Origin: Plumapathes pennacea
Lineage: Eukaryota; Cnidaria; Anthozoa; Antipatharia; Myriopathidae
Direction of reading: 5' to 3'
Assembly (NCBI GenBank): GCA_964036295.1
Contig: OZ038463.1
Location: forward strand, 21,005,069 to 21,069,068
DNA length: 64,000 bases
The notes under the pieces are model-generated. The model was not told the origin of the DNA and made no database searches. It was given only the letters and a program-made list of their open reading frames with translations. A program made the position numbers and the translations under genes. Of this stretch, positions 1-64,000 are shown one piece after another (within the stretch, counting starts at the first letter, position 1; each line of letters opens with the position of its first letter).

Positions 1-460
1 AAAAGGGACTGCTCGAGTTTTTGCATGCAATGAAATACTTCCATATAATTTGCGTTTACATCTCAAAAAAAAAAAAATTGAAATGTGAATATATGATTTG
101 GTCAGTTACCACCTGTGGTAATATTTTACTTTGTATTGGGATTATCCTTTTATCAAACCTAAAGATAAAGATAGCTGTGGATATGCACATACATTTGCTC
201 TGGTTAAGACAACGGTTTCTTTAATGTTGGGTAGCTATTTAAAAATATTCGTCGACGACAGACTAAGAAGGTAGGACAAAGGGAGTCTCTGCCGAATTTG
301 TGTGATTTTTACAACGACGTATTATAATTACAGAAATGTGACTTCTGGCGTCGCCGTTTCTGGTACTTCGTTTGTGTTCAGTCAGTCTCCTGTTCAAGTT
401 TCTTCCATTTGCCATGGACCGGTAAATTAACCAGTCGTAGCGTGCGTAGTATCAGTGCCA

Positions 461-571
461 TATAATAAATATATTTATTCTGAGCACATCCTATCACACT
501 CACCTGTGATAACGTAATTCGACGGTTGCTTTTCTGACGGAAACGGTTGCAAGATGAAATACATGTGCATC
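461..571 (+). promoter_or_regulatory. Putative promoter plus first coding exon, repeated in every full unit
   Basis: TATAATAAATATATTTATT at 461 lies about 93 bp before an ATG at 554. The 18-nt exon ATGAAATACATGTGCATC (554-571) is followed directly by a consensus donor, GTAAGT. The same exon and donor recur without change at 1989-2006, 8796-8813, 9960-9977, 11124-11141, 12289-12306, 13453-13470, 14620-14637, 15789-15806, 16957-16974 and 19012-19029, eleven in all. Those at 1989 and 19012 are nearest to gene bodies A and B. The others could act as alternative first exons or be dead copies. Because whole units are nearly identical, conservation alone does not prove use. Confidence 0.55.
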
Positions 572-901
572 GTAAGTACCAATCAATACAAAGGAACACT
601 GTACTTTAATTGTTGATCATTTTTTTCAAAGGCTAGTAGACGGACACAGTTTAAAGTGTTGCATCCATTACGAAAATGTATTTTCAATTTTCTGTCAGTT
701 ATGTACGCGACATAAATGAAAATTTCCGGGATTAGTGTAAACAGTCCTGTTTTAACGGTGCGTTAGAGCTGGCAGATTTAGACGAGTCAGAGTTAAAAAG
801 CAAATGAAGAAAATAACGAGTTCGCCCTTTCTCAGGTAGAGAGCATAAGTTCTGAACCCACTACACGGTTTGGTGACGTGGATTGTAAGCGTATTCATTT
901 A

Positions 902-1113
902 GGGCGCATTCGATTGGGTCTATTCCGGAATAGGAATAGCGCTGCTGATCGGTAAAATTATTTGCTTTGGAGTTGATTAAGGTTAGGATGTATTAGGAGA
1001 TGTTCAAAATGCAAGCATGGAGGTTTTTGAACAAAATCTTCCCCAGAACAAGCAAAACTTTGGCTCATATTAGCTATATTCCTATTCCGAAATAGACTTA
1101 ATCGAACGCACCC
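902..1113. mobile_element. 212-bp MITE (PIF/Harbinger-like) inside the array unit
   Basis: The ends GGGCGCATTCGATTGGGTCT and the inverse of AATCGAACGCACCC form imperfect terminal inverted repeats of about 35 bp, flanked by TTA on both sides (899-901 and 1114-1116). A 3-bp TTA target duplication is typical of PIF/Harbinger elements; that assignment is from family knowledge. There is one copy per full unit, e.g. 2337-2548 and 9144-9354, always at the same place, so it inserted before the array was amplified. A 5'-truncated copy at about 7996-8193 opens the right-hand array block. Confidence 0.75.
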
Positions 1114-1988
1114 TTAAAGTCCATGTAAATCCATAGTAAAGAGATGTTGCTTTAATCTTGATACAAAAGGGACTGCTCGAGTTTTTTGCATGCAATAAAA
1201 CACTTCCACTCAAAAAAAAATTGAAATGTGAATATATGATTTGGTCAGTTACCACCTGGAAAGTGGTAATATTTTACTTTGTATTGGGATTATCCTTTTA
1301 TCAATCCCCAGAACAAGCAAAACTTTGGCTCATTTTAGCTATTCCTATTCCGAAATAGACTTAATCGAACGCACCCTTAAACTCCATGTAAATCCATAGT
1401 AAAAAGATCTTGCTTTAATCTTGATACAAAAGGGACTGCTCGAGTTTTTGCATGCAATGAAACACTTCCATATTATTTATGTTTACATCTCAAAAAAAAA
1501 ATTGAAATGTGAATATATGATTTGGTCAGTTACCACCTGGAAAGAAGTAATATTTTACTTTGTATTGGGATTATCCTTTTATCAAACCAAGATAAAGATA
1601 GCTGTATATATGCACATACATTTGCTCTGGTTAAGACAACGGTTTCTTTAATGTTGGGTAGCTATTTACAAATATTCGTCGACGACAGACTGAGAAGGTA
1701 GGACAAAGGGAGTCTCTGCCGAATTTGTGTGTTTTTTTTTTTTTTACAACGACGTATTATAATTACAGAAATGTGACTTCTGGCGTCGCCATTTCTGGTA
1801 CTTCGTTTGTGTTCAGTCAGTCTCGTGTTCAAGTTTCTTCCATTTGCCATGGACCGGTAAATTAACCAGTCGTAGCGTGCGTAGTATCAGTGCCATATAA
1901 TAAATATATTTATTCTGAGCACATCCTATCACACTCACTTGTGATAACGTAATTCGACGGTTGCTTTTCTGACGGAAACGGTTGCAAG

Positions 1989-4171
1989 ATGAAATACATG
2001 TGCATCGTAAGTACCAATCAATACAAAGGAACACTGTGCTTTAATTGTTGATCATTTTTTTCAAAGGCTAGTAGATGAACACAGTTCAAAGTGTTGCATC
2101 CATTTCGAAAATGTATTTTCAATTTTCTGTCAGTTATGTACGCGACATAAATGAAAATTTCCGGGATTAATGTAAACAGTCCTGTTTTAACGGTGCGTTA
2201 GAGCTGGCAGATTTAGACGAGTCAGAGTTAAAAAGCAAATGAAGAAAATAACGAGTTCGCCCTTTCTCAGGTAGAGAGCATAAGTTCTGAACCCACTACA
2301 CGGTTTACCGACGTGGATTGTAAGCGTATTCATTTAGGGCACATTCGATTGGGTCTATTCCGGAATAGGAATAACACTGTTGATCGGTAAAATTATTTGC
2401 TTTGGAGCTGATTAAGGTTAGGATGTATCAGGAGATGTTCAAAATGCAAGCATGGAGGTTTTTGAACAAAATTTTCCCCAGAACAAGCAAAACTTTGGCT
2501 CATTTTAGCTATATTCCTATTCCGAAATAGACTTAATCGAACGCACCCTTAAAGTCCATGTAAAATCCATAGTAAAAAGATGTTGCTTTAATCTTGATTC
2601 AAAAGGGACTGCTCGAGTTTTTGCATGCAATGAAATACTTCCATATTATTTGTGTTTACATCTCAAAATGAATATGACTTGGTCAGTTACCACCTGGGAA
2701 GTGGTAATATTTTACTTTGTATTGGGATTATAAGCACATAAATTTGCTCTGGTTGGTTAAAAATAACTACGCGTCCAGACTAAGTCAACGGTTTCATCGG
2801 TACATCTTTCCATTTATCCTTAGTATCCGGTTGAACTTAGCCCAACGAAATTATCATTACCTCCTCTTATGCAACTTCAATTATGCGCACAATTTCACAT
2901 GATTATTTATAATGTTTAGTTGTAACTTCCTGGACTAAACTTATGAAGTCAATGTTTTAAAAATAAAACACACAACTGTTTTCGGTTGCAGATTGTTCTT
3001 GTTTTTGTTGCGACTCTATGCTGCCTTATGGAAAGCAAATGCATAACCCATCAAAACTGCATTATCAGGTCGTATCTAAGAAATGCAATAAGCAGCCCAT
3101 CAACCCTTTTACAAGTGAAGACCAATGGAACATTACCTGTTGGATTAGACTTCAAAGGGAAAATTAGTGATACCTTACGAACCAGTAAGTTTTATATTTG
3201 TGGCATGACAATAATACACGCACTAAATGAGTTGTACAGTTAGATACTTTGCACCTATTTGCAAAAATGTAATATTTCAATCTCCAACAGAATTTCAAAT
3301 GAAAATGTGCACTGACCCACAAGGCTTAGCAGCTACATTACATTGGGCACATAACAAAACCTACATCGTGAAAGCCAAGTCAAGCCAGCTTCAATTACAG
3401 GTGATGTTTAAGCTCTTGCATGGGTCTAATGACGACTGTATTTGTATAATTTTTTGTAATAATATTAGGCATGTTTATAAGCTAGCCAGTAGCCAGTATG
3501 CCACTGTCTAAAATAAACCATTATATATTTGAACCAAACTATACCATAACTTATGCGCAAAAAATCGTAATAATGTTTTTCTTGACTCACCGTCTCACAG
3601 TCTAAATTCAAGTTCACATTAAGTGTATGAAAGAAAGTATCATGTGCGCTACAAAGAAATCCATGCATGCGCACTTTTGGAACTGTTGGCTCCAACTTGG
3701 TGAAGGGGGAGGGGAGGGGGGATATCGCATAAGAGCCGTAGAGTAAGCTAATCAATTTTGTTAAAAGCGCCAAAAAGATTTCACCAGGACACATATATTT
3801 CTTATGTAGTTTCCGACCCCAACCAGAACGCACCCCCTCCGCCCCGTCCACCCACCATAGATAGTGCTTGTTGCGCATGTGCTGTATCGGCGCCCCTTAC
3901 TACTGTATATAGGCGGGTGCAGCTGCGCCTTGACGTAATTTAAACAATAATGTTCATAAAATGTTATTCTTTACAGAAAGCGGCCAATGGAAACATCTCC
4001 AATGCAAATCGTTTCCTAGTACAAAGCTGGAATATACCATGCCGTCTCGCCTCGTGTGCCGTGTTCAAATCACTTTTAACAGGGAAATATATTGCGACAA
4101 ATCGAACAGGCATTCCTTACATGACTGGACAACGAAGAGATCGGGGGGCACTTATGCTTATCACATGTTAA
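1989..4171 (+). CDS. Secreted FGF-like protein, copy A (four exons)
   Basis: Exons are 1989-2006, 2992-3184, 3291-3400 and 3977-4171, all with GT-AG introns in phases 0, 1 and 0, giving 171 residues. Residues 1-21 form a signal peptide. The mature part has six cysteines (23, 29, 77, 129, 134, 171) and N-glycosylation sites at 51, 92, 113 and 149. The fibroblast growth factor match rests on LQVKTNGTL at 46-54 (FGF: LQIxPDGxV), NKTYIVKAKSSQL at 92-104 (FGF: xxYLAMxxxGxL), and KYIATNRTGIPYMTGQRRDR at 144-163 with following ALML (FGF: WYVALxRxGxxxxGxxTxxGQKAILFL). The 110-nt exon between a phase-1 and a phase-0 intron mirrors the canonical 104-nt middle FGF exon. A cytokine-like ligand acting outside the cell is the expected role. 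The nearest usable first exon is in the repeat unit at 1428; that at 554 is an alternative. Identification is by eye, so another beta-trefoil family remains possible. Confidence 0.7.
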
Positions 4172-4259
4172 GATATTTCATATTTGCGTATTGCAACTAG
4201 AATCTCGCAATGCATTGCAACATGTTTACCTCAGTCTCTTGAATAGCCAAGCACGTAAA

Positions 4260-4265
4260 AATAAA
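4260..4265 (+). terminator. Polyadenylation signal of copy A
   Basis: AATAAA lies 88 bp after the stop codon and is kept at the same distance in copy B (21310-21315). Confidence 0.55.
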
Positions 4266-5731
4266 GTTACACACCTTATTTGCGTTATTGATTGCTTATA
4301 TAAATACTAGCCCCGAGTTTCCAATAATTTATTTGAAAGCAAATTCTTCTTATAATGCTTATGTGATGTTTCAGGTTAGTTCTTGAATTCAAACCTTGTA
4401 TGTTCGGCTGGGAATGTTAGTACTGTAAGTACTGCACGTTAGGCTCGTGTCGTGGTCAGCTTTTACCGACTCCGCTTGTTCAGATTTATATATCGTAAAT
4501 GCTCCAACAAGTCCTCAAGTGACATATTTATAGATTGACCTTGCAGGTGGGTACTTAAAATAGAGGGTGTTTAAAAGACGGTGGGGGGGGGGGGGGCTAT
4601 TTAAAAAGAGATGACTATAAGAGGTACCGTATATTCTTAGTAAACAAAATTCTATATGTAGACAATTGTTCGACAAACAGTCTTTCGGCATGATCTTCTG
4701 GTACGGTGCGCTCAAACTGTTCAAATGGTTTCATTTATTTCATTCTTTTCTGAAGTGGGAAGTGTAAAGTTAAAATATATATCACCGAGCACCGAGCATT
4801 TAATGCGCGTCATTTGTCTTGTTTCTCTGCAATTTTGGTGCTCAAATGTGACAGCATGAAAGCCTCTTAGTGTGTCTTCATTTTGTTTTTAACACAATAA
4901 CAAACTGGGATAAAATTGGGCCATTCCAAAGACAGAACCATTCTGAAATCACTTGGTGATGGGATCATGTATCTTGTACAATCAAAACTTTACGTCGAAA
5001 CTATGCTCTAAAAGGTTTTTTTGAACGTTCAGGGGTAAAAGAAAAGAAAACCGGAATCAATAAAAACTTACTTCATCTTCTTAAACGCGGGTGTACACTA
5101 CGAAAAGGCTACACGGATATCATCTTAAGGAAGATTTTGATAATGATTCTATTAAACAAAACGGCTCCGGTTACAAAACAATGATGCGCAAAGGCGTCTT
5201 TATGAATTTTCCGAGCAAGAACATACGACAATGAATAGAAATTAAATCTGCTTGAACTCGTCGCCAATTTATTTGTTCATTTGAGCCCAACTGGACTCAA
5301 TATTGGACTGACCGAACCGTGAAATGATTTACATTTTTGAGAGTTCTGCCTTCGGGCCGGTAAAAGCGATATGCTTCTTGTTTGCTTTCTTAAAAATAAA
5401 ATTCCCACTGGCTTGTTTTTCCTGCATTAATGATTGCTTGTATATAGGAACTAGCTCCATGTTCCTAATAAATCAATTTGAGAGCAACACTTACTCTATA
5501 CTATTGCGCAGATCAATTTTCAAATGGCCACTGAATTTCGTGATGCTTCAGATTAGACCCAAGTTCGGTAGGAATATTAGGACAGCAGGCTCGTGGTAGC
5601 CTCAAGTTCATTTGGTCAGCATTTGCCGACAAACAAATCCTCGAGCTGGTTTAGGAATATAATCAAGACCCCCCTTTAACCACAGTGCTTTGCGCACGTG
5701 AATGCCCACGGCGGCCATACCGTATTTCGGG

Positions 5732-6259
5732 TACAATGGAACCTCCCGTATGACCACCTTTCGTTCGGTCGCTTGCGGGAGGTGGTCGCTCACGGGGATT
5801 TCTCACTATAGGAGACCATAGTGAGGTCCAGCTTTGACCCACAGCAAATGTCAAATAATTGCAGTTTTACTGAGAAAATAACACCTTGAGTTTTAAGAAA
5901 CAACCTTGTACCCTGTTGCACGTTACATTACATATGTTAGTGTTTTGTCCGGACCGGTCTCTGCAAGGAAGTTAATCCTTCCTCAGAAAATTGCTTTTTA
6001 GGAGCATAGAGTGGTCGCTTACAGGAGGTAAACAAAAAACAAAAACACACAAACACACAAACAAAAACAAACAAAAACAATAGAAATACTTAAACGGTTA
6101 GCCTCAAAGGTGTTCGAGGTCGCATATAAGAAGTGGTCGCTTACGAGAGGATTCACTAATAGTAATTTGACTGAGGGACCAATCGGTTATTTGGTAAGTG
6201 GTCGCCTAATTAAGAGAGGTGGTTGCTTACGGGAGGTGGCCGCTCAGGGAGGTTCACCG
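5732..6259. mobile_element. Non-autonomous inverted-repeat element with GGTCGCTTACGGGAGGTGG subrepeats
   Basis: The left end TACAATGGAACCTCCCGTAT and the right end, whose reverse complement begins CGGTGAACCTCCC, form short inverted termini. Inside are several copies of a 17-20 bp motif of the type GGTCGCTTACGGGAGGTGG, plus an (ACAAA)n tract near 6030. Ends resembling CAGTGGAACCTC are common in pogo-like metazoan elements, but there is no transposase here. The second copy is at 22802-23343. Confidence 0.55.
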
Positions 6260-6457
6260 AAACCGGCGTCCACGACAAGCTGAGGTGAAGGAGGAAAAGC
6301 AGGACTTGAGCTCTGACATCAAAAATGTACAACAGCTACTGTTCAACACCACGCTGTATGTGCTGAAACTCCAAAAATTTCACCAAGAAGGAAAGCAAAG
6401 TTTAATACGTCTGGAGGTTTTGATTGAAATTTGCAGGAGCGAGTTTTGCTGAAATGT

Positions 6458-7342
6458 CTCACCGTAGCTTTGGTTTCTGTTTTCGCACTGTTATCTTCTA
6501 TCCTGTTATCTGTTATCTTCCCAAAAGTATTTCGTTTCGCCACAGAAAGTTTCGTCGGGACTAAATATTTATCGGCGACAGCGGTATCCATCAAATATTT
6601 GTTTACGGCTATTCTCAAAGCTTCTGCGGTGAACGCGAGCCAAAATATTTTCCTAAAATCCAGTTTATCCGTGCATATTCCACAGAGCCAAATGGTGTTG
6701 AGTTTGAATGGGATGCACTTAACTTTTTCGCTCCACTACTTATGTGTGTTCTTTTATTAACTCGATACGTTTTTTCTATCAGGCTTTCGAGTATTTGTGC
6801 TCTGTAACAAACATAAAATTGAAAGCGAGGAATGTCACACGAGAGATGTTTACAATATCATTGCGGTTTTGTTCACAGTGTGTTCAGTCCATTTTGTGAC
6901 TGCAAACTCAATCCTCAGAATTATTTCGGTGTATTTTTCATTTCTTTTATTCAATGACCATTGCGAAACAAAGGCTACATGATCGAATGAAAGAAACACT
7001 TCAACAGGCAATGTACGATACGCAGAAGAATTTTATGATGCAACATATGATATGTACAGAGTAAAGCATAAAGCGTCATTGTTTTACGGCTAAAGCTCAC
7101 CGTAGCTTTGGTTTCTGTTTTCGCCCTGTTATCTTCCCAAAAGTATTTCGTGTCGCCACAGAAAGTTTCGTCGGGACTAAATATTTATCAGCGACAGCGG
7201 TATCCATCAAATATTTGTTTACGGCTATTCTCAAAGCTTCCGCGGTGAAGGCGAGCCAAACTCGTTCCCGAAAACCAGTTTATCCGTGCATATTCCACAG
7301 AGCCAAATGGTGTTGAGTTTGGATGGGATACAGTTAACTTTT
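6458..7342 (+). repeat. Local direct duplication of ~250 bp (6458-6727 and 7096-7342)
   Basis: Both segments begin CTCACCGTAGCTTTGGTTTC and end around GTGTTGAGTTTG(A/G)ATGGGAT, and are about 95 percent identical apart from a short deletion in the second. The deletion removes a tandem duplication of CTGTTATCTTC present in the first. The segment is absent from the other segmental-duplication copy. ORFs inside do not look coding. Confidence 0.8.
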
Positions 7343-7995
7343 ACACACAAGTAACGAACAATTCACTGGCCACATCTCGAGTTGTTTAGCAAAGTCAATT
7401 ACGTCATCGCCCAGCACGTGATAATATGAACCAATCACCGTGTGCTGATTTTCGACCCACAAAAACAAAAAATTAAAAATTAAAAATTAAAAAAATTGCG
7501 TTTTTAAGCTCGCTTGGGCCCCAAGCCTCCGCGAGCAATGAAGAGCAGGTTGATGTAATCGTGGGTTGTGATTAGAAACAAATGTTCGACTAAATCGATT
7601 GGGCATGAACATGAGATAAGTCAAGCATTACTCTCTTCTTTGCTGGCCGACCCTTTCACTCCGAAACTCAAAATTCTTTCAACGTTTTAAAGCAAGTGTA
7701 TTAGTCTTGTAATAATAGTATGTAGGTTTCAAATCTGGTTTCATTTGAGTAAGGTGTCAAAGGCCAAGTTCCTATATTGTATGATATTTTTCTGGTGAGA
7801 TACTGAAAGAGAAAATTGAAGTTCATCACTCTCGGCAGTCTCGCTCTAATCCAGAGATTGCTCATTACATAATTCTAGTAATGCGTGCGGCTAGTTGCCA
7901 CACCAATTTTGAATCCCAGCATCTGTCGCGTTTTCACGCGACTACTACTTGTTTATGAAAAGGGAAGGAGGGAGTGTAGGTACTTATAGGAAAAT
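7343..7995. other. Gene-free spacer between duplication copy A and the right array
   Basis: AT-rich unique sequence with a short A/T tract near 7470. I see no ORF, splice-bounded exon or repeat here. Confidence 0.6.
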
Positions 7996-10900
7996 GAGTC
8001 TATTCCGGAATAAGACTAGCGCTGCTGATCGGTAAAATTATTTGCTTTGGAGCTGATTAAGGTTAGGATGAATCAGGAAATGTTCAAAATGAGAGCATGG
8101 AGGTTTTTGAACAAAATCTTCCCCAGAACAAGGAAAATTTTGGTTCATTTTAACTATTCCTTAATTCCGGAATAGACCCAATCGAACGCACCCTTAAAGT
8201 CCATGTAAATCCATAGTAAAAAGATCTTGCTTTAATCTTGATACAAAAGGGACTGCTTGAGTTTTTGCATGCAATGAAATACTTTCATATTATTTACGTT
8301 TACATCTCAAAAAAAAAATTGAAATGCAAATATATGATTTGGTCAGTTACCACCTGTGGTAATATTTTACTTTTGTATTGGGATTATCCTTTTATCAAAC
8401 CTAAAGATAAAGATAGCTGTGGATATGCACATAAATTTGCTCTGGTTAAGACAACGGTTTCTTTAATGTTGGGTAGCTATTTACAAATATTCGTCGACGA
8501 CAGACTAAAAAGGTAGGACAAAGGGAGTCTCTGCCAAATTTGTGTGGTTTTTACAACGACGTATTATAATTACAGAAATGTGACTTGTGGCGTCGCCATT
8601 TCTGGTACTTCGATTGTGTTCAGTCAGTCTCGTGTTCAAGTTTCTTCCATTTGCCATGGACCGGTAGATTAACCAGTCGTAGCGTGCGTAGTATCAGTGC
8701 CATTTAATAAATATATTTATTCTGAGCACATCCTATCACACTCACCTGTGATAACGTAATTCGACGGTTGCTTTTCTGACGGAAACGGTTGCAAGATGAA
8801 ATACATGTGCATCGTAAGTACCAATCAATACAAAGGAACACTGTACTTTAATGGTTGATCATTTCTTTCAAAGGCTGGTAGATGGACACAGTTAAAAGTG
8901 TTGCATCCATTTCGAAAATGTATTTTCAATTTCCTGTCAGTTATGTACGCGACATAAATGAAAATTTCCGGGATTAGTGTAAACAGTCCTGTTTTAACGG
9001 TGCGTTAGAGCTGGCAGATTTAGACGAGTCAGAGTTAAAAAGCAAATGAAGAAAATAACGAGTTCGCCCTTTCTCAGGTAGAGAGCATAAGTTTTGAACC
9101 CACTACACGGTTTGGTGACGTGGATTGTAAGCGTATTCATTTAGGGCGCGTTCGATTGGGTCTATTCCGGAATAGGAATAGCGCTGCTGATCGGTAAAAT
9201 TATTTGCTTTGGAGCTGATTAAGGTTAGGATGAATCAGGAGATGTTCAAAATGCAAGCATGGAGATTTTGAACAAAATCTTCCCCAGAACAAGCAAAACT
9301 TTGGCTCATTTTAGTTATATTCCTATTCCGAAATAGACTTAATCGAACGCACCCTTAAACTCCATGTAAATCCATAGTAAAAAGATCTTGCTTTAATCTT
9401 GATACAAAAGGGACTGCTCGAGTTTTTGCATGCAATGAAATACTTCCATATAATTTGCGTTTACATCTCAAAAAAAAATTGAAATGTGAATATATGATTT
9501 GGTCAGTTACCACCTGGAAAATGGTTATATTTTACTTTGTATTGGGATTATCCTTTTATCAAACCTAAAAATAAAGATAGCTGTGGATCTGCACATACAT
9601 TTGCTCTGGTTAAGACAACGGTTTCTTTAATGTTGGGTAGCTATTTACAAATATTCGTCGACGACAGACTAAGAAGGTAGGACAAAGGGAGTCTCTGCCG
9701 AATTTGTGTGGTTTTTACAACGACGTATTATAATTACAGAAATGTGACTTCTGGCGTCGCCGTTTCTGGTACTTCGTTTGTGTTCAGTCAGTCTCGTGTT
9801 CAAGTTTCTTCCATTTGCCATGGACCGGTAAATTAACCAGTCGTAGCGTGCGTAGTATCAGTGCCATATAATAAATATATTTATTCTGAGCACATCCTAT
9901 CACACTCACCTGTGATAACGTAATTCGACGGTTGCTTTTCTGACGGAAACGGTTGCAAGATGAAATACATGTGCATCGTAAGTACCAATCAATACAAAGG
10001 AACACTGTACTTTCATTGTTGCCCATTTTTTTCAAAGGCTAGTAAATGGACACAGTTTAAAGTGTTGCATCCATTTCGAAAATGTATTTTCAATTTTCTG
10101 TCAGTTATGTACGCGACATAAATTAAAATTTCCGGGATTAGTGTAAACAGTCCTGTTTTAACGGTGCGTTAGAGCTGGCAGATTTAGACGAGTCAGAGTT
10201 AAAAAGCAAATGAAGAAAATAACGAGTTCGCCCTTTCTCAGGTAGAGAGCATAAGTTCTGAACCCACCACACGGTTTGGTGACGTGGATTGTAAGCGTAT
10301 TCAATTAGGGCGCATTCTATTGGGTCTATTCCGAAATAGGAATAGCGCTGCTGATCGGTAAAATTATTTGCTTTGGAGCTGATTAAGGTTAGGATGTATC
10401 AGGAGATGTTTAAAATGTAAGCATGGAGGTTTTTGAACAAAATCTTCCCCAGAACAAGCAAAACTTTGGCTCATATTAGTTATATTCCTATTCCGAAATA
10501 GACTTAATCGAACGCACCCTTAAAGTCCATGTAAATCCATACTAAATAGATGTTGCTTTAATCTTGATACAAAAGGGACTGCTCGAGTTTTTGCATGCAA
10601 TGAAATACTTCCATATAATTTGCGTTTACATCTCAAAAAAAATTGAAATGTGAATATATGATTTGGTCAGTTACCACCTGGAAAATGGTTATATTTTACT
10701 TTGTATTGGGATTATCCTTTTATCAAACCTAAAGATAAAGATAGCTGTGGATATGCACATAAATTTGCTCTGGTTAAGACAACGGTTTCTTTAATGTTGG
10801 GTAGCTATTTACAAATATTCGTCGACGACAGACTAAGAAAGTAGGACAAAGGGAGTCTCTGCCGAATTTGTGTGGTTTTTACAACGACTTATTATAATTA

Positions 10901-13900
10901 CAGAAATGTGACTTGTGGCGTCGCCGTTTCTGGTACTTCGTTTGTGTTCAGTCAGTCTCGTGTTCAAGTTTCTTCCATTTGCCATGGACCGGTAAATTAA
11001 CCAGTCGTAGCGTGCGTAGTATCAGTGCCATATAATAAATATATTTATTCTGAGTACATCCTATCACACTCACCTGTGATAACGTAATTCGACGGTTGCT
11101 TTTCTGACGGAAACGGTTGCAAGATGAAATACATGTGCATCGTAAGTACCAATCAATACAAAGGAACCCTGTACTTTAATTGTTGACCATTTTTTTCAAA
11201 GGCTAGTAGATTGACACAGTTTAAAGTGTTGCATCCATTTCGAAAATGTATTTTCAATTTTCTGTCAGTTATGTACGCGACATAAATGAAAATTTCCGGG
11301 ATTAGTGTAAACAGTCCTGTTTTAACGGTGCGTTAGAGCTGGCAGATTTAGACGAGTCAGAGTTAAAAAGCAAATGAAGAAAATAACGAGTTCGCCCTTT
11401 CTCAGGTAGAGAGCATAAGTTCTGAACCCACTACACGGTTTGGTGACGTGGATTGTAAGCGTATTTAATTAGGGCGCATTCTATTGGGTCTATTCCGGAA
11501 TAGGAATAGCGCTGCTGATCGGTAAAATTATTTGCTTTGGAGCTGATTAAGGTTAGGATGTATCAGGAGATGTTCAAAATGCAAGCATGGAGGTTTTTGA
11601 ACAAAATCTTCCCCAGAACGAGCAAAACTTTGGCTCATATTAGCTATATTCCTATTCCGAAATAGACTTAATCGAACGCACCCTTAAACTCCATGTAAAT
11701 CCATAGTAAAAAGATCTTGCTTTAATCTTGATACAAAAGGGACTGCTCGAGTTTTTGCATGCAATGAAATACTTCCATATAATTTGCGTTTACATCTCAA
11801 AAAGAAATTGAAATGTGAATATATGATTTGGTCAGTTACCACCTGGAAAGTGGTAATATTTTACTTTCTATTGGGATTATCCTTTTATCAAACCTAAAGA
11901 TAAAGATAGCTGTGGATATGCACATAAATTTGCTCTGGTTAAGACAACGGTTTCTTTAATGTTGGGTAGCTATTTACAAATATTCGTCGACGACAGACTA
12001 AGAAGGTAGGACAAAGGGAGTCTCTGCCGAATTTGTGTGGTTTTTACAACGACGTATTATAATTACAGAAATGTGACTTCTGGCGTCGCCGTTTCTGGTA
12101 CTTCGTTTGTGTTCAGTCAGTCTCGTGTTCAAGTTTCTTCCATTTGCCATGGACCGGTAAATTAACCAGTCGTAGCGTGCGTAGTATCAGTGCCATATAA
12201 TAAATATATTTATTCTGAGCACATCCTATCACACTCACCTGTGATAACGTAATTCGACGGTTGCTTTTCTGACGGAAACGGTTGCAAGATGAAATACATG
12301 TGCATCGTAAGTACCAATCAATACAAAGGAACACTGTACTTTCATTGTTGACCATTTTTTTCAAAGGCTAGTAAATGGACACAGTTTAAAGTGTTGCATC
12401 CATTTCGAAAATGTATTTTCAATTTTCTGTCAGTTATGTACGCGACATAAATTAAAATTTCCGGGATTAGTGTAAACAGTCCTGTTTTAACGGTGCGTTA
12501 GAGCTGGCAGATTTAGACGAGTCAGAGTTAAAAAGCAAATGAAGAAAATAACGAGTTCGCCCTTTCTCAGGTAGAGAGCATAAGTTCTGAGCCCACCACA
12601 CGGTTTGGTGACGTGGATTGTAAGCGTATTTAATTAGGGCGCATTCTATTGGGTCTATTCCGAAATAGGAATAGCGCTGCTGATCGGTAAAATTATTTGC
12701 TTTGGAACTGATTAAGGTTAGGATGTATCAGGAGATGTTTAAAATGCAAGCATGGAGGTTTTTGAACAAAATCTTCCCCAGAACAAGCAAAACTTTGGCT
12801 CATTTTAGTTATATTCCTATTCCGAAATAGACTTAATCGAACGCACCCTTAAAGTCCATGTAAATCCATACTAAATAGATGTTGCTTTAATCTTGATACA
12901 AAAGGGACTGCTCGAGTTTTTGCATGCAATGAAATACTTCCATATAATTTGCGTTTACATCTCAAAAAAAATTGAAATGTGAATATATGATTTGGTCAGT
13001 TACCACCTGGAAAATGGTTATATTTTACTTTGTATTGGGATTATCCTTTTATCAAACCTAAAGATAAAGATAGCTGTGGATATGCACATAAATTTGCTCT
13101 GGTTAAGACAACGGTTTCTTTAATGTTGGGTAGCTATTTACAAATATTCGTCGACGACAGACTAAGAAAGTAGGACAAAGGGAGTCTCTGCCGAATTTGT
13201 GTGGTTTTTACAACGACTTATTATAATTACAGAAATGTGACTTGTGGCGTCGCCGTTTCTGGTACTTCGTTTGTGTTCAGTCAGTCTCGTGTTCAAGTTT
13301 CTTCCATTTGCCATGGACCGGTAAATTAACCAGTCGTAGCGTGCGTAGTATCAGTGCCATATAATAAATATATTTATTCTGAGTACATCCTATCACACTC
13401 ACCTGTGATAACGTAATTCGACGGTTGCTTTTCTGACGGAAACGGTTGCAAGATGAAATACATGTGCATCGTAAGTACCAATCAATACAAAGGAACCCTG
13501 TACTTTAATTGTTGACCATTTTTTTCAAAGGCTAGTAGATGGACACAGTTTAAAGTGTTGCATCCATTTCGAAAATGTATTTTCAATTTTCTGTCAGTTA
13601 TGTACGCGACATAAATGAAAATTTCCGGGATTAGTGTAAACAGTCCTGTTTTAACGGTGCGTTAGAGCTGGCAGATTTAGACGAGTCAGAGTTAGAAAGC
13701 AAATGAAGAAAATAACGAGTTCGCCCTTTCTCAGGTAGAGAGCATAAGTTCTGAACCCACTACACGGTTTGGTGACGTGGATTGTAAGCGTATTTAATTA
13801 GGGCGCATTCTATTGGGTCTATTCCGGAATAGGAATAGCGCTGCTGATCGGTAAAATTATTTGCTTTGGAGCTGATTAAGGTTAGGATGTATCAGGAGAT

Positions 13901-16900
13901 GTTCAAAATGCAAGCATGGAGGTTTTTGAACAAAATCTTCCCCAGAACGAGCAAAACTTTGGCTCATATTAGCTATATTCCTATTCCGAAATAGACTTAA
14001 TCGAACGCACCCTTAAACTCCATGTAAATCCATAGTAAAAAGATCTTGCTTTAATCTTGATACAAAAGGGACTGCTCGAGTTTTTGCATGCAATGAAATA
14101 CTTCCATATAATTTGCGTTTACATCTCAAAAAACAAAATTGAAATGTGAATATATGATTTGGTCAGTTACCACCTGGAAAATGGCTATATTTTACTTTCT
14201 ATTGGGATTATCCTTTTATCAAACCTAAAGATAAAGATAGCTGTGGATATGCACATAAATTTGCTCTGGTTAAGACAACGGTTTCTTTAATGTTGGGTAG
14301 CTATTTACAAATATTCGTCGACGACAGACTGAGAAGGTAGGACAAAGGGAGTCTCTGCCGAATTTGTGTGGTTTTTACAACGACGTATTATAATTACAGA
14401 ATTGTGACTTCTGGCGTCGCCGTTTCTGGTACTTCGTTTGTGTTCAGTCAGTCTCGTGTTCAAGCTTCTTCCATCTGCCATGAACCGGTAAATTAACCAG
14501 TCGTAGCGTGCGTAGTATCAGTGCCATATAATAAATATATTTATTCTGAGCACATCCTATCACACTCACCTGTGATAACGTAATTCGACGGTTGCTTTTC
14601 TGACGGAAACGGTTGCAAGATGAAATACATGTGCATCGTAAGTACCAATCAATACAAAGGAACACTGTACTTTAATTGTTGATCATTTTTTTCAAAGGCT
14701 AGTAGATGGACACAGTTTAAAGTGTTGCATCCATTTCGAAAATGTATTTTCAATTTTCTGTCAGTTATGTACGCGACATAAATGAAAATTTCCGGGATTA
14801 GTGTAAACAGTCCTGTTTTAACGGTGCGTTAGAGCTGGCAGATTTAGACGAGTCAGAGTTAAAAAGCAAATGAAGAAAATAACGAGTTCGCCCTTTCTCA
14901 GGTAGAGAGCATAAGTTCTGAACCCACTACACGGTTTGGTGACGTGGATTGTAAGCGTATTCATATAGGGCGCATTCTATTGGGTCTATTCCGGAATAGG
15001 AATAGCGCTGCTGATCGGTAAAATTATTTGCTTTGGAGCTGATTAAGGTTAGGATGTATCAGGAGATGTTCAAAATGCAAGCATGGAGGTTTTTGAACAA
15101 AATCTTCCCCAGAACGAGCAAAACTTTGGCTCATATTAGCTATATTCCTATTCCGAAATAGACTTAATCGAACGCACCCTTAAACTCCATGTAAATCCAT
15201 AGTAAATAGATGTTGCTTTAATCTTGATACAAAAGGGACTGCTCAAGTTTTTGCATGCAATGAAATACTTTCATATAATTTGCGTTTACATCTCAAAAAA
15301 AAAGAAATTGAAATGTGAATATATGATTTGGTCAGTTACCACCTGGAAAGTGGTAATATTTTACTTTCTATTGGGATTATCCTTTTATCAAACCTAAAGA
15401 TAAAGATAGCTGTGGATATGCACATAAATTTGCTCTGGTTAAGACAACGGTTTCTTTAATATTGGGTAGGTATTTACAAATATTCGTCGACGACAGACTA
15501 AGAAGGTAGGACAAAGGGAGTCTCTGCCGAATTTGTGTGGTTTTTACAACGACGTATTATAATTACAGAATTGTGACTTCTGGCGTCGCCGTTTCTGGTA
15601 CTTTGTTTGTGTTCAGTCAGTCTCGTGTTCAAGCTTCTTCCATCTGCCATGGACCGGTAAATTAACCAGTCATAGCGTGCGTAGTATCAGTGCCATATAA
15701 TAAATATATTTATTCTGAGCACATCCTATCACACTCACCTGTGATAACGTAATTCGACGGTTGCTTTTCTGACGGAAACGGTTGCAAGATGAAATACATG
15801 TGCATCGTAAGTACCAATCAATACAAAGGAACACTGTACTTTAATTGTTGATCATTTTTTTCAAAGGCTAGTAGATGGACACAGTTTAAAGTGTTGCATC
15901 CATTTCGAAAATGTATTTTCAATTTTCTTTCAGTTATGTACGCGACATAAATGAAAATTTCCGGGATTAGTGTAAACATTCCTGTTTTAACGGTGCGTTA
16001 GAGCTGGCAGATTTAGACGAGTCAGAGCTAAAAAGCAAATGAAGAAAATAACGAGTTCGCCCTTTCTCAGGTAGAGAGCATAAGTTCTGAACCCACTACA
16101 CGGTTTGGTGACGTGGATTGTAAGCGTATTCATATAGGGCGCATTCTATTGGGTCTATTCCGGAATAGGAATAGCGCTGCTGATCGGTAAAATTATTTGC
16201 TTTGGAGCTGATTAAGGTTAGGATGTATCAGGAGATGTTCAAAATGCAAGCATGGAGGTTTTTGAACAAAATCTTCCCCAGAACGAGCAAAACTTTGGCT
16301 CATATTAGCTATATTCCTATTCCGAAAAAGACTTAATCGAACGCACCCTTAAACTCCATGTAAATCCATAGTAAATAGATGTTGCTTTAATCTTGATACA
16401 AAAGGGACTGCTCGAGTTTTTGCATGCAATGAAATACTTCCATATAATTTGCGTTTACATCTCAAAAAAAAAAAATCGAAATGTGAATATATGATTTGGT
16501 CAGTTACCACCTGGAAAGTGGTAATATTTTATTTTGTATTGGGATTATCCTTTTATCAAACCTAAAGATAAAGATAGCTGTGGATATGCACATAAATTTG
16601 CTCTGGTTAAGACAACGGTTTTTTTAATGTTGGGTAGCTATTTACAAATATTCGTCGACGACAGACTAAGAAGGTAGGACAAAGGGAGTCTCTGCCGAAT
16701 TTGTGTGGTTTTTACAACGACGTATTATAATTACAGAAATGTGACTTCTGGCGTCGGCGTTTCTGGTACTTCGTTTGTGTTCAGTCAGTCTCGTGTTCAA
16801 GTTTCTTCCATCTGCCATGGACCGGTAAATTAACCAGTCGTAGCGTGCGTAGTATCAGTGCCATATAATAAATATATTTATTCTGAGCACATCCTATCAC

Positions 16901-17815
16901 ACTCACCTGTGATAACGTAATTCGACGGTTGCTTTTCTGACGGAAATGGTTGCAAGATGAAATACATGTGCATCGTAAGTACCAATCAATACAAAGGAAC
17001 CCTGTACTTTAATTGTTGATCATTTCTTTCAAAGGCTAGTAGATGAACACAGTTCAAAGTGTTGCATCCATTTCGAAAATGTATTTTCAATTTTCTGTCA
17101 GTTATGTACGCGACATAAATTAAAATTTCCAGGATTAGTGTAACATTCCTGTTTTAACGGTGCGTTAGAGCTGGCAGATTTAGACGAATCAGAGTTAAAA
17201 AGCAAATGAAGAAAATAACGAGTTTGCCCTTTCTCGGGTAGAGAGCATAAGTTATGAACCCACTACACGGTTTGGTGACGTGGATTGTAAGCGTATTCAT
17301 ATAGGGCGCATTCTATTGGGTCTATTCCGGAATAGGAATAGCGCTGCTGATCGGTAAAATTATTTGCTTTGGAGCTGATTAAGGTTAGGATGTATCAGGA
17401 GATGTTCAAAATGCAAGCATGGAGGTTTTTGAACAAAATCTTCCCCAGAACAAGCAAAACTTTGGCTCATTTTAGCTATATTCCTATTCCGAAATATACC
17501 TAATCGAACGCACCCTTAAAGTCCATGTAAATCCATAGTAAATGGATGTTGCTTTAATCTTGATACAGAAGGGACTGCTCGAGTTTTTTGCATGCAATGA
17601 AATACTTTCATATAATTTGTGTTTACATCTCAAAAAAAAAATTGAAATGTGAATATATGATTTGGTCAGTTACCACCTGGAAAGTGGTAATATTTTATTT
17701 TGTATTGGGATTATTCTTTTATCAAACCTAAAGATAAAGATAGCTGTGGATATGCACATAAATTTGCTCTGGTTAAGACAACGGTTTCTTTAATGTTGGG
17801 TAGCTATTTACAATT

Positions 17816-18780
17816 ATTATACAACTCCCTTAGTAACGTGAAAATACCGCATAGTAACGTGCGAATAACTCCATAGACACGTAAAAAAGATACAGCCGTA
17901 TTCAACGTTGCTAAGGAAAAAGCTTTTTCTTCATTCGCTGCCGTTAATTCTTTTCTTTCGCTTTTCGTATAAAAGTCGCCCTGTGCACAGCTGGTATTTA
18001 CATCACTTCTAGAGATTATTAAGCAAAGAAAGAAGCACAGAATTTAAACTGACCTGGCTTACTATCCGATACGCAAAATCGAGCACGGAGACCAGCTTCT
18101 TCGTCAGAAAAATCAACTGAATTTGCCGCAACATAACTAATCTTCCGTTCCACAAAATGTCAGACCACACACCACAGTTCGGTTATCAGGCCATAGTGTT
18201 TCCAGCCAGATCAATATTTCTGAGAGCAGTTTAAGAATCCCTGTCAATCTCGAAACGAGTTCTTGTCGGCATTCAACACGACAGCCGTTGGATTTCCCTC
18301 GGCGTGTAATTCCAGTCCAAGATCTATGGCATCGACTTGCAACAACAGGCAATGATTACCTCTATCGAGAAACGGCAATGCGAACTGTACCACCACTGGT
18401 CACAAGATAAAGTCCTTTTCATACTTCATAAGCGAGGGGAAGGCGAGAGCTGGCTGTTTGTTGATTCATGGCACTCGACGAAAATGAAAATGTTGACACA
18501 TCTCGTTCCTCCAATTTGTTCTGTTTATGACCACATTATGTGAGGCAGTATCTCAGATCTCCCCGCAAACTTTGTTTAAAGTACCTCTTTCAGCTTCAAT
18601 GTTACTCGGCTCAGAAAACAACGACTAGAAGTACTGCAAGTACAAAATCCGCGCTTGCTTACACTGCACACGGCACTAAACTTGATTGACATATCGCGCG
18701 CGGAAAATATGTCACTTTGGTCACACAACGTACCGCGATTTAAAAATAATTTACATCTTTTACTAAGGGAGTTGTATAAT
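17816..18780. mobile_element. 965-bp non-autonomous element with 20-bp terminal inverted repeats
   Basis: ATTATACAACTCCCTTAGTA at 17816-17835 is the exact reverse complement of 18761-18780. Two short overlapping ORFs in opposite directions (18137-18352 minus, 18337-18543 plus) resemble no transposase I know. Its insertion is coupled to loss of the unit segment between the TATTTACAA stretch and the TATA-like region, about 220 bp, so the event was not a simple insertion. Confidence 0.85.
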
Positions 18781-18786
18781 AAATAA

Positions 18787-18926
18787 CTTATTAGACACTT
18801 AGGCGTGTAGTACGGCTGTATATTTTTACTCGTCGTTTGTATTTTGGCTCGCCGAAGCGGCTCGCCAAAATACTGCACGACTCGTAAAAATATACAGCCG
18901 TACTACACGCCTAAGTGTCTAATAAG
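18787..18926. mobile_element. 140-bp near-perfect fold-back element
   Basis: The arm starting CTTATTAGACACTTAGGCGT is mirrored by the arm ending at 18926, with almost no mismatches over about 60 bp. The apex is CTCGCCGAAGCGGCTCG (18848-18864). It follows the 965-bp element by 6 bp. Such high arm identity suggests recent origin or gene conversion. Confidence 0.85.
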
Positions 18927-19011
18927 ATATATTTATTCTGAGCACATCCTATCACACTCACCTGTGATAACGTAATTCGACGGTTGCTTTTCTGACGGAA
19001 ACGGTTGCAAG

Positions 19012-21221
19012 ATGAAATACATGTGCATCGTAAGTACCAATCAATACAAAGGAACACTGTACTTTAATTGCTGATCATTTTTTTCAAAGGCTAGTAGATG
19101 GACACAGTTTAAAGTGTTGCATCCATTTCGAAAATGTATTTTCAATTTTCTGTCAGTTATGTACGCGACATAAATGAAAATTTCCGGGATTAGTGTAAAC
19201 AGTCCTGTTTTAACGGTGCGTTAGAGCTGGCAGATTTAGACGAGTCAGAGCTAAAAAGCAAATGAAGAAAATAACGAGTTCGCCCTTTCTCAGGTAGAGA
19301 GCATAAGTTATGAACCCACTACACGGTTTGGTGACGTGGATTGTAAGCGTATTCATTTAGGGCGCATTCGATTGGGTCTATTCCGGAATAGGAATAGCGC
19401 TGCTGATCGGTAAAATTATTTGCTTTGGAGCTGATTAAGGTTAGGATGTATCAGGAGATGTTCAAAATGCAAGCATGGAGGTTTTTGAACAAAATCTTCC
19501 CCAGAACGAGCAAAACTTTGGCTCATATTAGCTATATTCCTATTCCGAAATAGACTTAATCGAACGCACCCTTAAAGTCCATGTAAATCCATAGTAAAAG
19601 GATGTTGCTTTAATCTTGATATAAAAGGGACTGCTCGAGCTTTTGCATGCAATGAAATACTTCCATATTATTTACGTTTACATCTCAAAAAAAAATCGAA
19701 ATGTGAATATATGATTTGGTCAGTTACCACCTGGAAAGTGGTAATATTTTACTTTGTATTGGGATTATAAGCACATACATTTGCTCTGGTTGGTTAAAAA
19801 TAACTGCGCGTCCAGACTAAGTCAACGGTTTCATCGGTGCATCTTTCCATTTATCCTTAGTATCCGGTTGAACTTAGCCCAACGAAATTATCATTACCTC
19901 CTCTTATGCAACTTCAATTATGCGCACAATTTCACATCATCACTTATAATGTTGATGCAACTTCCTGGATTAAACTTATGAAGTCAATGTTTTAAAAATA
20001 AAACACACAACTGTTTTCGGTTGCAGATTGTTCTTGTTTTTGTTGCGACTCTATGCTGCCTTATGGAAAGCAGATGCATAACCCATCAAAACTGCACTAT
20101 CAGGTCGTATCTAAGAAATGCAAGAATGAGCCTATATTCCCTTTTACAAGTGAAGATCAATGGAACATTACCTGTTGGATTAGACTTCAAAGGGAAAATT
20201 AGTGATACCTTACGAACCAGTAAGTTTTATATTTGTGGCATGACAAAAATACACGCACTAAATGAGTTGTACAGTTAGATACTTTGCACCTATTTGCAAA
20301 ATTGTAATATTTCAATCTCCAACAGAATTTCAAATGAAAATGTGCACTGTTCCACAAGGCATAGCAGCTACATTACATTGGGCACATAATAAAACCTACA
20401 TCGTGAAAGTCAAGTCAAACCAGCTTCAATTACAGGTAATGTTTAAGCTCTTGCATGGGTCTAATGACGACTGTATTTGTATATAATTTTTTGTAATAAT
20501 ATTAGGCATATTTATAAGCTAGCCAGTAGCCAGTATGCCACTGTCTAAAATAAACCATTATATATTTGAAACAAACTATACCATAACTTATGCGCAAAAA
20601 ATCGTAATACTGTTTTTTTTTTTTTTGACTCACCGTCTCACAGTCTAAATTCAAGTTCACATTAAGTGTATGAAAGAAAGTATCATGTGCGCTACAAAGA
20701 AATCCATGCATGTGCACTTTTGGAACTGTTGGCTCCAACTTGGTGAAGGGGAAGGGGGGGGGGGGGGGGGATGTCGCATAAGAGCCGTAGAGTAAGCTAA
20801 TCAATTTTGTTACAAGAGCCAAAAATATTTCACCAGGACACATATATTTCTTATGTAGTTTCCGACCCCAACCAGAACCCACCCCCTCCGCCCCCGTCCA
20901 CCCACCATAGATAGTGGTTGTTGCGCATGTGCTGTATCGGCGCCCCTTACTACTGTATATAGGCGGGTGCAGCTTCGCCTTGACGTAATTTACACAATAA
21001 TGTTCATAAAATGTTATTCTTTACAGAAAACGGCCAATGGAAACATCTCCAATGCAAATCGTTTCCTAGTACAAACCGGGAATATACCATGCCCTGACGC
21101 CTCGTGTGCCGTGTTCAAATCACTTTTAACAGGGAAATATATTGCGACAACTTCAGCAGGCATGCCTTACATGACTGGACAACGAAAACATCGGGGGGCA
21201 TTTATGCTTATCACATGTTAA
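19012..21221 (+). CDS. Secreted FGF-like protein, copy B (four exons)
   Basis: Exons are 19012-19029, 20027-20219, 20326-20435 and 21027-21221, with the same lengths (18, 193, 110, 195 nt) and intron phases as copy A, giving 171 residues. About 86 percent of residues match A. All cysteines are kept, the N-glycosylation site at 149 is lost, and changes cluster at residues 39-44, 124-131, 149-153 and 161-166. The reading frame of the last exon is set by this comparison: the competing frame is open in A but has a stop here. Nine identical first exons lie between 8796 and 19012, and any could in principle join exon 2. The one used here is the nearest. The 3' end carries AATAAA at 21310. Confidence 0.7.
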
Positions 21222-21309
21222 GATATTTCATATTTGCGTATTGCTACTAGAATCTCGCAATGCATTGCAACATGTTTACCTCAGTCTCTTGAATAGCCAA
21301 GCACGTAAA

Positions 21310-21315
21310 AATAAA
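21310..21315 (+). terminator. Polyadenylation signal of copy B
   Basis: AATAAA lies 88 bp after the stop codon, at the same distance as in copy A. Confidence 0.55.
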
Positions 21316-22801
21316 GTTACACACCTTATTTGCGTTATTGATTGCTTATATAAATACTAGCCCCGAGTTTCCAATAATTTATTTAAAGGCAAACTTTTCT
21401 TATAATGCTTATGTGATGTTTCAGGTTAGTTCTTGAATTCAAACCGTATGTTCGGCTGGGAATGTTAGTACTGTACGTTAAGCTCGTGTCGTGGTCAGCT
21501 TTTACCGACTCCGCTTGTTCAGATTTATATATCGTAAATGCTCCAACAAGTCCTCAAGTGACATATTTATAGATTGACCTTGCAGGTGGGTACTTAAAAT
21601 AGCGGGTGTTCAAAAGACGCGGGGGGGGGGGGGGGGGGGGCTATTTAAAAAGAGATGACTATAAGAGGTACCGTATATTCTTAGTGAACAAAATTCTATA
21701 TGTAGACAATCGTTCGACAAACAGCCTTTCGGCATGATCTTCTGGTACGGTGCGCTCAAACTGTTCAAATGGTTTCATTTATTTTATTCTTTTCTGAAGT
21801 GGGAAGTGTAAAGTTAAAATATATATCACCGAGCACCGAGCATTTAATGCGCGTCATTTGTCTTGTTTCTCTGCAGTTTTGGTGCTCAAATGTGACAGTA
21901 TGAAAGCCTCTTAGTGTGTCTTCATTTTGTTTTTAACACAATAACAAACTGGGATAAAATTGGGCCAAGACAGAACCATTCTGAAAGCACTTGGTGATGG
22001 GATCATGCATCTTGTACAATCAAAACTTTACGTCGAAACTCTGCTCTAAAAGGTTTTTTTGAACGTTCTGGGGTAAAAGAAAAGAAAACCGGAATCAATA
22101 AAAACTTACTTGATCTTCTTAAACGCGGTTGTGCACTACGAAAAGGCTACACGGATATCATCTTAAGGAAGATTTTGATAAGGATTCTATTAAACAAAAC
22201 GGCTCCGGTTACAAAACAATGATGCGCAAAGGCGTCTTCATGAATTTTTCGAGCAAGAACATACGACAATGAATAGAAATTAAATCTGCTTGAACTCGTC
22301 GCCAATTTATTTGTTCATTTGAGCCCAACTGGACTCAATATTGGACTGACCGAACCGTGAAATGATTTACATTTTTGAGAGTTCTGCGTTCGGGCCGATA
22401 AAAGCGATATGCTTCTTGTTTGCTTTCTTAAAAATAAAATTCCCACTGGCTTGTTTTTCCTGCATTAATGATTGCTTGTATATAGGAACTAGCTCCATGT
22501 TCCTTATAAATCAATTTGAGAGCAACACTTCCTCTATACTATTGCGCGAATCAATTTTCAAATGGCCACTGAATTTCGTCATGCTTCAGATTAGACCCAA
22601 GTTCGGTAGGAATATTAGGACAGCAGGCTCGTGGTAGTCTCAAGTTCAATTGGTGAGCATTTGCCGACAAACAAAATCCTCGAGCTGGTTCAGGAATATA
22701 CCAGTGTTCGTGCCATGCTCTTCCTGATTCGTCCAAGACCCCCCTTTAACCACAGTGCTTTGCGCACGTGAATGCCCACGGCGGCCATACCGTATTTCGG
22801 G

Positions 22802-23343
22802 TACAATGGAACCTCCCGTATGACCATCCTTCGTTCGGTCGCTTGCGGGAGGTGGTCGCTCACGGGGATTTCTCACTATGGAAGACCATAGTGAGGTCCA
22901 GCTTTGACCCTCAGCAAATGTCAAATAATTGCAGTTTTACTGAGAAAATAACACCTTGAGTTTTAAGAAACAACCTTGTACCCTGTTGCACGTTACATTA
23001 CATATGTTAGTGTTTTGTCCGGACCGGTCTCTGCAAGGAAGTTAGTCCTTCCTCAGAAAATTGCTTTTTAGGAGCAGAGAGCGGTCGCTTACAGGAGGTA
23101 AACAAAAAACAAAAACAAAAAACACACAAACAAAAAAACACAAACAAAAACAAACAAAAACAATAGAAATACTTAAACGGTTAGCCTCAAAGGTGTTCGA
23201 GGTCGCATATAAGAAGTGGTCGCTTACGAGAGGATTCACTAATAGTAATTTGACTGAGGGACCAATCGGTTATTTGGTAAGTGGTCGCCTAATTAAGAGA
23301 GGTGGTTGCTTACGGGAGGTGGCCGCTCAGAGAGGTTCACCGA
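22802..23343. mobile_element. Second copy of the GGTCGCTTACGGGAGGTGG element
   Basis: Counterpart of 5732-6259, carried along with the segmental duplication. Its internal (ACAAA)n tract near 23105-23160 is longer than in the first copy. Confidence 0.55.
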
Positions 23344-23546
23344 AACTGGCGTCCACGACAAGCTGAGGTGAAGGAGGAAAAGCAGGACTTGAGCTCTGAC
23401 ATAAAAAATGTACAAATGTACAACAGCTACTGTTCAACACCACGCTGTATGTGCTGAAACTCCAAAAATTTCACCAAGAAGGAAAGCAAAGTTTAGTACG
23501 TCTGGAGGTTTTAATCGAAATTTGCAGGAGCGAGTTTTGCTGAAAT

Positions 23547-24390
23547 GTTTTGCTCGTCCCGCAATATTATCAGAGCTGTTCTGCATTTCAAAATAATTAC
23601 AAGATTAGACTTAGTCGAATAAGCAGTGCATTGAGGTTGGTTTTCTTTGCTGGAAGAGAGCTTTAGTGACTATGACATGATAATCGAATGCCGGTTTAAC
23701 GAAAATGTTAAACGATCGCAACACGAAGCAACAACTCAGGCAACAAAAGAAGCGTTGCATGTGGCACGAAATTTTGACTAAATTAAACTTCATCGAACAT
23801 AATGCAACATTGTCATCCCACTTACGTTGCACGGTGTTGCGCCAAAAAGATGCATCTGTTCGCAGAGCTTTTAAAAAGGCCTTATCACATCAATTATATA
23901 GGACCTCCTTACATCGCCAAACATCCGATTTATCAAATGCGCATGTTTAGTGATGGCAACATACTAATTAAATTCTGACTTCCGAGCTTTTCCCGCTCAG
24001 GAAATTTAATCTCAAAAGGCAAGCCAGAATGTGTGAGAAAGACAAACAATTAGATTTTGTTAAGGGTTCACAACCAGTGACATTTGTGATCATGAGGGGT
24101 CCTAACTGGGAAAAAACAATGTTGAATTTGTAATCTATTAAAAAGACAATCCAGAAGTAGAAACTATGAAAACTAGCTTTTTCCATTAAGTTTAAAGATA
24201 CTTATAGCGTCATTGTTGACTTAAATTGGAAATATTTTGGCACCTTTTTAAAATTTCCTAACTTCAATCTCCGGCAACAATAAATCACCTGCATCTTTAG
24301 ACAACTTAAAAACCACTAAGTAAATAAACTATATTACAAAAAAGCAGCATTTTCCAAAACTACAGCCAGTATAAGTAACCACGGATCAAA
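23547..24390. other. Gene-free stretch before the GPCR
   Basis: AT-rich sequence. An ATG-started ORF at 23705-23950 (81 codons, Lys/Arg-rich) is short, has no recognisable motif and no clear splice context, so I do not call it a gene. The last 100 bp presumably hold the GPCR promoter, but no clear TATA box is visible. Confidence 0.4.
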
Positions 24391-25428
24391 ATGAATAACA
24401 GCAACGTTGCTCTGAAGCGATACGCATACGAATTATCGACCCGAAGCAATGGTCTCGTTTTTGCAGAATCCTTCCTTAGTGGCTGTGTATTCCTGGTAAC
24501 TCTGACTGGTAATTTTCTTGTTCTCTGGTTCGTCTACCGAAATCCAAGTCTAAGAACAATTCCAACTCTATTCATCGTTTCGCTGGCCGTTTCAGATATT
24601 CTCATGGCTGCTTCAAATTCAGTTCTATGTTTGTCAGTTCTCATCCAAGGCTCATGGCACTTTGCTGATATTACCTGCCAGTTTCAAGGTTTCGGAGTGG
24701 CCGTTCTTGCATGTGTTTCCCTTCAAACATTAACACTGACGGCCGTAAACAGGTATTATATCATCATAAAACCGAACCAGTACCGCGCGATTTTCAATCG
24801 CAGGAACACAAAAATGATGATAATCGGAGTTTGGATTCTCGCTTGCACCGAACCGCTACCGTACTTAATATCTGGGAATCGCTACGTTTTTCATCCTGGC
24901 AAGTACTTCTGCTTCCAGGACATGAAAATTGATTTCGTTACTATTTTGATCTATATATACGTCGCAGTGCCAATGACCGTCCTTACACCATGTTACTTCA
25001 AGGTTTTCAAAGCTATTCGAGCCCACAAGAAAAGGATGAATTCAATCCAAGCAGAAACAACTGCCTCTTCTCGAATTACAGTTGCAGACATCAAAATAAC
25101 CAACACTCTCTTCCTCACCGTTTGTGCTTTCTTGATATGTTGGGTTCCTATTTCCTTGGTCGATGTCATCGACTTCGCAAGTGGGGAGTGGACGCTTCCA
25201 AGACAAGTATACTACATGTACAGTATGTTTGGTCAAGCCTCTACTGCAATCAATCCTTTCATCTACGGTATGATGAATAAAACCTTCCGAGAGGAGTATA
25301 TCAAACTGTTTCGTGTGCTAAAAAGACCCTTTGAACGCCTTAGCTCGAATAAGAGAGACACCAACACAATACATCCAAACACTAGCTTAGAGGTTGTTCC
25401 TAAGCAGGAGGGTAACCCACTTCCGTGA
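24391..25428 (+). CDS. Class A (rhodopsin-like) GPCR, melatonin-receptor-like
   Basis: A 345-residue intronless seven-transmembrane receptor for the plasma membrane. Helices lie at about 22-49, 58-83, 96-118, 141-161, 180-206, 237-261 and 272-293. Class A landmarks are present: N41 (TM1), SLAVSD with D69 (TM2), C96 at the start of TM3 and C174 in loop 2 for the conserved disulfide, W148 (TM4), CWVP at 250-253 (TM6) and NPFIY at 288-292 (TM7). The TM3 end is NRY (120-122) instead of DRY, a feature of melatonin receptors, and NPxxY is followed by GMMNKTFREEY, also melatonin-receptor-like. N2 is a possible glycosylation site. The start is the first ATG in a good context (AAAATGA). The ligand is unknown; cnidarians have many such orphan receptors. 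Confidence 0.93.
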   Translation: MNNSNVALKRYAYELSTRSNGLVFAESFLSGCVFLVTLTGNFLVLWFVYRNPSLRTIPTLFIVSLAVSDILMAASNSVLCLSVLIQGSWHFADITCQFQGFGVAVLACVSLQTLTLTAVNRYYIIIKPNQYRAIFNRRNTKMMIIGVWILACTEPLPYLISGNRYVFHPGKYFCFQDMKIDFVTILIYIYVAVPMTVLTPCYFKVFKAIRAHKKRMNSIQAETTASSRITVADIKITNTLFLTVCAFLICWVPISLVDVIDFASGEWTLPRQVYYMYSMFGQASTAINPFIYGMMNKTFREEYIKLFRVLKRPFERLSSNKRDTNTIHPNTSLEVVPKQEGNPLP

Positions 25429-26348
25429 CAGCTGCGTTTAAGAGGTAGTATATTTGCAAACTACGGATCCCCTTCTACTATCGTTGAAGCTAAGATGAAC
25501 TGCTCCCTGTTTTTAAATATAATAGGGCGTTATAAAACAGTGCTCTTCTACTCCTTTTGTGTCTTTTGCTTAGCTGCACAACCAAAGCAAACCCAAGTAC
25601 ATAGCAATGAATTTTAAGAAACTATGATGTATAAAATATTCACCATCTGCTGTTTCTCGGGCCGCAGCATGGAGAACAATAATGAACTGGAATAGTCACA
25701 TTTTATTGATGAAACAAAGACTAATGAAAAATAAACAAAAATAAAATATACAATTTACTGACTCATATAATATCCACTTAAAACTGCAACGCAAGGTGTT
25801 ACAAAAACTAATGAATAATCATATAGAGAATAATACATGGCCGCGATATCTCACAAGTGAGAGAAGCGCTGCTTGGCTGATATTAACACATGTAAAAACA
25901 TCGTATTTGTGCGTGTGTTCAGATACGATATTTCTCAGTGGCGGAAACTGTCTATATAGTCATACTAGAGTTTATGAAATAAAAATGTTTATGTATAAGT
26001 GATAATCCTGTCGTTTGGTACGTAAAATAGGTGAGCTGTGTTTAACTATAAGTTTTCTTTTGAAAAGAAGGCAATAATGTTAATCAGCAAAGGACGATTC
26101 TCTTGCATCCTGGTTAACTATTTGCGGCCACAGATAAACGGCCCAATCACAACGCCATGTTTCTGAAAGCCATCTTGTATTGTTATCCCTGCTCCTAATG
26201 CATTGCTAATTTATTATTGGCGCGAACGACTATAAATCATGATGAAAGAGTCACCCTTGCGCTAAACTATACAGCGTATATGGTTCCGCCTTTAAAACAC
26301 GATAAAAAAATGTACTTGCATGAAGCTAATAAATGTATTTCCTAACAG
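25429..26348. other. Gene-free stretch after the GPCR
   Basis: AT-rich 3' flank. AATAAACAAAAATAAAATA near 25731 could polyadenylate the GPCR transcript. I looked for exons 2 and 3 of the FGF-like family upstream of the remnant at 26349 and found none. Confidence 0.5.
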
Positions 26349-26599
26349 AGAAAGTGTCCAGTGCCGGAAATCGTTTTCAAGTGGAGACCGTAAATGTATA
26401 CCAACTAAGACGGTTCGTGCGCCATATTAAAATCACTCTAACATGCGGCATTATTTCCATGACCGGGCAACGAAGAGACCGGCCGTGTATACGAATTCCA
26501 TCTGGACTAGTGTATTCGTATATTCATGAATGCCTATATGCAAATGGGGGAAACGCGGAGTACGAGAGTAACATTTCGAGACGGGAGGAAAAGACGTAG
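26349..26599 (+). pseudogene. Decayed third last exon of the FGF-like family
   Basis: A splice-acceptor-like TTCCTAACAG precedes the segment. In one frame it reads GNRFQV (compare NANRFLV in copy A) and SMTGQRRDRP (compare YMTGQRRDRG). Aligned with copy A it carries a net +1 shift followed by a 25-nt deletion, so the middle is read in another frame while both ends agree. Within the shared eight-residue MTGQRRDR motif the nucleotide differences are all silent (ACT/ACC, GGA/GGG, GAT/GAC), so the motif was once under constraint. No upstream exons, no conserved C-terminal cysteine, and the frame runs on past the family's usual end. Most likely a relic; a rearranged functional gene is less likely. 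Confidence 0.5.
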
Positions 26600-27864
26600 A
26601 CAATCTAATTTTTATTTCGTCTTCCAAAACAAGGCACGTTACCATGGGTACGGTGCCGAAGAAAGTCGCAGCGGTGACAAACCGTTTGCTGGACAGTGGA
26701 TCGCACACTACGCCGTAAGAACCGGCAAAACGAAACTTTTGTTGGAGTTGCCCATTAGTTTGCGACCACGCCACGTAAATAAATTTAAGCCGCGGATGAC
26801 ACGTGATCAACATTTCTATATAACACAAAAAGTACATTTGTTCTCATCGCTATAGTTTTATTTACAGTATTTGGTTTTCGGTTCGTTCGTTTGTTTTCCT
26901 TTTTCAGCTGCCCATTTATCGCAAATAATGAACGTGAACATAATAACCCACCCCCATCCGAATTTGGGAGGAGTATATAAATTTGGGAGGGTGCCGACAA
27001 GGTGTGAACACATGTTCATTTGAACAGTTTAGACTGTGAGAAAAAGTACTAAGCTAAATAATTTAATCCGCGCGATATAATTATTTTTCCAGAGTTTTTT
27101 TTTTTTTAATTCTCAGCTATCCAAAAATATTTTATGGACAATGATCGAGTTTGTCAAATGCTAAATTCAATTAATTGTGATGCAAATTTGAGGTTAATCG
27201 TCTTTGTGTAAGCACTTCAAAAAACTGATATGTGTGCCAAGTCACACAAAGATTGATGAGATGACAGACGATCAGTTGTGAATATGCCTTTAAAATCCGC
27301 TACAAAAAAAAAGTTCTTAATTGATGTTTTACTACTAAATTTAACCGTAAAGGCCAAATGTTTTGCGGCAGCGAATCAAAAATAGACGGGTGTTTTTTCA
27401 AAATGCGTCACAAATTTATAACAACAGAGAGTTCTAGATAGTTGGTTGAATCAGTTGGTTGCCTTCGCAGTTCTGTCAACACTCTGCCAACAACCTTTGT
27501 CACACTTATTATAGTTGAGACAACACATTCTCTTGTTACAAGCCCAAATTTACATTTCAAAGTGCTCGCTCTATGTCAAACCAACTAGACTTCTTGGCTT
27601 AGAAAAGTGCTATTGTACAATACGCCATTCTACTAACGAAAATTATTTTCCCATTACTTATCAGGTGTAGTTTATTTTTAAACTGACATGTTGTCGCGAT
27701 CAACGTGACATCTAATTAATATTTATAACACGTGAATAGAAAGCGCGATGTAAACAAGGTTGAATTTGCACCTCTCGCACGCGGTCCACTTGCATCAATA
27801 TCACGTAGCTGTGGCGTTCTCGACAATTCCATAGAGAATAGAGAGGCGAAACGAGCCGAACAGC
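26600..27864. other. Gene-free stretch
   Basis: Contains TATATAAATTTGGGAGGG near 26974 and a CACGTG box near 27729 with TTTATAA just before it, which could serve the next gene. No supported coding sequence; the ORFs at 26526-26855 and 26451-26837 overlap on opposite strands and look fortuitous. Confidence 0.5.
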
Positions 27865-28266
27865 ATGCTTTTTGTTGCTGATGTTCCAGTTTCGATGACT
27901 GAACTGAACAACCTCCATCGCGCGGATGTCGAAAAAGCATACGCACGGAAAATATCGCTTCAAGATGTTGAGATCATCTATCAAAGCATGGAAGCAAGCC
28001 ATAAAAGCAACAGCAATGACCCCAAAGTACAGTCCTCTGGCAGCCAAGTAGGGAAAGTAGGCCGGATACGACGACACTCTTCGTATGAGCCGAACCTCGA
28101 TGATATATTGGAAGAGGAAAGCGAAAACACTGAGCGAGACCTGGCAGCCATTCACCGTGAACGGGCTCTCAATGCAGGCGTCCTAAAGCAGAACAAGTCT
28201 GGCAGAAGCTGGCGAAAACTTCACTATCTCAACAACAACAGAAGACCGCGAGCTTACACCGCCTAA
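27865..28266 (+). CDS. Orphan protein of 133 residues
   Basis: I do not recognise this protein. It begins MLFVADVPVSMTELNNLHRA, is not a secretory protein by eye, and has a helical charged part (about 18-45, 85-105), a basophilic-kinase-like RIRRHSSYE at 67-75 followed by the acidic LDDILEEESE, and a basic tail (109-130) ending RRPRAYTA. Codon use looks coding and the reading frame is open throughout, but the overlapping minus-strand ORF at 27712-28155 shows that length alone proves little. It may be an intronless gene or the last exon of a longer one. No membrane segment or enzyme motif is visible. Confidence 0.5.
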   Translation: MLFVADVPVSMTELNNLHRADVEKAYARKISLQDVEIIYQSMEASHKSNSNDPKVQSSGSQVGKVGRIRRHSSYEPNLDDILEEESENTERDLAAIHRERALNAGVLKQNKSGRSWRKLHYLNNNRRPRAYTA

Positions 28267-30656
28267 AAGAGCGACTGTTGGCGTATCAGACTTAGGCACA
28301 TTATTTTCGTACTGCGTCACTCGGGTGTACAACATCCGACAACTGCCGCGCAAAACACTGGCATAAGAAACCGATATCAACGATAATGACATGCTCCCCT
28401 GACATTCTTAGAAGATCATTAGAAACTTCGGGCCTTTGCTACTGCTCTCCAAAACCCGAAGTAAGAGCTGAAAGTACGTGCATATTTGGTTTGTTTACGC
28501 GTTTGTCAATATCAAGGCCCTAGCGGATATTTGACTTGCCTCGAGGTAATATTCCTCTTTGTCAGAGGGCACTGTTAATCCATTGCATGTTGGTCTTCCA
28601 GGCCAAAGGATTTCTTTCAAATATTTCTATCTCTTTTTCTTTTTGGTTTTGTACAGTATGTATATAGAGGGAAATCACATAGAAATATCAGCCGTTTAAT
28701 ACAACCAAATAGGTTATACAAACAAAGCCATTCACTGGCGAGATGGAAAATTGTTTGACGCCCTTGCTGGTAGTTGCATGTTCCCACATGTGACAGGAGT
28801 AAACAAGGCCTTTTTTTTTTTTTTTTTTTTCATTTAAACCTTGTTGTCTATCAAGTTTTAAATACCAATAAGAATTAATTGGTCGGTTGGAGTTCCTTTG
28901 ACCAAATTTTGCCAAGGTTCTCATCAATGCGGAACTTTTCTACACTTGTTTACGATAAAGGTACAAAATAGGTTGTTCATTAGTCAACGGATATCCGGTT
29001 CGCATGTACTTTGCTGGTTGTTTTCTCGACGAGTAAAAAACAAGTAATAAGGTTCCATCCTTTTTTCATTTTTTTTTTTTTTTAACATTTTTCACAACAC
29101 ACCTTGGCTCAATGTTTCAGGTAAACAGAAGTTAAATGAGTCCATGGAATATAAAATTTTCAATCTTATTGTATATAAAAGTTTAAAATAGGTATACGCA
29201 TTTGGGAAGACAAATGTAGATACACGAAGCCAAAATCTTTAACGCGTTCTTATGAACGGACAATATTAAAAAAAATTAATTAACATGCCTCATTTCGTTT
29301 TCGTTAAATGCCTCACTGGTTCACTGATTTGTAACAACGACAAAGACTCTTCAAGTTGCCGATGTTTGACAGCTGCAAACAGCTCGAATTTTATAATTTG
29401 ACCATTTCAGTCACAAGAAATAGTATGCATGTAGTACATATTGGTCGGCTGACAAAATGACCGCTGGCCCCTGATACAAATTAGACGCTTTTAGCTGCTG
29501 AGATATATACAGTTAGCCAGCAAGCAGCAGCTGAATTAGTCATCAATTGATCAACGTTCTGCTATAAATTCAGTTGCCAAGTGTGCTGGCGTTTGGGGTA
29601 TATCTAGAACAGTATTTCTATTTGGAATATGCGTTCATTTCTCTGTTTCTTTTAAGCTCGAAAATGTTAAAAAATAGTTTATTCTTCTCGAACCAGAAGT
29701 GCGACCAACCGTATTCTAGCGATATTAGTTGCAGTCTGTTGCCTGTTATTCAGATGCAAATATGATTGTATGGACAAGGGAAAACTATTTCGTTTGTAAC
29801 TAAAGCTCGACTACCTTAGATTAACGAAAAGAAGGCCATTGCATGAATTTTGCTAAAAGGTTGGAAAAACAGACAAAAAAAAAAAAAAAATTATTATGCA
29901 GCTTTGTTTTGTCTCTTTGCCAATAATTTAGATTTTCGAATTTGTCATAATCCATCAATACTCTACAAAATCAAAAAGAAAAAAAAAAAGATAAAACACA
30001 CAAAAACAATACCCATCAGTACACGAAGTATGCAAAGCTGATGCATGTGATCGATCATATTTTGTCCTCATAGCTGGTATATATACAGAAACTACCATTT
30101 CAAATTTTACATGACAATACGCATGCCATTTATTTTAAGGTAAATGCGAAGATTTACTCAAAAGACATCTGCATTTACTTTGAAAGGTTTTCAATTGCGG
30201 TGTCTCTTTTGACAGACACTAACAGCTGCGATAATGGACAGGCTTTATTTTCCTCGGGAAAGGAATTGATCCCGATTTAGCGGTTACAGCTCAAACGTAT
30301 AACATTATAAATTGCGTAAGCTGTACGTAGGTAGCGCAAAATATATTACAATCCATCTCCTTGCTTTACACCAGCGACTCATTCCCTCCGTTTTTCGCGG
30401 CTATTCATTAGTCAACAAATAAGCAATGTTCCAGACATACGAATAACTAATGTTGTACCAATATTCCCTTCCATCAGTATTAATCTTTTTGAAAACTAAG
30501 CGTTCAAAATCCATAAAAGTGGAAACTACTGCTTTCAATATATATAAAACGACACATATACCACTTGTAAACAGAACAGAAAGTATAAGCGGGGGCTTGT
30601 TATAGTTTAGACAAACTCCCAGAATCCCTGTGAACATTTGGAAAAGGAGCGAAGAA
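28267..30656. other. Gene-free stretch with homopolymer tracts
   Basis: AT-rich noncoding sequence with poly-T near 28811-28830 and 29066-29083 and poly-A near 29876-29890. No exon with convincing splice sites. Confidence 0.5.
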
Positions 30657-30663
30657 AAAGAAA

Positions 30664-30720
30664 ACAACAACAACAACAACAACAACAAAGGCAAGAGGAA
30701 GAGAGAGAGAGAGAAAGAAA
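30664..30720. repeat. (CAA)n and (GA)n microsatellites
   Basis: About nine CAA units at 30664-30689 followed by a GA-rich tract at 30699-30720. Confidence 0.95.
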
Positions 30721-31110
30721 AGAGATGAATTCCCATTTAATAAACAAAAACCGAGAAATACGAGACCTCGTGCCAGCGATAGAAGCGATACTGCTCGAGT
30801 ATATTCCGTAAGCCGCAAACGTTCGTAACTCTTACAGAGCAGACCCAAAAGTGAAACAGACCTTTTGTTTGTATATATTAGAGTATCGCACCGTAGCTGT
30901 GTGGTCGTGTCATACGCCAAGCTTTATTGCCGGACTGGCTGTGGTAGAAATACTTTTGACATGACTAGACAGGTGATGACAGGTGAAGACAGGACAGACA
31001 TGGAGCTACAGTTGAAACTAATCCAGTCTATGCACGGAATCGCAAACGTTTTATGTTCTCAGTGAAGAACACCAGAATACAGCAAGAAGCCTTTTTCAGG
31101 CATTGTATTC

Positions 31111-31591
31111 GTTCACACTAGAGGTTCAAGTCTTTGTGACAAGTGGGAACGGCTCTACGAACGAAGTCTGACTTGAAATCCACCGGAAGGCCGGCCACTT
31201 CAAAGGTTTCAAGTCTGACTGCAAGTCAAACGCAAACTAGATTTGTCTTTGAGCACTTATCATTACAACATTTGACAATCTGTCAAATCAACATCATGTC
31301 CAGTTCCACAAAAAAATCTCCTCCATTATACTTATTCGATTGCTTGTATAAAGTCAAGCAAAAAAAGATAGAGTCGCGCAAAATTTGTGTCTTGGCAGGC
31401 ATATTCATTCAAAGGGCCTAATGGGCCTCATGCGGCGAACAGCACTCAAGCTGTGAAATCAAATTACTAAAATTAATGTTCAAGTCACGAGAGCAAAGCG
31501 GTGTGTGAACGCCTAATAAGCAAGCTAGGTCATACTTGAAAAGCTCTGACCCAAGTCTGATTTAAGTCAGACATGAACCTCTAGTGTGAAC
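31111..31591. mobile_element. ~480-bp element with terminal inverted repeats
   Basis: GTTCACACTAGAGGTTCA at the left end is mirrored by TGAACCTCTAGTGTGAAC at the right end. The subterminal AAGTCTGACTTGAA-type motifs also recur in both orientations. No transposase ORF, so it is non-autonomous. Confidence 0.8.
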
Positions 31592-32314
31592 CCAATCATT
31601 TTAAACATAAAATATATTGTGAAACATACAGTAAGTTGTAGTGAAAGTTAATTTTACCCGATCCTGAAAACGCTGTCTGATCTATGCAATATACGGTCTA
31701 GTTTCCTGGGTAAGTTATGATTTAACCAGAGATTAAAATGATTCCAAGTAAGCTGAGTTGTTATGAAAAATAGAATTCTTGAAACCTAAGACCGAAAACC
31801 CGAGCCCAAGCGCAGTCAGTAACACTCAGTCAATATTTATCCATAAACTGGAAGTCAAACTGTGCAATTAACTTTCGACACCTGTGTTGTCAGCATTCAG
31901 TAAGCAATTACTGATCCATGATTACTTTATTTCATTTTTTTTTTTTTTTTTTTTTTTCATTCATTCTTTACGTTATTCTTAGCCCCTATTAATCATTTGC
32001 AGCAAAAACAGCGTTTTTTCTCTCGGTGGTGATTGTTCTTCTTATAATATCTCAACGATATAATCGAAGCATGGATATTGAAACATTATCGTGGAACCAC
32101 AAGCTAGACTTTTGTTATACCATTGTTTCATAAAACAATAACAGAATTTAAACAATAGCATTTTCCTTTCTGTTCAAACAAACAAGCCTCTAAGTTGTGG
32201 TATTTTGAGCTCTGGGAGGAAACTTTGTCTTTCAAGTCCAGTTATCATAAACTGTCTATTTATTTTTTTTGTTTGCAAACTTCTAATATGAAATAAAAAT
32301 ATAAAAATGACAAA

Positions 32315-32377
32315 ACACAGACACAGACACACAGACACACAGACACAGACACAGACACACACACACACACACACACA
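32315..32377. repeat. (CA)n/(CAGACA)n microsatellite
   Basis: Interrupted CACAGA repeats passing into about twelve CA units. Confidence 0.97.
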
Positions 32378-32538
32378 TTACCTTGTTCCAAAACTTTCTT
32401 TTGGTCATATAATATGATGTAATGCTTTTGCTAAACAAGTGTAAATGCTGCTTGACAGACAACGAACACAAGAAAACAAATTCTATGTCAGCATTATCAT
32501 CTGTTGGACTTATCACTATTCTAAAAACATGATATTCC

Positions 32539-32778
32539 TTACCGTAAATGCTCTAAGAAGTCTCCGGGGCCGTACTGACCTTGTAGAAAGGAAGGGGTTT
32601 TCTTCAAAAATTATGAGGTGGCAACAAGCATCAAAAAGCATCCAATGCGGCATCATTTGTCTTGTTTCCCTCCTAATTATGGTACTCACAGTCGTCACAA
32701 TGAAATGGGAGGTTGGGGCGTCTGTTATTTTAAAAATTGACCTTGTAGTAAGGGGCCTTGCGAGAGCATTTACGGTAA
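32539..32778. mobile_element. 240-bp MITE
   Basis: TTACCGTAAATGCTCT at the left and AGAGCATTTACGGTAA at the right are exact 16-bp inverted ends. The interior GCATCATTTGTCTTGTTTCC is related to a stretch at about 4805-4860 (and 21850-21900), so longer relatives sit in the segmental duplications. Confidence 0.85.
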
Positions 32779-33235
32779 ACGTCATGGAATTAGAAAATCA
32801 AAAAAGAACTATAGTTATAGTAAACCCTTGGGAACCTTGCTATCCTTCTTTTGCTCGTAACGATAATTCAAACCAACAGCAATCTAATATACTCAGCAAA
32901 TTAGATGTTTTTGTTATATCTAGATATTTATAGTTATGACCCATCAAATATTTCTTCTCGCGCGTGATTGGTAGAATCGTGACACATGACCGAATAACGT
33001 CCGCTCACGAGCGGACGTTATCAGCAAATAACCCCCGCCTGGCGAACTATCGCTGTTTATTGACAACATCCGAACAGAGTTTTATATATTTATCACAAAA
33101 ATCCATTACGAGATGACTACCGAGGAAGACATCCATTAATTTGTCGAAAGCAGTTCCAGAAAGCACCAAAATAACTTTACAGTCCTTGTGCCATTATTTG
33201 CGCTGCGAGAGGAAATAGTTGAAGGATAATAAAGA

Positions 33236-33389
33236 CAATAAACTACTTTTGGCTTCGGAAATATTAACGGATAGTTGTCTTTGGACATTATCTGTTCCTC
33301 GAAGCTCACAGTTGCTGTTCGCTTCTCGGAACAGATAATATCCTCGGACAGTTATCCGTGCATATTTCCTCGCCAAAAGTAGTTTATTG
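33236..33389. mobile_element. 154-bp fold-back element
   Basis: CAATAAACTACTTTTGG is mirrored by CCAAAAGTAGTTTATTG, and the arms continue with about 85 percent complementarity to an apex near 33308. It lies about 240 bp beyond the 3' end of the ATF7IP-like gene. Confidence 0.8.
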
Positions 33390-33630
33390 CTTATATATTC
33401 GAGGCTGAATTTGTTTTCAATACGAAAAACCACAATCAATCTACGAGAAAATAAGTAAATAACACTTGTTGGCCAAAAGATAATAATTTCCTTCTCAAAG
33501 GGAATCAGATAGAAATGAATTGCTTATCGACTTTCAGATGCCCTAAATATGGCGGATTAAGGATTCGGTGCGCAGAGGATTGTTTGAGAGGGTCCCTATA
33601 ACAGAAAACCTGCCTAAAGCAGGCTTTAAT

Positions 33631-36600
33631 TCATGAATACTCCAATGTTATCGAGCAAGGTTCACTGTAAGGACCTACCAGACCAGAAACGTTTACCGCT
33701 CGCACTTTAAAGCTGTATGTGACTCCAGGGTAAAACTGACTTAAGGTGCAAGCCATGGGAAGGGGAAGAGCATCTACTATCCCTATCTGTGTCCAACAAA
33801 CAGGGGAAGAACGATCCGTTGTCGTGTCATTCGTAAGTATGTAAAGCTCAAATGACTTTATTTTTGCGTAGCCTTCCGTACGTATGTTCCAAGAAAACAC
33901 CACATTATGGTCTTTTTCGATGACGTGGCCAACTGGTTTCGGTGGAATATTCTCCGAGCAATTGTTGTCCACTGGAGGAGTGAAAGTGCTGTCGGAAATC
34001 TGCTCTGCATCAAGAGACTGTGGGTTATCTTGATGATGGAGTTCCTTGGTTGCAACGACATCATGTGCAGCTGTGTTTTGGGCTATTTGGTGATTGTCTA
34101 CACGTTGAGTGGACTTAGGATTTTCAGATGCTTCTGGAGGACGCTCCAAAGAAGATCCCGCTGATACTTCGTCCCCCATGTGACTACCGATAACAGAACA
34201 ATGGTTTAAAAAACCAGCTGCTCTATCTCGCCCACCAACACCCTCAGTTTCTGTCTGCCTATGAATGTACTCATACGGACTTGCTGTAGTGTGCACGTTC
34301 GGCGTCAGCTGCACAAAGTGTCTTCGGCCCCGCTGCCAGCGCGGTTGTGGCGGTAATAGTCTTTGAAACTGTTGTGATTGATGTTCCTGATGCATCCGTA
34401 GCTGTTTTTGTGTCTGATCGCGCAGTTCTTGTTTCCTCTCTGGTCCATGCTGTTGTTCGCCTGCAGCATCCTGCACTTGTCCTGTCCCTTTTCCAAACAA
34501 GTGTTCTTGATTCTGCTTTTGTCCATGTTCTTCATCTAACGTCGGTACTGCTTCTTTTTCTTCTTCTCCTTGTTGTGATTGCTGATGTGGTAACTGCGAT
34601 TGCAGACCTGGATGATATGGTGGCTGTGCGTTAGGTTCCTGCTGTAGCACCGGTCCTGTTGTGGACTCTTCTCGTAGAGATGGTTGTAACTGTGGTGACA
34701 TTTCACAGATATCATGTTGCTGTGAAGGACGACACTGATGCTGATTATACTGCTGTTTATCACGCCGAGGAGTTTGTAGCAATAACTCATGTTGCTCCCT
34801 TTGCGCTTGCTGCTGCCCCACGTAAACGGAAGATGAGGCATGGTTCCCCGCACCTGGAGGAAACACACGCATATCCCTAAGAGCCGTCCGTTTTCCTGTA
34901 CGTGACACCGCTGCATATCGTCCTATCCACGGGTCCCAGGTTTCTCGACAAGCTTCACTATGCTGGTGCTGGCTGGTACTACGGACGAAGTGCGATGGTC
35001 CTGGAGCAGACGTGTTCACATGATGGAAGGTCCATTGACGCTGCTTTGTAGATTGTTGCACGTGACCTTCAACTCTTTTGGTCCAGTGACGACCTTTAAC
35101 CTGTCCGACTGACCCAAGCTGTTGCTCTTTGGCGGTCTTATTTCTCCTGCCATCAGGCATTGCAGCGGCTGACATCTCTTGTAACTGCTTAAGGTGGCTG
35201 CTTAGCTGGTAACTTCCTCTTGAGGGCTGCATTTCTTGAGAAGGAAGAGAGTAGAGTCCAGTCATGGAGCTGTTGGCTTTCTCTTTTTCAAAGGATGAAG
35301 GACCAACTGTCTGATGTGTGATGAAACCATCATGGCCAGCGCTGGCAGGTTGACGGGCTGTGTAGGAATGATACTGCGATGGCTTTCCAAAGGAACGATG
35401 CAGCTGATAGGTGCTGGACGACAGTGAATACCCTTGACGCGAAGCTTCAATGTTGTTATGCTGTATCCCATAATCTGGGTTCAAACAATTTGCTGGTAAA
35501 ATTCCTGTTTGGTAAAAATTTCCTTGTGGTGAATAAGTTTGAGTGCAGTCTTGGGGACAATTACGTTGTTCAGTTTGGTTTGTCGCCGGTAAAACTGATG
35601 CTTGGTGCTGGAACCACCCATGATAGGGATTATAAGAGTTCGGGTGTTCTTGAGCTGGACGTGGGGCGATCGGTACAAAACCAGTAACATCCTTCGGCAC
35701 TCTGTCTGTTAATGCCATATAAATATTCTCTTTGTGCGAGCGTAATTGCTCAGGTGGTTGCGACACGTTCGGCGGAATCTGCATAGAGCTAGCATTTTGA
35801 TTGGATGCCATCACACTATAAGGATATCCTCTGGAATGAACAGATGGTGAAGCACTTAAGGACGCGTGTTGCCTATTGTTCTGTATCGACAAATGACGAG
35901 GAAGGACCATCGAATGGGTATCTTTCCTGGCATGTGACACAGTGGCCCAAGTATCAGGATGAGTCAATATTTCACCGTTTGTATTCTCGTTCGTCTGTCC
36001 ATCAATGGTTTCTGACAAGGCAACCATATTTTGGGACGAAGGAAAGCAGGATTTGCTTAAAACTACGGGCATTCCATTTGGATCAGCAAGAACGGTTTGG
36101 TTCAGAGCACTCTGCACCTGGACACTAGTTGGAGACAACTCGGACGTGTCCTTCGTGCCAACAGCTAGAGGGACATTTATCCGCTGGCTCCGATTTCCTG
36201 CATTTCCCACATAATTATCATTTGAGCCTTGTACGGAGGGTCGTACTACACCATTAGAACCTAAAGGATGCGTTGCCGATGTCATAATATCGGAGGTCAA
36301 TTGGGATTGAGAGGTAAGGCCGCATTTGTTCACAGCAGAGCTTACTTGTGCTGTTTGTATTGCGCAGTGGCCAGTATCATCTAATCTCCCTTTGTTTGCT
36401 GCAGATGCTCGACTGAGAATCTTAAATGAACAAGAAAAGACTGGTATTTGATAAGTTTCCTAGTCTGCGAGAAAACACCGATAAAAATATTATGTCATGT
36501 GAAAGAGAACCGCTGCTCAGCCTGTCAAACTATGCACTCACAATACATACCTTCTGAAATTGATTTGCGGAAGGTACTATCAATCTTTTGACTCCGTGAC

Positions 36601-38834
36601 TGAACTAAATAGGCCTTGCTCAAATGACGCACCATATCAACGGTGCTACATACAATACGTGGCAATTGACGTGAATACACGTCCAGTAGAAATTAAAGCG
36701 CTGGTTAGTCTGCTTGCAGCCGTTTTTGTGGTCGCAACACCTTTTGCTCCTCCCCCAGGGAGTGGGGGAGGGGCACAAGGTGTTGCGACCACAAAAGCGG
36801 CTGCAAGCAGACTAAGCGCTGGGTAGCGCGTTCACTTTCTTTCTAGATGGGTCAAGATGTTTACCTACTGAAACCCCACAGCCATAGAGATGAAGGAACT
36901 ATTAGTATGTCTAAAGTCGAAATGCATGTTCTTTGTGTCTCTCCGTTTAACAAAAGTGCACCACTTACTTCATCTGTGAAATTAGGGACCTGCTTGTTTA
37001 AATGAGAATATTCGAGTCAGAGACTAATTCAGGACTAAACACCCCACTGTTAAATCTCAGTTTTCCTGTTACACATGTTTTTCAGGTAAATGTTCAATGT
37101 TGAGTAAACTTTGTGTACGACATTTTTTCATATCTATATGTATCACACTTAGACCCTAACGTCGAACTCCTCATGAACCGAACTAAATGCAAATTAGATC
37201 AACCAATGGCATTTACATTGAGTTCAGCTAATGGAAAGTTTGACATTTGATCTGGCCGGTAGATCAGTATTGATGAATAAGACTATGCAAATAAATATTT
37301 AGAAAAACAATGAAAACCTACCATCCCCATGGTAACTTGAGTACCCCTGGACTCAGTTCTCTTTTCCTAAAATGAAAAACACACAATTAAGAGCGTTTGT
37401 TTTCACAGCCACAGCAATAATGTCGCGAGGCGTTCGGATGAGCTCTCGTTATGCAATAGTTTAAAGACGTTCATACCAACAACGGAGCAGTTTACCAATA
37501 ATTAACTCGATTTCTCTGTATAATTATATAGTGATATATTAAAAATTCTTATAAACGATTTCTGGTCGATTGGAAACAGTTGATTCATTTAAACCAAAAC
37601 CTTGGCCTTATAATGCAATTTGGTTATATTGTATGGTACATTAGAAACCTGAGAACTTGCTAGAGTTTATTGCCAAATACTCATAGAGTAATAAAAATCC
37701 AACCCATTTTCAAAACAAAGAAGCAGAGCGTACCCTTTTCAGAGCTTTAAACAAAGCGACACTAAGTGTCTTTGCTGTGTGGCTCAGGTTCCTATTTTCC
37801 CTCTCCAAAAGCAGTATTCGCCTGGCAAGCGTAGCGATCCGTGGATCAAACACAAGAGAATTGTTGAGCTTCATCATCCGTTTTGCAACGAGCTCTCTCA
37901 CAACCTGAATAAATTAAAGCACAAGGAAACTTTTATGAAATTGTCAGACACTTGTGAATAAAGATTGTTTTCGAAAGGAAAGTTTCTTGGTAAAATTTGA
38001 GCAAAAGAGAACGTTCTTGTTGCTGCATCAATTAAAACGAATATAATGGCAATGATTGAAGTGCGAAAAGTTTCCATGTATATTGCCTTGTTTCTGTACC
38101 GGAGGATCCTATTTGGTAGTTTGTATGGGTTTTTTTTGTTCCATCAAGTAAGCCAATCTGTGTGCTTCAGTTAATCATGAACAAACGCGAATTCCCATCA
38201 GACACAGCGTTCATGGAAGTGTGAAGCTTTGTTATCGGAATGAAATACGTACCAGTATCGTGCAAACACTTGATTCACTAACCTTACGCAAACGCCTGTC
38301 TGGCATGCTCGCTAGGCGATGCTGCCTTGCCCAATGGAGAGATGGTGAATCGTTGGATATATCTATGTTGTTATCATTGTCAGCTCCTTCACCAGGCTCG
38401 ATTGCAGAGCCAACACTCCCACTGGTCACTACATCAACGGGAGACTCCTCAGGAACATCCGGTGGACTAGGGTTAACCATTGAGCTCCGAGACCCGCTCG
38501 TCGAAGTAGGTTTAGATGCACGATGTGCGAGGAGTTTTCGGTTGGCCCTCAGCCTCGTCAAGTACGGGGATAGTTTTTTAGTGAGATGCCGTTTAGCTCT
38601 TTTCCTCTCTGCTGTCACAGGATTGACGCACGTTTCAGCTGTTTTGTTAACATGCAAAGTTTCTGCCCCGTTGCACAAATGATGGTCTTTCTCAGGGGGG
38701 GCCATGACGCCGCTAGAGTGTGAGCTAGTTTGTTTTCTAGAGTGACCTGAACTTCTGCTGTCTTCTTGGAAGGGGAACGTACCAGTTGTCGGTGTCATGG
38801 CTCGGTTTGGTGTAAGCCCAACTTCCGGCTCCAT
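33631..38834 (-). CDS. ATF7IP/MCAF-like chromatin cofactor
   Basis: Four coding exons on the minus strand, 38834-38283, 37904-37734, 37366-37322 and 36420-33631, all joined in phase 0 with GT-AG introns, give about 1185 residues (human ATF7IP has 1270). The last 100 residues form a fibronectin type III domain with the ATF7IP signature ALPLPMACTLSQF, then VRAVN and GPYSEP. In vertebrates ATF7IP binds and stabilises the H3K9 methyltransferase SETDB1 in the nucleus and links it to MBD1 and other factors. Exon 2 encodes a helical, leucine- and arginine-rich segment (185-241) that may hold the SETDB1-contact region; that is inference. The 929-residue last exon is low in order, with a glutamine/histidine-rich part. 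The start is the ATG in AAAAATGG at 38834; an upstream acceptor at 38872 makes this the second exon. Confidence 0.85.
36705..36815. mobile_element. 111-bp fold-back element in an intron of the ATF7IP-like gene
   Basis: TTAGTCTGCTTGCAGCCG is mirrored by CGGCTGCAAGCAGACTAA, and the arms pair almost perfectly over about 52 bp down to a CCCCCAGGGAGTGGGGG apex. The surrounding AGCGCTGG occurs on both sides. Confidence 0.85.
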
Positions 38835-39844
38835 TTTTACTTTCACCGCACTTAGCTCATGACGTGAATAACCTAAAGCGAACAACAACCGCAAAAGGTT
38901 ATATTTATACTATTTATACTTGGCGGCCTCCTGGTTTCCCTACGCTACTCTCGCATTCTCCCAACTTCCCACGTGTTTAGATGAGGCTATATTACATATA
39001 TACTAGAAATACGATAATCGCAGATACCCCTCGCTCTGACATTGATGGGACTTTTACTTTGGTACTCCCAAGAAGAGTAGCCTTTGTTTTACCGAAATGT
39101 TGACTCAATCTTTTCTTCGAAGTCAAATGCTACACACAAAGGAAGGAAAAAAAGAATGGTGTGTGTTATACTTTTGCGTTGAAAAAAAGAATCGATTGCG
39201 TGACGAAGTACGTATTTCCCACGGTCGGTCGGCACGACAAATTAATTTATACAGTCTGCCAAGCACGTTCTCAAAATCTAATACTCAAATTTTGAAGTTT
39301 GTCGGCCGTCGTAGTACGGGAAAAAAACAAACACTGATTCTCCAATTTTGAATTCATAGGCAGTACAATTAAATAGGCTTCCTGTGCAATTTGTTTTTAC
39401 TCTGGGTTGCATGCACAAGACTCAGGCATGCATGTTTAATGAGCTCGAATTGTTTTGTACGTGAACGCGCTCAAAACAACATGATTTCTCCCAGAATCAA
39501 AGCAAAACTTGAACGGTTTACTTCAAATTATGCACGGGCTTCAGACCTAGTCATACTTCTAAGGGCTTGTGAACAATCTCGCTGCAATCACCGCATGTCA
39601 AATTACAGTATTTGTTACAGTTTTAGTCTTGAAAGAAATAATAAGACATCTGACTAAATCATTCAAGACTCCAAGTTCCGATTGCTCTGAGCCAATACAG
39701 TAGCCGAAACTGGCGACAGAAGCGTATTAAAAGAATACTTCGAGGGAAAATGATCAGCATACAGATTTTAATACAAGTGATCGAGTTACAAGATACGGGT
39801 AGAATATATTTGTCACGGTGATTGTTCGCTTTCCACTGACTAAC

Positions 39845-40107
39845 CTTTGTTGCTTGTCCTTTCTGAATAAGGATCTGAGTTTAACACAAGACGGCGTCTG
39901 AAGCTCCCGATTTGCTTGATCTTCTTCAGCACGCTTCCGTTCATGATGCTGTCGGTTATCAAATGTTTGTCGTCTTTCCTCTAGACGTATTTATTTGGCG
40001 CTGTTCGATTGTTTCACGATTTCGCTTTGCCCGGCTAGTTCCCTTCTCTTTTGCAGACAAGCTTCGCGAGACCGTGCTGTGTCAAGTTTTCCAGTTTTCA
40101 AATTCAT
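39845..40107 (-). other. Possible 5' non-coding exon of the ATF7IP-like gene with a uORF
   Basis: Minus-strand sequence ends in a good donor (ACAAAG then GTTAGT at 39844). The next acceptor downstream is TTCGCTTTAG at 38873, 38 bp before the main start codon. It contains a 38-codon ATG-started ORF (40107-39991, beginning MNLKTGKLDTARSREACLQK). After its TAA the same frame stays open and charged to the donor, then meets a TGA eight bases before the ATG region of the next exon. So it could be an upstream ORF, or a former coding exon closed by a nonsense change. Confidence 0.35.
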
Positions 40108-40189
40108 CTTCGTGAACGCAGTTACGTACAGTTGTTGCTTCGTTCAAACCTTTGTTTGACCTCGCTTTGATGCTAATCGATAATTATTA

Positions 40190-40197
40190 TTACGTCA
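40190..40197. promoter_or_regulatory. CRE/ATF-like site
   Basis: TTACGTCA (TGACGTAA on the minus strand) lies about 85 bp upstream of the putative first exon. It matches the CREB/ATF consensus, but an 8-mer alone is weak evidence. Confidence 0.3.
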
Positions 40198-40217
40198 TTG
40201 CCTTAGAGGTCGCCCTA

Positions 40218-40250
40218 TGACAGACTGACAGACTGACAGACTGACTGACG
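40218..40250. repeat. (GACAGACT)n microsatellite
   Basis: Four degenerate 8-bp units, just upstream of the minus-strand promoter region. Confidence 0.9.
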
Positions 40251-40436
40251 AACATTAGATTTCGAGATGGCGACTCGCTTGGAGTCACCACACAAAGCGA
40301 ATTTGCTGCATTAGCGCCGTGATTATTACCCTCACTTCGCTTCGCTTCGCTCGGGGATAATTTTATATATGCAATTATATCATGTGACCACTGGTAAACA
40401 TCGTGTTATTATAAAGAAATACATTATATTAACATT

Positions 40437-40540
40437 AGCCTGAATAGCCGGCGTTCCTGTTCATTTTCAGGTCAAGCTCGATCTGAGTGTAAGACTGGGG
40501 CGAGTACAAAAACTTCGGAGGGGGAGGGGGTGGAGTGAGC
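40437..40540 (+). repeat. Dispersed repeat, copy 1
   Basis: AGCCTGAATAGCCGGCGTTC and the following CTTCGGAGGGGGAGGG recur in the same order and orientation at about 62331-62430. The unit is about 100 bp and about 75-80 percent identical between the copies. No inverted ends are visible. Confidence 0.65.
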
Positions 40541-40601
40541 TGAGGAAACGCTTGCCCGCAGACCCTGTTCTGTTTGAAAACGCCCACTAATTTAGTTGCG
40601 G

Positions 40602-40671
40602 TATAAAGGGGCTCAGACTGTTCGAGACGTCAATCATTTCGCTCCAGGCTTCAAACTGTGAACATCAACTG
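40602..40671 (+). promoter_or_regulatory. TATA promoter and orphan first exon
   Basis: TATAAAG at 40602 is followed by a pyrimidine/purine mixed stretch and, at 40671, by a donor CAACTG-GTGAGC. The spacing fits transcription starting near 40632 and a short 5' UTR exon of about 40 nt. I find no coding exon downstream that clearly belongs to it, so the target gene is unknown and may lie far to the right or have been lost. Confidence 0.35.
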
Positions 40672-42560
40672 GTGAGCGTTCCGACATTTCAAATTACAGA
40701 CCTTCGCATTGTTTGTCAAGATCGAAAAAACAATGTTTACACAGGATATCGTCACTAGTCACAATAGAAACAGGATAAACACCTGTTAGCGTGGAATGTA
40801 TCTAATCGGCCACCCCGAATGAAGTGAAACTCGACTCGACACCGAATGTTCTTGCTCCTCAAAAGACTGGAAATAATCTAAAACGCGTCCCAACATGCGA
40901 ACATTTCCCACCGGTGTTCGATAAAACTAAACGTTCACTTTCTGCCGACACAAAATTTGTATCCTGGACACAAGAAATATTTCTGAAAAACCTCAGAAAC
41001 ATTTGCTGTGTCCGCACTGTGTGCAACAATGTTGCCGCACGTTTTGCCATCCTGGCAACATCGAAGGACACAATTTTGCCGCAACAATGTGTCCTCGTTT
41101 TGCCAAGCCTTTATTTGCTTTTTATTTGAACACTTATATATGTCGTAGTTCAAGTACATGCCCTTAGGGAACAAGTCATTTATAGTAACTTGTAAATGGG
41201 CACAGTAATATTTCCATTTCGGATATCTATGACATAAATACTTAACTATGACATATAATATAAGTGTTCAAATTGTGAAAGTGAAAGATTAAAAGTAATC
41301 AATAAGTAATAATAAGGGTGTAAATATATGTACCTTCTGCTCTACATTGCCATTTACATTGTGTTAGCTATGGAGCTACTCTATGACAGTACTTACGTTT
41401 TTTCTTTGAAGTATAATCAGGTTTCCTGAGGGAGTAATAGAGATGAAGAACGGGCATAAGACAGGCCACACATCGATTCAATTACTTTATATTCATCATC
41501 AGGAGTGCAAGGAGAAGCGCTCAGACAAAAAATACTTTGCACCGCTCTAAGTCTATAAGGCAGTTGAAAAACTAAAAAGAACATTATAGATGAAACCAAC
41601 GGCGCTATAAACCATGGCCTGGTTGTTAAAAGTTCGAGTAAGCTAATCTAGGTTCAGACACACCTCTTATCACTTTGCGAGCAAATTTCAGGAATGTGAT
41701 TAAACAGCATTCATGCCTGTAAAGTCTGAACCTACTCTTGGCTATAGCTTTAGCGTGCTTTGAACGACCGAGCCCCTAGCGGCAGTGTTTGTTACCTCCT
41801 AATCCTGGCTCAAATTTAAGTGTCTTAACTTGGTCCAGGGCCAGGCTGATGGCGTTCAAAAAGTGATTAGCGAATATAGGATTTCATCTCTCAGCCCGAC
41901 AAGTGGCAGGGTTTTTTTTGTGAAAGAATGACAAAAACTCTTGAGTAATAAAGCAATTTGTGTTGTAAGCAGACGGAAACAGACTTTGGACTTGATCCAG
42001 ACATATCGAACAACTTTTATATCGGAAACTGTTGCTAGTGCGCGCTCTTCCAAACATTTTTGAACTTCAACATGCTGCCAAACCCGATATGTACTTACCG
42101 TGAGCCTGAACTCTTACTTTCTTCTTACTTTTACTTTATCACAATATTTCCATTTCCAACACTCAAAAGATGAATTTCAGTTACGTGGTCATGCGATCAG
42201 CCATAATGTACCAACGACAGGTGTCTAGTTTCGTTAGTTTGATTGTCTAGTGAGTCAAAATTAGTTGTACTCAAGTTGCTAACATCTTGACGGGTGTGGC
42301 TTTGTGCAAAGCAAGGTTTTTGGATGATGAATCAAGTAGGAGCGGTACATATCAGTTTTCTATAAACTCTGGTTGTCCGTAGTTTATCGATGTGAGGGCT
42401 TATTAAAAGAATGTAGGAACGAAATATTTTGACTTTTGCCGGTAAACTAGATGTAGGGCTTCAGTTCATTGAGGTGTTTTTAAAAGGATGAGGTTTGCTT
42501 TGTGGTACAGCAGTAAAGGTATCATAATAACGTATCGTAAACGTATCATAACGTATCAAT
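40672..42560. other. Gene-free stretch
   Basis: AT-rich. Around 40970-41100 lies a repeat-like segment rich in TGTTGCCGCA and GCAACAATGTGTCC motifs in both orientations, probably an old inverted-repeat element. No supported gene. Confidence 0.5.
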
Positions 42561-43014
42561 GGCTAAAATAAGCCGCGAACAACTGTGTTTGCGTCTTGTT
42601 TAAGACGCGGACAAAATAAGAACAACTGAAAACCCTGTTCTAAGATAAGACGCGTCTTATTTACGTCGCGTCTAAAATAAGACACGGACGCTTATTTTGT
42701 ACTATTTATACGATCAGTTCGCGTCTCATTTAAGTCGCGTCTTATTTCTCTCGTATAAACGGCCCCAATGTCTTACGCATAGTGCCTTGCGCAACATACA
42801 TTAGGGCCGTTATAAGGGCCTTAAATAAGACGAGAACTGATCGTATAAATAGTACAAAATAAGCGTTCTTGTCTTATTTTAGACGTGACTTAAATAAGAC
42901 GCGTCTTATCTTAGAACAGGGTTTTCAGCTGTTCTTATTTTGTCCGCGTCCTAAATAATACGTACACTTCCTCGTATAAACGGGTTCAACAGTTGTTCGC
43001 GGCTTGTTTTAGCC
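42561..43014. mobile_element. ~454-bp fold-back element
   Basis: GGCTAAAATAAGCCGCGAAC on the left is mirrored by GTTCGCGGCTTGTTTTAGCC on the right. The arms, built of AAATAAGACGCGTCTTATTT-like motifs that are themselves palindromic, pair imperfectly along their length. A related shorter copy lies at about 43230-43378. Confidence 0.85.
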
Positions 43015-43970
43015 GGGAACACATACTGCGCAAGTGTCGGGTTTGTTGTTGCATCCCAGTCTTCTCCCGGCACATTGTAATTAATTTTAAAATCCCTCTC
43101 GTCCCTCGTATGCGTAAATCCGCCTTCACCCAAGAAAAAGTTTTTAGATTTGTGTGTAATTTTGTTAAAAGCTCTTGTCCTTTAAGGAAGACGAAAGTCC
43201 TAGCTTTTTATATGACATTTTAGCCATGACAAAAGACCCTATTGGACGCGAACCATTTATACGAGCACTTCATATCCAACACAAGCCGCGCTCGTATAAA
43301 TGGGTCAGTTCGCGTCTTATTTAAGGCGCGTCTTATGTAAGACGCGTCCTATTTTTCTCGTATAAACGGCCCTATTATGCGCAAGTCATACTTACGAACA
43401 TTTTGTGAATACGGCCCCTGATAGGTACAGGAATAATAAACTGGCGACAAGGAACACATTTAGTGCCTTATTCACGAGAGGTAGGTCAGACTGCACGCAG
43501 CTTGCAATTTTCGCTTGTGGCATGGATAACTGTGAAATATCCTTCAATGGTCTGTTTACATTAGATACTTTAGTTAAATTATCGAACATATATTACCGGC
43601 TAGAACGTTTGCGAAGTCGATAGCCTTCCATCTTTTCTCCCGCCCACTCTGGCCTGTAATAAAAGAAAACTGTTGGTCTCATGACTCACAAGGTGCTTGC
43701 CATATGTTTTCAGGTTGTGTTTATAGAGTAGAACAGACTTGCTCTTCACATACGCCGAACTAAATATAAATTAGCTCAAACAAATATTTTTTGCTCATTT
43801 GCATAATTATTAGCTTCGGCGAATGCGAGGGATGACGTCCGAACCGGACTTAAAAGTGCTAGTTACTCTAGCCAAATAAAACAAGTAAACAGTTGAAGCA
43901 AGCAATCTTTCTCCATCAGTTTTGTCTACGCCATATATTTATTACTGCTTCATGATTAACTGTACTCATA

Positions 43971-44347
43971 GGCCCGGTTCAGACGCCGCTCCTGACATGC
44001 GCCGAACCTAATAGTAATAGATTCGACCCTGGTTCGACATAGGAGCGACTGTTGATTCGAACGGCGAACTTTTTCTGCCGCACCAAATACATATGGAACT
44101 GTGGGAATGTTTTTAATTCAATATAATTTAAAATAATTTATGCAATAGGTACGGCACATGCAAAGAGCGGCGTCTGACTCAACGTCGCTCCCACGTCGGA
44201 TTATGCGACAGCGTCAGTCGAACCTAATACCGCTGCCGTACCTAATTCAAATATGCTGAACCTAATTGATTCACATGCCGCTCTTCTGCCGTACTTAATT
44301 CAAGCATTAGGTTCGGCGCATGTCAGGAGCGGCGTCTAAACCGGGCC
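43971..44347. mobile_element. 377-bp MITE
   Basis: GGCCCGGTTCAGACGCCGCT at the left end is mirrored by AGCGGCGTCTAAACCGGGCC at the right, with about 40 bp of terminal inverted repeat, flanked by ATA on both sides (43968-43970, 44348-44350). The interior contains repeated GCCGAACCTAAT and GCCGTACCTAATTC motifs. No coding capacity. Confidence 0.9.
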
Positions 44348-46583
44348 ATAGTCAAGTAGTAGACCCTCCCGTGAGCGACTATCCTTGCTTTGGATTAAAT
44401 GGTCGCTGTGTATGGGAGAGGTTCCACTGTATGAATACAGTACAAAAACAAAAAAAAAAACAAAAAAAAAAAATACAGTACAAAAATGTGCTTACCATAA
44501 ACAGCTGTGAATTGAGTAGCGAGAAACGAGAAACAAGCTAAATGATTTTGCTCTTTCCTGTCTGCATAAGCACACTGCATATCAAGTTTCAACAGCGCAC
44601 TAATCTCGACAGTTTGTCTTGATCGGGACATAAAATATTGATGTCCTAGTAGGCGTGCTCTCGATTTTAAGGTTTAGAATTACAAAAATTATAATGACAG
44701 GCAAAACTGTTAGATTCGCTTTGAGACATTACTTCCACAATGAAATAGACCGAGTGATCGTTACACCGCTGTACCTGTCATATGTCACTCGTTCTAGCCA
44801 AGTGACATTTCTGATGCGCTTTATTTAGCAAGATGATATGTCAGATAACCGATGGATGTTATCTGTGAACAAACCGCCGCGAAATGTGTCGTAGAGAAAT
44901 TCCACGTACGGGTATGGCGGCGAAATGCATAAAGAGTTGTCATAATGCCCCCGAGAGAATCCACATTTCCCTTGGCATAAATTGTTCGTCGTATAAATAA
45001 ACTGATAAATATTACTCACTGATCAATCAAAAGTCGGGGCTTAATCGGATGTCGCATCGTGGTTGTTTTCGGGTTCTTTATGTTTGGGATTTTGAATCTT
45101 AGCTTTCGGGGTCCTCGTTTTCGGTCTAAATTATGCTAGCACGTGCTTCGATCGTGATTTGTATGGGTATCGAGTCTGGCTCACAGGTCCGTTTGTGCCA
45201 AGGCAAGCTAACAAAGATAGGAAACCAGTCGACCGTTTCTTTAAGAACTTCTCAATCGAGACCGTTATTTCGCTATTGATCTTACCTGAACTTGCCCGAA
45301 CACGCAAAGAAATCCAGAGAAACAAACTGCCGCAAGACGGTCGATTTGTTCGTGAGCTTGATGCGACGAACCAAGTCCTATCGCAGTAACTCGACTTCAA
45401 ACGTAATCCGACTTCAAACGATCTCCGTTCTTGACCATGCGGTAAAACTATAAAACCTTGCTCGAACTGGCCTTCTATCGCCGCCAGCATCAACGTAATA
45501 TGAAACCAACGGATTACGTAACGACTGCTGTGAATGGCGGAAAAACCACTGTTGAAAGAAAACAAGACACATGCCGATGACTGGGTAGTTGCTTTGATAA
45601 TTCCTGTGTTTCCTGTGTTGAAAAACCGCTGGAACCATAGTACGCATTATACAAAACCGCCCTTTCTCATTGTCATATCTGATTTCCATGCACACGGTCT
45701 ATAATAACGCCGAACATACATATATTGCACCACTTTGGCCAATATCATTTGATTTGAGGGGAAAAGAAGTGTAATTTGCTAAAAGAAAAACAAATAAGCC
45801 GACTTAGGAAATTACCAGAATACCAACTGAAATAATCGGTGATCTTTCCGTTTGGCAAAGAAAACTCCGAAAGTTCCGTGAGAAAACTCAAGAGGTTGTC
45901 GAAAATTTGGAATAACAGATGGTCAGATGGAATAAACGCATTTGTCTGCACAGTCAACTTCCAAACAGTATCGTATTTCAGTCATGCTTGGCTAAAAAAC
46001 ACACAATATATTTCAGCTACCATCACACGAAGCGTCTAATTAAAATATGTGACGGCCTTCACTAGAATAACTATATTCTCACAAGGCGAGGTTTCTTGAC
46101 TTATGCTGGTCAGGCAGTCATATTACTCATTTTCTTATTACTCCCCTAACTTTAAACTACTTTGATATATGAAGCGACTGGCAGGAAATGTGTGCTTTGT
46201 AGCTGTTTTTCCTCTCCTAGGCAGATAGTTCAATTGTATGAATAAAGCTTGCTAAATTTGCCGTAATTCCAATGCAACATTTTCTCAAATTAACATGCAA
46301 CCATGCACGTTACTGTCCAATACAAAAATGGCGCTAACTCCAAAACATTCATTAAACCTTAGACGATGCGTGCAAAGGACTTTTGATTTATCTACCTTGT
46401 GCTCCATTTTGCATTTTTGACTATCCAGTTTCTCGGTCCCTTTGCCAAATGGCTTCAGATGCGCATAGTGTCGGTCTGTGGATATGTACGTGCCCACTTG
46501 CATGCTTGTGCACGTAAATTGCACACATTTGGCTGATGTTTTGTCGCGAGGGAATATACTCAATGGATAATACACATTCTTAC
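44348..46583. other. Gene-free stretch
   Basis: Poly-A tracts near 44451-44473. Overlapping ORFs at 45131-45565 (minus) and 45159-45389 (plus) lack motifs and splice context. Nothing supportable otherwise. Confidence 0.45.
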
Positions 46584-46737
46584 CTAATGTGATCATCTGA
46601 TCGTCACAAAATCCCAGGAACATATTGACGCGGTCGATCTGGGATCGAGTGGGCCATTTAGAGTTCCTATCTTCTTTGCCTTTTGATTTGAAACAAAATA
46701 TGGTGCAAAGATTTTCATATAAATTGGTTTTACTCAT
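46584..46737 (-). CDS. Possible first exon of an unknown gene
   Basis: ATG at 46737 opens a 51-codon frame beginning MSKTNLYENLCTIFCFKSKG and ending ...DDQMITL before a consensus donor (ATTAG-GTAAGA). Composition (charged, DDQ, RSQIDRV) is more protein-like than the surroundings, but I find no partner exon on the minus strand downstream and do not recognise the sequence. The ATG context is poor (C at -3). Confidence 0.25.
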
Positions 46738-49700
46738 ATGTCATTTACATACCAATCAAAGTTTTTGTGGTGTGAAAGGTTTTCCAATAGGTTTTGCTAT
46801 GACGGAGAAAAAGGGCAGTGCGCTTTGAAATGGCCAGCTATTAAAGCCTGCTTATATAAACATATTCTTAGCGATGGCTAAGATGGTCGTTTGTAATGAA
46901 TAGGAAGTTGCAGTGACTTCGAAAACATTGTTTTCCAACGTAACCTGTACATAATCAAATGTCTTGTTACCGTAAGTCCGGAAAAGGGCTCTGACTTACT
47001 ACATGCTTCGCTCGCAACAAGTGCGTAGAGCAATTACCGAGAAGTAATATTAGACTCATTCTGGCAACTTCCATCTCCTAAACTGAAACCTGAAAGTGCC
47101 GGCGAAAAGCTCTCAGTGAGTACCGTTCTGTCTTGCGTCATTGTTGAGTATGCTTTGTGTTTACCGTGTTTTGCATTTTTTGTAAGGATACGACAGCAGT
47201 TCAGCGGCATCATGTTCCGTTTTTTACGCTTTCACAGCTAGAGTGAAAGTTACATTTTTAGAGCAAACTATTTTTATCCGAATATCTGCGCGTTCGTCAT
47301 TCGCAGATCCACAAAATACTAATGGACACATCAAAAAATTCTTCGACCTTATTCACAAACAAAATCAGTTACACTAGGTTCTATAAGAAAATTATTCAAT
47401 TGCGTATTTTTGGAAATCTGGTACGCAAATCTACGTCAAGCAGTGCGACGTCTGTTTACCATACGCCCGTTTTTGAAAGATATAGCCGCTGACAACATCG
47501 TTTAGACGGCGTTAACACTGCACATGTGACAGAAACCAGGGCCGTGATCGAACACTAACGAAAACTGAAATAACAACAACACATCCATTCCCACATAACA
47601 TAATAATAACACACACCATACTATACAGATTACGCAAACCAAAAATGTCTCAATGTCATTTTGAAAATACGTCAATAAGTTTGGCCGTTGGGTGTCGCCA
47701 TCGGAAACCACTTCACTCTGGTCCGCCGATGAGAAACCCCGCCTGTCTGTAACCGCAGCCTGACCTGCCGTTGACCTCTGCACGAACAAAACCCCACGTG
47801 TCGTAAAATGAGTGCGTCGGGATTTTTGAGGAATTCGATGTGTTGTAATGTTTAATGGTACAAACTGCTAGCTGCATTACTGAGCTTTAGTGAACTTTAT
47901 ACTTACATGCAGATCCTGTTTGTACTAATTAAATTTGTGAATAGACCCTTTTACGGGTTTCGATGCATGATGGGTAATCAGGGCAAATAAACTGCATCTT
48001 GTTACAGCCGAACCCTGTATTTCTGATAAATTGACTAAAATGCCGCGTCAGCGTCGAATGTCTTTTTCGTTCTTGGTTTATCGAAAAATCTGTATCAGAA
48101 AGAAGTCGCGAAACTGTCCAGTCACTTTGTTAGAGAATAAAAACCTTTGTCATATGGCCCTGAGGCTACGAAATCTAATACAGTGGTTAATTTACTGGTC
48201 CATACTTTCCTGTACGGACCGCAAAATCCGTTTGCACATGTGGATCACAAATGATTGAATCGAAAAATTGCTAAACGTTTGCCATAGAAGGCCCAGAAGT
48301 GCAATAGGAAGTTGTGAAGACTGTAAATATAATTTTACCGGCCAATAACTTACTTTATCATATGGCTCACTGGTCCATGATGGAAAAGGAGCATTCTGAT
48401 TGGTTCGTTAGCGGTCCACAATTTCTTGTACGGACCAGGCAGACCGCTACGTCACAGTTTAATTTGTTTGTCAAACCTGTCAGTTTCACACACGAGGTTG
48501 TGCAGTTCTTTGGTTTCGGTAAAAGGTGTCGCCTAAGTCTGTGCTGAACCAAAGCGGTGCAACAAGAATCTGTAAAGGAGATAAATTCATTTCACGGGGA
48601 AAACCTTCAGTTTACAAGTCAAGAAAACAGTTGGAGAAGAAGATTCGACCTGTATTGCCGGTGTTTGTGGCATCGTGAACGGCAGATTTTAGCTCGTTGT
48701 CTTAAAAATCGGATGATTTAACATGGAAGGAAAGCAAAGTGATCGCCTAAAAAATGTGAAAAGTCACCGTGAACAAATCTGAGGAGATACAACGTTTGTC
48801 GGATACTGTTTTGTGATCATGGCGCCGCCGGCGGTAGCTATGCTGTAAACACCACAAGTATGGATTTTACAGTGGATGAACGCCGTTTCATTTCAAAACA
48901 AGACTGAAGTTGCCAGTGAGCTCGTGGCGTGGGTTGGGTCGAGACCAGAAGAAACTAAAATGGAAGGGACAAGAGCGAGACTCCCAAAAAAGACTTGAAG
49001 TTTCTCACCAGAAAAATGTCATACAGTATAGAAAATTTGACTTTTGACACCTTGCTCAAATGAAACTACTATAAATTGTCATTACAACACTACACTTGCT
49101 TCCAATTGCTTCTTAAAGGTTGAGCGACTATGCATTTTGAGCTAAGTGAAAGGTCAACCAGCCAGAAAAGAGTAATGCGTGACTTATCTTTTCATGCACA
49201 GTCGATTCTTCGAACCGGTTTTATTTATTTATTTTTTGAATCAGAGGCCACGATAATCTAGCCTTCGCTTCAATACTTATGTACATTTTTTTGTTGCTTC
49301 TTTCTCTCAAGTATTTCGAGTTGAGGAAATTGGAGAGCTACATCACCACGAATCAAATTTTAAATAGTTGAAACGCCGGTTGCCTACGCACGCAAACTGC
49401 ATGGTCAAGTGCTTCTTGATGCTTTGTCTTATGTTTTGCAGTATAAAACATTGAAGCCATATAATAAATCATTTATTGACCTCGCGCTCGGTCAGTAAGG
49501 TACATGTACGGACCGCAAAATCAGTTTGCACATGTGGATCGAAATGATCGACTCGAAAAGTTGCTAAACGTTTGCCATAGAAGGCCCAAAGTGCAATAGG
49601 AAGTTGTGAAGTCTGTAAATATAATTTTCACAATACAAGATAACTCGCTATATTTTAAAATCATTGACTGGGACAAATACGTGGTGACTTGAGGGTGATT

Positions 49701-50548
49701 ACTTTGCTGGAAGAACCCAAACGCTCCACGAGGAGGCAGCAAAATTAAACGGTGAGTTTTGAACGATGCGTCGGTCGTAGTGTGTGATGAAATGATTTCC
49801 CTTTAGTGTCATTTTGCCTTCTACGTTCTTGTATGTGTAAGAAACTTATTTAAAAGAACAGAAAATACTCTCAGCTACAAAGCAGTCTCTCCTGGAAAAA
49901 GATACCACTGCAGTTTTTTAAAAGCTTTAGGACTGAGTGAGCGAGCAATCGTTCGAGAGCGAGTTCGTTTACTGTATAAAGTCCCCTGTGTCGTTGTTTG
50001 ACATACGCTATCGGCCATAACTTACGGTACGGAACGCGCACTCAGTTAATAAAATTTATTTATAATTTCTGTTAGGTCGTTCATTTCCATGAGGCTTGGT
50101 GCAAATTTATAGCACCAATCACTAGCCGTTTGCAACCAATCAAGATCAATTGTTAACTTTCGTGCTTTATTGTTGGGGGTCTGTCGTTTCTAATACAACG
50201 CAGGCTACTAAAGTGTTTTTTAAAAAAATCAGAAATTCTGAATATGTACCAATTCACGACAATTCGCACTGCAGGATTAGAAGAAAGGAAACGACGATTC
50301 ACACAATTATTTTAAGCAAACAAAGAAATCCCAGTCCACACGAAATGTGTGAATCAGCTGGAACAGAACACAAGGGCAAATTACGATATATAGGTATAAC
50401 ATATGGTAAAGATTAAGGGATTTTTACCATCATATAGTTAGAATATTACATTAAAAGAAACACACATTTTTTTGTAGGACACAAAAAAGTCCTTACACGT
50501 GACGTCCGCTGCAGCAGAACACTGAAAACTATAAAATAACGCTTTTCG
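46738..50548. other. Gene-poor stretch
   Basis: Holds one duplicated 125-bp segment (listed separately) and fragments that look like transposon debris around 48600-49000. The ORF at 47502-47789 (minus) has one hydrophobic segment but no family resemblance, and I do not call it. Confidence 0.45.
48212..48336 (+). repeat. Dispersed direct repeat (48212-48336 and 49506-49628)
   Basis: Both copies begin GTACGGACCGCAAAATC and run through TTGCTAAACGTTTGCCATAG to TGTAAATATAATTTT, about 92 percent identical. They are 1.29 kb apart in the same orientation, so they could be the two ends of an element or an old local duplication. Confidence 0.8.
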
Positions 50549-50928
50549 AAAAAAAAAAAAAAAAAAAAATTAAAGAGGGGACCCTCATAAAAAAAAAAGC
50601 AAAGGGAGGACCCTTACCAAAGAAAGCCAAAGGGGGGACCCTTACCAAAAAAAAAAAAAAAAAAGAAAGAAAGAACAAAAGGGAGACCCTTACTTAAAAA
50701 ACAAAAACAAAAAAAACAAAGGAGGGGCGCTTACCGAAAAAAAATAAAGGGGAAACCCAGCAGAGGGGGGACCCTTACAAAGAAATGCTAAATGAGGGAC
50801 CCTTACAAAAAGAACCAAAGGGGGGAGACTCTTACTCAAACAAACCAAGGGGGAACCCTTACTTAAAAAAAGGGAGGGGGGACCCTTACCGAAAAAAATT
50901 AAATGGGGGACCCTTACTTAAAAATAGG
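50549..50928. repeat. GGGGGACCCTTACC satellite, small block
   Basis: Degenerate units of about 25-35 bp, each an A-rich spacer plus AAAGGGGGGACCCTTACC. Same family as 54178-56065. A single relic unit also sits near 52978-53010. Confidence 0.93.
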
Positions 50929-53601
50929 CACCTGTGAGGTGCATGTGTCTACTGCATTTCTTCTTCTATTTTTTTTGCATGAAGAAATGGCATTTGCCAC
51001 AGGCATCCCTCTTGCACCACAAGATGATTTGAGACGTATTTCCGTTAGTTAACATGCGAAAGAAGTGGGCAGTGAAATAATGACACTCAGACAAATTGCG
51101 GTTAAATGGGTGACTAATATCTGGGAGCTCAAAAGCCAGAGGCGCAGGGATGAGCCAGCTAGTGAGGTGCTCGTACCACACTAGGCGCGGGGGATGAGCC
51201 AGTTAGTGAAGTGCTCGTAACACTAGGCGCGCGGGATGAGCAGCATGGATAGGGTATGCAAACCCTAGGCATGAAGGGGTCGCAGACCCACATTCACCAG
51301 CAAGTGGTGTAGCACTCGCAGGTGAGCACCCGAGGCCAGTTACCAGTTTAATGGGCTATGGGTGGGACGGGAAAATAACTGCACTACAGATATAGCTGCG
51401 TGTTATCGCCACACAAGCTCAACTAAAACGACTAATGCGTAAGTGATACCGAGTGTATCAGGTTCTAAAAGTATTCCAACATGTGCTGCAGAGATAAGGC
51501 TATCGAGCTGTCAACAAGATATTGTAAAATGCTGATGTGTCGATGGAAAGCTATGGCTAATGCTAATAATATGTGGGCAAGCAAGTAACGCAAGCTCAAG
51601 TTGTTAACTCAAGTTTACGAGTGGCTGTGGTCACACTAGAAAGTTAAATCACGATTTAGCCAAATCTGTGTGTGACCGTAAAAACTGCCCAGTGGGGGGC
51701 CGCACTGATTAATGTTGTAAAGTGATATTGAAAGCGGCTTAGTTGAAAGAAATAACTCTCGTTCTAAATCATCTCGAAAGTACGATTTAAAAGGTGATTT
51801 ATCTAACTCTTGTTCCATGAACCAATCGCACGATTCATCGAATTGTCGACGTCAGCCCCCGTATTGATCGTAACCATGTACCACAACTCACTTTTATCAG
51901 TTCCCGCACTTTTTTCGCAACTTCTCTCAAGATGTCCGATCGACCTCCGTTTAACTTTAACGTTCCAGCAGATTCGGAAAGCACTATGATGTGCAAGCCA
52001 ACAACGAGCCTTCTCCTTCGTTGCCTCTGGAGCATGAACATCCTGATTCTTTTCAGTCGTCTGGATCGGGCTTTCCATATTAATTTCCTTAGCAAAAACA
52101 AGGCAAAGAGACCGATGATAACGTTTGCAAAGGCCATAGTTTTTACAACTCCAAAGTCCAGATGCTGCCCTTTCAGAACGCGTTCTATTTCATTTATCTA
52201 ATCGGATTATGAAGTTAGCTGTCATGTTTGATACATTCAAGAGAGCACGAATGCCACCTCTTCTAAATCACGATTTATCTTGCGGTTTAGTTTATCAAGA
52301 TTTAGGGTGCGAAATCATGATTTAGCTTTCTAGTGTGACCACAGCCACTGAAGTGTAAACTTCCACTTGAACCAGCTGGCCCGCTGCCAAAATGTCGCGT
52401 CGCATCTGCGTTTACGCTAAAACTGTTCTATAAGAAACGATTATTTTCTGGGAAACTGGGAGAATTTAAGAATTGGAAAACGCACACACTTAATGCAGGA
52501 ACAGAGAGAAGGATACCCAGACACTGAAAGCATTTCACTGATCAAAACTCGGATCAGCACAAAGAAGCACTTGCGTTACCTTAACTCCGAGAGCGTCGCG
52601 AGGCGAAACTGAATTACTGGAGAAATATAGGTTCCCCGAGATAAAGGTGCTTGAGGATGCAGTGACCATTGCTAGGAATATGCCTATTCAGTTGCCATTG
52701 ACGGTTTTAAAAAACATTTCACTTCACGGCCGTCACGACCAAATCAAATCAGTAACGACAAGCACAACTAGGCTCAAGTAAAGTATTATATATTTCAACT
52801 CGTACGCGAATGACCAATGGAAGATTCATAGATGCTTCGCATTTTACTGTACTTTCTCTGCCGACCGAAACATCGACACAAAATAATGACTGGTCAATTT
52901 ACGTACCGTTGCAACGTGTTGTCATACTGTACAGTTCGTCAGGAAAATCGGGCTATACATAGTACTGGCCAGTAGACACAAAAAAGAACCAAAGAGGGAC
53001 CCCTACTTACGAAAATAGGCACCTGTGAGGTGCATGTGTCTACTGCATTTTTTCTTCTATTTTTTTTGTATAAATAAATGGCATTTGCCACAGGCCACCC
53101 CTCTTGCACCACAAGATAATTTGTGACGTATTTCCGTTAGCTTGAATCAGCTGGCCCGCTGCCAAAATGTCGCGTCGCATCTGTGTTTGCGCTAAACTGT
53201 TGTAAAAGAAACGATTTTTTTCTGGGGAAACTGGGGAAATTTAAGAATAGGGAAAACGCACACACTTAATTCAGGAATAAAGGGAATTATGCCCAGACAT
53301 TGAAGGCATTTCACAGATCAAAACGCGGAAAGCACAAAGAAGCACTTGCGTTACCTCAATTCCGAGAGCGTCGCGAGGCGAGGCTGAACTACTGGAGAAA
53401 TACAGGTTCCCAGAGATGAAGGTGCTTGAGGATGAAGTAGCCACTGATAGGAAATATGACTATTCAGTTGCCATTGGCGGTTTTTGTAAACATTTCACCC
53501 CCACAGTCGCCCAAATAAAATTAGTAACGACAAGCAGAACTAGGCTCAAGTATTAAAGTATACATTTATTTTAACTCGTACGCGAATGACCAAATGGAAA
53601 A
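50906..53601 (+). repeat. Interspersed duplicated segments between the satellite blocks
   Basis: Two pairs of direct repeats: 50906-51050 matches 52994-53142 (GGCACCTGTGAGGTGCATGT...TTTCCGTTAG), and 52366-52831 matches 53146-53601 (ACCAGCTGGCCCGCTGCCAA...). In the second copy the two segments are adjacent; in the first they are separated by the 1.3-kb piece containing the element at 51621-52348. So the original composite was split by an insertion. A 44-bp tandem pair beginning GGATGAGCCAG lies at about 51150-51240. Confidence 0.8.
51621..52348. mobile_element. 728-bp element with terminal inverted repeats
   Basis: GTGGCTGTGGTCACACTAGA on the left is mirrored by TCTAGTGTGACCACAGCCAC on the right (with one mismatch region further in). 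The termini resemble those of the element at 31111 (TCACACTAGA). A minus-strand ORF (52137-51835, 100 codons, ATG start) has a hydrophobic N-terminus then a very basic stretch (MLQRQRRRRL); it could be a transposase-derived fragment, but I cannot assign it. Confidence 0.8.
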
Positions 53602-54177
53602 CGGATGTGGGCACTACACAGATAGCCGAAAATGATACCGGGCATCATGTTCTAAAAGCATTCCAAGATGAGATAAGGCTATTAAGCTGTCTCACAGCTA
53701 CTTGAACATGCAGGCTTGTTTGCCTAACCCTTACATTTTGGCACGAAACATATTATACAGCGTTTTTGGCACACATATTTTCAAAAACTGTGATTTGAGA
53801 CAAAATTAACAAGGGAAAACAATCAAAACAGTGAAATAACCTTTCGTTTGACCGGTTTAACACATTCGAAAGGTGCGGCAAGTTATCCTGGTAAGCTTGA
53901 AGCAATTCATATGAAATATTCACTAACCCGATCGCCTCGCTGAAAACGCTGTGACCTCATGGGTTTCTCGTGATTACGAGCTTGTCACGAAACAGTCTTC
54001 GCCGCCCTTCATTGTTTCTTCGACCAATAGTGAAGTTCGTGTACAATCGGTATTATAGTGCTTCCTTTCATTGGTCCCGAATATCAATGCGCGATCATTT
54101 ATCGATTTGTACATTACATTACTTACTTACACGACCGATGACATTGTGTATACGCTTCTTCGAAGCAGTAGACACAA
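53602..54177. other. Gene-free stretch before the main satellite block
   Basis: AT-rich unique sequence; no ORF with protein-like composition or splice sites. Confidence 0.5.
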
Positions 54178-56065
54178 AAAACTAAAGGGAGGACCCTTAC
54201 CAAAAAAGCCAAAGGGGGGACCCTTACCAAAAAAAAAAAACAAAATACAAAAAAACAAAACAAAAGGGGGTACCCTTACATAAAAAAAATAAAGGGGGGA
54301 CCCTTACCAAAAAAGCCAAAGGGGGGACCCTTACCAAAAAAAAAAAACAAAATACAAAAAAACAAAACAAAAGGGGGTACCCTTACATAAAAAAAATAAA
54401 GGGGGGACCCTTACCAAAAACAAACAAACAAACAAACAAACAAACAAAGGGGGAACCCTTACCAATAAAATCAAATGGAAGACCCTTACTTAAAAAAAAG
54501 CCAAAGGAGGAACCCTTACTTAAGAAAACCAAAGGGGGACCCTTAGTTTAAAAAACCAAAGGGGGGACCCTTACCAAAAAAACCAAAAGGGGGGGACTCC
54601 TACTTAACAAAAAAGAAAACAAAAAAAGAAAAAAAAAAAAAACCTAGGGGGGACTGAAAAAAAATTAAAAGGGAGACCCTTACCAATAACAACAAAGGGG
54701 GGACCCTTATCGAAAAGAACCAAGGTGGGGGGGGGGGGGGGGGGGGAAGGGACCCTTACCAAAAAAACCAAAGGGAAGCCCTTACTTAAAAAAAAACAAA
54801 GGGGGACCCTTATCAAAAAGAAACTAAAAGGGGGACCCTTACCAAAAAGAAACTAAAAGGGAGGACCCTTACCAAAGAAAGCGAAAGGGGGGATCCTTAC
54901 CAAAAAAAAAAACAAAAGGGGGGACCCTTACTTAAAAAAAACACCAAAGGGGTGCCCTTACTGGAATAAAATAAAGGGAGACCCTTACCTAACAAAAAAA
55001 AAAAAAAAAAAAAAAAAGAAGAACATGGGGGGACCTTTACTGAAAAAATTAAAAGGGGGACCCTTACCAAAAAGAAGCTAAAAGGGAGCACCCTTACCAA
55101 AGAAAGCCAAAGGGGGACCCTTACTGAAAAAAACAAAAACAAAAACAAAAACAAAAACAAAAAAAAAAAACAAAAAAACAAAAGGGGGGACCCTTACTTA
55201 AAAAAACACCAAAGGGGTGCCCTTACCAGAAAAAAATAAAGGGGGACTCTTACCAAAAAGAAAAACAAAAAAAACAAAAAAAAAAACAAGAAACAAAGTG
55301 GGGACCCTTACAAAAAAAACCCTGAGGACCCTTAAGAACATGGGGGGGGGGGGGGGGGGGACCTTTACTGAAAAAAATTTAAAGGTGGACCCTTACCAAA
55401 AACAACAAAGGGGGGACCCTTACTGAAAAAAACCAAAGGGAGGACCCTTACTTAAAAAAAAAAACAAAAAAAGGGGGAACCCTTATCAAAATGAAACTAA
55501 AAGCGGGAACTGAAAAAAAAAACCAAAGAGGGGACCCTTAGCAAGAAAAAAACTAAAGGGGGACCCTTACCAAAATATACTAAAGGGGGGACCCTTACCA
55601 AAAAAAAAAAAAAACAAACAAACAAACAAACAAAGGGGGGAACCTAACTCAAAAAACAAAACAAAAGGGGGACCCTTACTTAAAAAAAAACATAGGCTGG
55701 ACCTTCACCAAAAAAAAATTAAAAAGGAGGATCCTTAATTAAAAGAACCATAGGGGGGACCCTTACCGACAAAAAAATTAAAGGGGACAAACCTTACCAA
55801 AAAAACAAACAAACAAACAAAGGGAGGACCCTTACCAAAACAAAAACCAAGAGGGGGGGGGGGGTTACCAAAAATAAACAAAGAGGGGGCCCTTGCTAAA
55901 AAATATTAAAGGGGGGGTACTAAAAAAAACCAAAGGTTGACCTTTACAAAAAGTCAAAGGGGAATGCTTACCTAAACTAACAGATGGTGGACCCTTACCT
56001 TAAAAAAAAAAAATCAAAGGAGGGCCCTTACCAAAAAACATCAAAAGGGGACCCTCTTATCCAGA
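54178..56065. repeat. GGGGGACCCTTACC satellite, main block
   Basis: About 60 degenerate units in 1.9 kb. The core AAAGGGGGGACCCTTACC is well kept, while the A-rich spacer varies from about 6 to over 40 bp and often contains CAAA or AAAC microsatellites. Local higher-order copying is visible: about 90 bp at 54211-54301 recurs at 54333-54420. Poly-G runs near 54727 and 55342. The ORFs here (rich in Phe/Leu/Pro on the minus strand, Lys on the plus) are artefacts of composition. Confidence 0.95.
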
Positions 56066-57091
56066 AAAACTTGTGTTAGTTAGCCTGCACTACACGTGTT
56101 TCCACTGGAGCATTTGAAGAAATCCTGCAAAAATTATGGAAAGTGCAAAAATGTGGTCAAGGGAGGAGGGGAAGAGTCTTCAGGAGATTCCTGTTTAAGA
56201 CACAAAAATGTAAAATGTTATACCCTGTGTTAAACAGAGGACCCTGAAAATGGCACCGGCCAGAACATCCCTATACAGGAAGTATATGGGAGAACCCCCC
56301 CCCCCCCCCCCCCCCTCGACCAAAGCTCATGACAACACTTATGGTCAAACAAACCCCTTGCTTTCCCCACTCAGTTTGTTACCATGCGAAATGATGTCAG
56401 AGTCTCAACATTGCTAACAAAACAAGACAAAACAAAAGAACTTAAACATAACAAAACCGGAGCACGCTCGAGTGAACGAACGCACATGGCAGTACATGTA
56501 TTTTTAATGACGCCGATCCTTGCGTTACTTCCGACAGAATAATGAAGGCCTGCCCTTTGTCTTTTACTGTACGGCGGAATCAAAATCTCCCGAAACTCCC
56601 AGAAGTAAAACTACAGGCAAAGTGTGATCAATCAAACTTTATAATTTATATACTGTACACAGGAACTTTCAGAACAGTGCTCGATCGTGAGAAACTGACC
56701 GTGACGAATTCAACCTATATTTTATTCAGTTCAGATGGTATATAAAGTCAGTTAGCTTCATATTAATGTTTTGGAATATTTTTCAGACGGCGAAATCAGC
56801 TGCACCATAACTGTTGCTCGAATTTGCAAACGATCATTTTAAATATAAATTTTAAAATATTCGTGCAATGTGTCATCCGAATGATACAGGATTATCTTTA
56901 GATAAATTACTCCAAATTCAATCAGCACGTATAAATAAAGCGTCTCAACAGGAAATAAAACTACCGACCTTGAGCAATGAATCGAGCAGCAATTATTGTT
57001 GTCGCGAATGCGTAGTATCGCAGATGGGTTGTGTCTCAAATGGATTGTGTCGCAGGTAATGCGTTAATTTATGTTATTATGTTACGAAATA
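56066..57091. other. Gene-free stretch with poly-C tract
   Basis: A 21-base poly-C run at 56295-56315. Otherwise AT-rich 3' flank of the minus-strand glycosyltransferase gene, with nothing supportable. Confidence 0.5.
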
Positions 57092-58198
57092 CTATGAGCG
57101 GAAGGTGCTCTCAGACAAAAAGACGTAGACTACCAGAGTCAGACAGAGCAAATGTATCAACGAGGGCGGCACAATGAACACAGAACCACCACAAATCGGT
57201 TTAGATGACAAATCGACTGGTTGTGAAACTATCCGGTGAACATAAATAAGATCCGCAGGCTTCAGCCCATCTCCAATTGCAATATAGCGTCTTAAGTTGC
57301 ACTCATCTGTGTCACGCCGATTCCATCGGTTCTTATTGTGAACGAGCAGCGCATGGGGGAATAAATTGACCGGAGTCAGCCCGAATGCCTTCGCAGCAAC
57401 ACCGATATAGGCGTCTTCAACAGGAAACAGATGTCGTTCAGCTGTATTGTCAACAATATTACTCACAAAGTCTCCAGACATGATGTAAAGCCCTCCTATG
57501 CAGTACGGGGGATAGTGGTTTTCTTCGTAGTCCTCGAAAGAAACCGGATAAGCGTTTAAGATGTTGTAGCGGCTCACGTGATTTCGCCATAACACTTTAC
57601 CCGCGTACAATGTTTTCGTACGGCTGGCGTAGTCATTCTCTTGAAACCATCTCACTAGCGCAGGGATATTCACGTAAAGATCGTCGTCTGTTTTGACGAC
57701 GTAACGAAAATTCATCATCTTAGACCATCTTAGAGCCAAGATAACTTTCAGCAGCAGAAACTGATAAGTGTCCGGCAAATTTCCTTGTAATATATCTCCA
57801 TACTGTTCCGACTCGAGCTCGATGCGATGCTGTAACGCCACATCGTTTGTCTTCCCAAGCAGAAACACAACTTTGCAGTCGAGCGCAGTATTACTTCGCT
57901 GTGCCCAAGTCTTCCGAATAGTTTCGCGTGCCAACGAGTTCTTAGGCCGGGACAAAACGAACACGACAAGAAAGGAGTTCCTCCCAGAAGAATTGCTAGG
58001 CGTCAGGACGAACGAGATCTGAGCCTCGTTCAGACTGGAGTGCTTTGCGGGATAAAACAACATCGTGTGACAAAACAACACGAAAAATAACCCAAACACC
58101 AGTAAACGAGCGAGAAGCCATCGCTTACGGAAGCTGGAAGGACACAGGAGCGCCTTTATCCAGTTGCAAATCCACAACGAAGCATTCACACTCGGCAT
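57092..58198 (-). CDS. GT31 beta-1,3-galactosyltransferase-like enzyme
   Basis: An intronless 368-residue type II membrane protein of the beta-1,3-galactosyl/N-acetylglucosaminyltransferase family, which adds sugars from UDP-sugar donors to glycans in the Golgi. A short cytoplasmic N-terminus with basic residues (24-31) precedes a transmembrane anchor (about 28-49). Family motifs follow in order: RETIRKTW (91-98), VVFLLG (110-115), ESEQYGDILQGN (129-140), DTYQFLLLK (143-151), the metal-binding KTDDDLYVN (169-177), YPPYCIGGLYIMS (229-241) and EDAYIG (261-266). Unusually, residues 341-361 form a second hydrophobic segment at the C-terminus. The donor and acceptor sugars cannot be told from the sequence. 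The start is the first ATG of the frame. Confidence 0.93.
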   Translation of the reverse strand: MPSVNASLWICNWIKALLCPSSFRKRWLLARLLVFGLFFVLFCHTMLFYPAKHSSLNEAQISFVLTPSNSSGRNSFLVVFVLSRPKNSLARETIRKTWAQRSNTALDCKVVFLLGKTNDVALQHRIELESEQYGDILQGNLPDTYQFLLLKVILALRWSKMMNFRYVVKTDDDLYVNIPALVRWFQENDYASRTKTLYAGKVLWRNHVSRYNILNAYPVSFEDYEENHYPPYCIGGLYIMSGDFVSNIVDNTAERHLFPVEDAYIGVAAKAFGLTPVNLFPHALLVHNKNRWNRRDTDECNLRRYIAIGDGLKPADLIYVHRIVSQPVDLSSKPICGGSVFIVPPSLIHLLCLTLVVYVFLSESTFRS

Positions 58199-58777
58199 GC
58201 CGTGGTTTCATATGCACCCCCACACGGAAACCAGCGGTATTCTTTGCCATCTCATGCACGCGCATGGGAAGATAGTTCCAATGGACTGCGGAGAACCGGA
58301 TGGGTAACTAAATTTCAACATACACTGTAAAAGAAATCTCGAAGCAAAGCTACACTGTGCTGTCGGCGCAGTATGACAGCTTCTTAACAAGAAACAAAAG
58401 AAAATGAAGAATCAAACGATATTTGCATATAGAGTTTACGGTACATTAAACAATAGGCCCATTCAAGCGCCGCCCGCGTCGGCCGGAAGTTCAGTTTCGT
58501 GCTGGATGGAACGCATTCAGTTCAGCTCGACCGCTCTGTGATGCTGATAATATAAAGTAATTGAAATACGGGAAAGGATTTGATCGATTTAGAATAAGTC
58601 AGTCGCTCATTTTAGCACCGCGGCAAAGTAACAAGACAAATTTCTTGTCGAACTGATCAGATTTATAATAAATATTGACAAAAAGATGTCTGAGCGGACC
58701 AACAATTTTACCTGAGCGATTTTTTTTTTTACAATAACACGTCAGTTTCTCGCTTTGTGATTGGCTAATTTTCATTA
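58199..58777. other. Gene-free 5' flank of the glycosyltransferase
   Basis: No clear TATA box or other motif; no supported gene. Confidence 0.45.
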
Positions 58778-59383
58778 TCAATAAGAGGACAGACACATAA
58801 AATCGAGTGCTGACGACAGTGATTTGGACGAAGAAGGTGAATTCAGCTTCAATTTTACCTCAGTTCTTGCAAAAGCGACATTCGGCATTTGAAGTAGAGA
58901 ACCAAAAGTGTTCAGAGGCGAATTTCCTTGAGCTTTGTCTTGAAATTGTCGAGAAAACCGCAGCAGAAAAGCGTCTAGTTTCATTTCTTTCCAACTTCTT
59001 TGACAAAATTTTATTTTGCACGCGCGAAATGCTCACGTCAAACTGTCACTTTTTGGCCAATGAAATGTCTTGAATTTCAACCTCGACCAATTAGAAAGCG
59101 GGAAAAGTTGTTGACAACATTTCGGTCAAATCGAACAAAATCCAGTTTTCTTGCGTGTTTTCCCCGCGTCGTCGCTTGAGTTTTGTTATTGTAAAAAACA
59201 AATTGACGCCAGTTTTTTATGTGTCTGTCCTCTTATTGATCATGAAACGCGTCATAACATTGTCAAAAAGTTGCGGATCCACTCGGCGAAGCGCCTCGTG
59301 GATCCACAACTTTTTGACAATGTTATGACGCGTTTCATGATCAATAAGAGGACAGACACATAAAAAACTGACGTCAATTTGTT
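58778..59383. mobile_element. Inverted-repeat element with a near-perfect terminal fold-back
   Basis: TCAATAAGAGGACAGACACA at 58778 recurs inverted at about 59219-59238 and again directly near 59342-59361. The right part, 59197-59383, is a fold-back with arms pairing almost without mismatch over about 85 bp and the apex CTCGGCGAAGCGCCTCG (59282-59298). It seems to be a MITE whose right end was converted into a hairpin. Confidence 0.85.
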
Positions 59384-61528
59384 AATTTCAACATCGTATT
59401 AACTGGTACTAACGGTTTTAAAAGAACACTGGCCCTATTTCAGATCTCAGTCAGACCAAAATTTGGAATTTTCAATATATCAAGCCTCATCCCTAAAATT
59501 CGTAGCCTATATTGGCGTCTCATTTTAAAATCACACACTATCCCAGACCATAAAGACATCATCGACACCATATTCCAGACCAAAACGCTCAAAACCACTT
59601 AAAAATGGGACCCCCGGGCAACCTATCCGGCTTTCTACACTCTGAATTACAAACACCGGGAAGTAAAATAATTTCAAAACTAAATTACTCACTGTTTCTG
59701 CTGACTTGGAGTCTCAGTTCATCCTCGTTTTATATTCATAAGTTTCTTAGTGATCGTGCGTTCCCGACATTCTCTTCCATGAATAGACGACTGGACATGA
59801 ACTGCAGGTACGAAGAAAAGCGCTGACATTAACATATGGAAGTTATACGTAAGCCAACCCGCATGTGTACACCGCTCTCTTCCCCTCAATATCTCAGATA
59901 AAGAGATAATTAGGGAAAGCTAATTAAAAGCGAAATTTGATTAACATCAAAATATTAAACACGCAGCCTACATGCATATACCATAAAATTTGAGTTTATC
60001 GATACAGCTGTGCAGTATTAGTATCAGTTAAAATAGACTCTAGGCGACCGTGACTGTGGAAAATGAAACCAACATCAGAAACTATAATTAGTTTCATGTA
60101 TTGAAAAATATAACAAATTAAGGAAAGTGTGCGTTAAATGTCGGTATATAGGGAAAGGGAAAAGGACTGCTAGAAATAGCTTGCAATTACTACAGTAAAA
60201 CGGGACAATTAAGATTTCCCATCAAAATAAAGTTTCAATTTCTCATTTAAAGTAAGTAATTTTTCTCGTGTACTGTTATTGTCCTTATTTTTAACATATG
60301 TATTTATGCGAAATTATATCAGACGATGAGATACACATTAAAATCATTTGAAATTATGTTTTGGTCCGAATTGTTCGACGTCGCCACATGAACTTGTTTC
60401 TGAGAACTTTACAGCACATTCATTTCTCCTGCACCCCTCCCCTTCCTTTTCTCCCTCCCCCCCCCCCCCCCCCCCCCCCCCCCCGCCCTCTCCCCTTCTT
60501 CTTTCAGAGAGGCTTCTATTTTGTTTTAAACTTGAACTTAATACACCTTTTTTTTTTTGTAGATTTTTCTTTCTGAACGAGGATATCTCAGATCTTTTTA
60601 GGATTTTGTATCGCACCATTTCCTGAACTAAACACATTATGACCCTTTCTCTGCCTATAAACAGACCAGTGAAACATGATTTTTCTGAAGTGGCACTATT
60701 TGCACCAAAAAACTTTATTCAACTTTACTGTCATCATCACATAAACCTACGAATAATTTAGTCAAGGAAATTAAAAGAATATTGCCACGTAAGTTAGTAT
60801 TGTCAGATGGTTTGAAATTGAGGAGTATAAAGCATAAATTCTTCCATTCTTGGTTACTTCATGTAAGCTTAAATGATTTGTCTCTTTTCTACTCCTCAGT
60901 GAAGTTGATGTTTGCGTATTATAAAAATCTTGATTATTATTACATTCTTGATATACTTTAAATAAAGATATTACAGATATCAAAAAGACGTATCGGCAGC
61001 ATGAAAAAACAAACAAACAAACAAACAAACAAACAAACAAACAAAAAAACAAAAAAAAAGACACGTTTCACCACTCAAAAGCCGTTATTGCTTTAGCGAC
61101 TCGTAACCTAAGTAAACTCTGCTCGACAAAACGAGATCAGTGTCTAAACAAAATAAACCATAGTGTCAGCATTTGTCTCAATAAGCATGCAAAACACTAT
61201 TATACTGCAGTCGATGAACCGTTGCATTCTGTCACACCATAAAATGAGAACAATTTGCTGAAAATATCAGTTCTAAAAACCGTCCATTTCTATAACACAG
61301 CCCAGGTCATTCCTTTTAGCTCTCCAAGCAAAGATCTCGTGTCAGCAAAAGTAACTTTAGGGAATGATGTAATGCGCATGACATCATCTCCATGCGGTAC
61401 TGTGAAAACTGCATACTCAGCAAAATCGACTGCAGGCTACAGTACACTAATGCGACTTGTCCTAAAATACAAAAAAATAAAAATAAAAAAAATTAACAAA
61501 TAAACTTATGCGACTTGTTTCTCATAAC
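59384..61528. other. Gene-free stretch with simple repeats
   Basis: A poly-C run at 60457-60484 and (CAAA)n at 61005-61060. The proline-rich ORFs at 60348-60626 come only from the poly-C tract. No gene supported. Confidence 0.55.
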
Positions 61529-62071
61529 CTATGTTGGCAAATATTCTGTAGAGTTTTCAGTGTTCGCTTGATCAACGCATTCAGAGAGACTGGTCCACGC
61601 AGCTTCAAGAACTTCGCTTTTCTGTCGATAACTGTCCCTCTCCGCTATGATTCTAGCCTGTTCTTCTCTGGCTTTGGACAGTTTCTCTTTAAGTTTGTCA
61701 TTTTCTCTCTCCATTTCTTCTTGCACTTTGACTCGCTTTACGCGGGCGCTGACGGCATACTCGCGGTTCTTCAGACAACGTCTTCTTCTCTTGAGTTCTT
61801 GCGCCTCGTGTGCTTCACAACTGCGTAAAATCTGGTTGAGCTCGCAGATGGGTAGATCTTTTAATGTCTGGTCTGTCATGTCGCTTGGTTGCGTTTGCTG
61901 ATAGGAGGACGAACTAGCGAAGTTTGGCAATCGGTTACTCGATTCGTCACCTGATAATTCCTCAGCGTCTTCACCAAGTCGTTGCTCATTGCTTTGAAGA
62001 CTTTCGTTGAGCTCGCGAAGAAGACCCATCAAATCGTCGTCAATCCATGTGTTTAGCGAAGAATTGTCCAT
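61529..62071 (-). CDS. Small-Maf-like bZIP transcription factor
   Basis: An intronless 180-residue nuclear bZIP protein. Residues 1-66 are acidic and serine-rich. LPICELNQILR (73-83) matches the Maf extended homology region (LPVRELNxxLR). The basic region KRRRRCLKNREYAVSARVKR (94-113) matches Maf NRGYAxSCRxKR but with Glu for Gly at 104 and Ala for Cys at 109. A coiled-coil zipper follows (115-158). There is no large N-terminal activation domain, so it is nearer to small Mafs, which dimerise with CNC factors. The departures in the basic region suggest altered DNA specificity, or membership in a cnidarian-specific Maf-related branch. The start is the first ATG, close to a TATA-like TTATATGTG about 50 bp upstream on that strand. 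Confidence 0.85.
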   Translation of the reverse strand: MDNSSLNTWIDDDLMGLLRELNESLQSNEQRLGEDAEELSGDESSNRLPNFASSSSYQQTQPSDMTDQTLKDLPICELNQILRSCEAHEAQELKRRRRCLKNREYAVSARVKRVKVQEEMERENDKLKEKLSKAREEQARIIAERDSYRQKSEVLEAAWTSLSECVDQANTENSTEYLPT

Positions 62072-64000
62072 GTTTTACGGCCAACGCACCCACGCTTGTT
62101 TCATTTTTGCATCGTCATCACATATAAGGTTGATGTATTTGGGGAATCCCGGACAGTTCCATAGCGAGGCCCGTTACAAAGGCTGCGTCATTTAGTGATC
62201 ATAATCATGCAAAATCAATATACCTTTACTAGGTCTCAGTGAATCTTTACTCGAAGATATCACGTGACGTTGCAGAGTGTACCTCGGATAAATTTTCTTC
62301 CGTGACTTACTTAGCCTGCATTGCCGGCGTTCCCGTTCGCTTTCAGGCCAAGATCCGATTGTAAGACTAGTACAAAGGACTAGGGCGAGAAAAAAAGCTT
62401 CGGAGGGGGAGGGTGTACTCGTCCTAGTACAGACAATGACGTATTCGGTAACAGGATTACACATGCCAGTGATTAATATGACGTTATAGCATTACAGAAC
62501 GACGAATTCGTGACGCTTTTTTTTTTCTTTTTTCTAATCAAGGGTCGTGAAAAAGACTCGCCAGTGAAATGATTTTAATATATTGGAATGATTTTAATAT
62601 AAGCTGAAATATAATATAATCTGTGCTCATTTTGAGTTCAAACATTGAGGTGCCTGACTTTGCCCTTGCGAGGGAGAACACGTCTTGATTGATGAGCCGT
62701 TCAACTTCGACTATACTGTAGTAAAGGAAAACTCTTTTGTACAGCAGAAACATGAAGCACTAAGAACACGCAGAGTCTGACAATTTGACTAGACTAGATT
62801 TTCTCTAGGTCAAATGGCTATCACTATTGAGGACGTCTTAGTCACTACAGACGGACCTGAGTTCGGCCTCAGTTCACTCCAAGTAGCGAGTATGCATAAA
62901 AAAAAGTGGCTTTAACATGTTCCCTCAACACTGGCCGTAATTCCTTTTAATCCTCTTTCTTTAATCCGTAGCAACGTAGATGTGTTTAAAAATGGTGTTC
63001 TTTCAAATCTCTGAGACGGCGGTACGGAGAAATCGTTTGCAGGTCGCGTGACTGCTGATAAAATCATCCTAAATGATCATCGTCATGTAACAAGATCATG
63101 CTAACAGCTTCAGCCAAAGCACGCTCTTGGTTCGAAATTATTTTTTCTCCAAACAAAGATTTGTTCTTGACTAAGTGAACCAAGCTCTTTTAATAGTTAC
63201 TTTTTGACCAAACCTTGCATCTTATTTACCAAGATGATTAGTAAGTAGATTTTTTTAAAAAATAATTGGCCCTGGCAATGGGTTCAACTTCGATATTTAG
63301 TGAAAAAAGATCAGTGTTTGTTAGCAAAACAGTCAATGTTTCAAGCAATTTATGCTAAGTTGCGGTGTTCAATGCGGTTCTTTTAAATTTGTACAAAACA
63401 TATAAAGAAAGTATCACCATAAAAGGTATTCTTAAATGAAAGGCATGTTGCTATGGTAACAGCGATGAGATCAGTCACCAATATATTAAAAAGCACCAGA
63501 GCATAGCTAGCTAGTAAACAAATACATACACTCAACCGGTGAAGAAACGTCATCCTCGTCTCATCTGCGCAGCGTGCGACATCATTGTCATTCGGATATC
63601 CAAGTGTGCATATACTTGACATATTCTTTTGCATTGACCGACGGGCTGTTAGAATTAATGACAGAAAAAGATCTATTTTAGAAGAAGTCAGTTTTTTTCT
63701 ACATTCTGTTAACTTGGATTTTCACGTTGCCTTGGTTTCATCCCAATTACCTGCCGTCGAAATTTGCACATGTCTATCATGTGACGGTAGACCTACTGTA
63801 GTATTTTCGTCCAAAGATTTCACAATATGAAGTTGAAGACGTGCAGACAGCTGGGCATATACATTCTTGTTATATTGTGACTCGGTGCGAAACCCAAATA
63901 ACTAAAACCGAAAACTGCGGAGGAAAAATCACATAATTCCTTGAATTGTTTGCGCGTTTCGAAACCGAAAATGATAATTAAATGGGAAAGGGGTTTTCCC
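62072..64000. other. Gene-free right end, with dispersed repeat copy 2
   Basis: About 62331-62430 repeats the 40437-40540 segment. A possible minus-strand exon at about 63540-63648 (acceptor TTCTAACAG, then a frame reading SMQKNMSSICTLGYPNDNDV) is too weak to call. Nothing else supportable. Confidence 0.45.

Follow-up and report, generated by a model that had tools for sequence, protein, structure and literature searches.

Two neighbouring genes, A and B, lie in the window (the whole 64,000-nucleotide stretch of DNA analysed), and positive selection probably drove their proteins apart after duplication, toward a predicted divergence in binding specificity. Nonsynonymous differences between the copies exceed the local noncoding rate by a factor of roughly two to three, changes fall on both branches, and both gene models are intact. 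The excess is an episode that followed one duplication; it is not family-wide.

Genes A and B (Table 1) are recent tandem duplicates encoding a small, cysteine-bearing protein predicted to be secreted. Both frames are open, with 171 residues plus a stop each, and all splice sites are intact. Nine cysteines occupy the same positions in the two copies, which bears out an earlier note on this DNA that described open frames with all cysteines kept. A leader judged by eye suggests secretion of the product. The short first exon of gene A has a conserved counterpart in paralogues C2 and C3.

Table 1. Features of the A/B locus (positions in the window)
Feature	Position	Strand	Details
Array of 11 promoter/exon-1 cassettes	469..19226	+	ATGs at 554, 1989, 8796, 9960, 11124, 12289, 13453, 14620, 15789, 16957, 19012
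Duplicated block around A	1904..6460	+	aligned with 18927-23540; source of noncoding rate
Gene A exon 1	1989..2006	+	ATG, GTAAGT donor; encodes MKYMCI, start of signal-peptide-like leader
Gene A exon 2	2992..3184	+	AG acceptor, GT donor, open frame; predicted remainder of leader and first third of mature protein
Gene A exon 3	3291..3400	+	
Gene A exon 4 including stop codon	3977..4171	+	
Transposon-like dispersed insert	17819..18919	.	junctions; takes the place of cassette positions -304 to -92, numbered from the B ATG
Duplicated block around B	18927..23540	+	aligned with block around A
Gene B exon 1	19012..19029	+	
Gene B exon 2	20027..20219	+	
Gene B exon 3	20326..20435	+	
Gene B exon 4 including stop codon	21027..21221	+	

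The coding sequences of A and B differ at 30 nucleotides: none in exon 1, 10 in exon 2, six in exon 3, and 14 in exon 4, the counts for exons 2-4 being those given earlier (30 in 498 nt). Twenty-five codons are affected, and the residue is altered in 24 of them. The sole silent change, AAC/AAT as first reported, is at codon 92. None of the 14 differences in exon 4 was counted as silent, and exon 3 taken alone points in the opposite direction (pN 0.045, pS 0.092).

The neutral rate was taken from the duplicated block surrounding each gene, in which 109 of 4010 aligned noncoding sites differ (2.7 percent). The lowest value, 1.2 percent, belongs to the 85 sites 5' of the ATG, and the highest, 3.7 percent, to intron 1. 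The background of about 1-2 percent proposed in the earlier note was too low. Its counts for intron 2 (2 of 106 sites) and for the first 150 bases past the stop (one difference) are correct; both regions lie at the low end of the noncoding range. Nonsynonymous sites are changed more often than this background (27/392 versus 109/4010; odds ratio 2.6, two-sided Fisher p 4.8e-5), and the most divergent of 352 overlapping 498-site noncoding windows holds 23 differences, compared with 30 in exons 2-4. Pairwise dN/dS is 2.2-3.2 by three counting methods and 2.86 by separate NG86. When coding sequence and noncoding block are fitted jointly by maximum likelihood, the block serving as neutral rate, the A/B omega is 2.94 (p 9e-6), or 2.30 (p 0.003) once a double-mutation parameter is added. 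The comparison with noncoding divergence that had been suggested thus places omega above 1.

These figures weigh against relaxed constraint combined with chance, in which both copies would drift with omega near 1 and the scarcity of silent changes would be sampling noise. Such drift is unlikely, because it cannot push nonsynonymous change beyond the local noncoding rate, and because frames, splice sites, and cysteines have been retained. What speaks for it is that tests restricted to coding sequence are marginal, both for nonsynonymous against synonymous changes (one-sided Fisher p 0.049) and for omega above 1 (p 0.031, or p 0.048 with double mutations). It also gains from an omega of 1.03 in C2/C3, the next youngest pair after A/B, and from seven broken copies, for which neutrality is expected and whose pairwise omega reaches 2.92 by chance (0.49-2.92, median 1.47, 18 finite of 21 pairs). 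This set, which left out three more tblastn copies (in L033, L035, and L036), was rejected as a neutral control because each pair has too few differences to calibrate omega.

Wider comparisons, all covering genes of one genome, confine the signal to the A/B pair. In a branch model of six genes (one partial), omega is 3.2 on the A and B branches and 0.45 on the others, and omega = 1 is rejected (p 0.041). A branch-site test of the A/B branches gives p 0.001, with an unstable class omega of 37 and with sites that are merely the changed sites. Among the 15 paralogue pairs, 13 have an omega of 0.32-0.55, and only A/B shows an excess. A family-wide class of positively selected sites was not significant in the six genes, one partial (M2a versus M1a, p 0.135). 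C1 entered with exons 3-4 only, and tblastn showed exon 2 to be absent from the C1 DNA examined. The earlier diagnosis of diversifying selection therefore survives for the A/B pair and fails as a property of the family. The addition of paralogues, named in the earlier note as a possible refutation, divides in the same way: it upholds the high ratio on the A/B branches, but the other 14 of 15 pairs reach at most 1.03.

The pair C2/C3 has 26 changed residues and A/B has 24; four positions (22, 124, 130, and 161) are common to both, about 3.8 being expected by chance (hand count), and shared hot spots were rejected. Intron 2 of C2/C3 aligns poorly (33 percent different, 705 gap columns) and was excluded as a neutral rate.

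A second alternative holds that the 24 codons reflect a few events, either blocks converted from an older third paralogue or clustered multi-nucleotide mutations. The changed codons are modestly clustered when pooled, with 10 gaps of at most two codons versus a mean of 6.2 expected (p 0.04), and to this extent the clustering reported earlier stands. It does not extend to single lineages, as neither set of derived changes is clustered by itself (p 0.77 and 0.38). Polarised with C1-C3 as outgroup, the 30 changed nucleotides comprise 13 A-derived, 11 B-derived, and six undecided (hand count), some polarities being uncertain because the outgroup alignment is gapped in variable stretches. A- and B-derived changes interleave at residues 39-44 and 149-153, and they alternate within a single codon twice, at codons 43 and 79. 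Because of this interleaving and the lack of clustering within lineages, pseudogene decay, one burst of mutation, and one conversion tract all fit badly, including the third-paralogue conversion that the earlier note had raised against its own reading.

The choice of what counts as one event also matters. Merging neighbouring changes without regard to lineage leaves 19 exon versus 97 noncoding events with a 2-nt gap (p 0.10) and 16 versus 87 with a 5-nt gap (p 0.21), so that the excess computed on all exon sites loses significance, in line with multi-nucleotide events. Merging by lineage (by hand) leaves 21 events, 20 of them nonsynonymous. The nonsynonymous events still exceed the noncoding rate (one-sided p 0.001-0.009); for the full set of 21, set against every exon site, the one-sided p is 0.009-0.061.

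Overall, conversion or clustered mutation is highly improbable. Five derived codons match the distant paralogue D (83 and 124 in B; 92, 109, and 153 in A), as conversion might predict, but these are scattered single sites. Derived states are absent from C1-C3, by construction of the polarity. No closer third copy was found among the best-scoring candidates of the whole genome (four exon 2 DNA matches and 26 protein-level matches), and imported blocks would bring silent changes as well. In C2/C3, divergence is 4.4 percent in exon 2, as against 9 percent in the 5' flank and 13 percent in intron 3, a contrast that either conversion or constraint could produce.

Conversion could also act between A and B themselves. 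Under such concerted evolution, introns and flanks would be reset, and exons would appear fast since selection shields them. Homogenisation of the array would fit the likeness of the cassettes, which are 97-100 percent alike over 300 bp around exon 1, with one at 90-91 percent (ungapped comparison). This account is very unlikely. Silent sites in the exons diverge as little as noncoding DNA (NG86 dS 0.026 versus 0.027), so the exons would need resetting too, except at nonsynonymous sites, and the account still invokes selection for difference, by another route.

Positive selection after duplication is the preferred reading. On this reading, once A and B had arisen by tandem duplication, amino-acid changes built up in each of them above the neutral rate, many falling in a few shared stretches, while the scaffold residues did not change. 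The most likely mechanism would be positive selection, acting on both copies, for a difference in what they bind, be it ligand, receptor, or glycan; selection against conversion that homogenises the exons may have assisted. The changed stretches would be loops, and the target a binding surface. Duplicated genes for small secreted proteins are well known to come under positive selection, and the signal is ordinary in kind; it points to specific residues. Secreted venom and immune families offer examples of tandem duplicates under positive selection. Genes A and B resemble these in duplication followed by omega above 1 and in encoding a small, probably secreted, cysteine-bearing protein; they differ in that only one of 15 pairs is affected and that first-exon cassettes far outnumber gene bodies.

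The A/B product is probably a single FGF-like beta-trefoil domain, to judge from weak but consistent profile matches. With an exon-4 family profile, 22 different PDB sequences match at E values of up to 10: 15 designed trefoils and seven of FGF-1. The best E value, 1.3e-5, is to designed proteins (no single stretch passes alone), and natural FGF-1 is reached at E 0.93. The Symfoil designs among these matches are derived from FGF-1. A whole-protein profile matches 16 PDB sequences (best E 0.0021), four of which are not trefoils, and a structure model of exon 4 alone has a pLDDT of 52. Evidence for threefold symmetry is limited to one of three repeat pairs. The global option of hhalign found no similarity among three putative repeats, and in profile Smith-Waterman comparisons repeat 1 versus 2 was beaten or equalled by 3 of 300 shuffles, with nothing for the other two pairs. 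No clear internal repeat was seen.

Other searches yielded no name for the family. Pfam gave no family for any of the six members up to E 10, nor for gene A alone. A V-set match (Pfam, hand-made consensus) was sub-threshold at E 0.14, the NCBIfam SecF match concerned one member only (E 0.044) and is unrelated, and NCBIfam gave no FGF match. The PDB gave no match to the gene A sequence and a single unrelated match to the exon-2 profile (E 1.1). No relatives outside this genome were found in the protein collection with gene A or the alignment as query, and a narrow literature search found no description of the family. The signal of selection makes this family, nameless in every library searched, a likely participant in recognition, whether in immunity, symbiosis, fertilisation, or contact with prey or competitors.

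Comparison with known trefoils shows likenesses and differences. Like fibroblast growth factors of the FGF-1 type, the product is probably secreted, with about 150 mature residues, and the exon-4 stretch that matches FGF-1 and designed trefoils has G-K-Y-I-A near its centre. Unlike them, the family lacks a Pfam match, and reaches FGF-1 only at E about 1, and A and B have nine cysteines. Hydra PPOD lectins are described as secreted beta-trefoil cuticle proteins, taxon-specific and expanded by duplication, with about 270 residues, two trefoil domains, and six similar repeats with a Trp in each (PMC3531485). The A/B proteins share with PPODs, so described, the lack of a detected relative outside their own genome in protein searches; they differ in having 171 residues, one invariant Trp column in the family alignment, and no clear repeat pattern of that kind. 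In a further report, the beta-trefoil is a ricin-type lectin and the positively selected gene is ferritin type I, which is not relevant here (PMC2291459).

The cassette array is the less common part of the anatomy. Its ATGs are spaced 1164-1169 bp apart from 8796 to 16957, and a further exon-1 copy upstream of the window brings the total to at least 12 cassettes, compared with only two gene bodies among the best-scoring candidates of a genome search. The amplified cassettes may feed transcripts into bodies A and B, which raises the question of whether amplifying a promoter and first exon can increase or redirect expression while the coding body stays uncopied. Constraint on the promoter was considered and rejected. 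Cassette positions -110 to +23 have 4 of 134 variable columns versus 99 of 1026 elsewhere (Fisher p 0.009, nine of 11 cassettes; 3/109 versus 66/578 in a first look at 11 cassettes, summed by hand), but the stretch was picked post hoc, and the p values from scan tests are 0.52 and 0.10.

A broader interpretation, itself unlikely, would make the locus a device for diversification. It would encode a secreted trefoil, acting as ligand or lectin and perhaps confined to one lineage, with two bodies selected apart at contact loops and at least 12 interchangeable cassettes supplying transcription to both, body diversification and promoter dosage evolving independently. Gene B would then depend on cassettes farther upstream. 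Part of its own upstream region is replaced by the transposon, near full-length copies of which occur on many contigs at 96-99 percent identity.

Positive selection acting on the recent A/B pair is quite probably the best explanation for the differences between these tandem duplicates, a class of phenomenon already known, in a family that has no name in the libraries searched. The counts behind the earlier note were reproduced exactly: 10, 6, and 14 A/B differences in exons 2, 3, and 4, with 24 of 25 changed codons nonsynonymous, 2 of 106 sites differing in intron 2, and 1 of 150 after the stop. Its noncoding background had been set too low; the duplicated block from which the noncoding rate is taken (1904-6460 around A, aligned with 18927-23540 around B) differs at 109 of 4010 noncoding sites. 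Nonsynonymous divergence (27/392) still exceeds this rate (p = 4.8e-5).

Three methods from a single package put pairwise dN/dS between 2.2 and 3.2 (ratios worked out by hand), and our own NG86 implementation counts 27 nonsynonymous against 3 synonymous differences, for an omega of 2.86. Likelihood with the codon mutation rate tied to the noncoding block yields omega 2.94 (p = 9e-6), and 2.30 (p = 0.003) once a parameter for double mutations within a codon is added. Coding-only likelihood yields p = 0.031, or 0.048 with double mutations. Given these noncoding-tied and coding-only p values, evidence for the A/B excess is good with a local neutral rate and marginal without one. Nonsynonymous compared with synonymous sites give a one-sided p of 0.049. 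Random mutation of gene A is expected to leave 25-28 percent of changes silent (kappa 1.5 or 3.1), and the probability of at most 3 silent changes in 30 is then 0.041 or 0.019, respectively. The excess is located in exons 2 (pN 0.065, pS 0.011) and 4 (pN 0.098, pS 0); exon 3 is reversed (pN 0.045, pS 0.092).

A single conversion tract or mutation burst might mimic selection, and the excess does disappear when neighboring changes are merged without regard to lineage (merging gap of 2 nt, p = 0.10; of 5 nt, p = 0.21). Either event, however, predicts blocks of a single polarity, and the observed polarities alternate. With paralogues C1-C3 as outgroup, a hand count of the 30 differing nucleotides assigns 13 to A and 11 to B and leaves 6 undecided, and changes derived in A and in B alternate within residues 39-44 and 149-153. 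The 24 nonsynonymous codons are mildly clustered when pooled (p = 0.04). Among those of decided polarity (11 per lineage), changed codons show no clustering in either lineage (p = 0.77 for A, 0.38 for B), and a B-derived codon lies at most 2 residues from 6 of the 11 A-derived ones (p = 0.08). If neighboring changes are merged only within a lineage (21 events, grouped by hand), nonsynonymous events remain more frequent than noncoding ones (one-sided p = 0.001-0.009); all 21 events against noncoding sites give a one-sided p of 0.009-0.061, varying with the noncoding count chosen.

Paralogues were sought across the genome (290 Mb, 24 contigs; the window is 64 kb at 21.005-21.069 Mb of contig 2), which spliced genes and the nearby GPCR, Maf-type bZIP, and fibronectin III domains mark clearly as eukaryotic. 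Among the best candidates scored, a DNA search with exon 2 found at least 4 matches; a protein search found at least 26 exon-level matches, those listed all being on the same contig. Gene models were built for C1 (exons 3-4 only), C2, C3, and D. Over 15 paralogue pairs omega is 2.86 for A/B, 1.03 for C2/C3, and 0.32-0.55 for the remaining 13. Codon models of the six genes (165 codons, C1 partial) give omega 0.53 under one ratio; a branch model assigns 3.2 to the A and B branches and 0.45 elsewhere (better than a single ratio at p = 0.0003; omega 1 on A and B rejected at p = 0.041). A branch-site test yields p = 0.001, and the omega it estimates for the selected class, 37, is unstable. The earlier proposal of diversifying selection is thus supported for the recent pair, where omega exceeds 1 with the local neutral rate, and is not supported for the family as a whole, as M2a finds no significant site class over M1a across the six genes (p = 0.135). 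Between C2 and C3, the 5' flank has diverged by 9 percent and intron 3 and exon 3 by 13 percent each, with pN 0.151 and pS 0.082 in exon 3 and pN 0.093 and pS 0.186 in exon 4. Since paralogue pairs, family models, and C2/C3 exons show no consistent repeat of it, the nonsynonymous excess is an episode of the A/B pair.

C2 and C3 differ at 9 of 205 sites in exon 2 (loci L031 and L032), below their flank and intron; a conversion tract, or else constraint, is possible. Broken exon 3-4 copies of this family are dispersed at 15.60-15.70 Mb of contig 2 (loci L038-L044) and at loci L033, L035, and L036. All seven at 15.6-15.7 Mb have one in-frame exon 4 stop in common, suggesting that a copy already broken was probably then multiplied.

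Features located in the window
Feature	Positions	Strand	Remarks
Gene A exons 1-4	1989-2006, 2992-3184, 3291-3400, 3977-4171		GT-AG introns, open frame
Dispersed element in B cassette	17814-18926		23-bp inverted repeats, large terminal hairpin
Gene B exons 1-4	19012-19029, 20027-20219, 20326-20435, 21027-21221		GT-AG introns, open frame
Rhodopsin-type GPCR	24391-25425		Uninterrupted open frame; Pfam 7tm_1, E 2.4e-45
Long Q-rich stretch, then fibronectin III domain	33634-36459	minus	Open frame
Galactosyltransferase domain	57095-58207		Open frame
bZIP Maf domain	61532-62074		Open frame

A and B each encode 171 residues plus a stop, with nine cysteines at identical positions and an N-terminal hydrophobic leader that, by eye, looks like a signal peptide. 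No family member examined matches Pfam, and neither of two protein searches found relatives in the protein collection. The balance of profile matches leans toward a beta-trefoil. The exon-4 profile, run against the PDB up to E 10, finds 22 distinct sequences, 15 designed and 7 FGF-1 (natural FGF-1 at E 0.93). Eleven of the 15 are listed by name as trefoils; 4qkr and 4qks, listed solely as de novo proteins, and 4f34 and 3snv, listed solely as Symfoils, we take to be trefoils as well. Of the 16 matches to the whole-protein profile, 12 are of the designed-trefoil/FGF-1 kind; the exon-2 profile found nothing relevant in the PDB. The best E-values are inflated, because the same segment matches a symmetric designed trefoil three times, as seen in the whole-protein-profile alignments. 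If the trefoil reading holds, the changed stretches would be inter-strand loops. Potential N-glycosylation sites occur at 149 in A only and at 28 in B only.

Exon 1, also kept in C2 and C3, belongs to a promoter/exon-1 cassette of ∼1164 bp, 11 copies of which, with identical first exons, form an array at 469-19226. A further exon-1 copy lies upstream of the window at 21,004,191 of contig 2 (L047) and a solo copy near 20,971,069 (L055). These counts are lower bounds, the cassette search having listed part of the known copies; only two gene bodies of A/B type were found among the best candidates of the genome search. A scan over the full cassette gives no significant constraint. B's cassette has lost positions -304 to -92 (213 bp) and carries an element of ∼1.1 kb instead, copies of which occur on many contigs at 96-99 percent identity (40 of 929 first-look candidates scored). 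A dispersed repeat of ∼220 bp inside the cassette is likewise present on many contigs, and the GPCR frame lies directly downstream of gene B's duplicated block.
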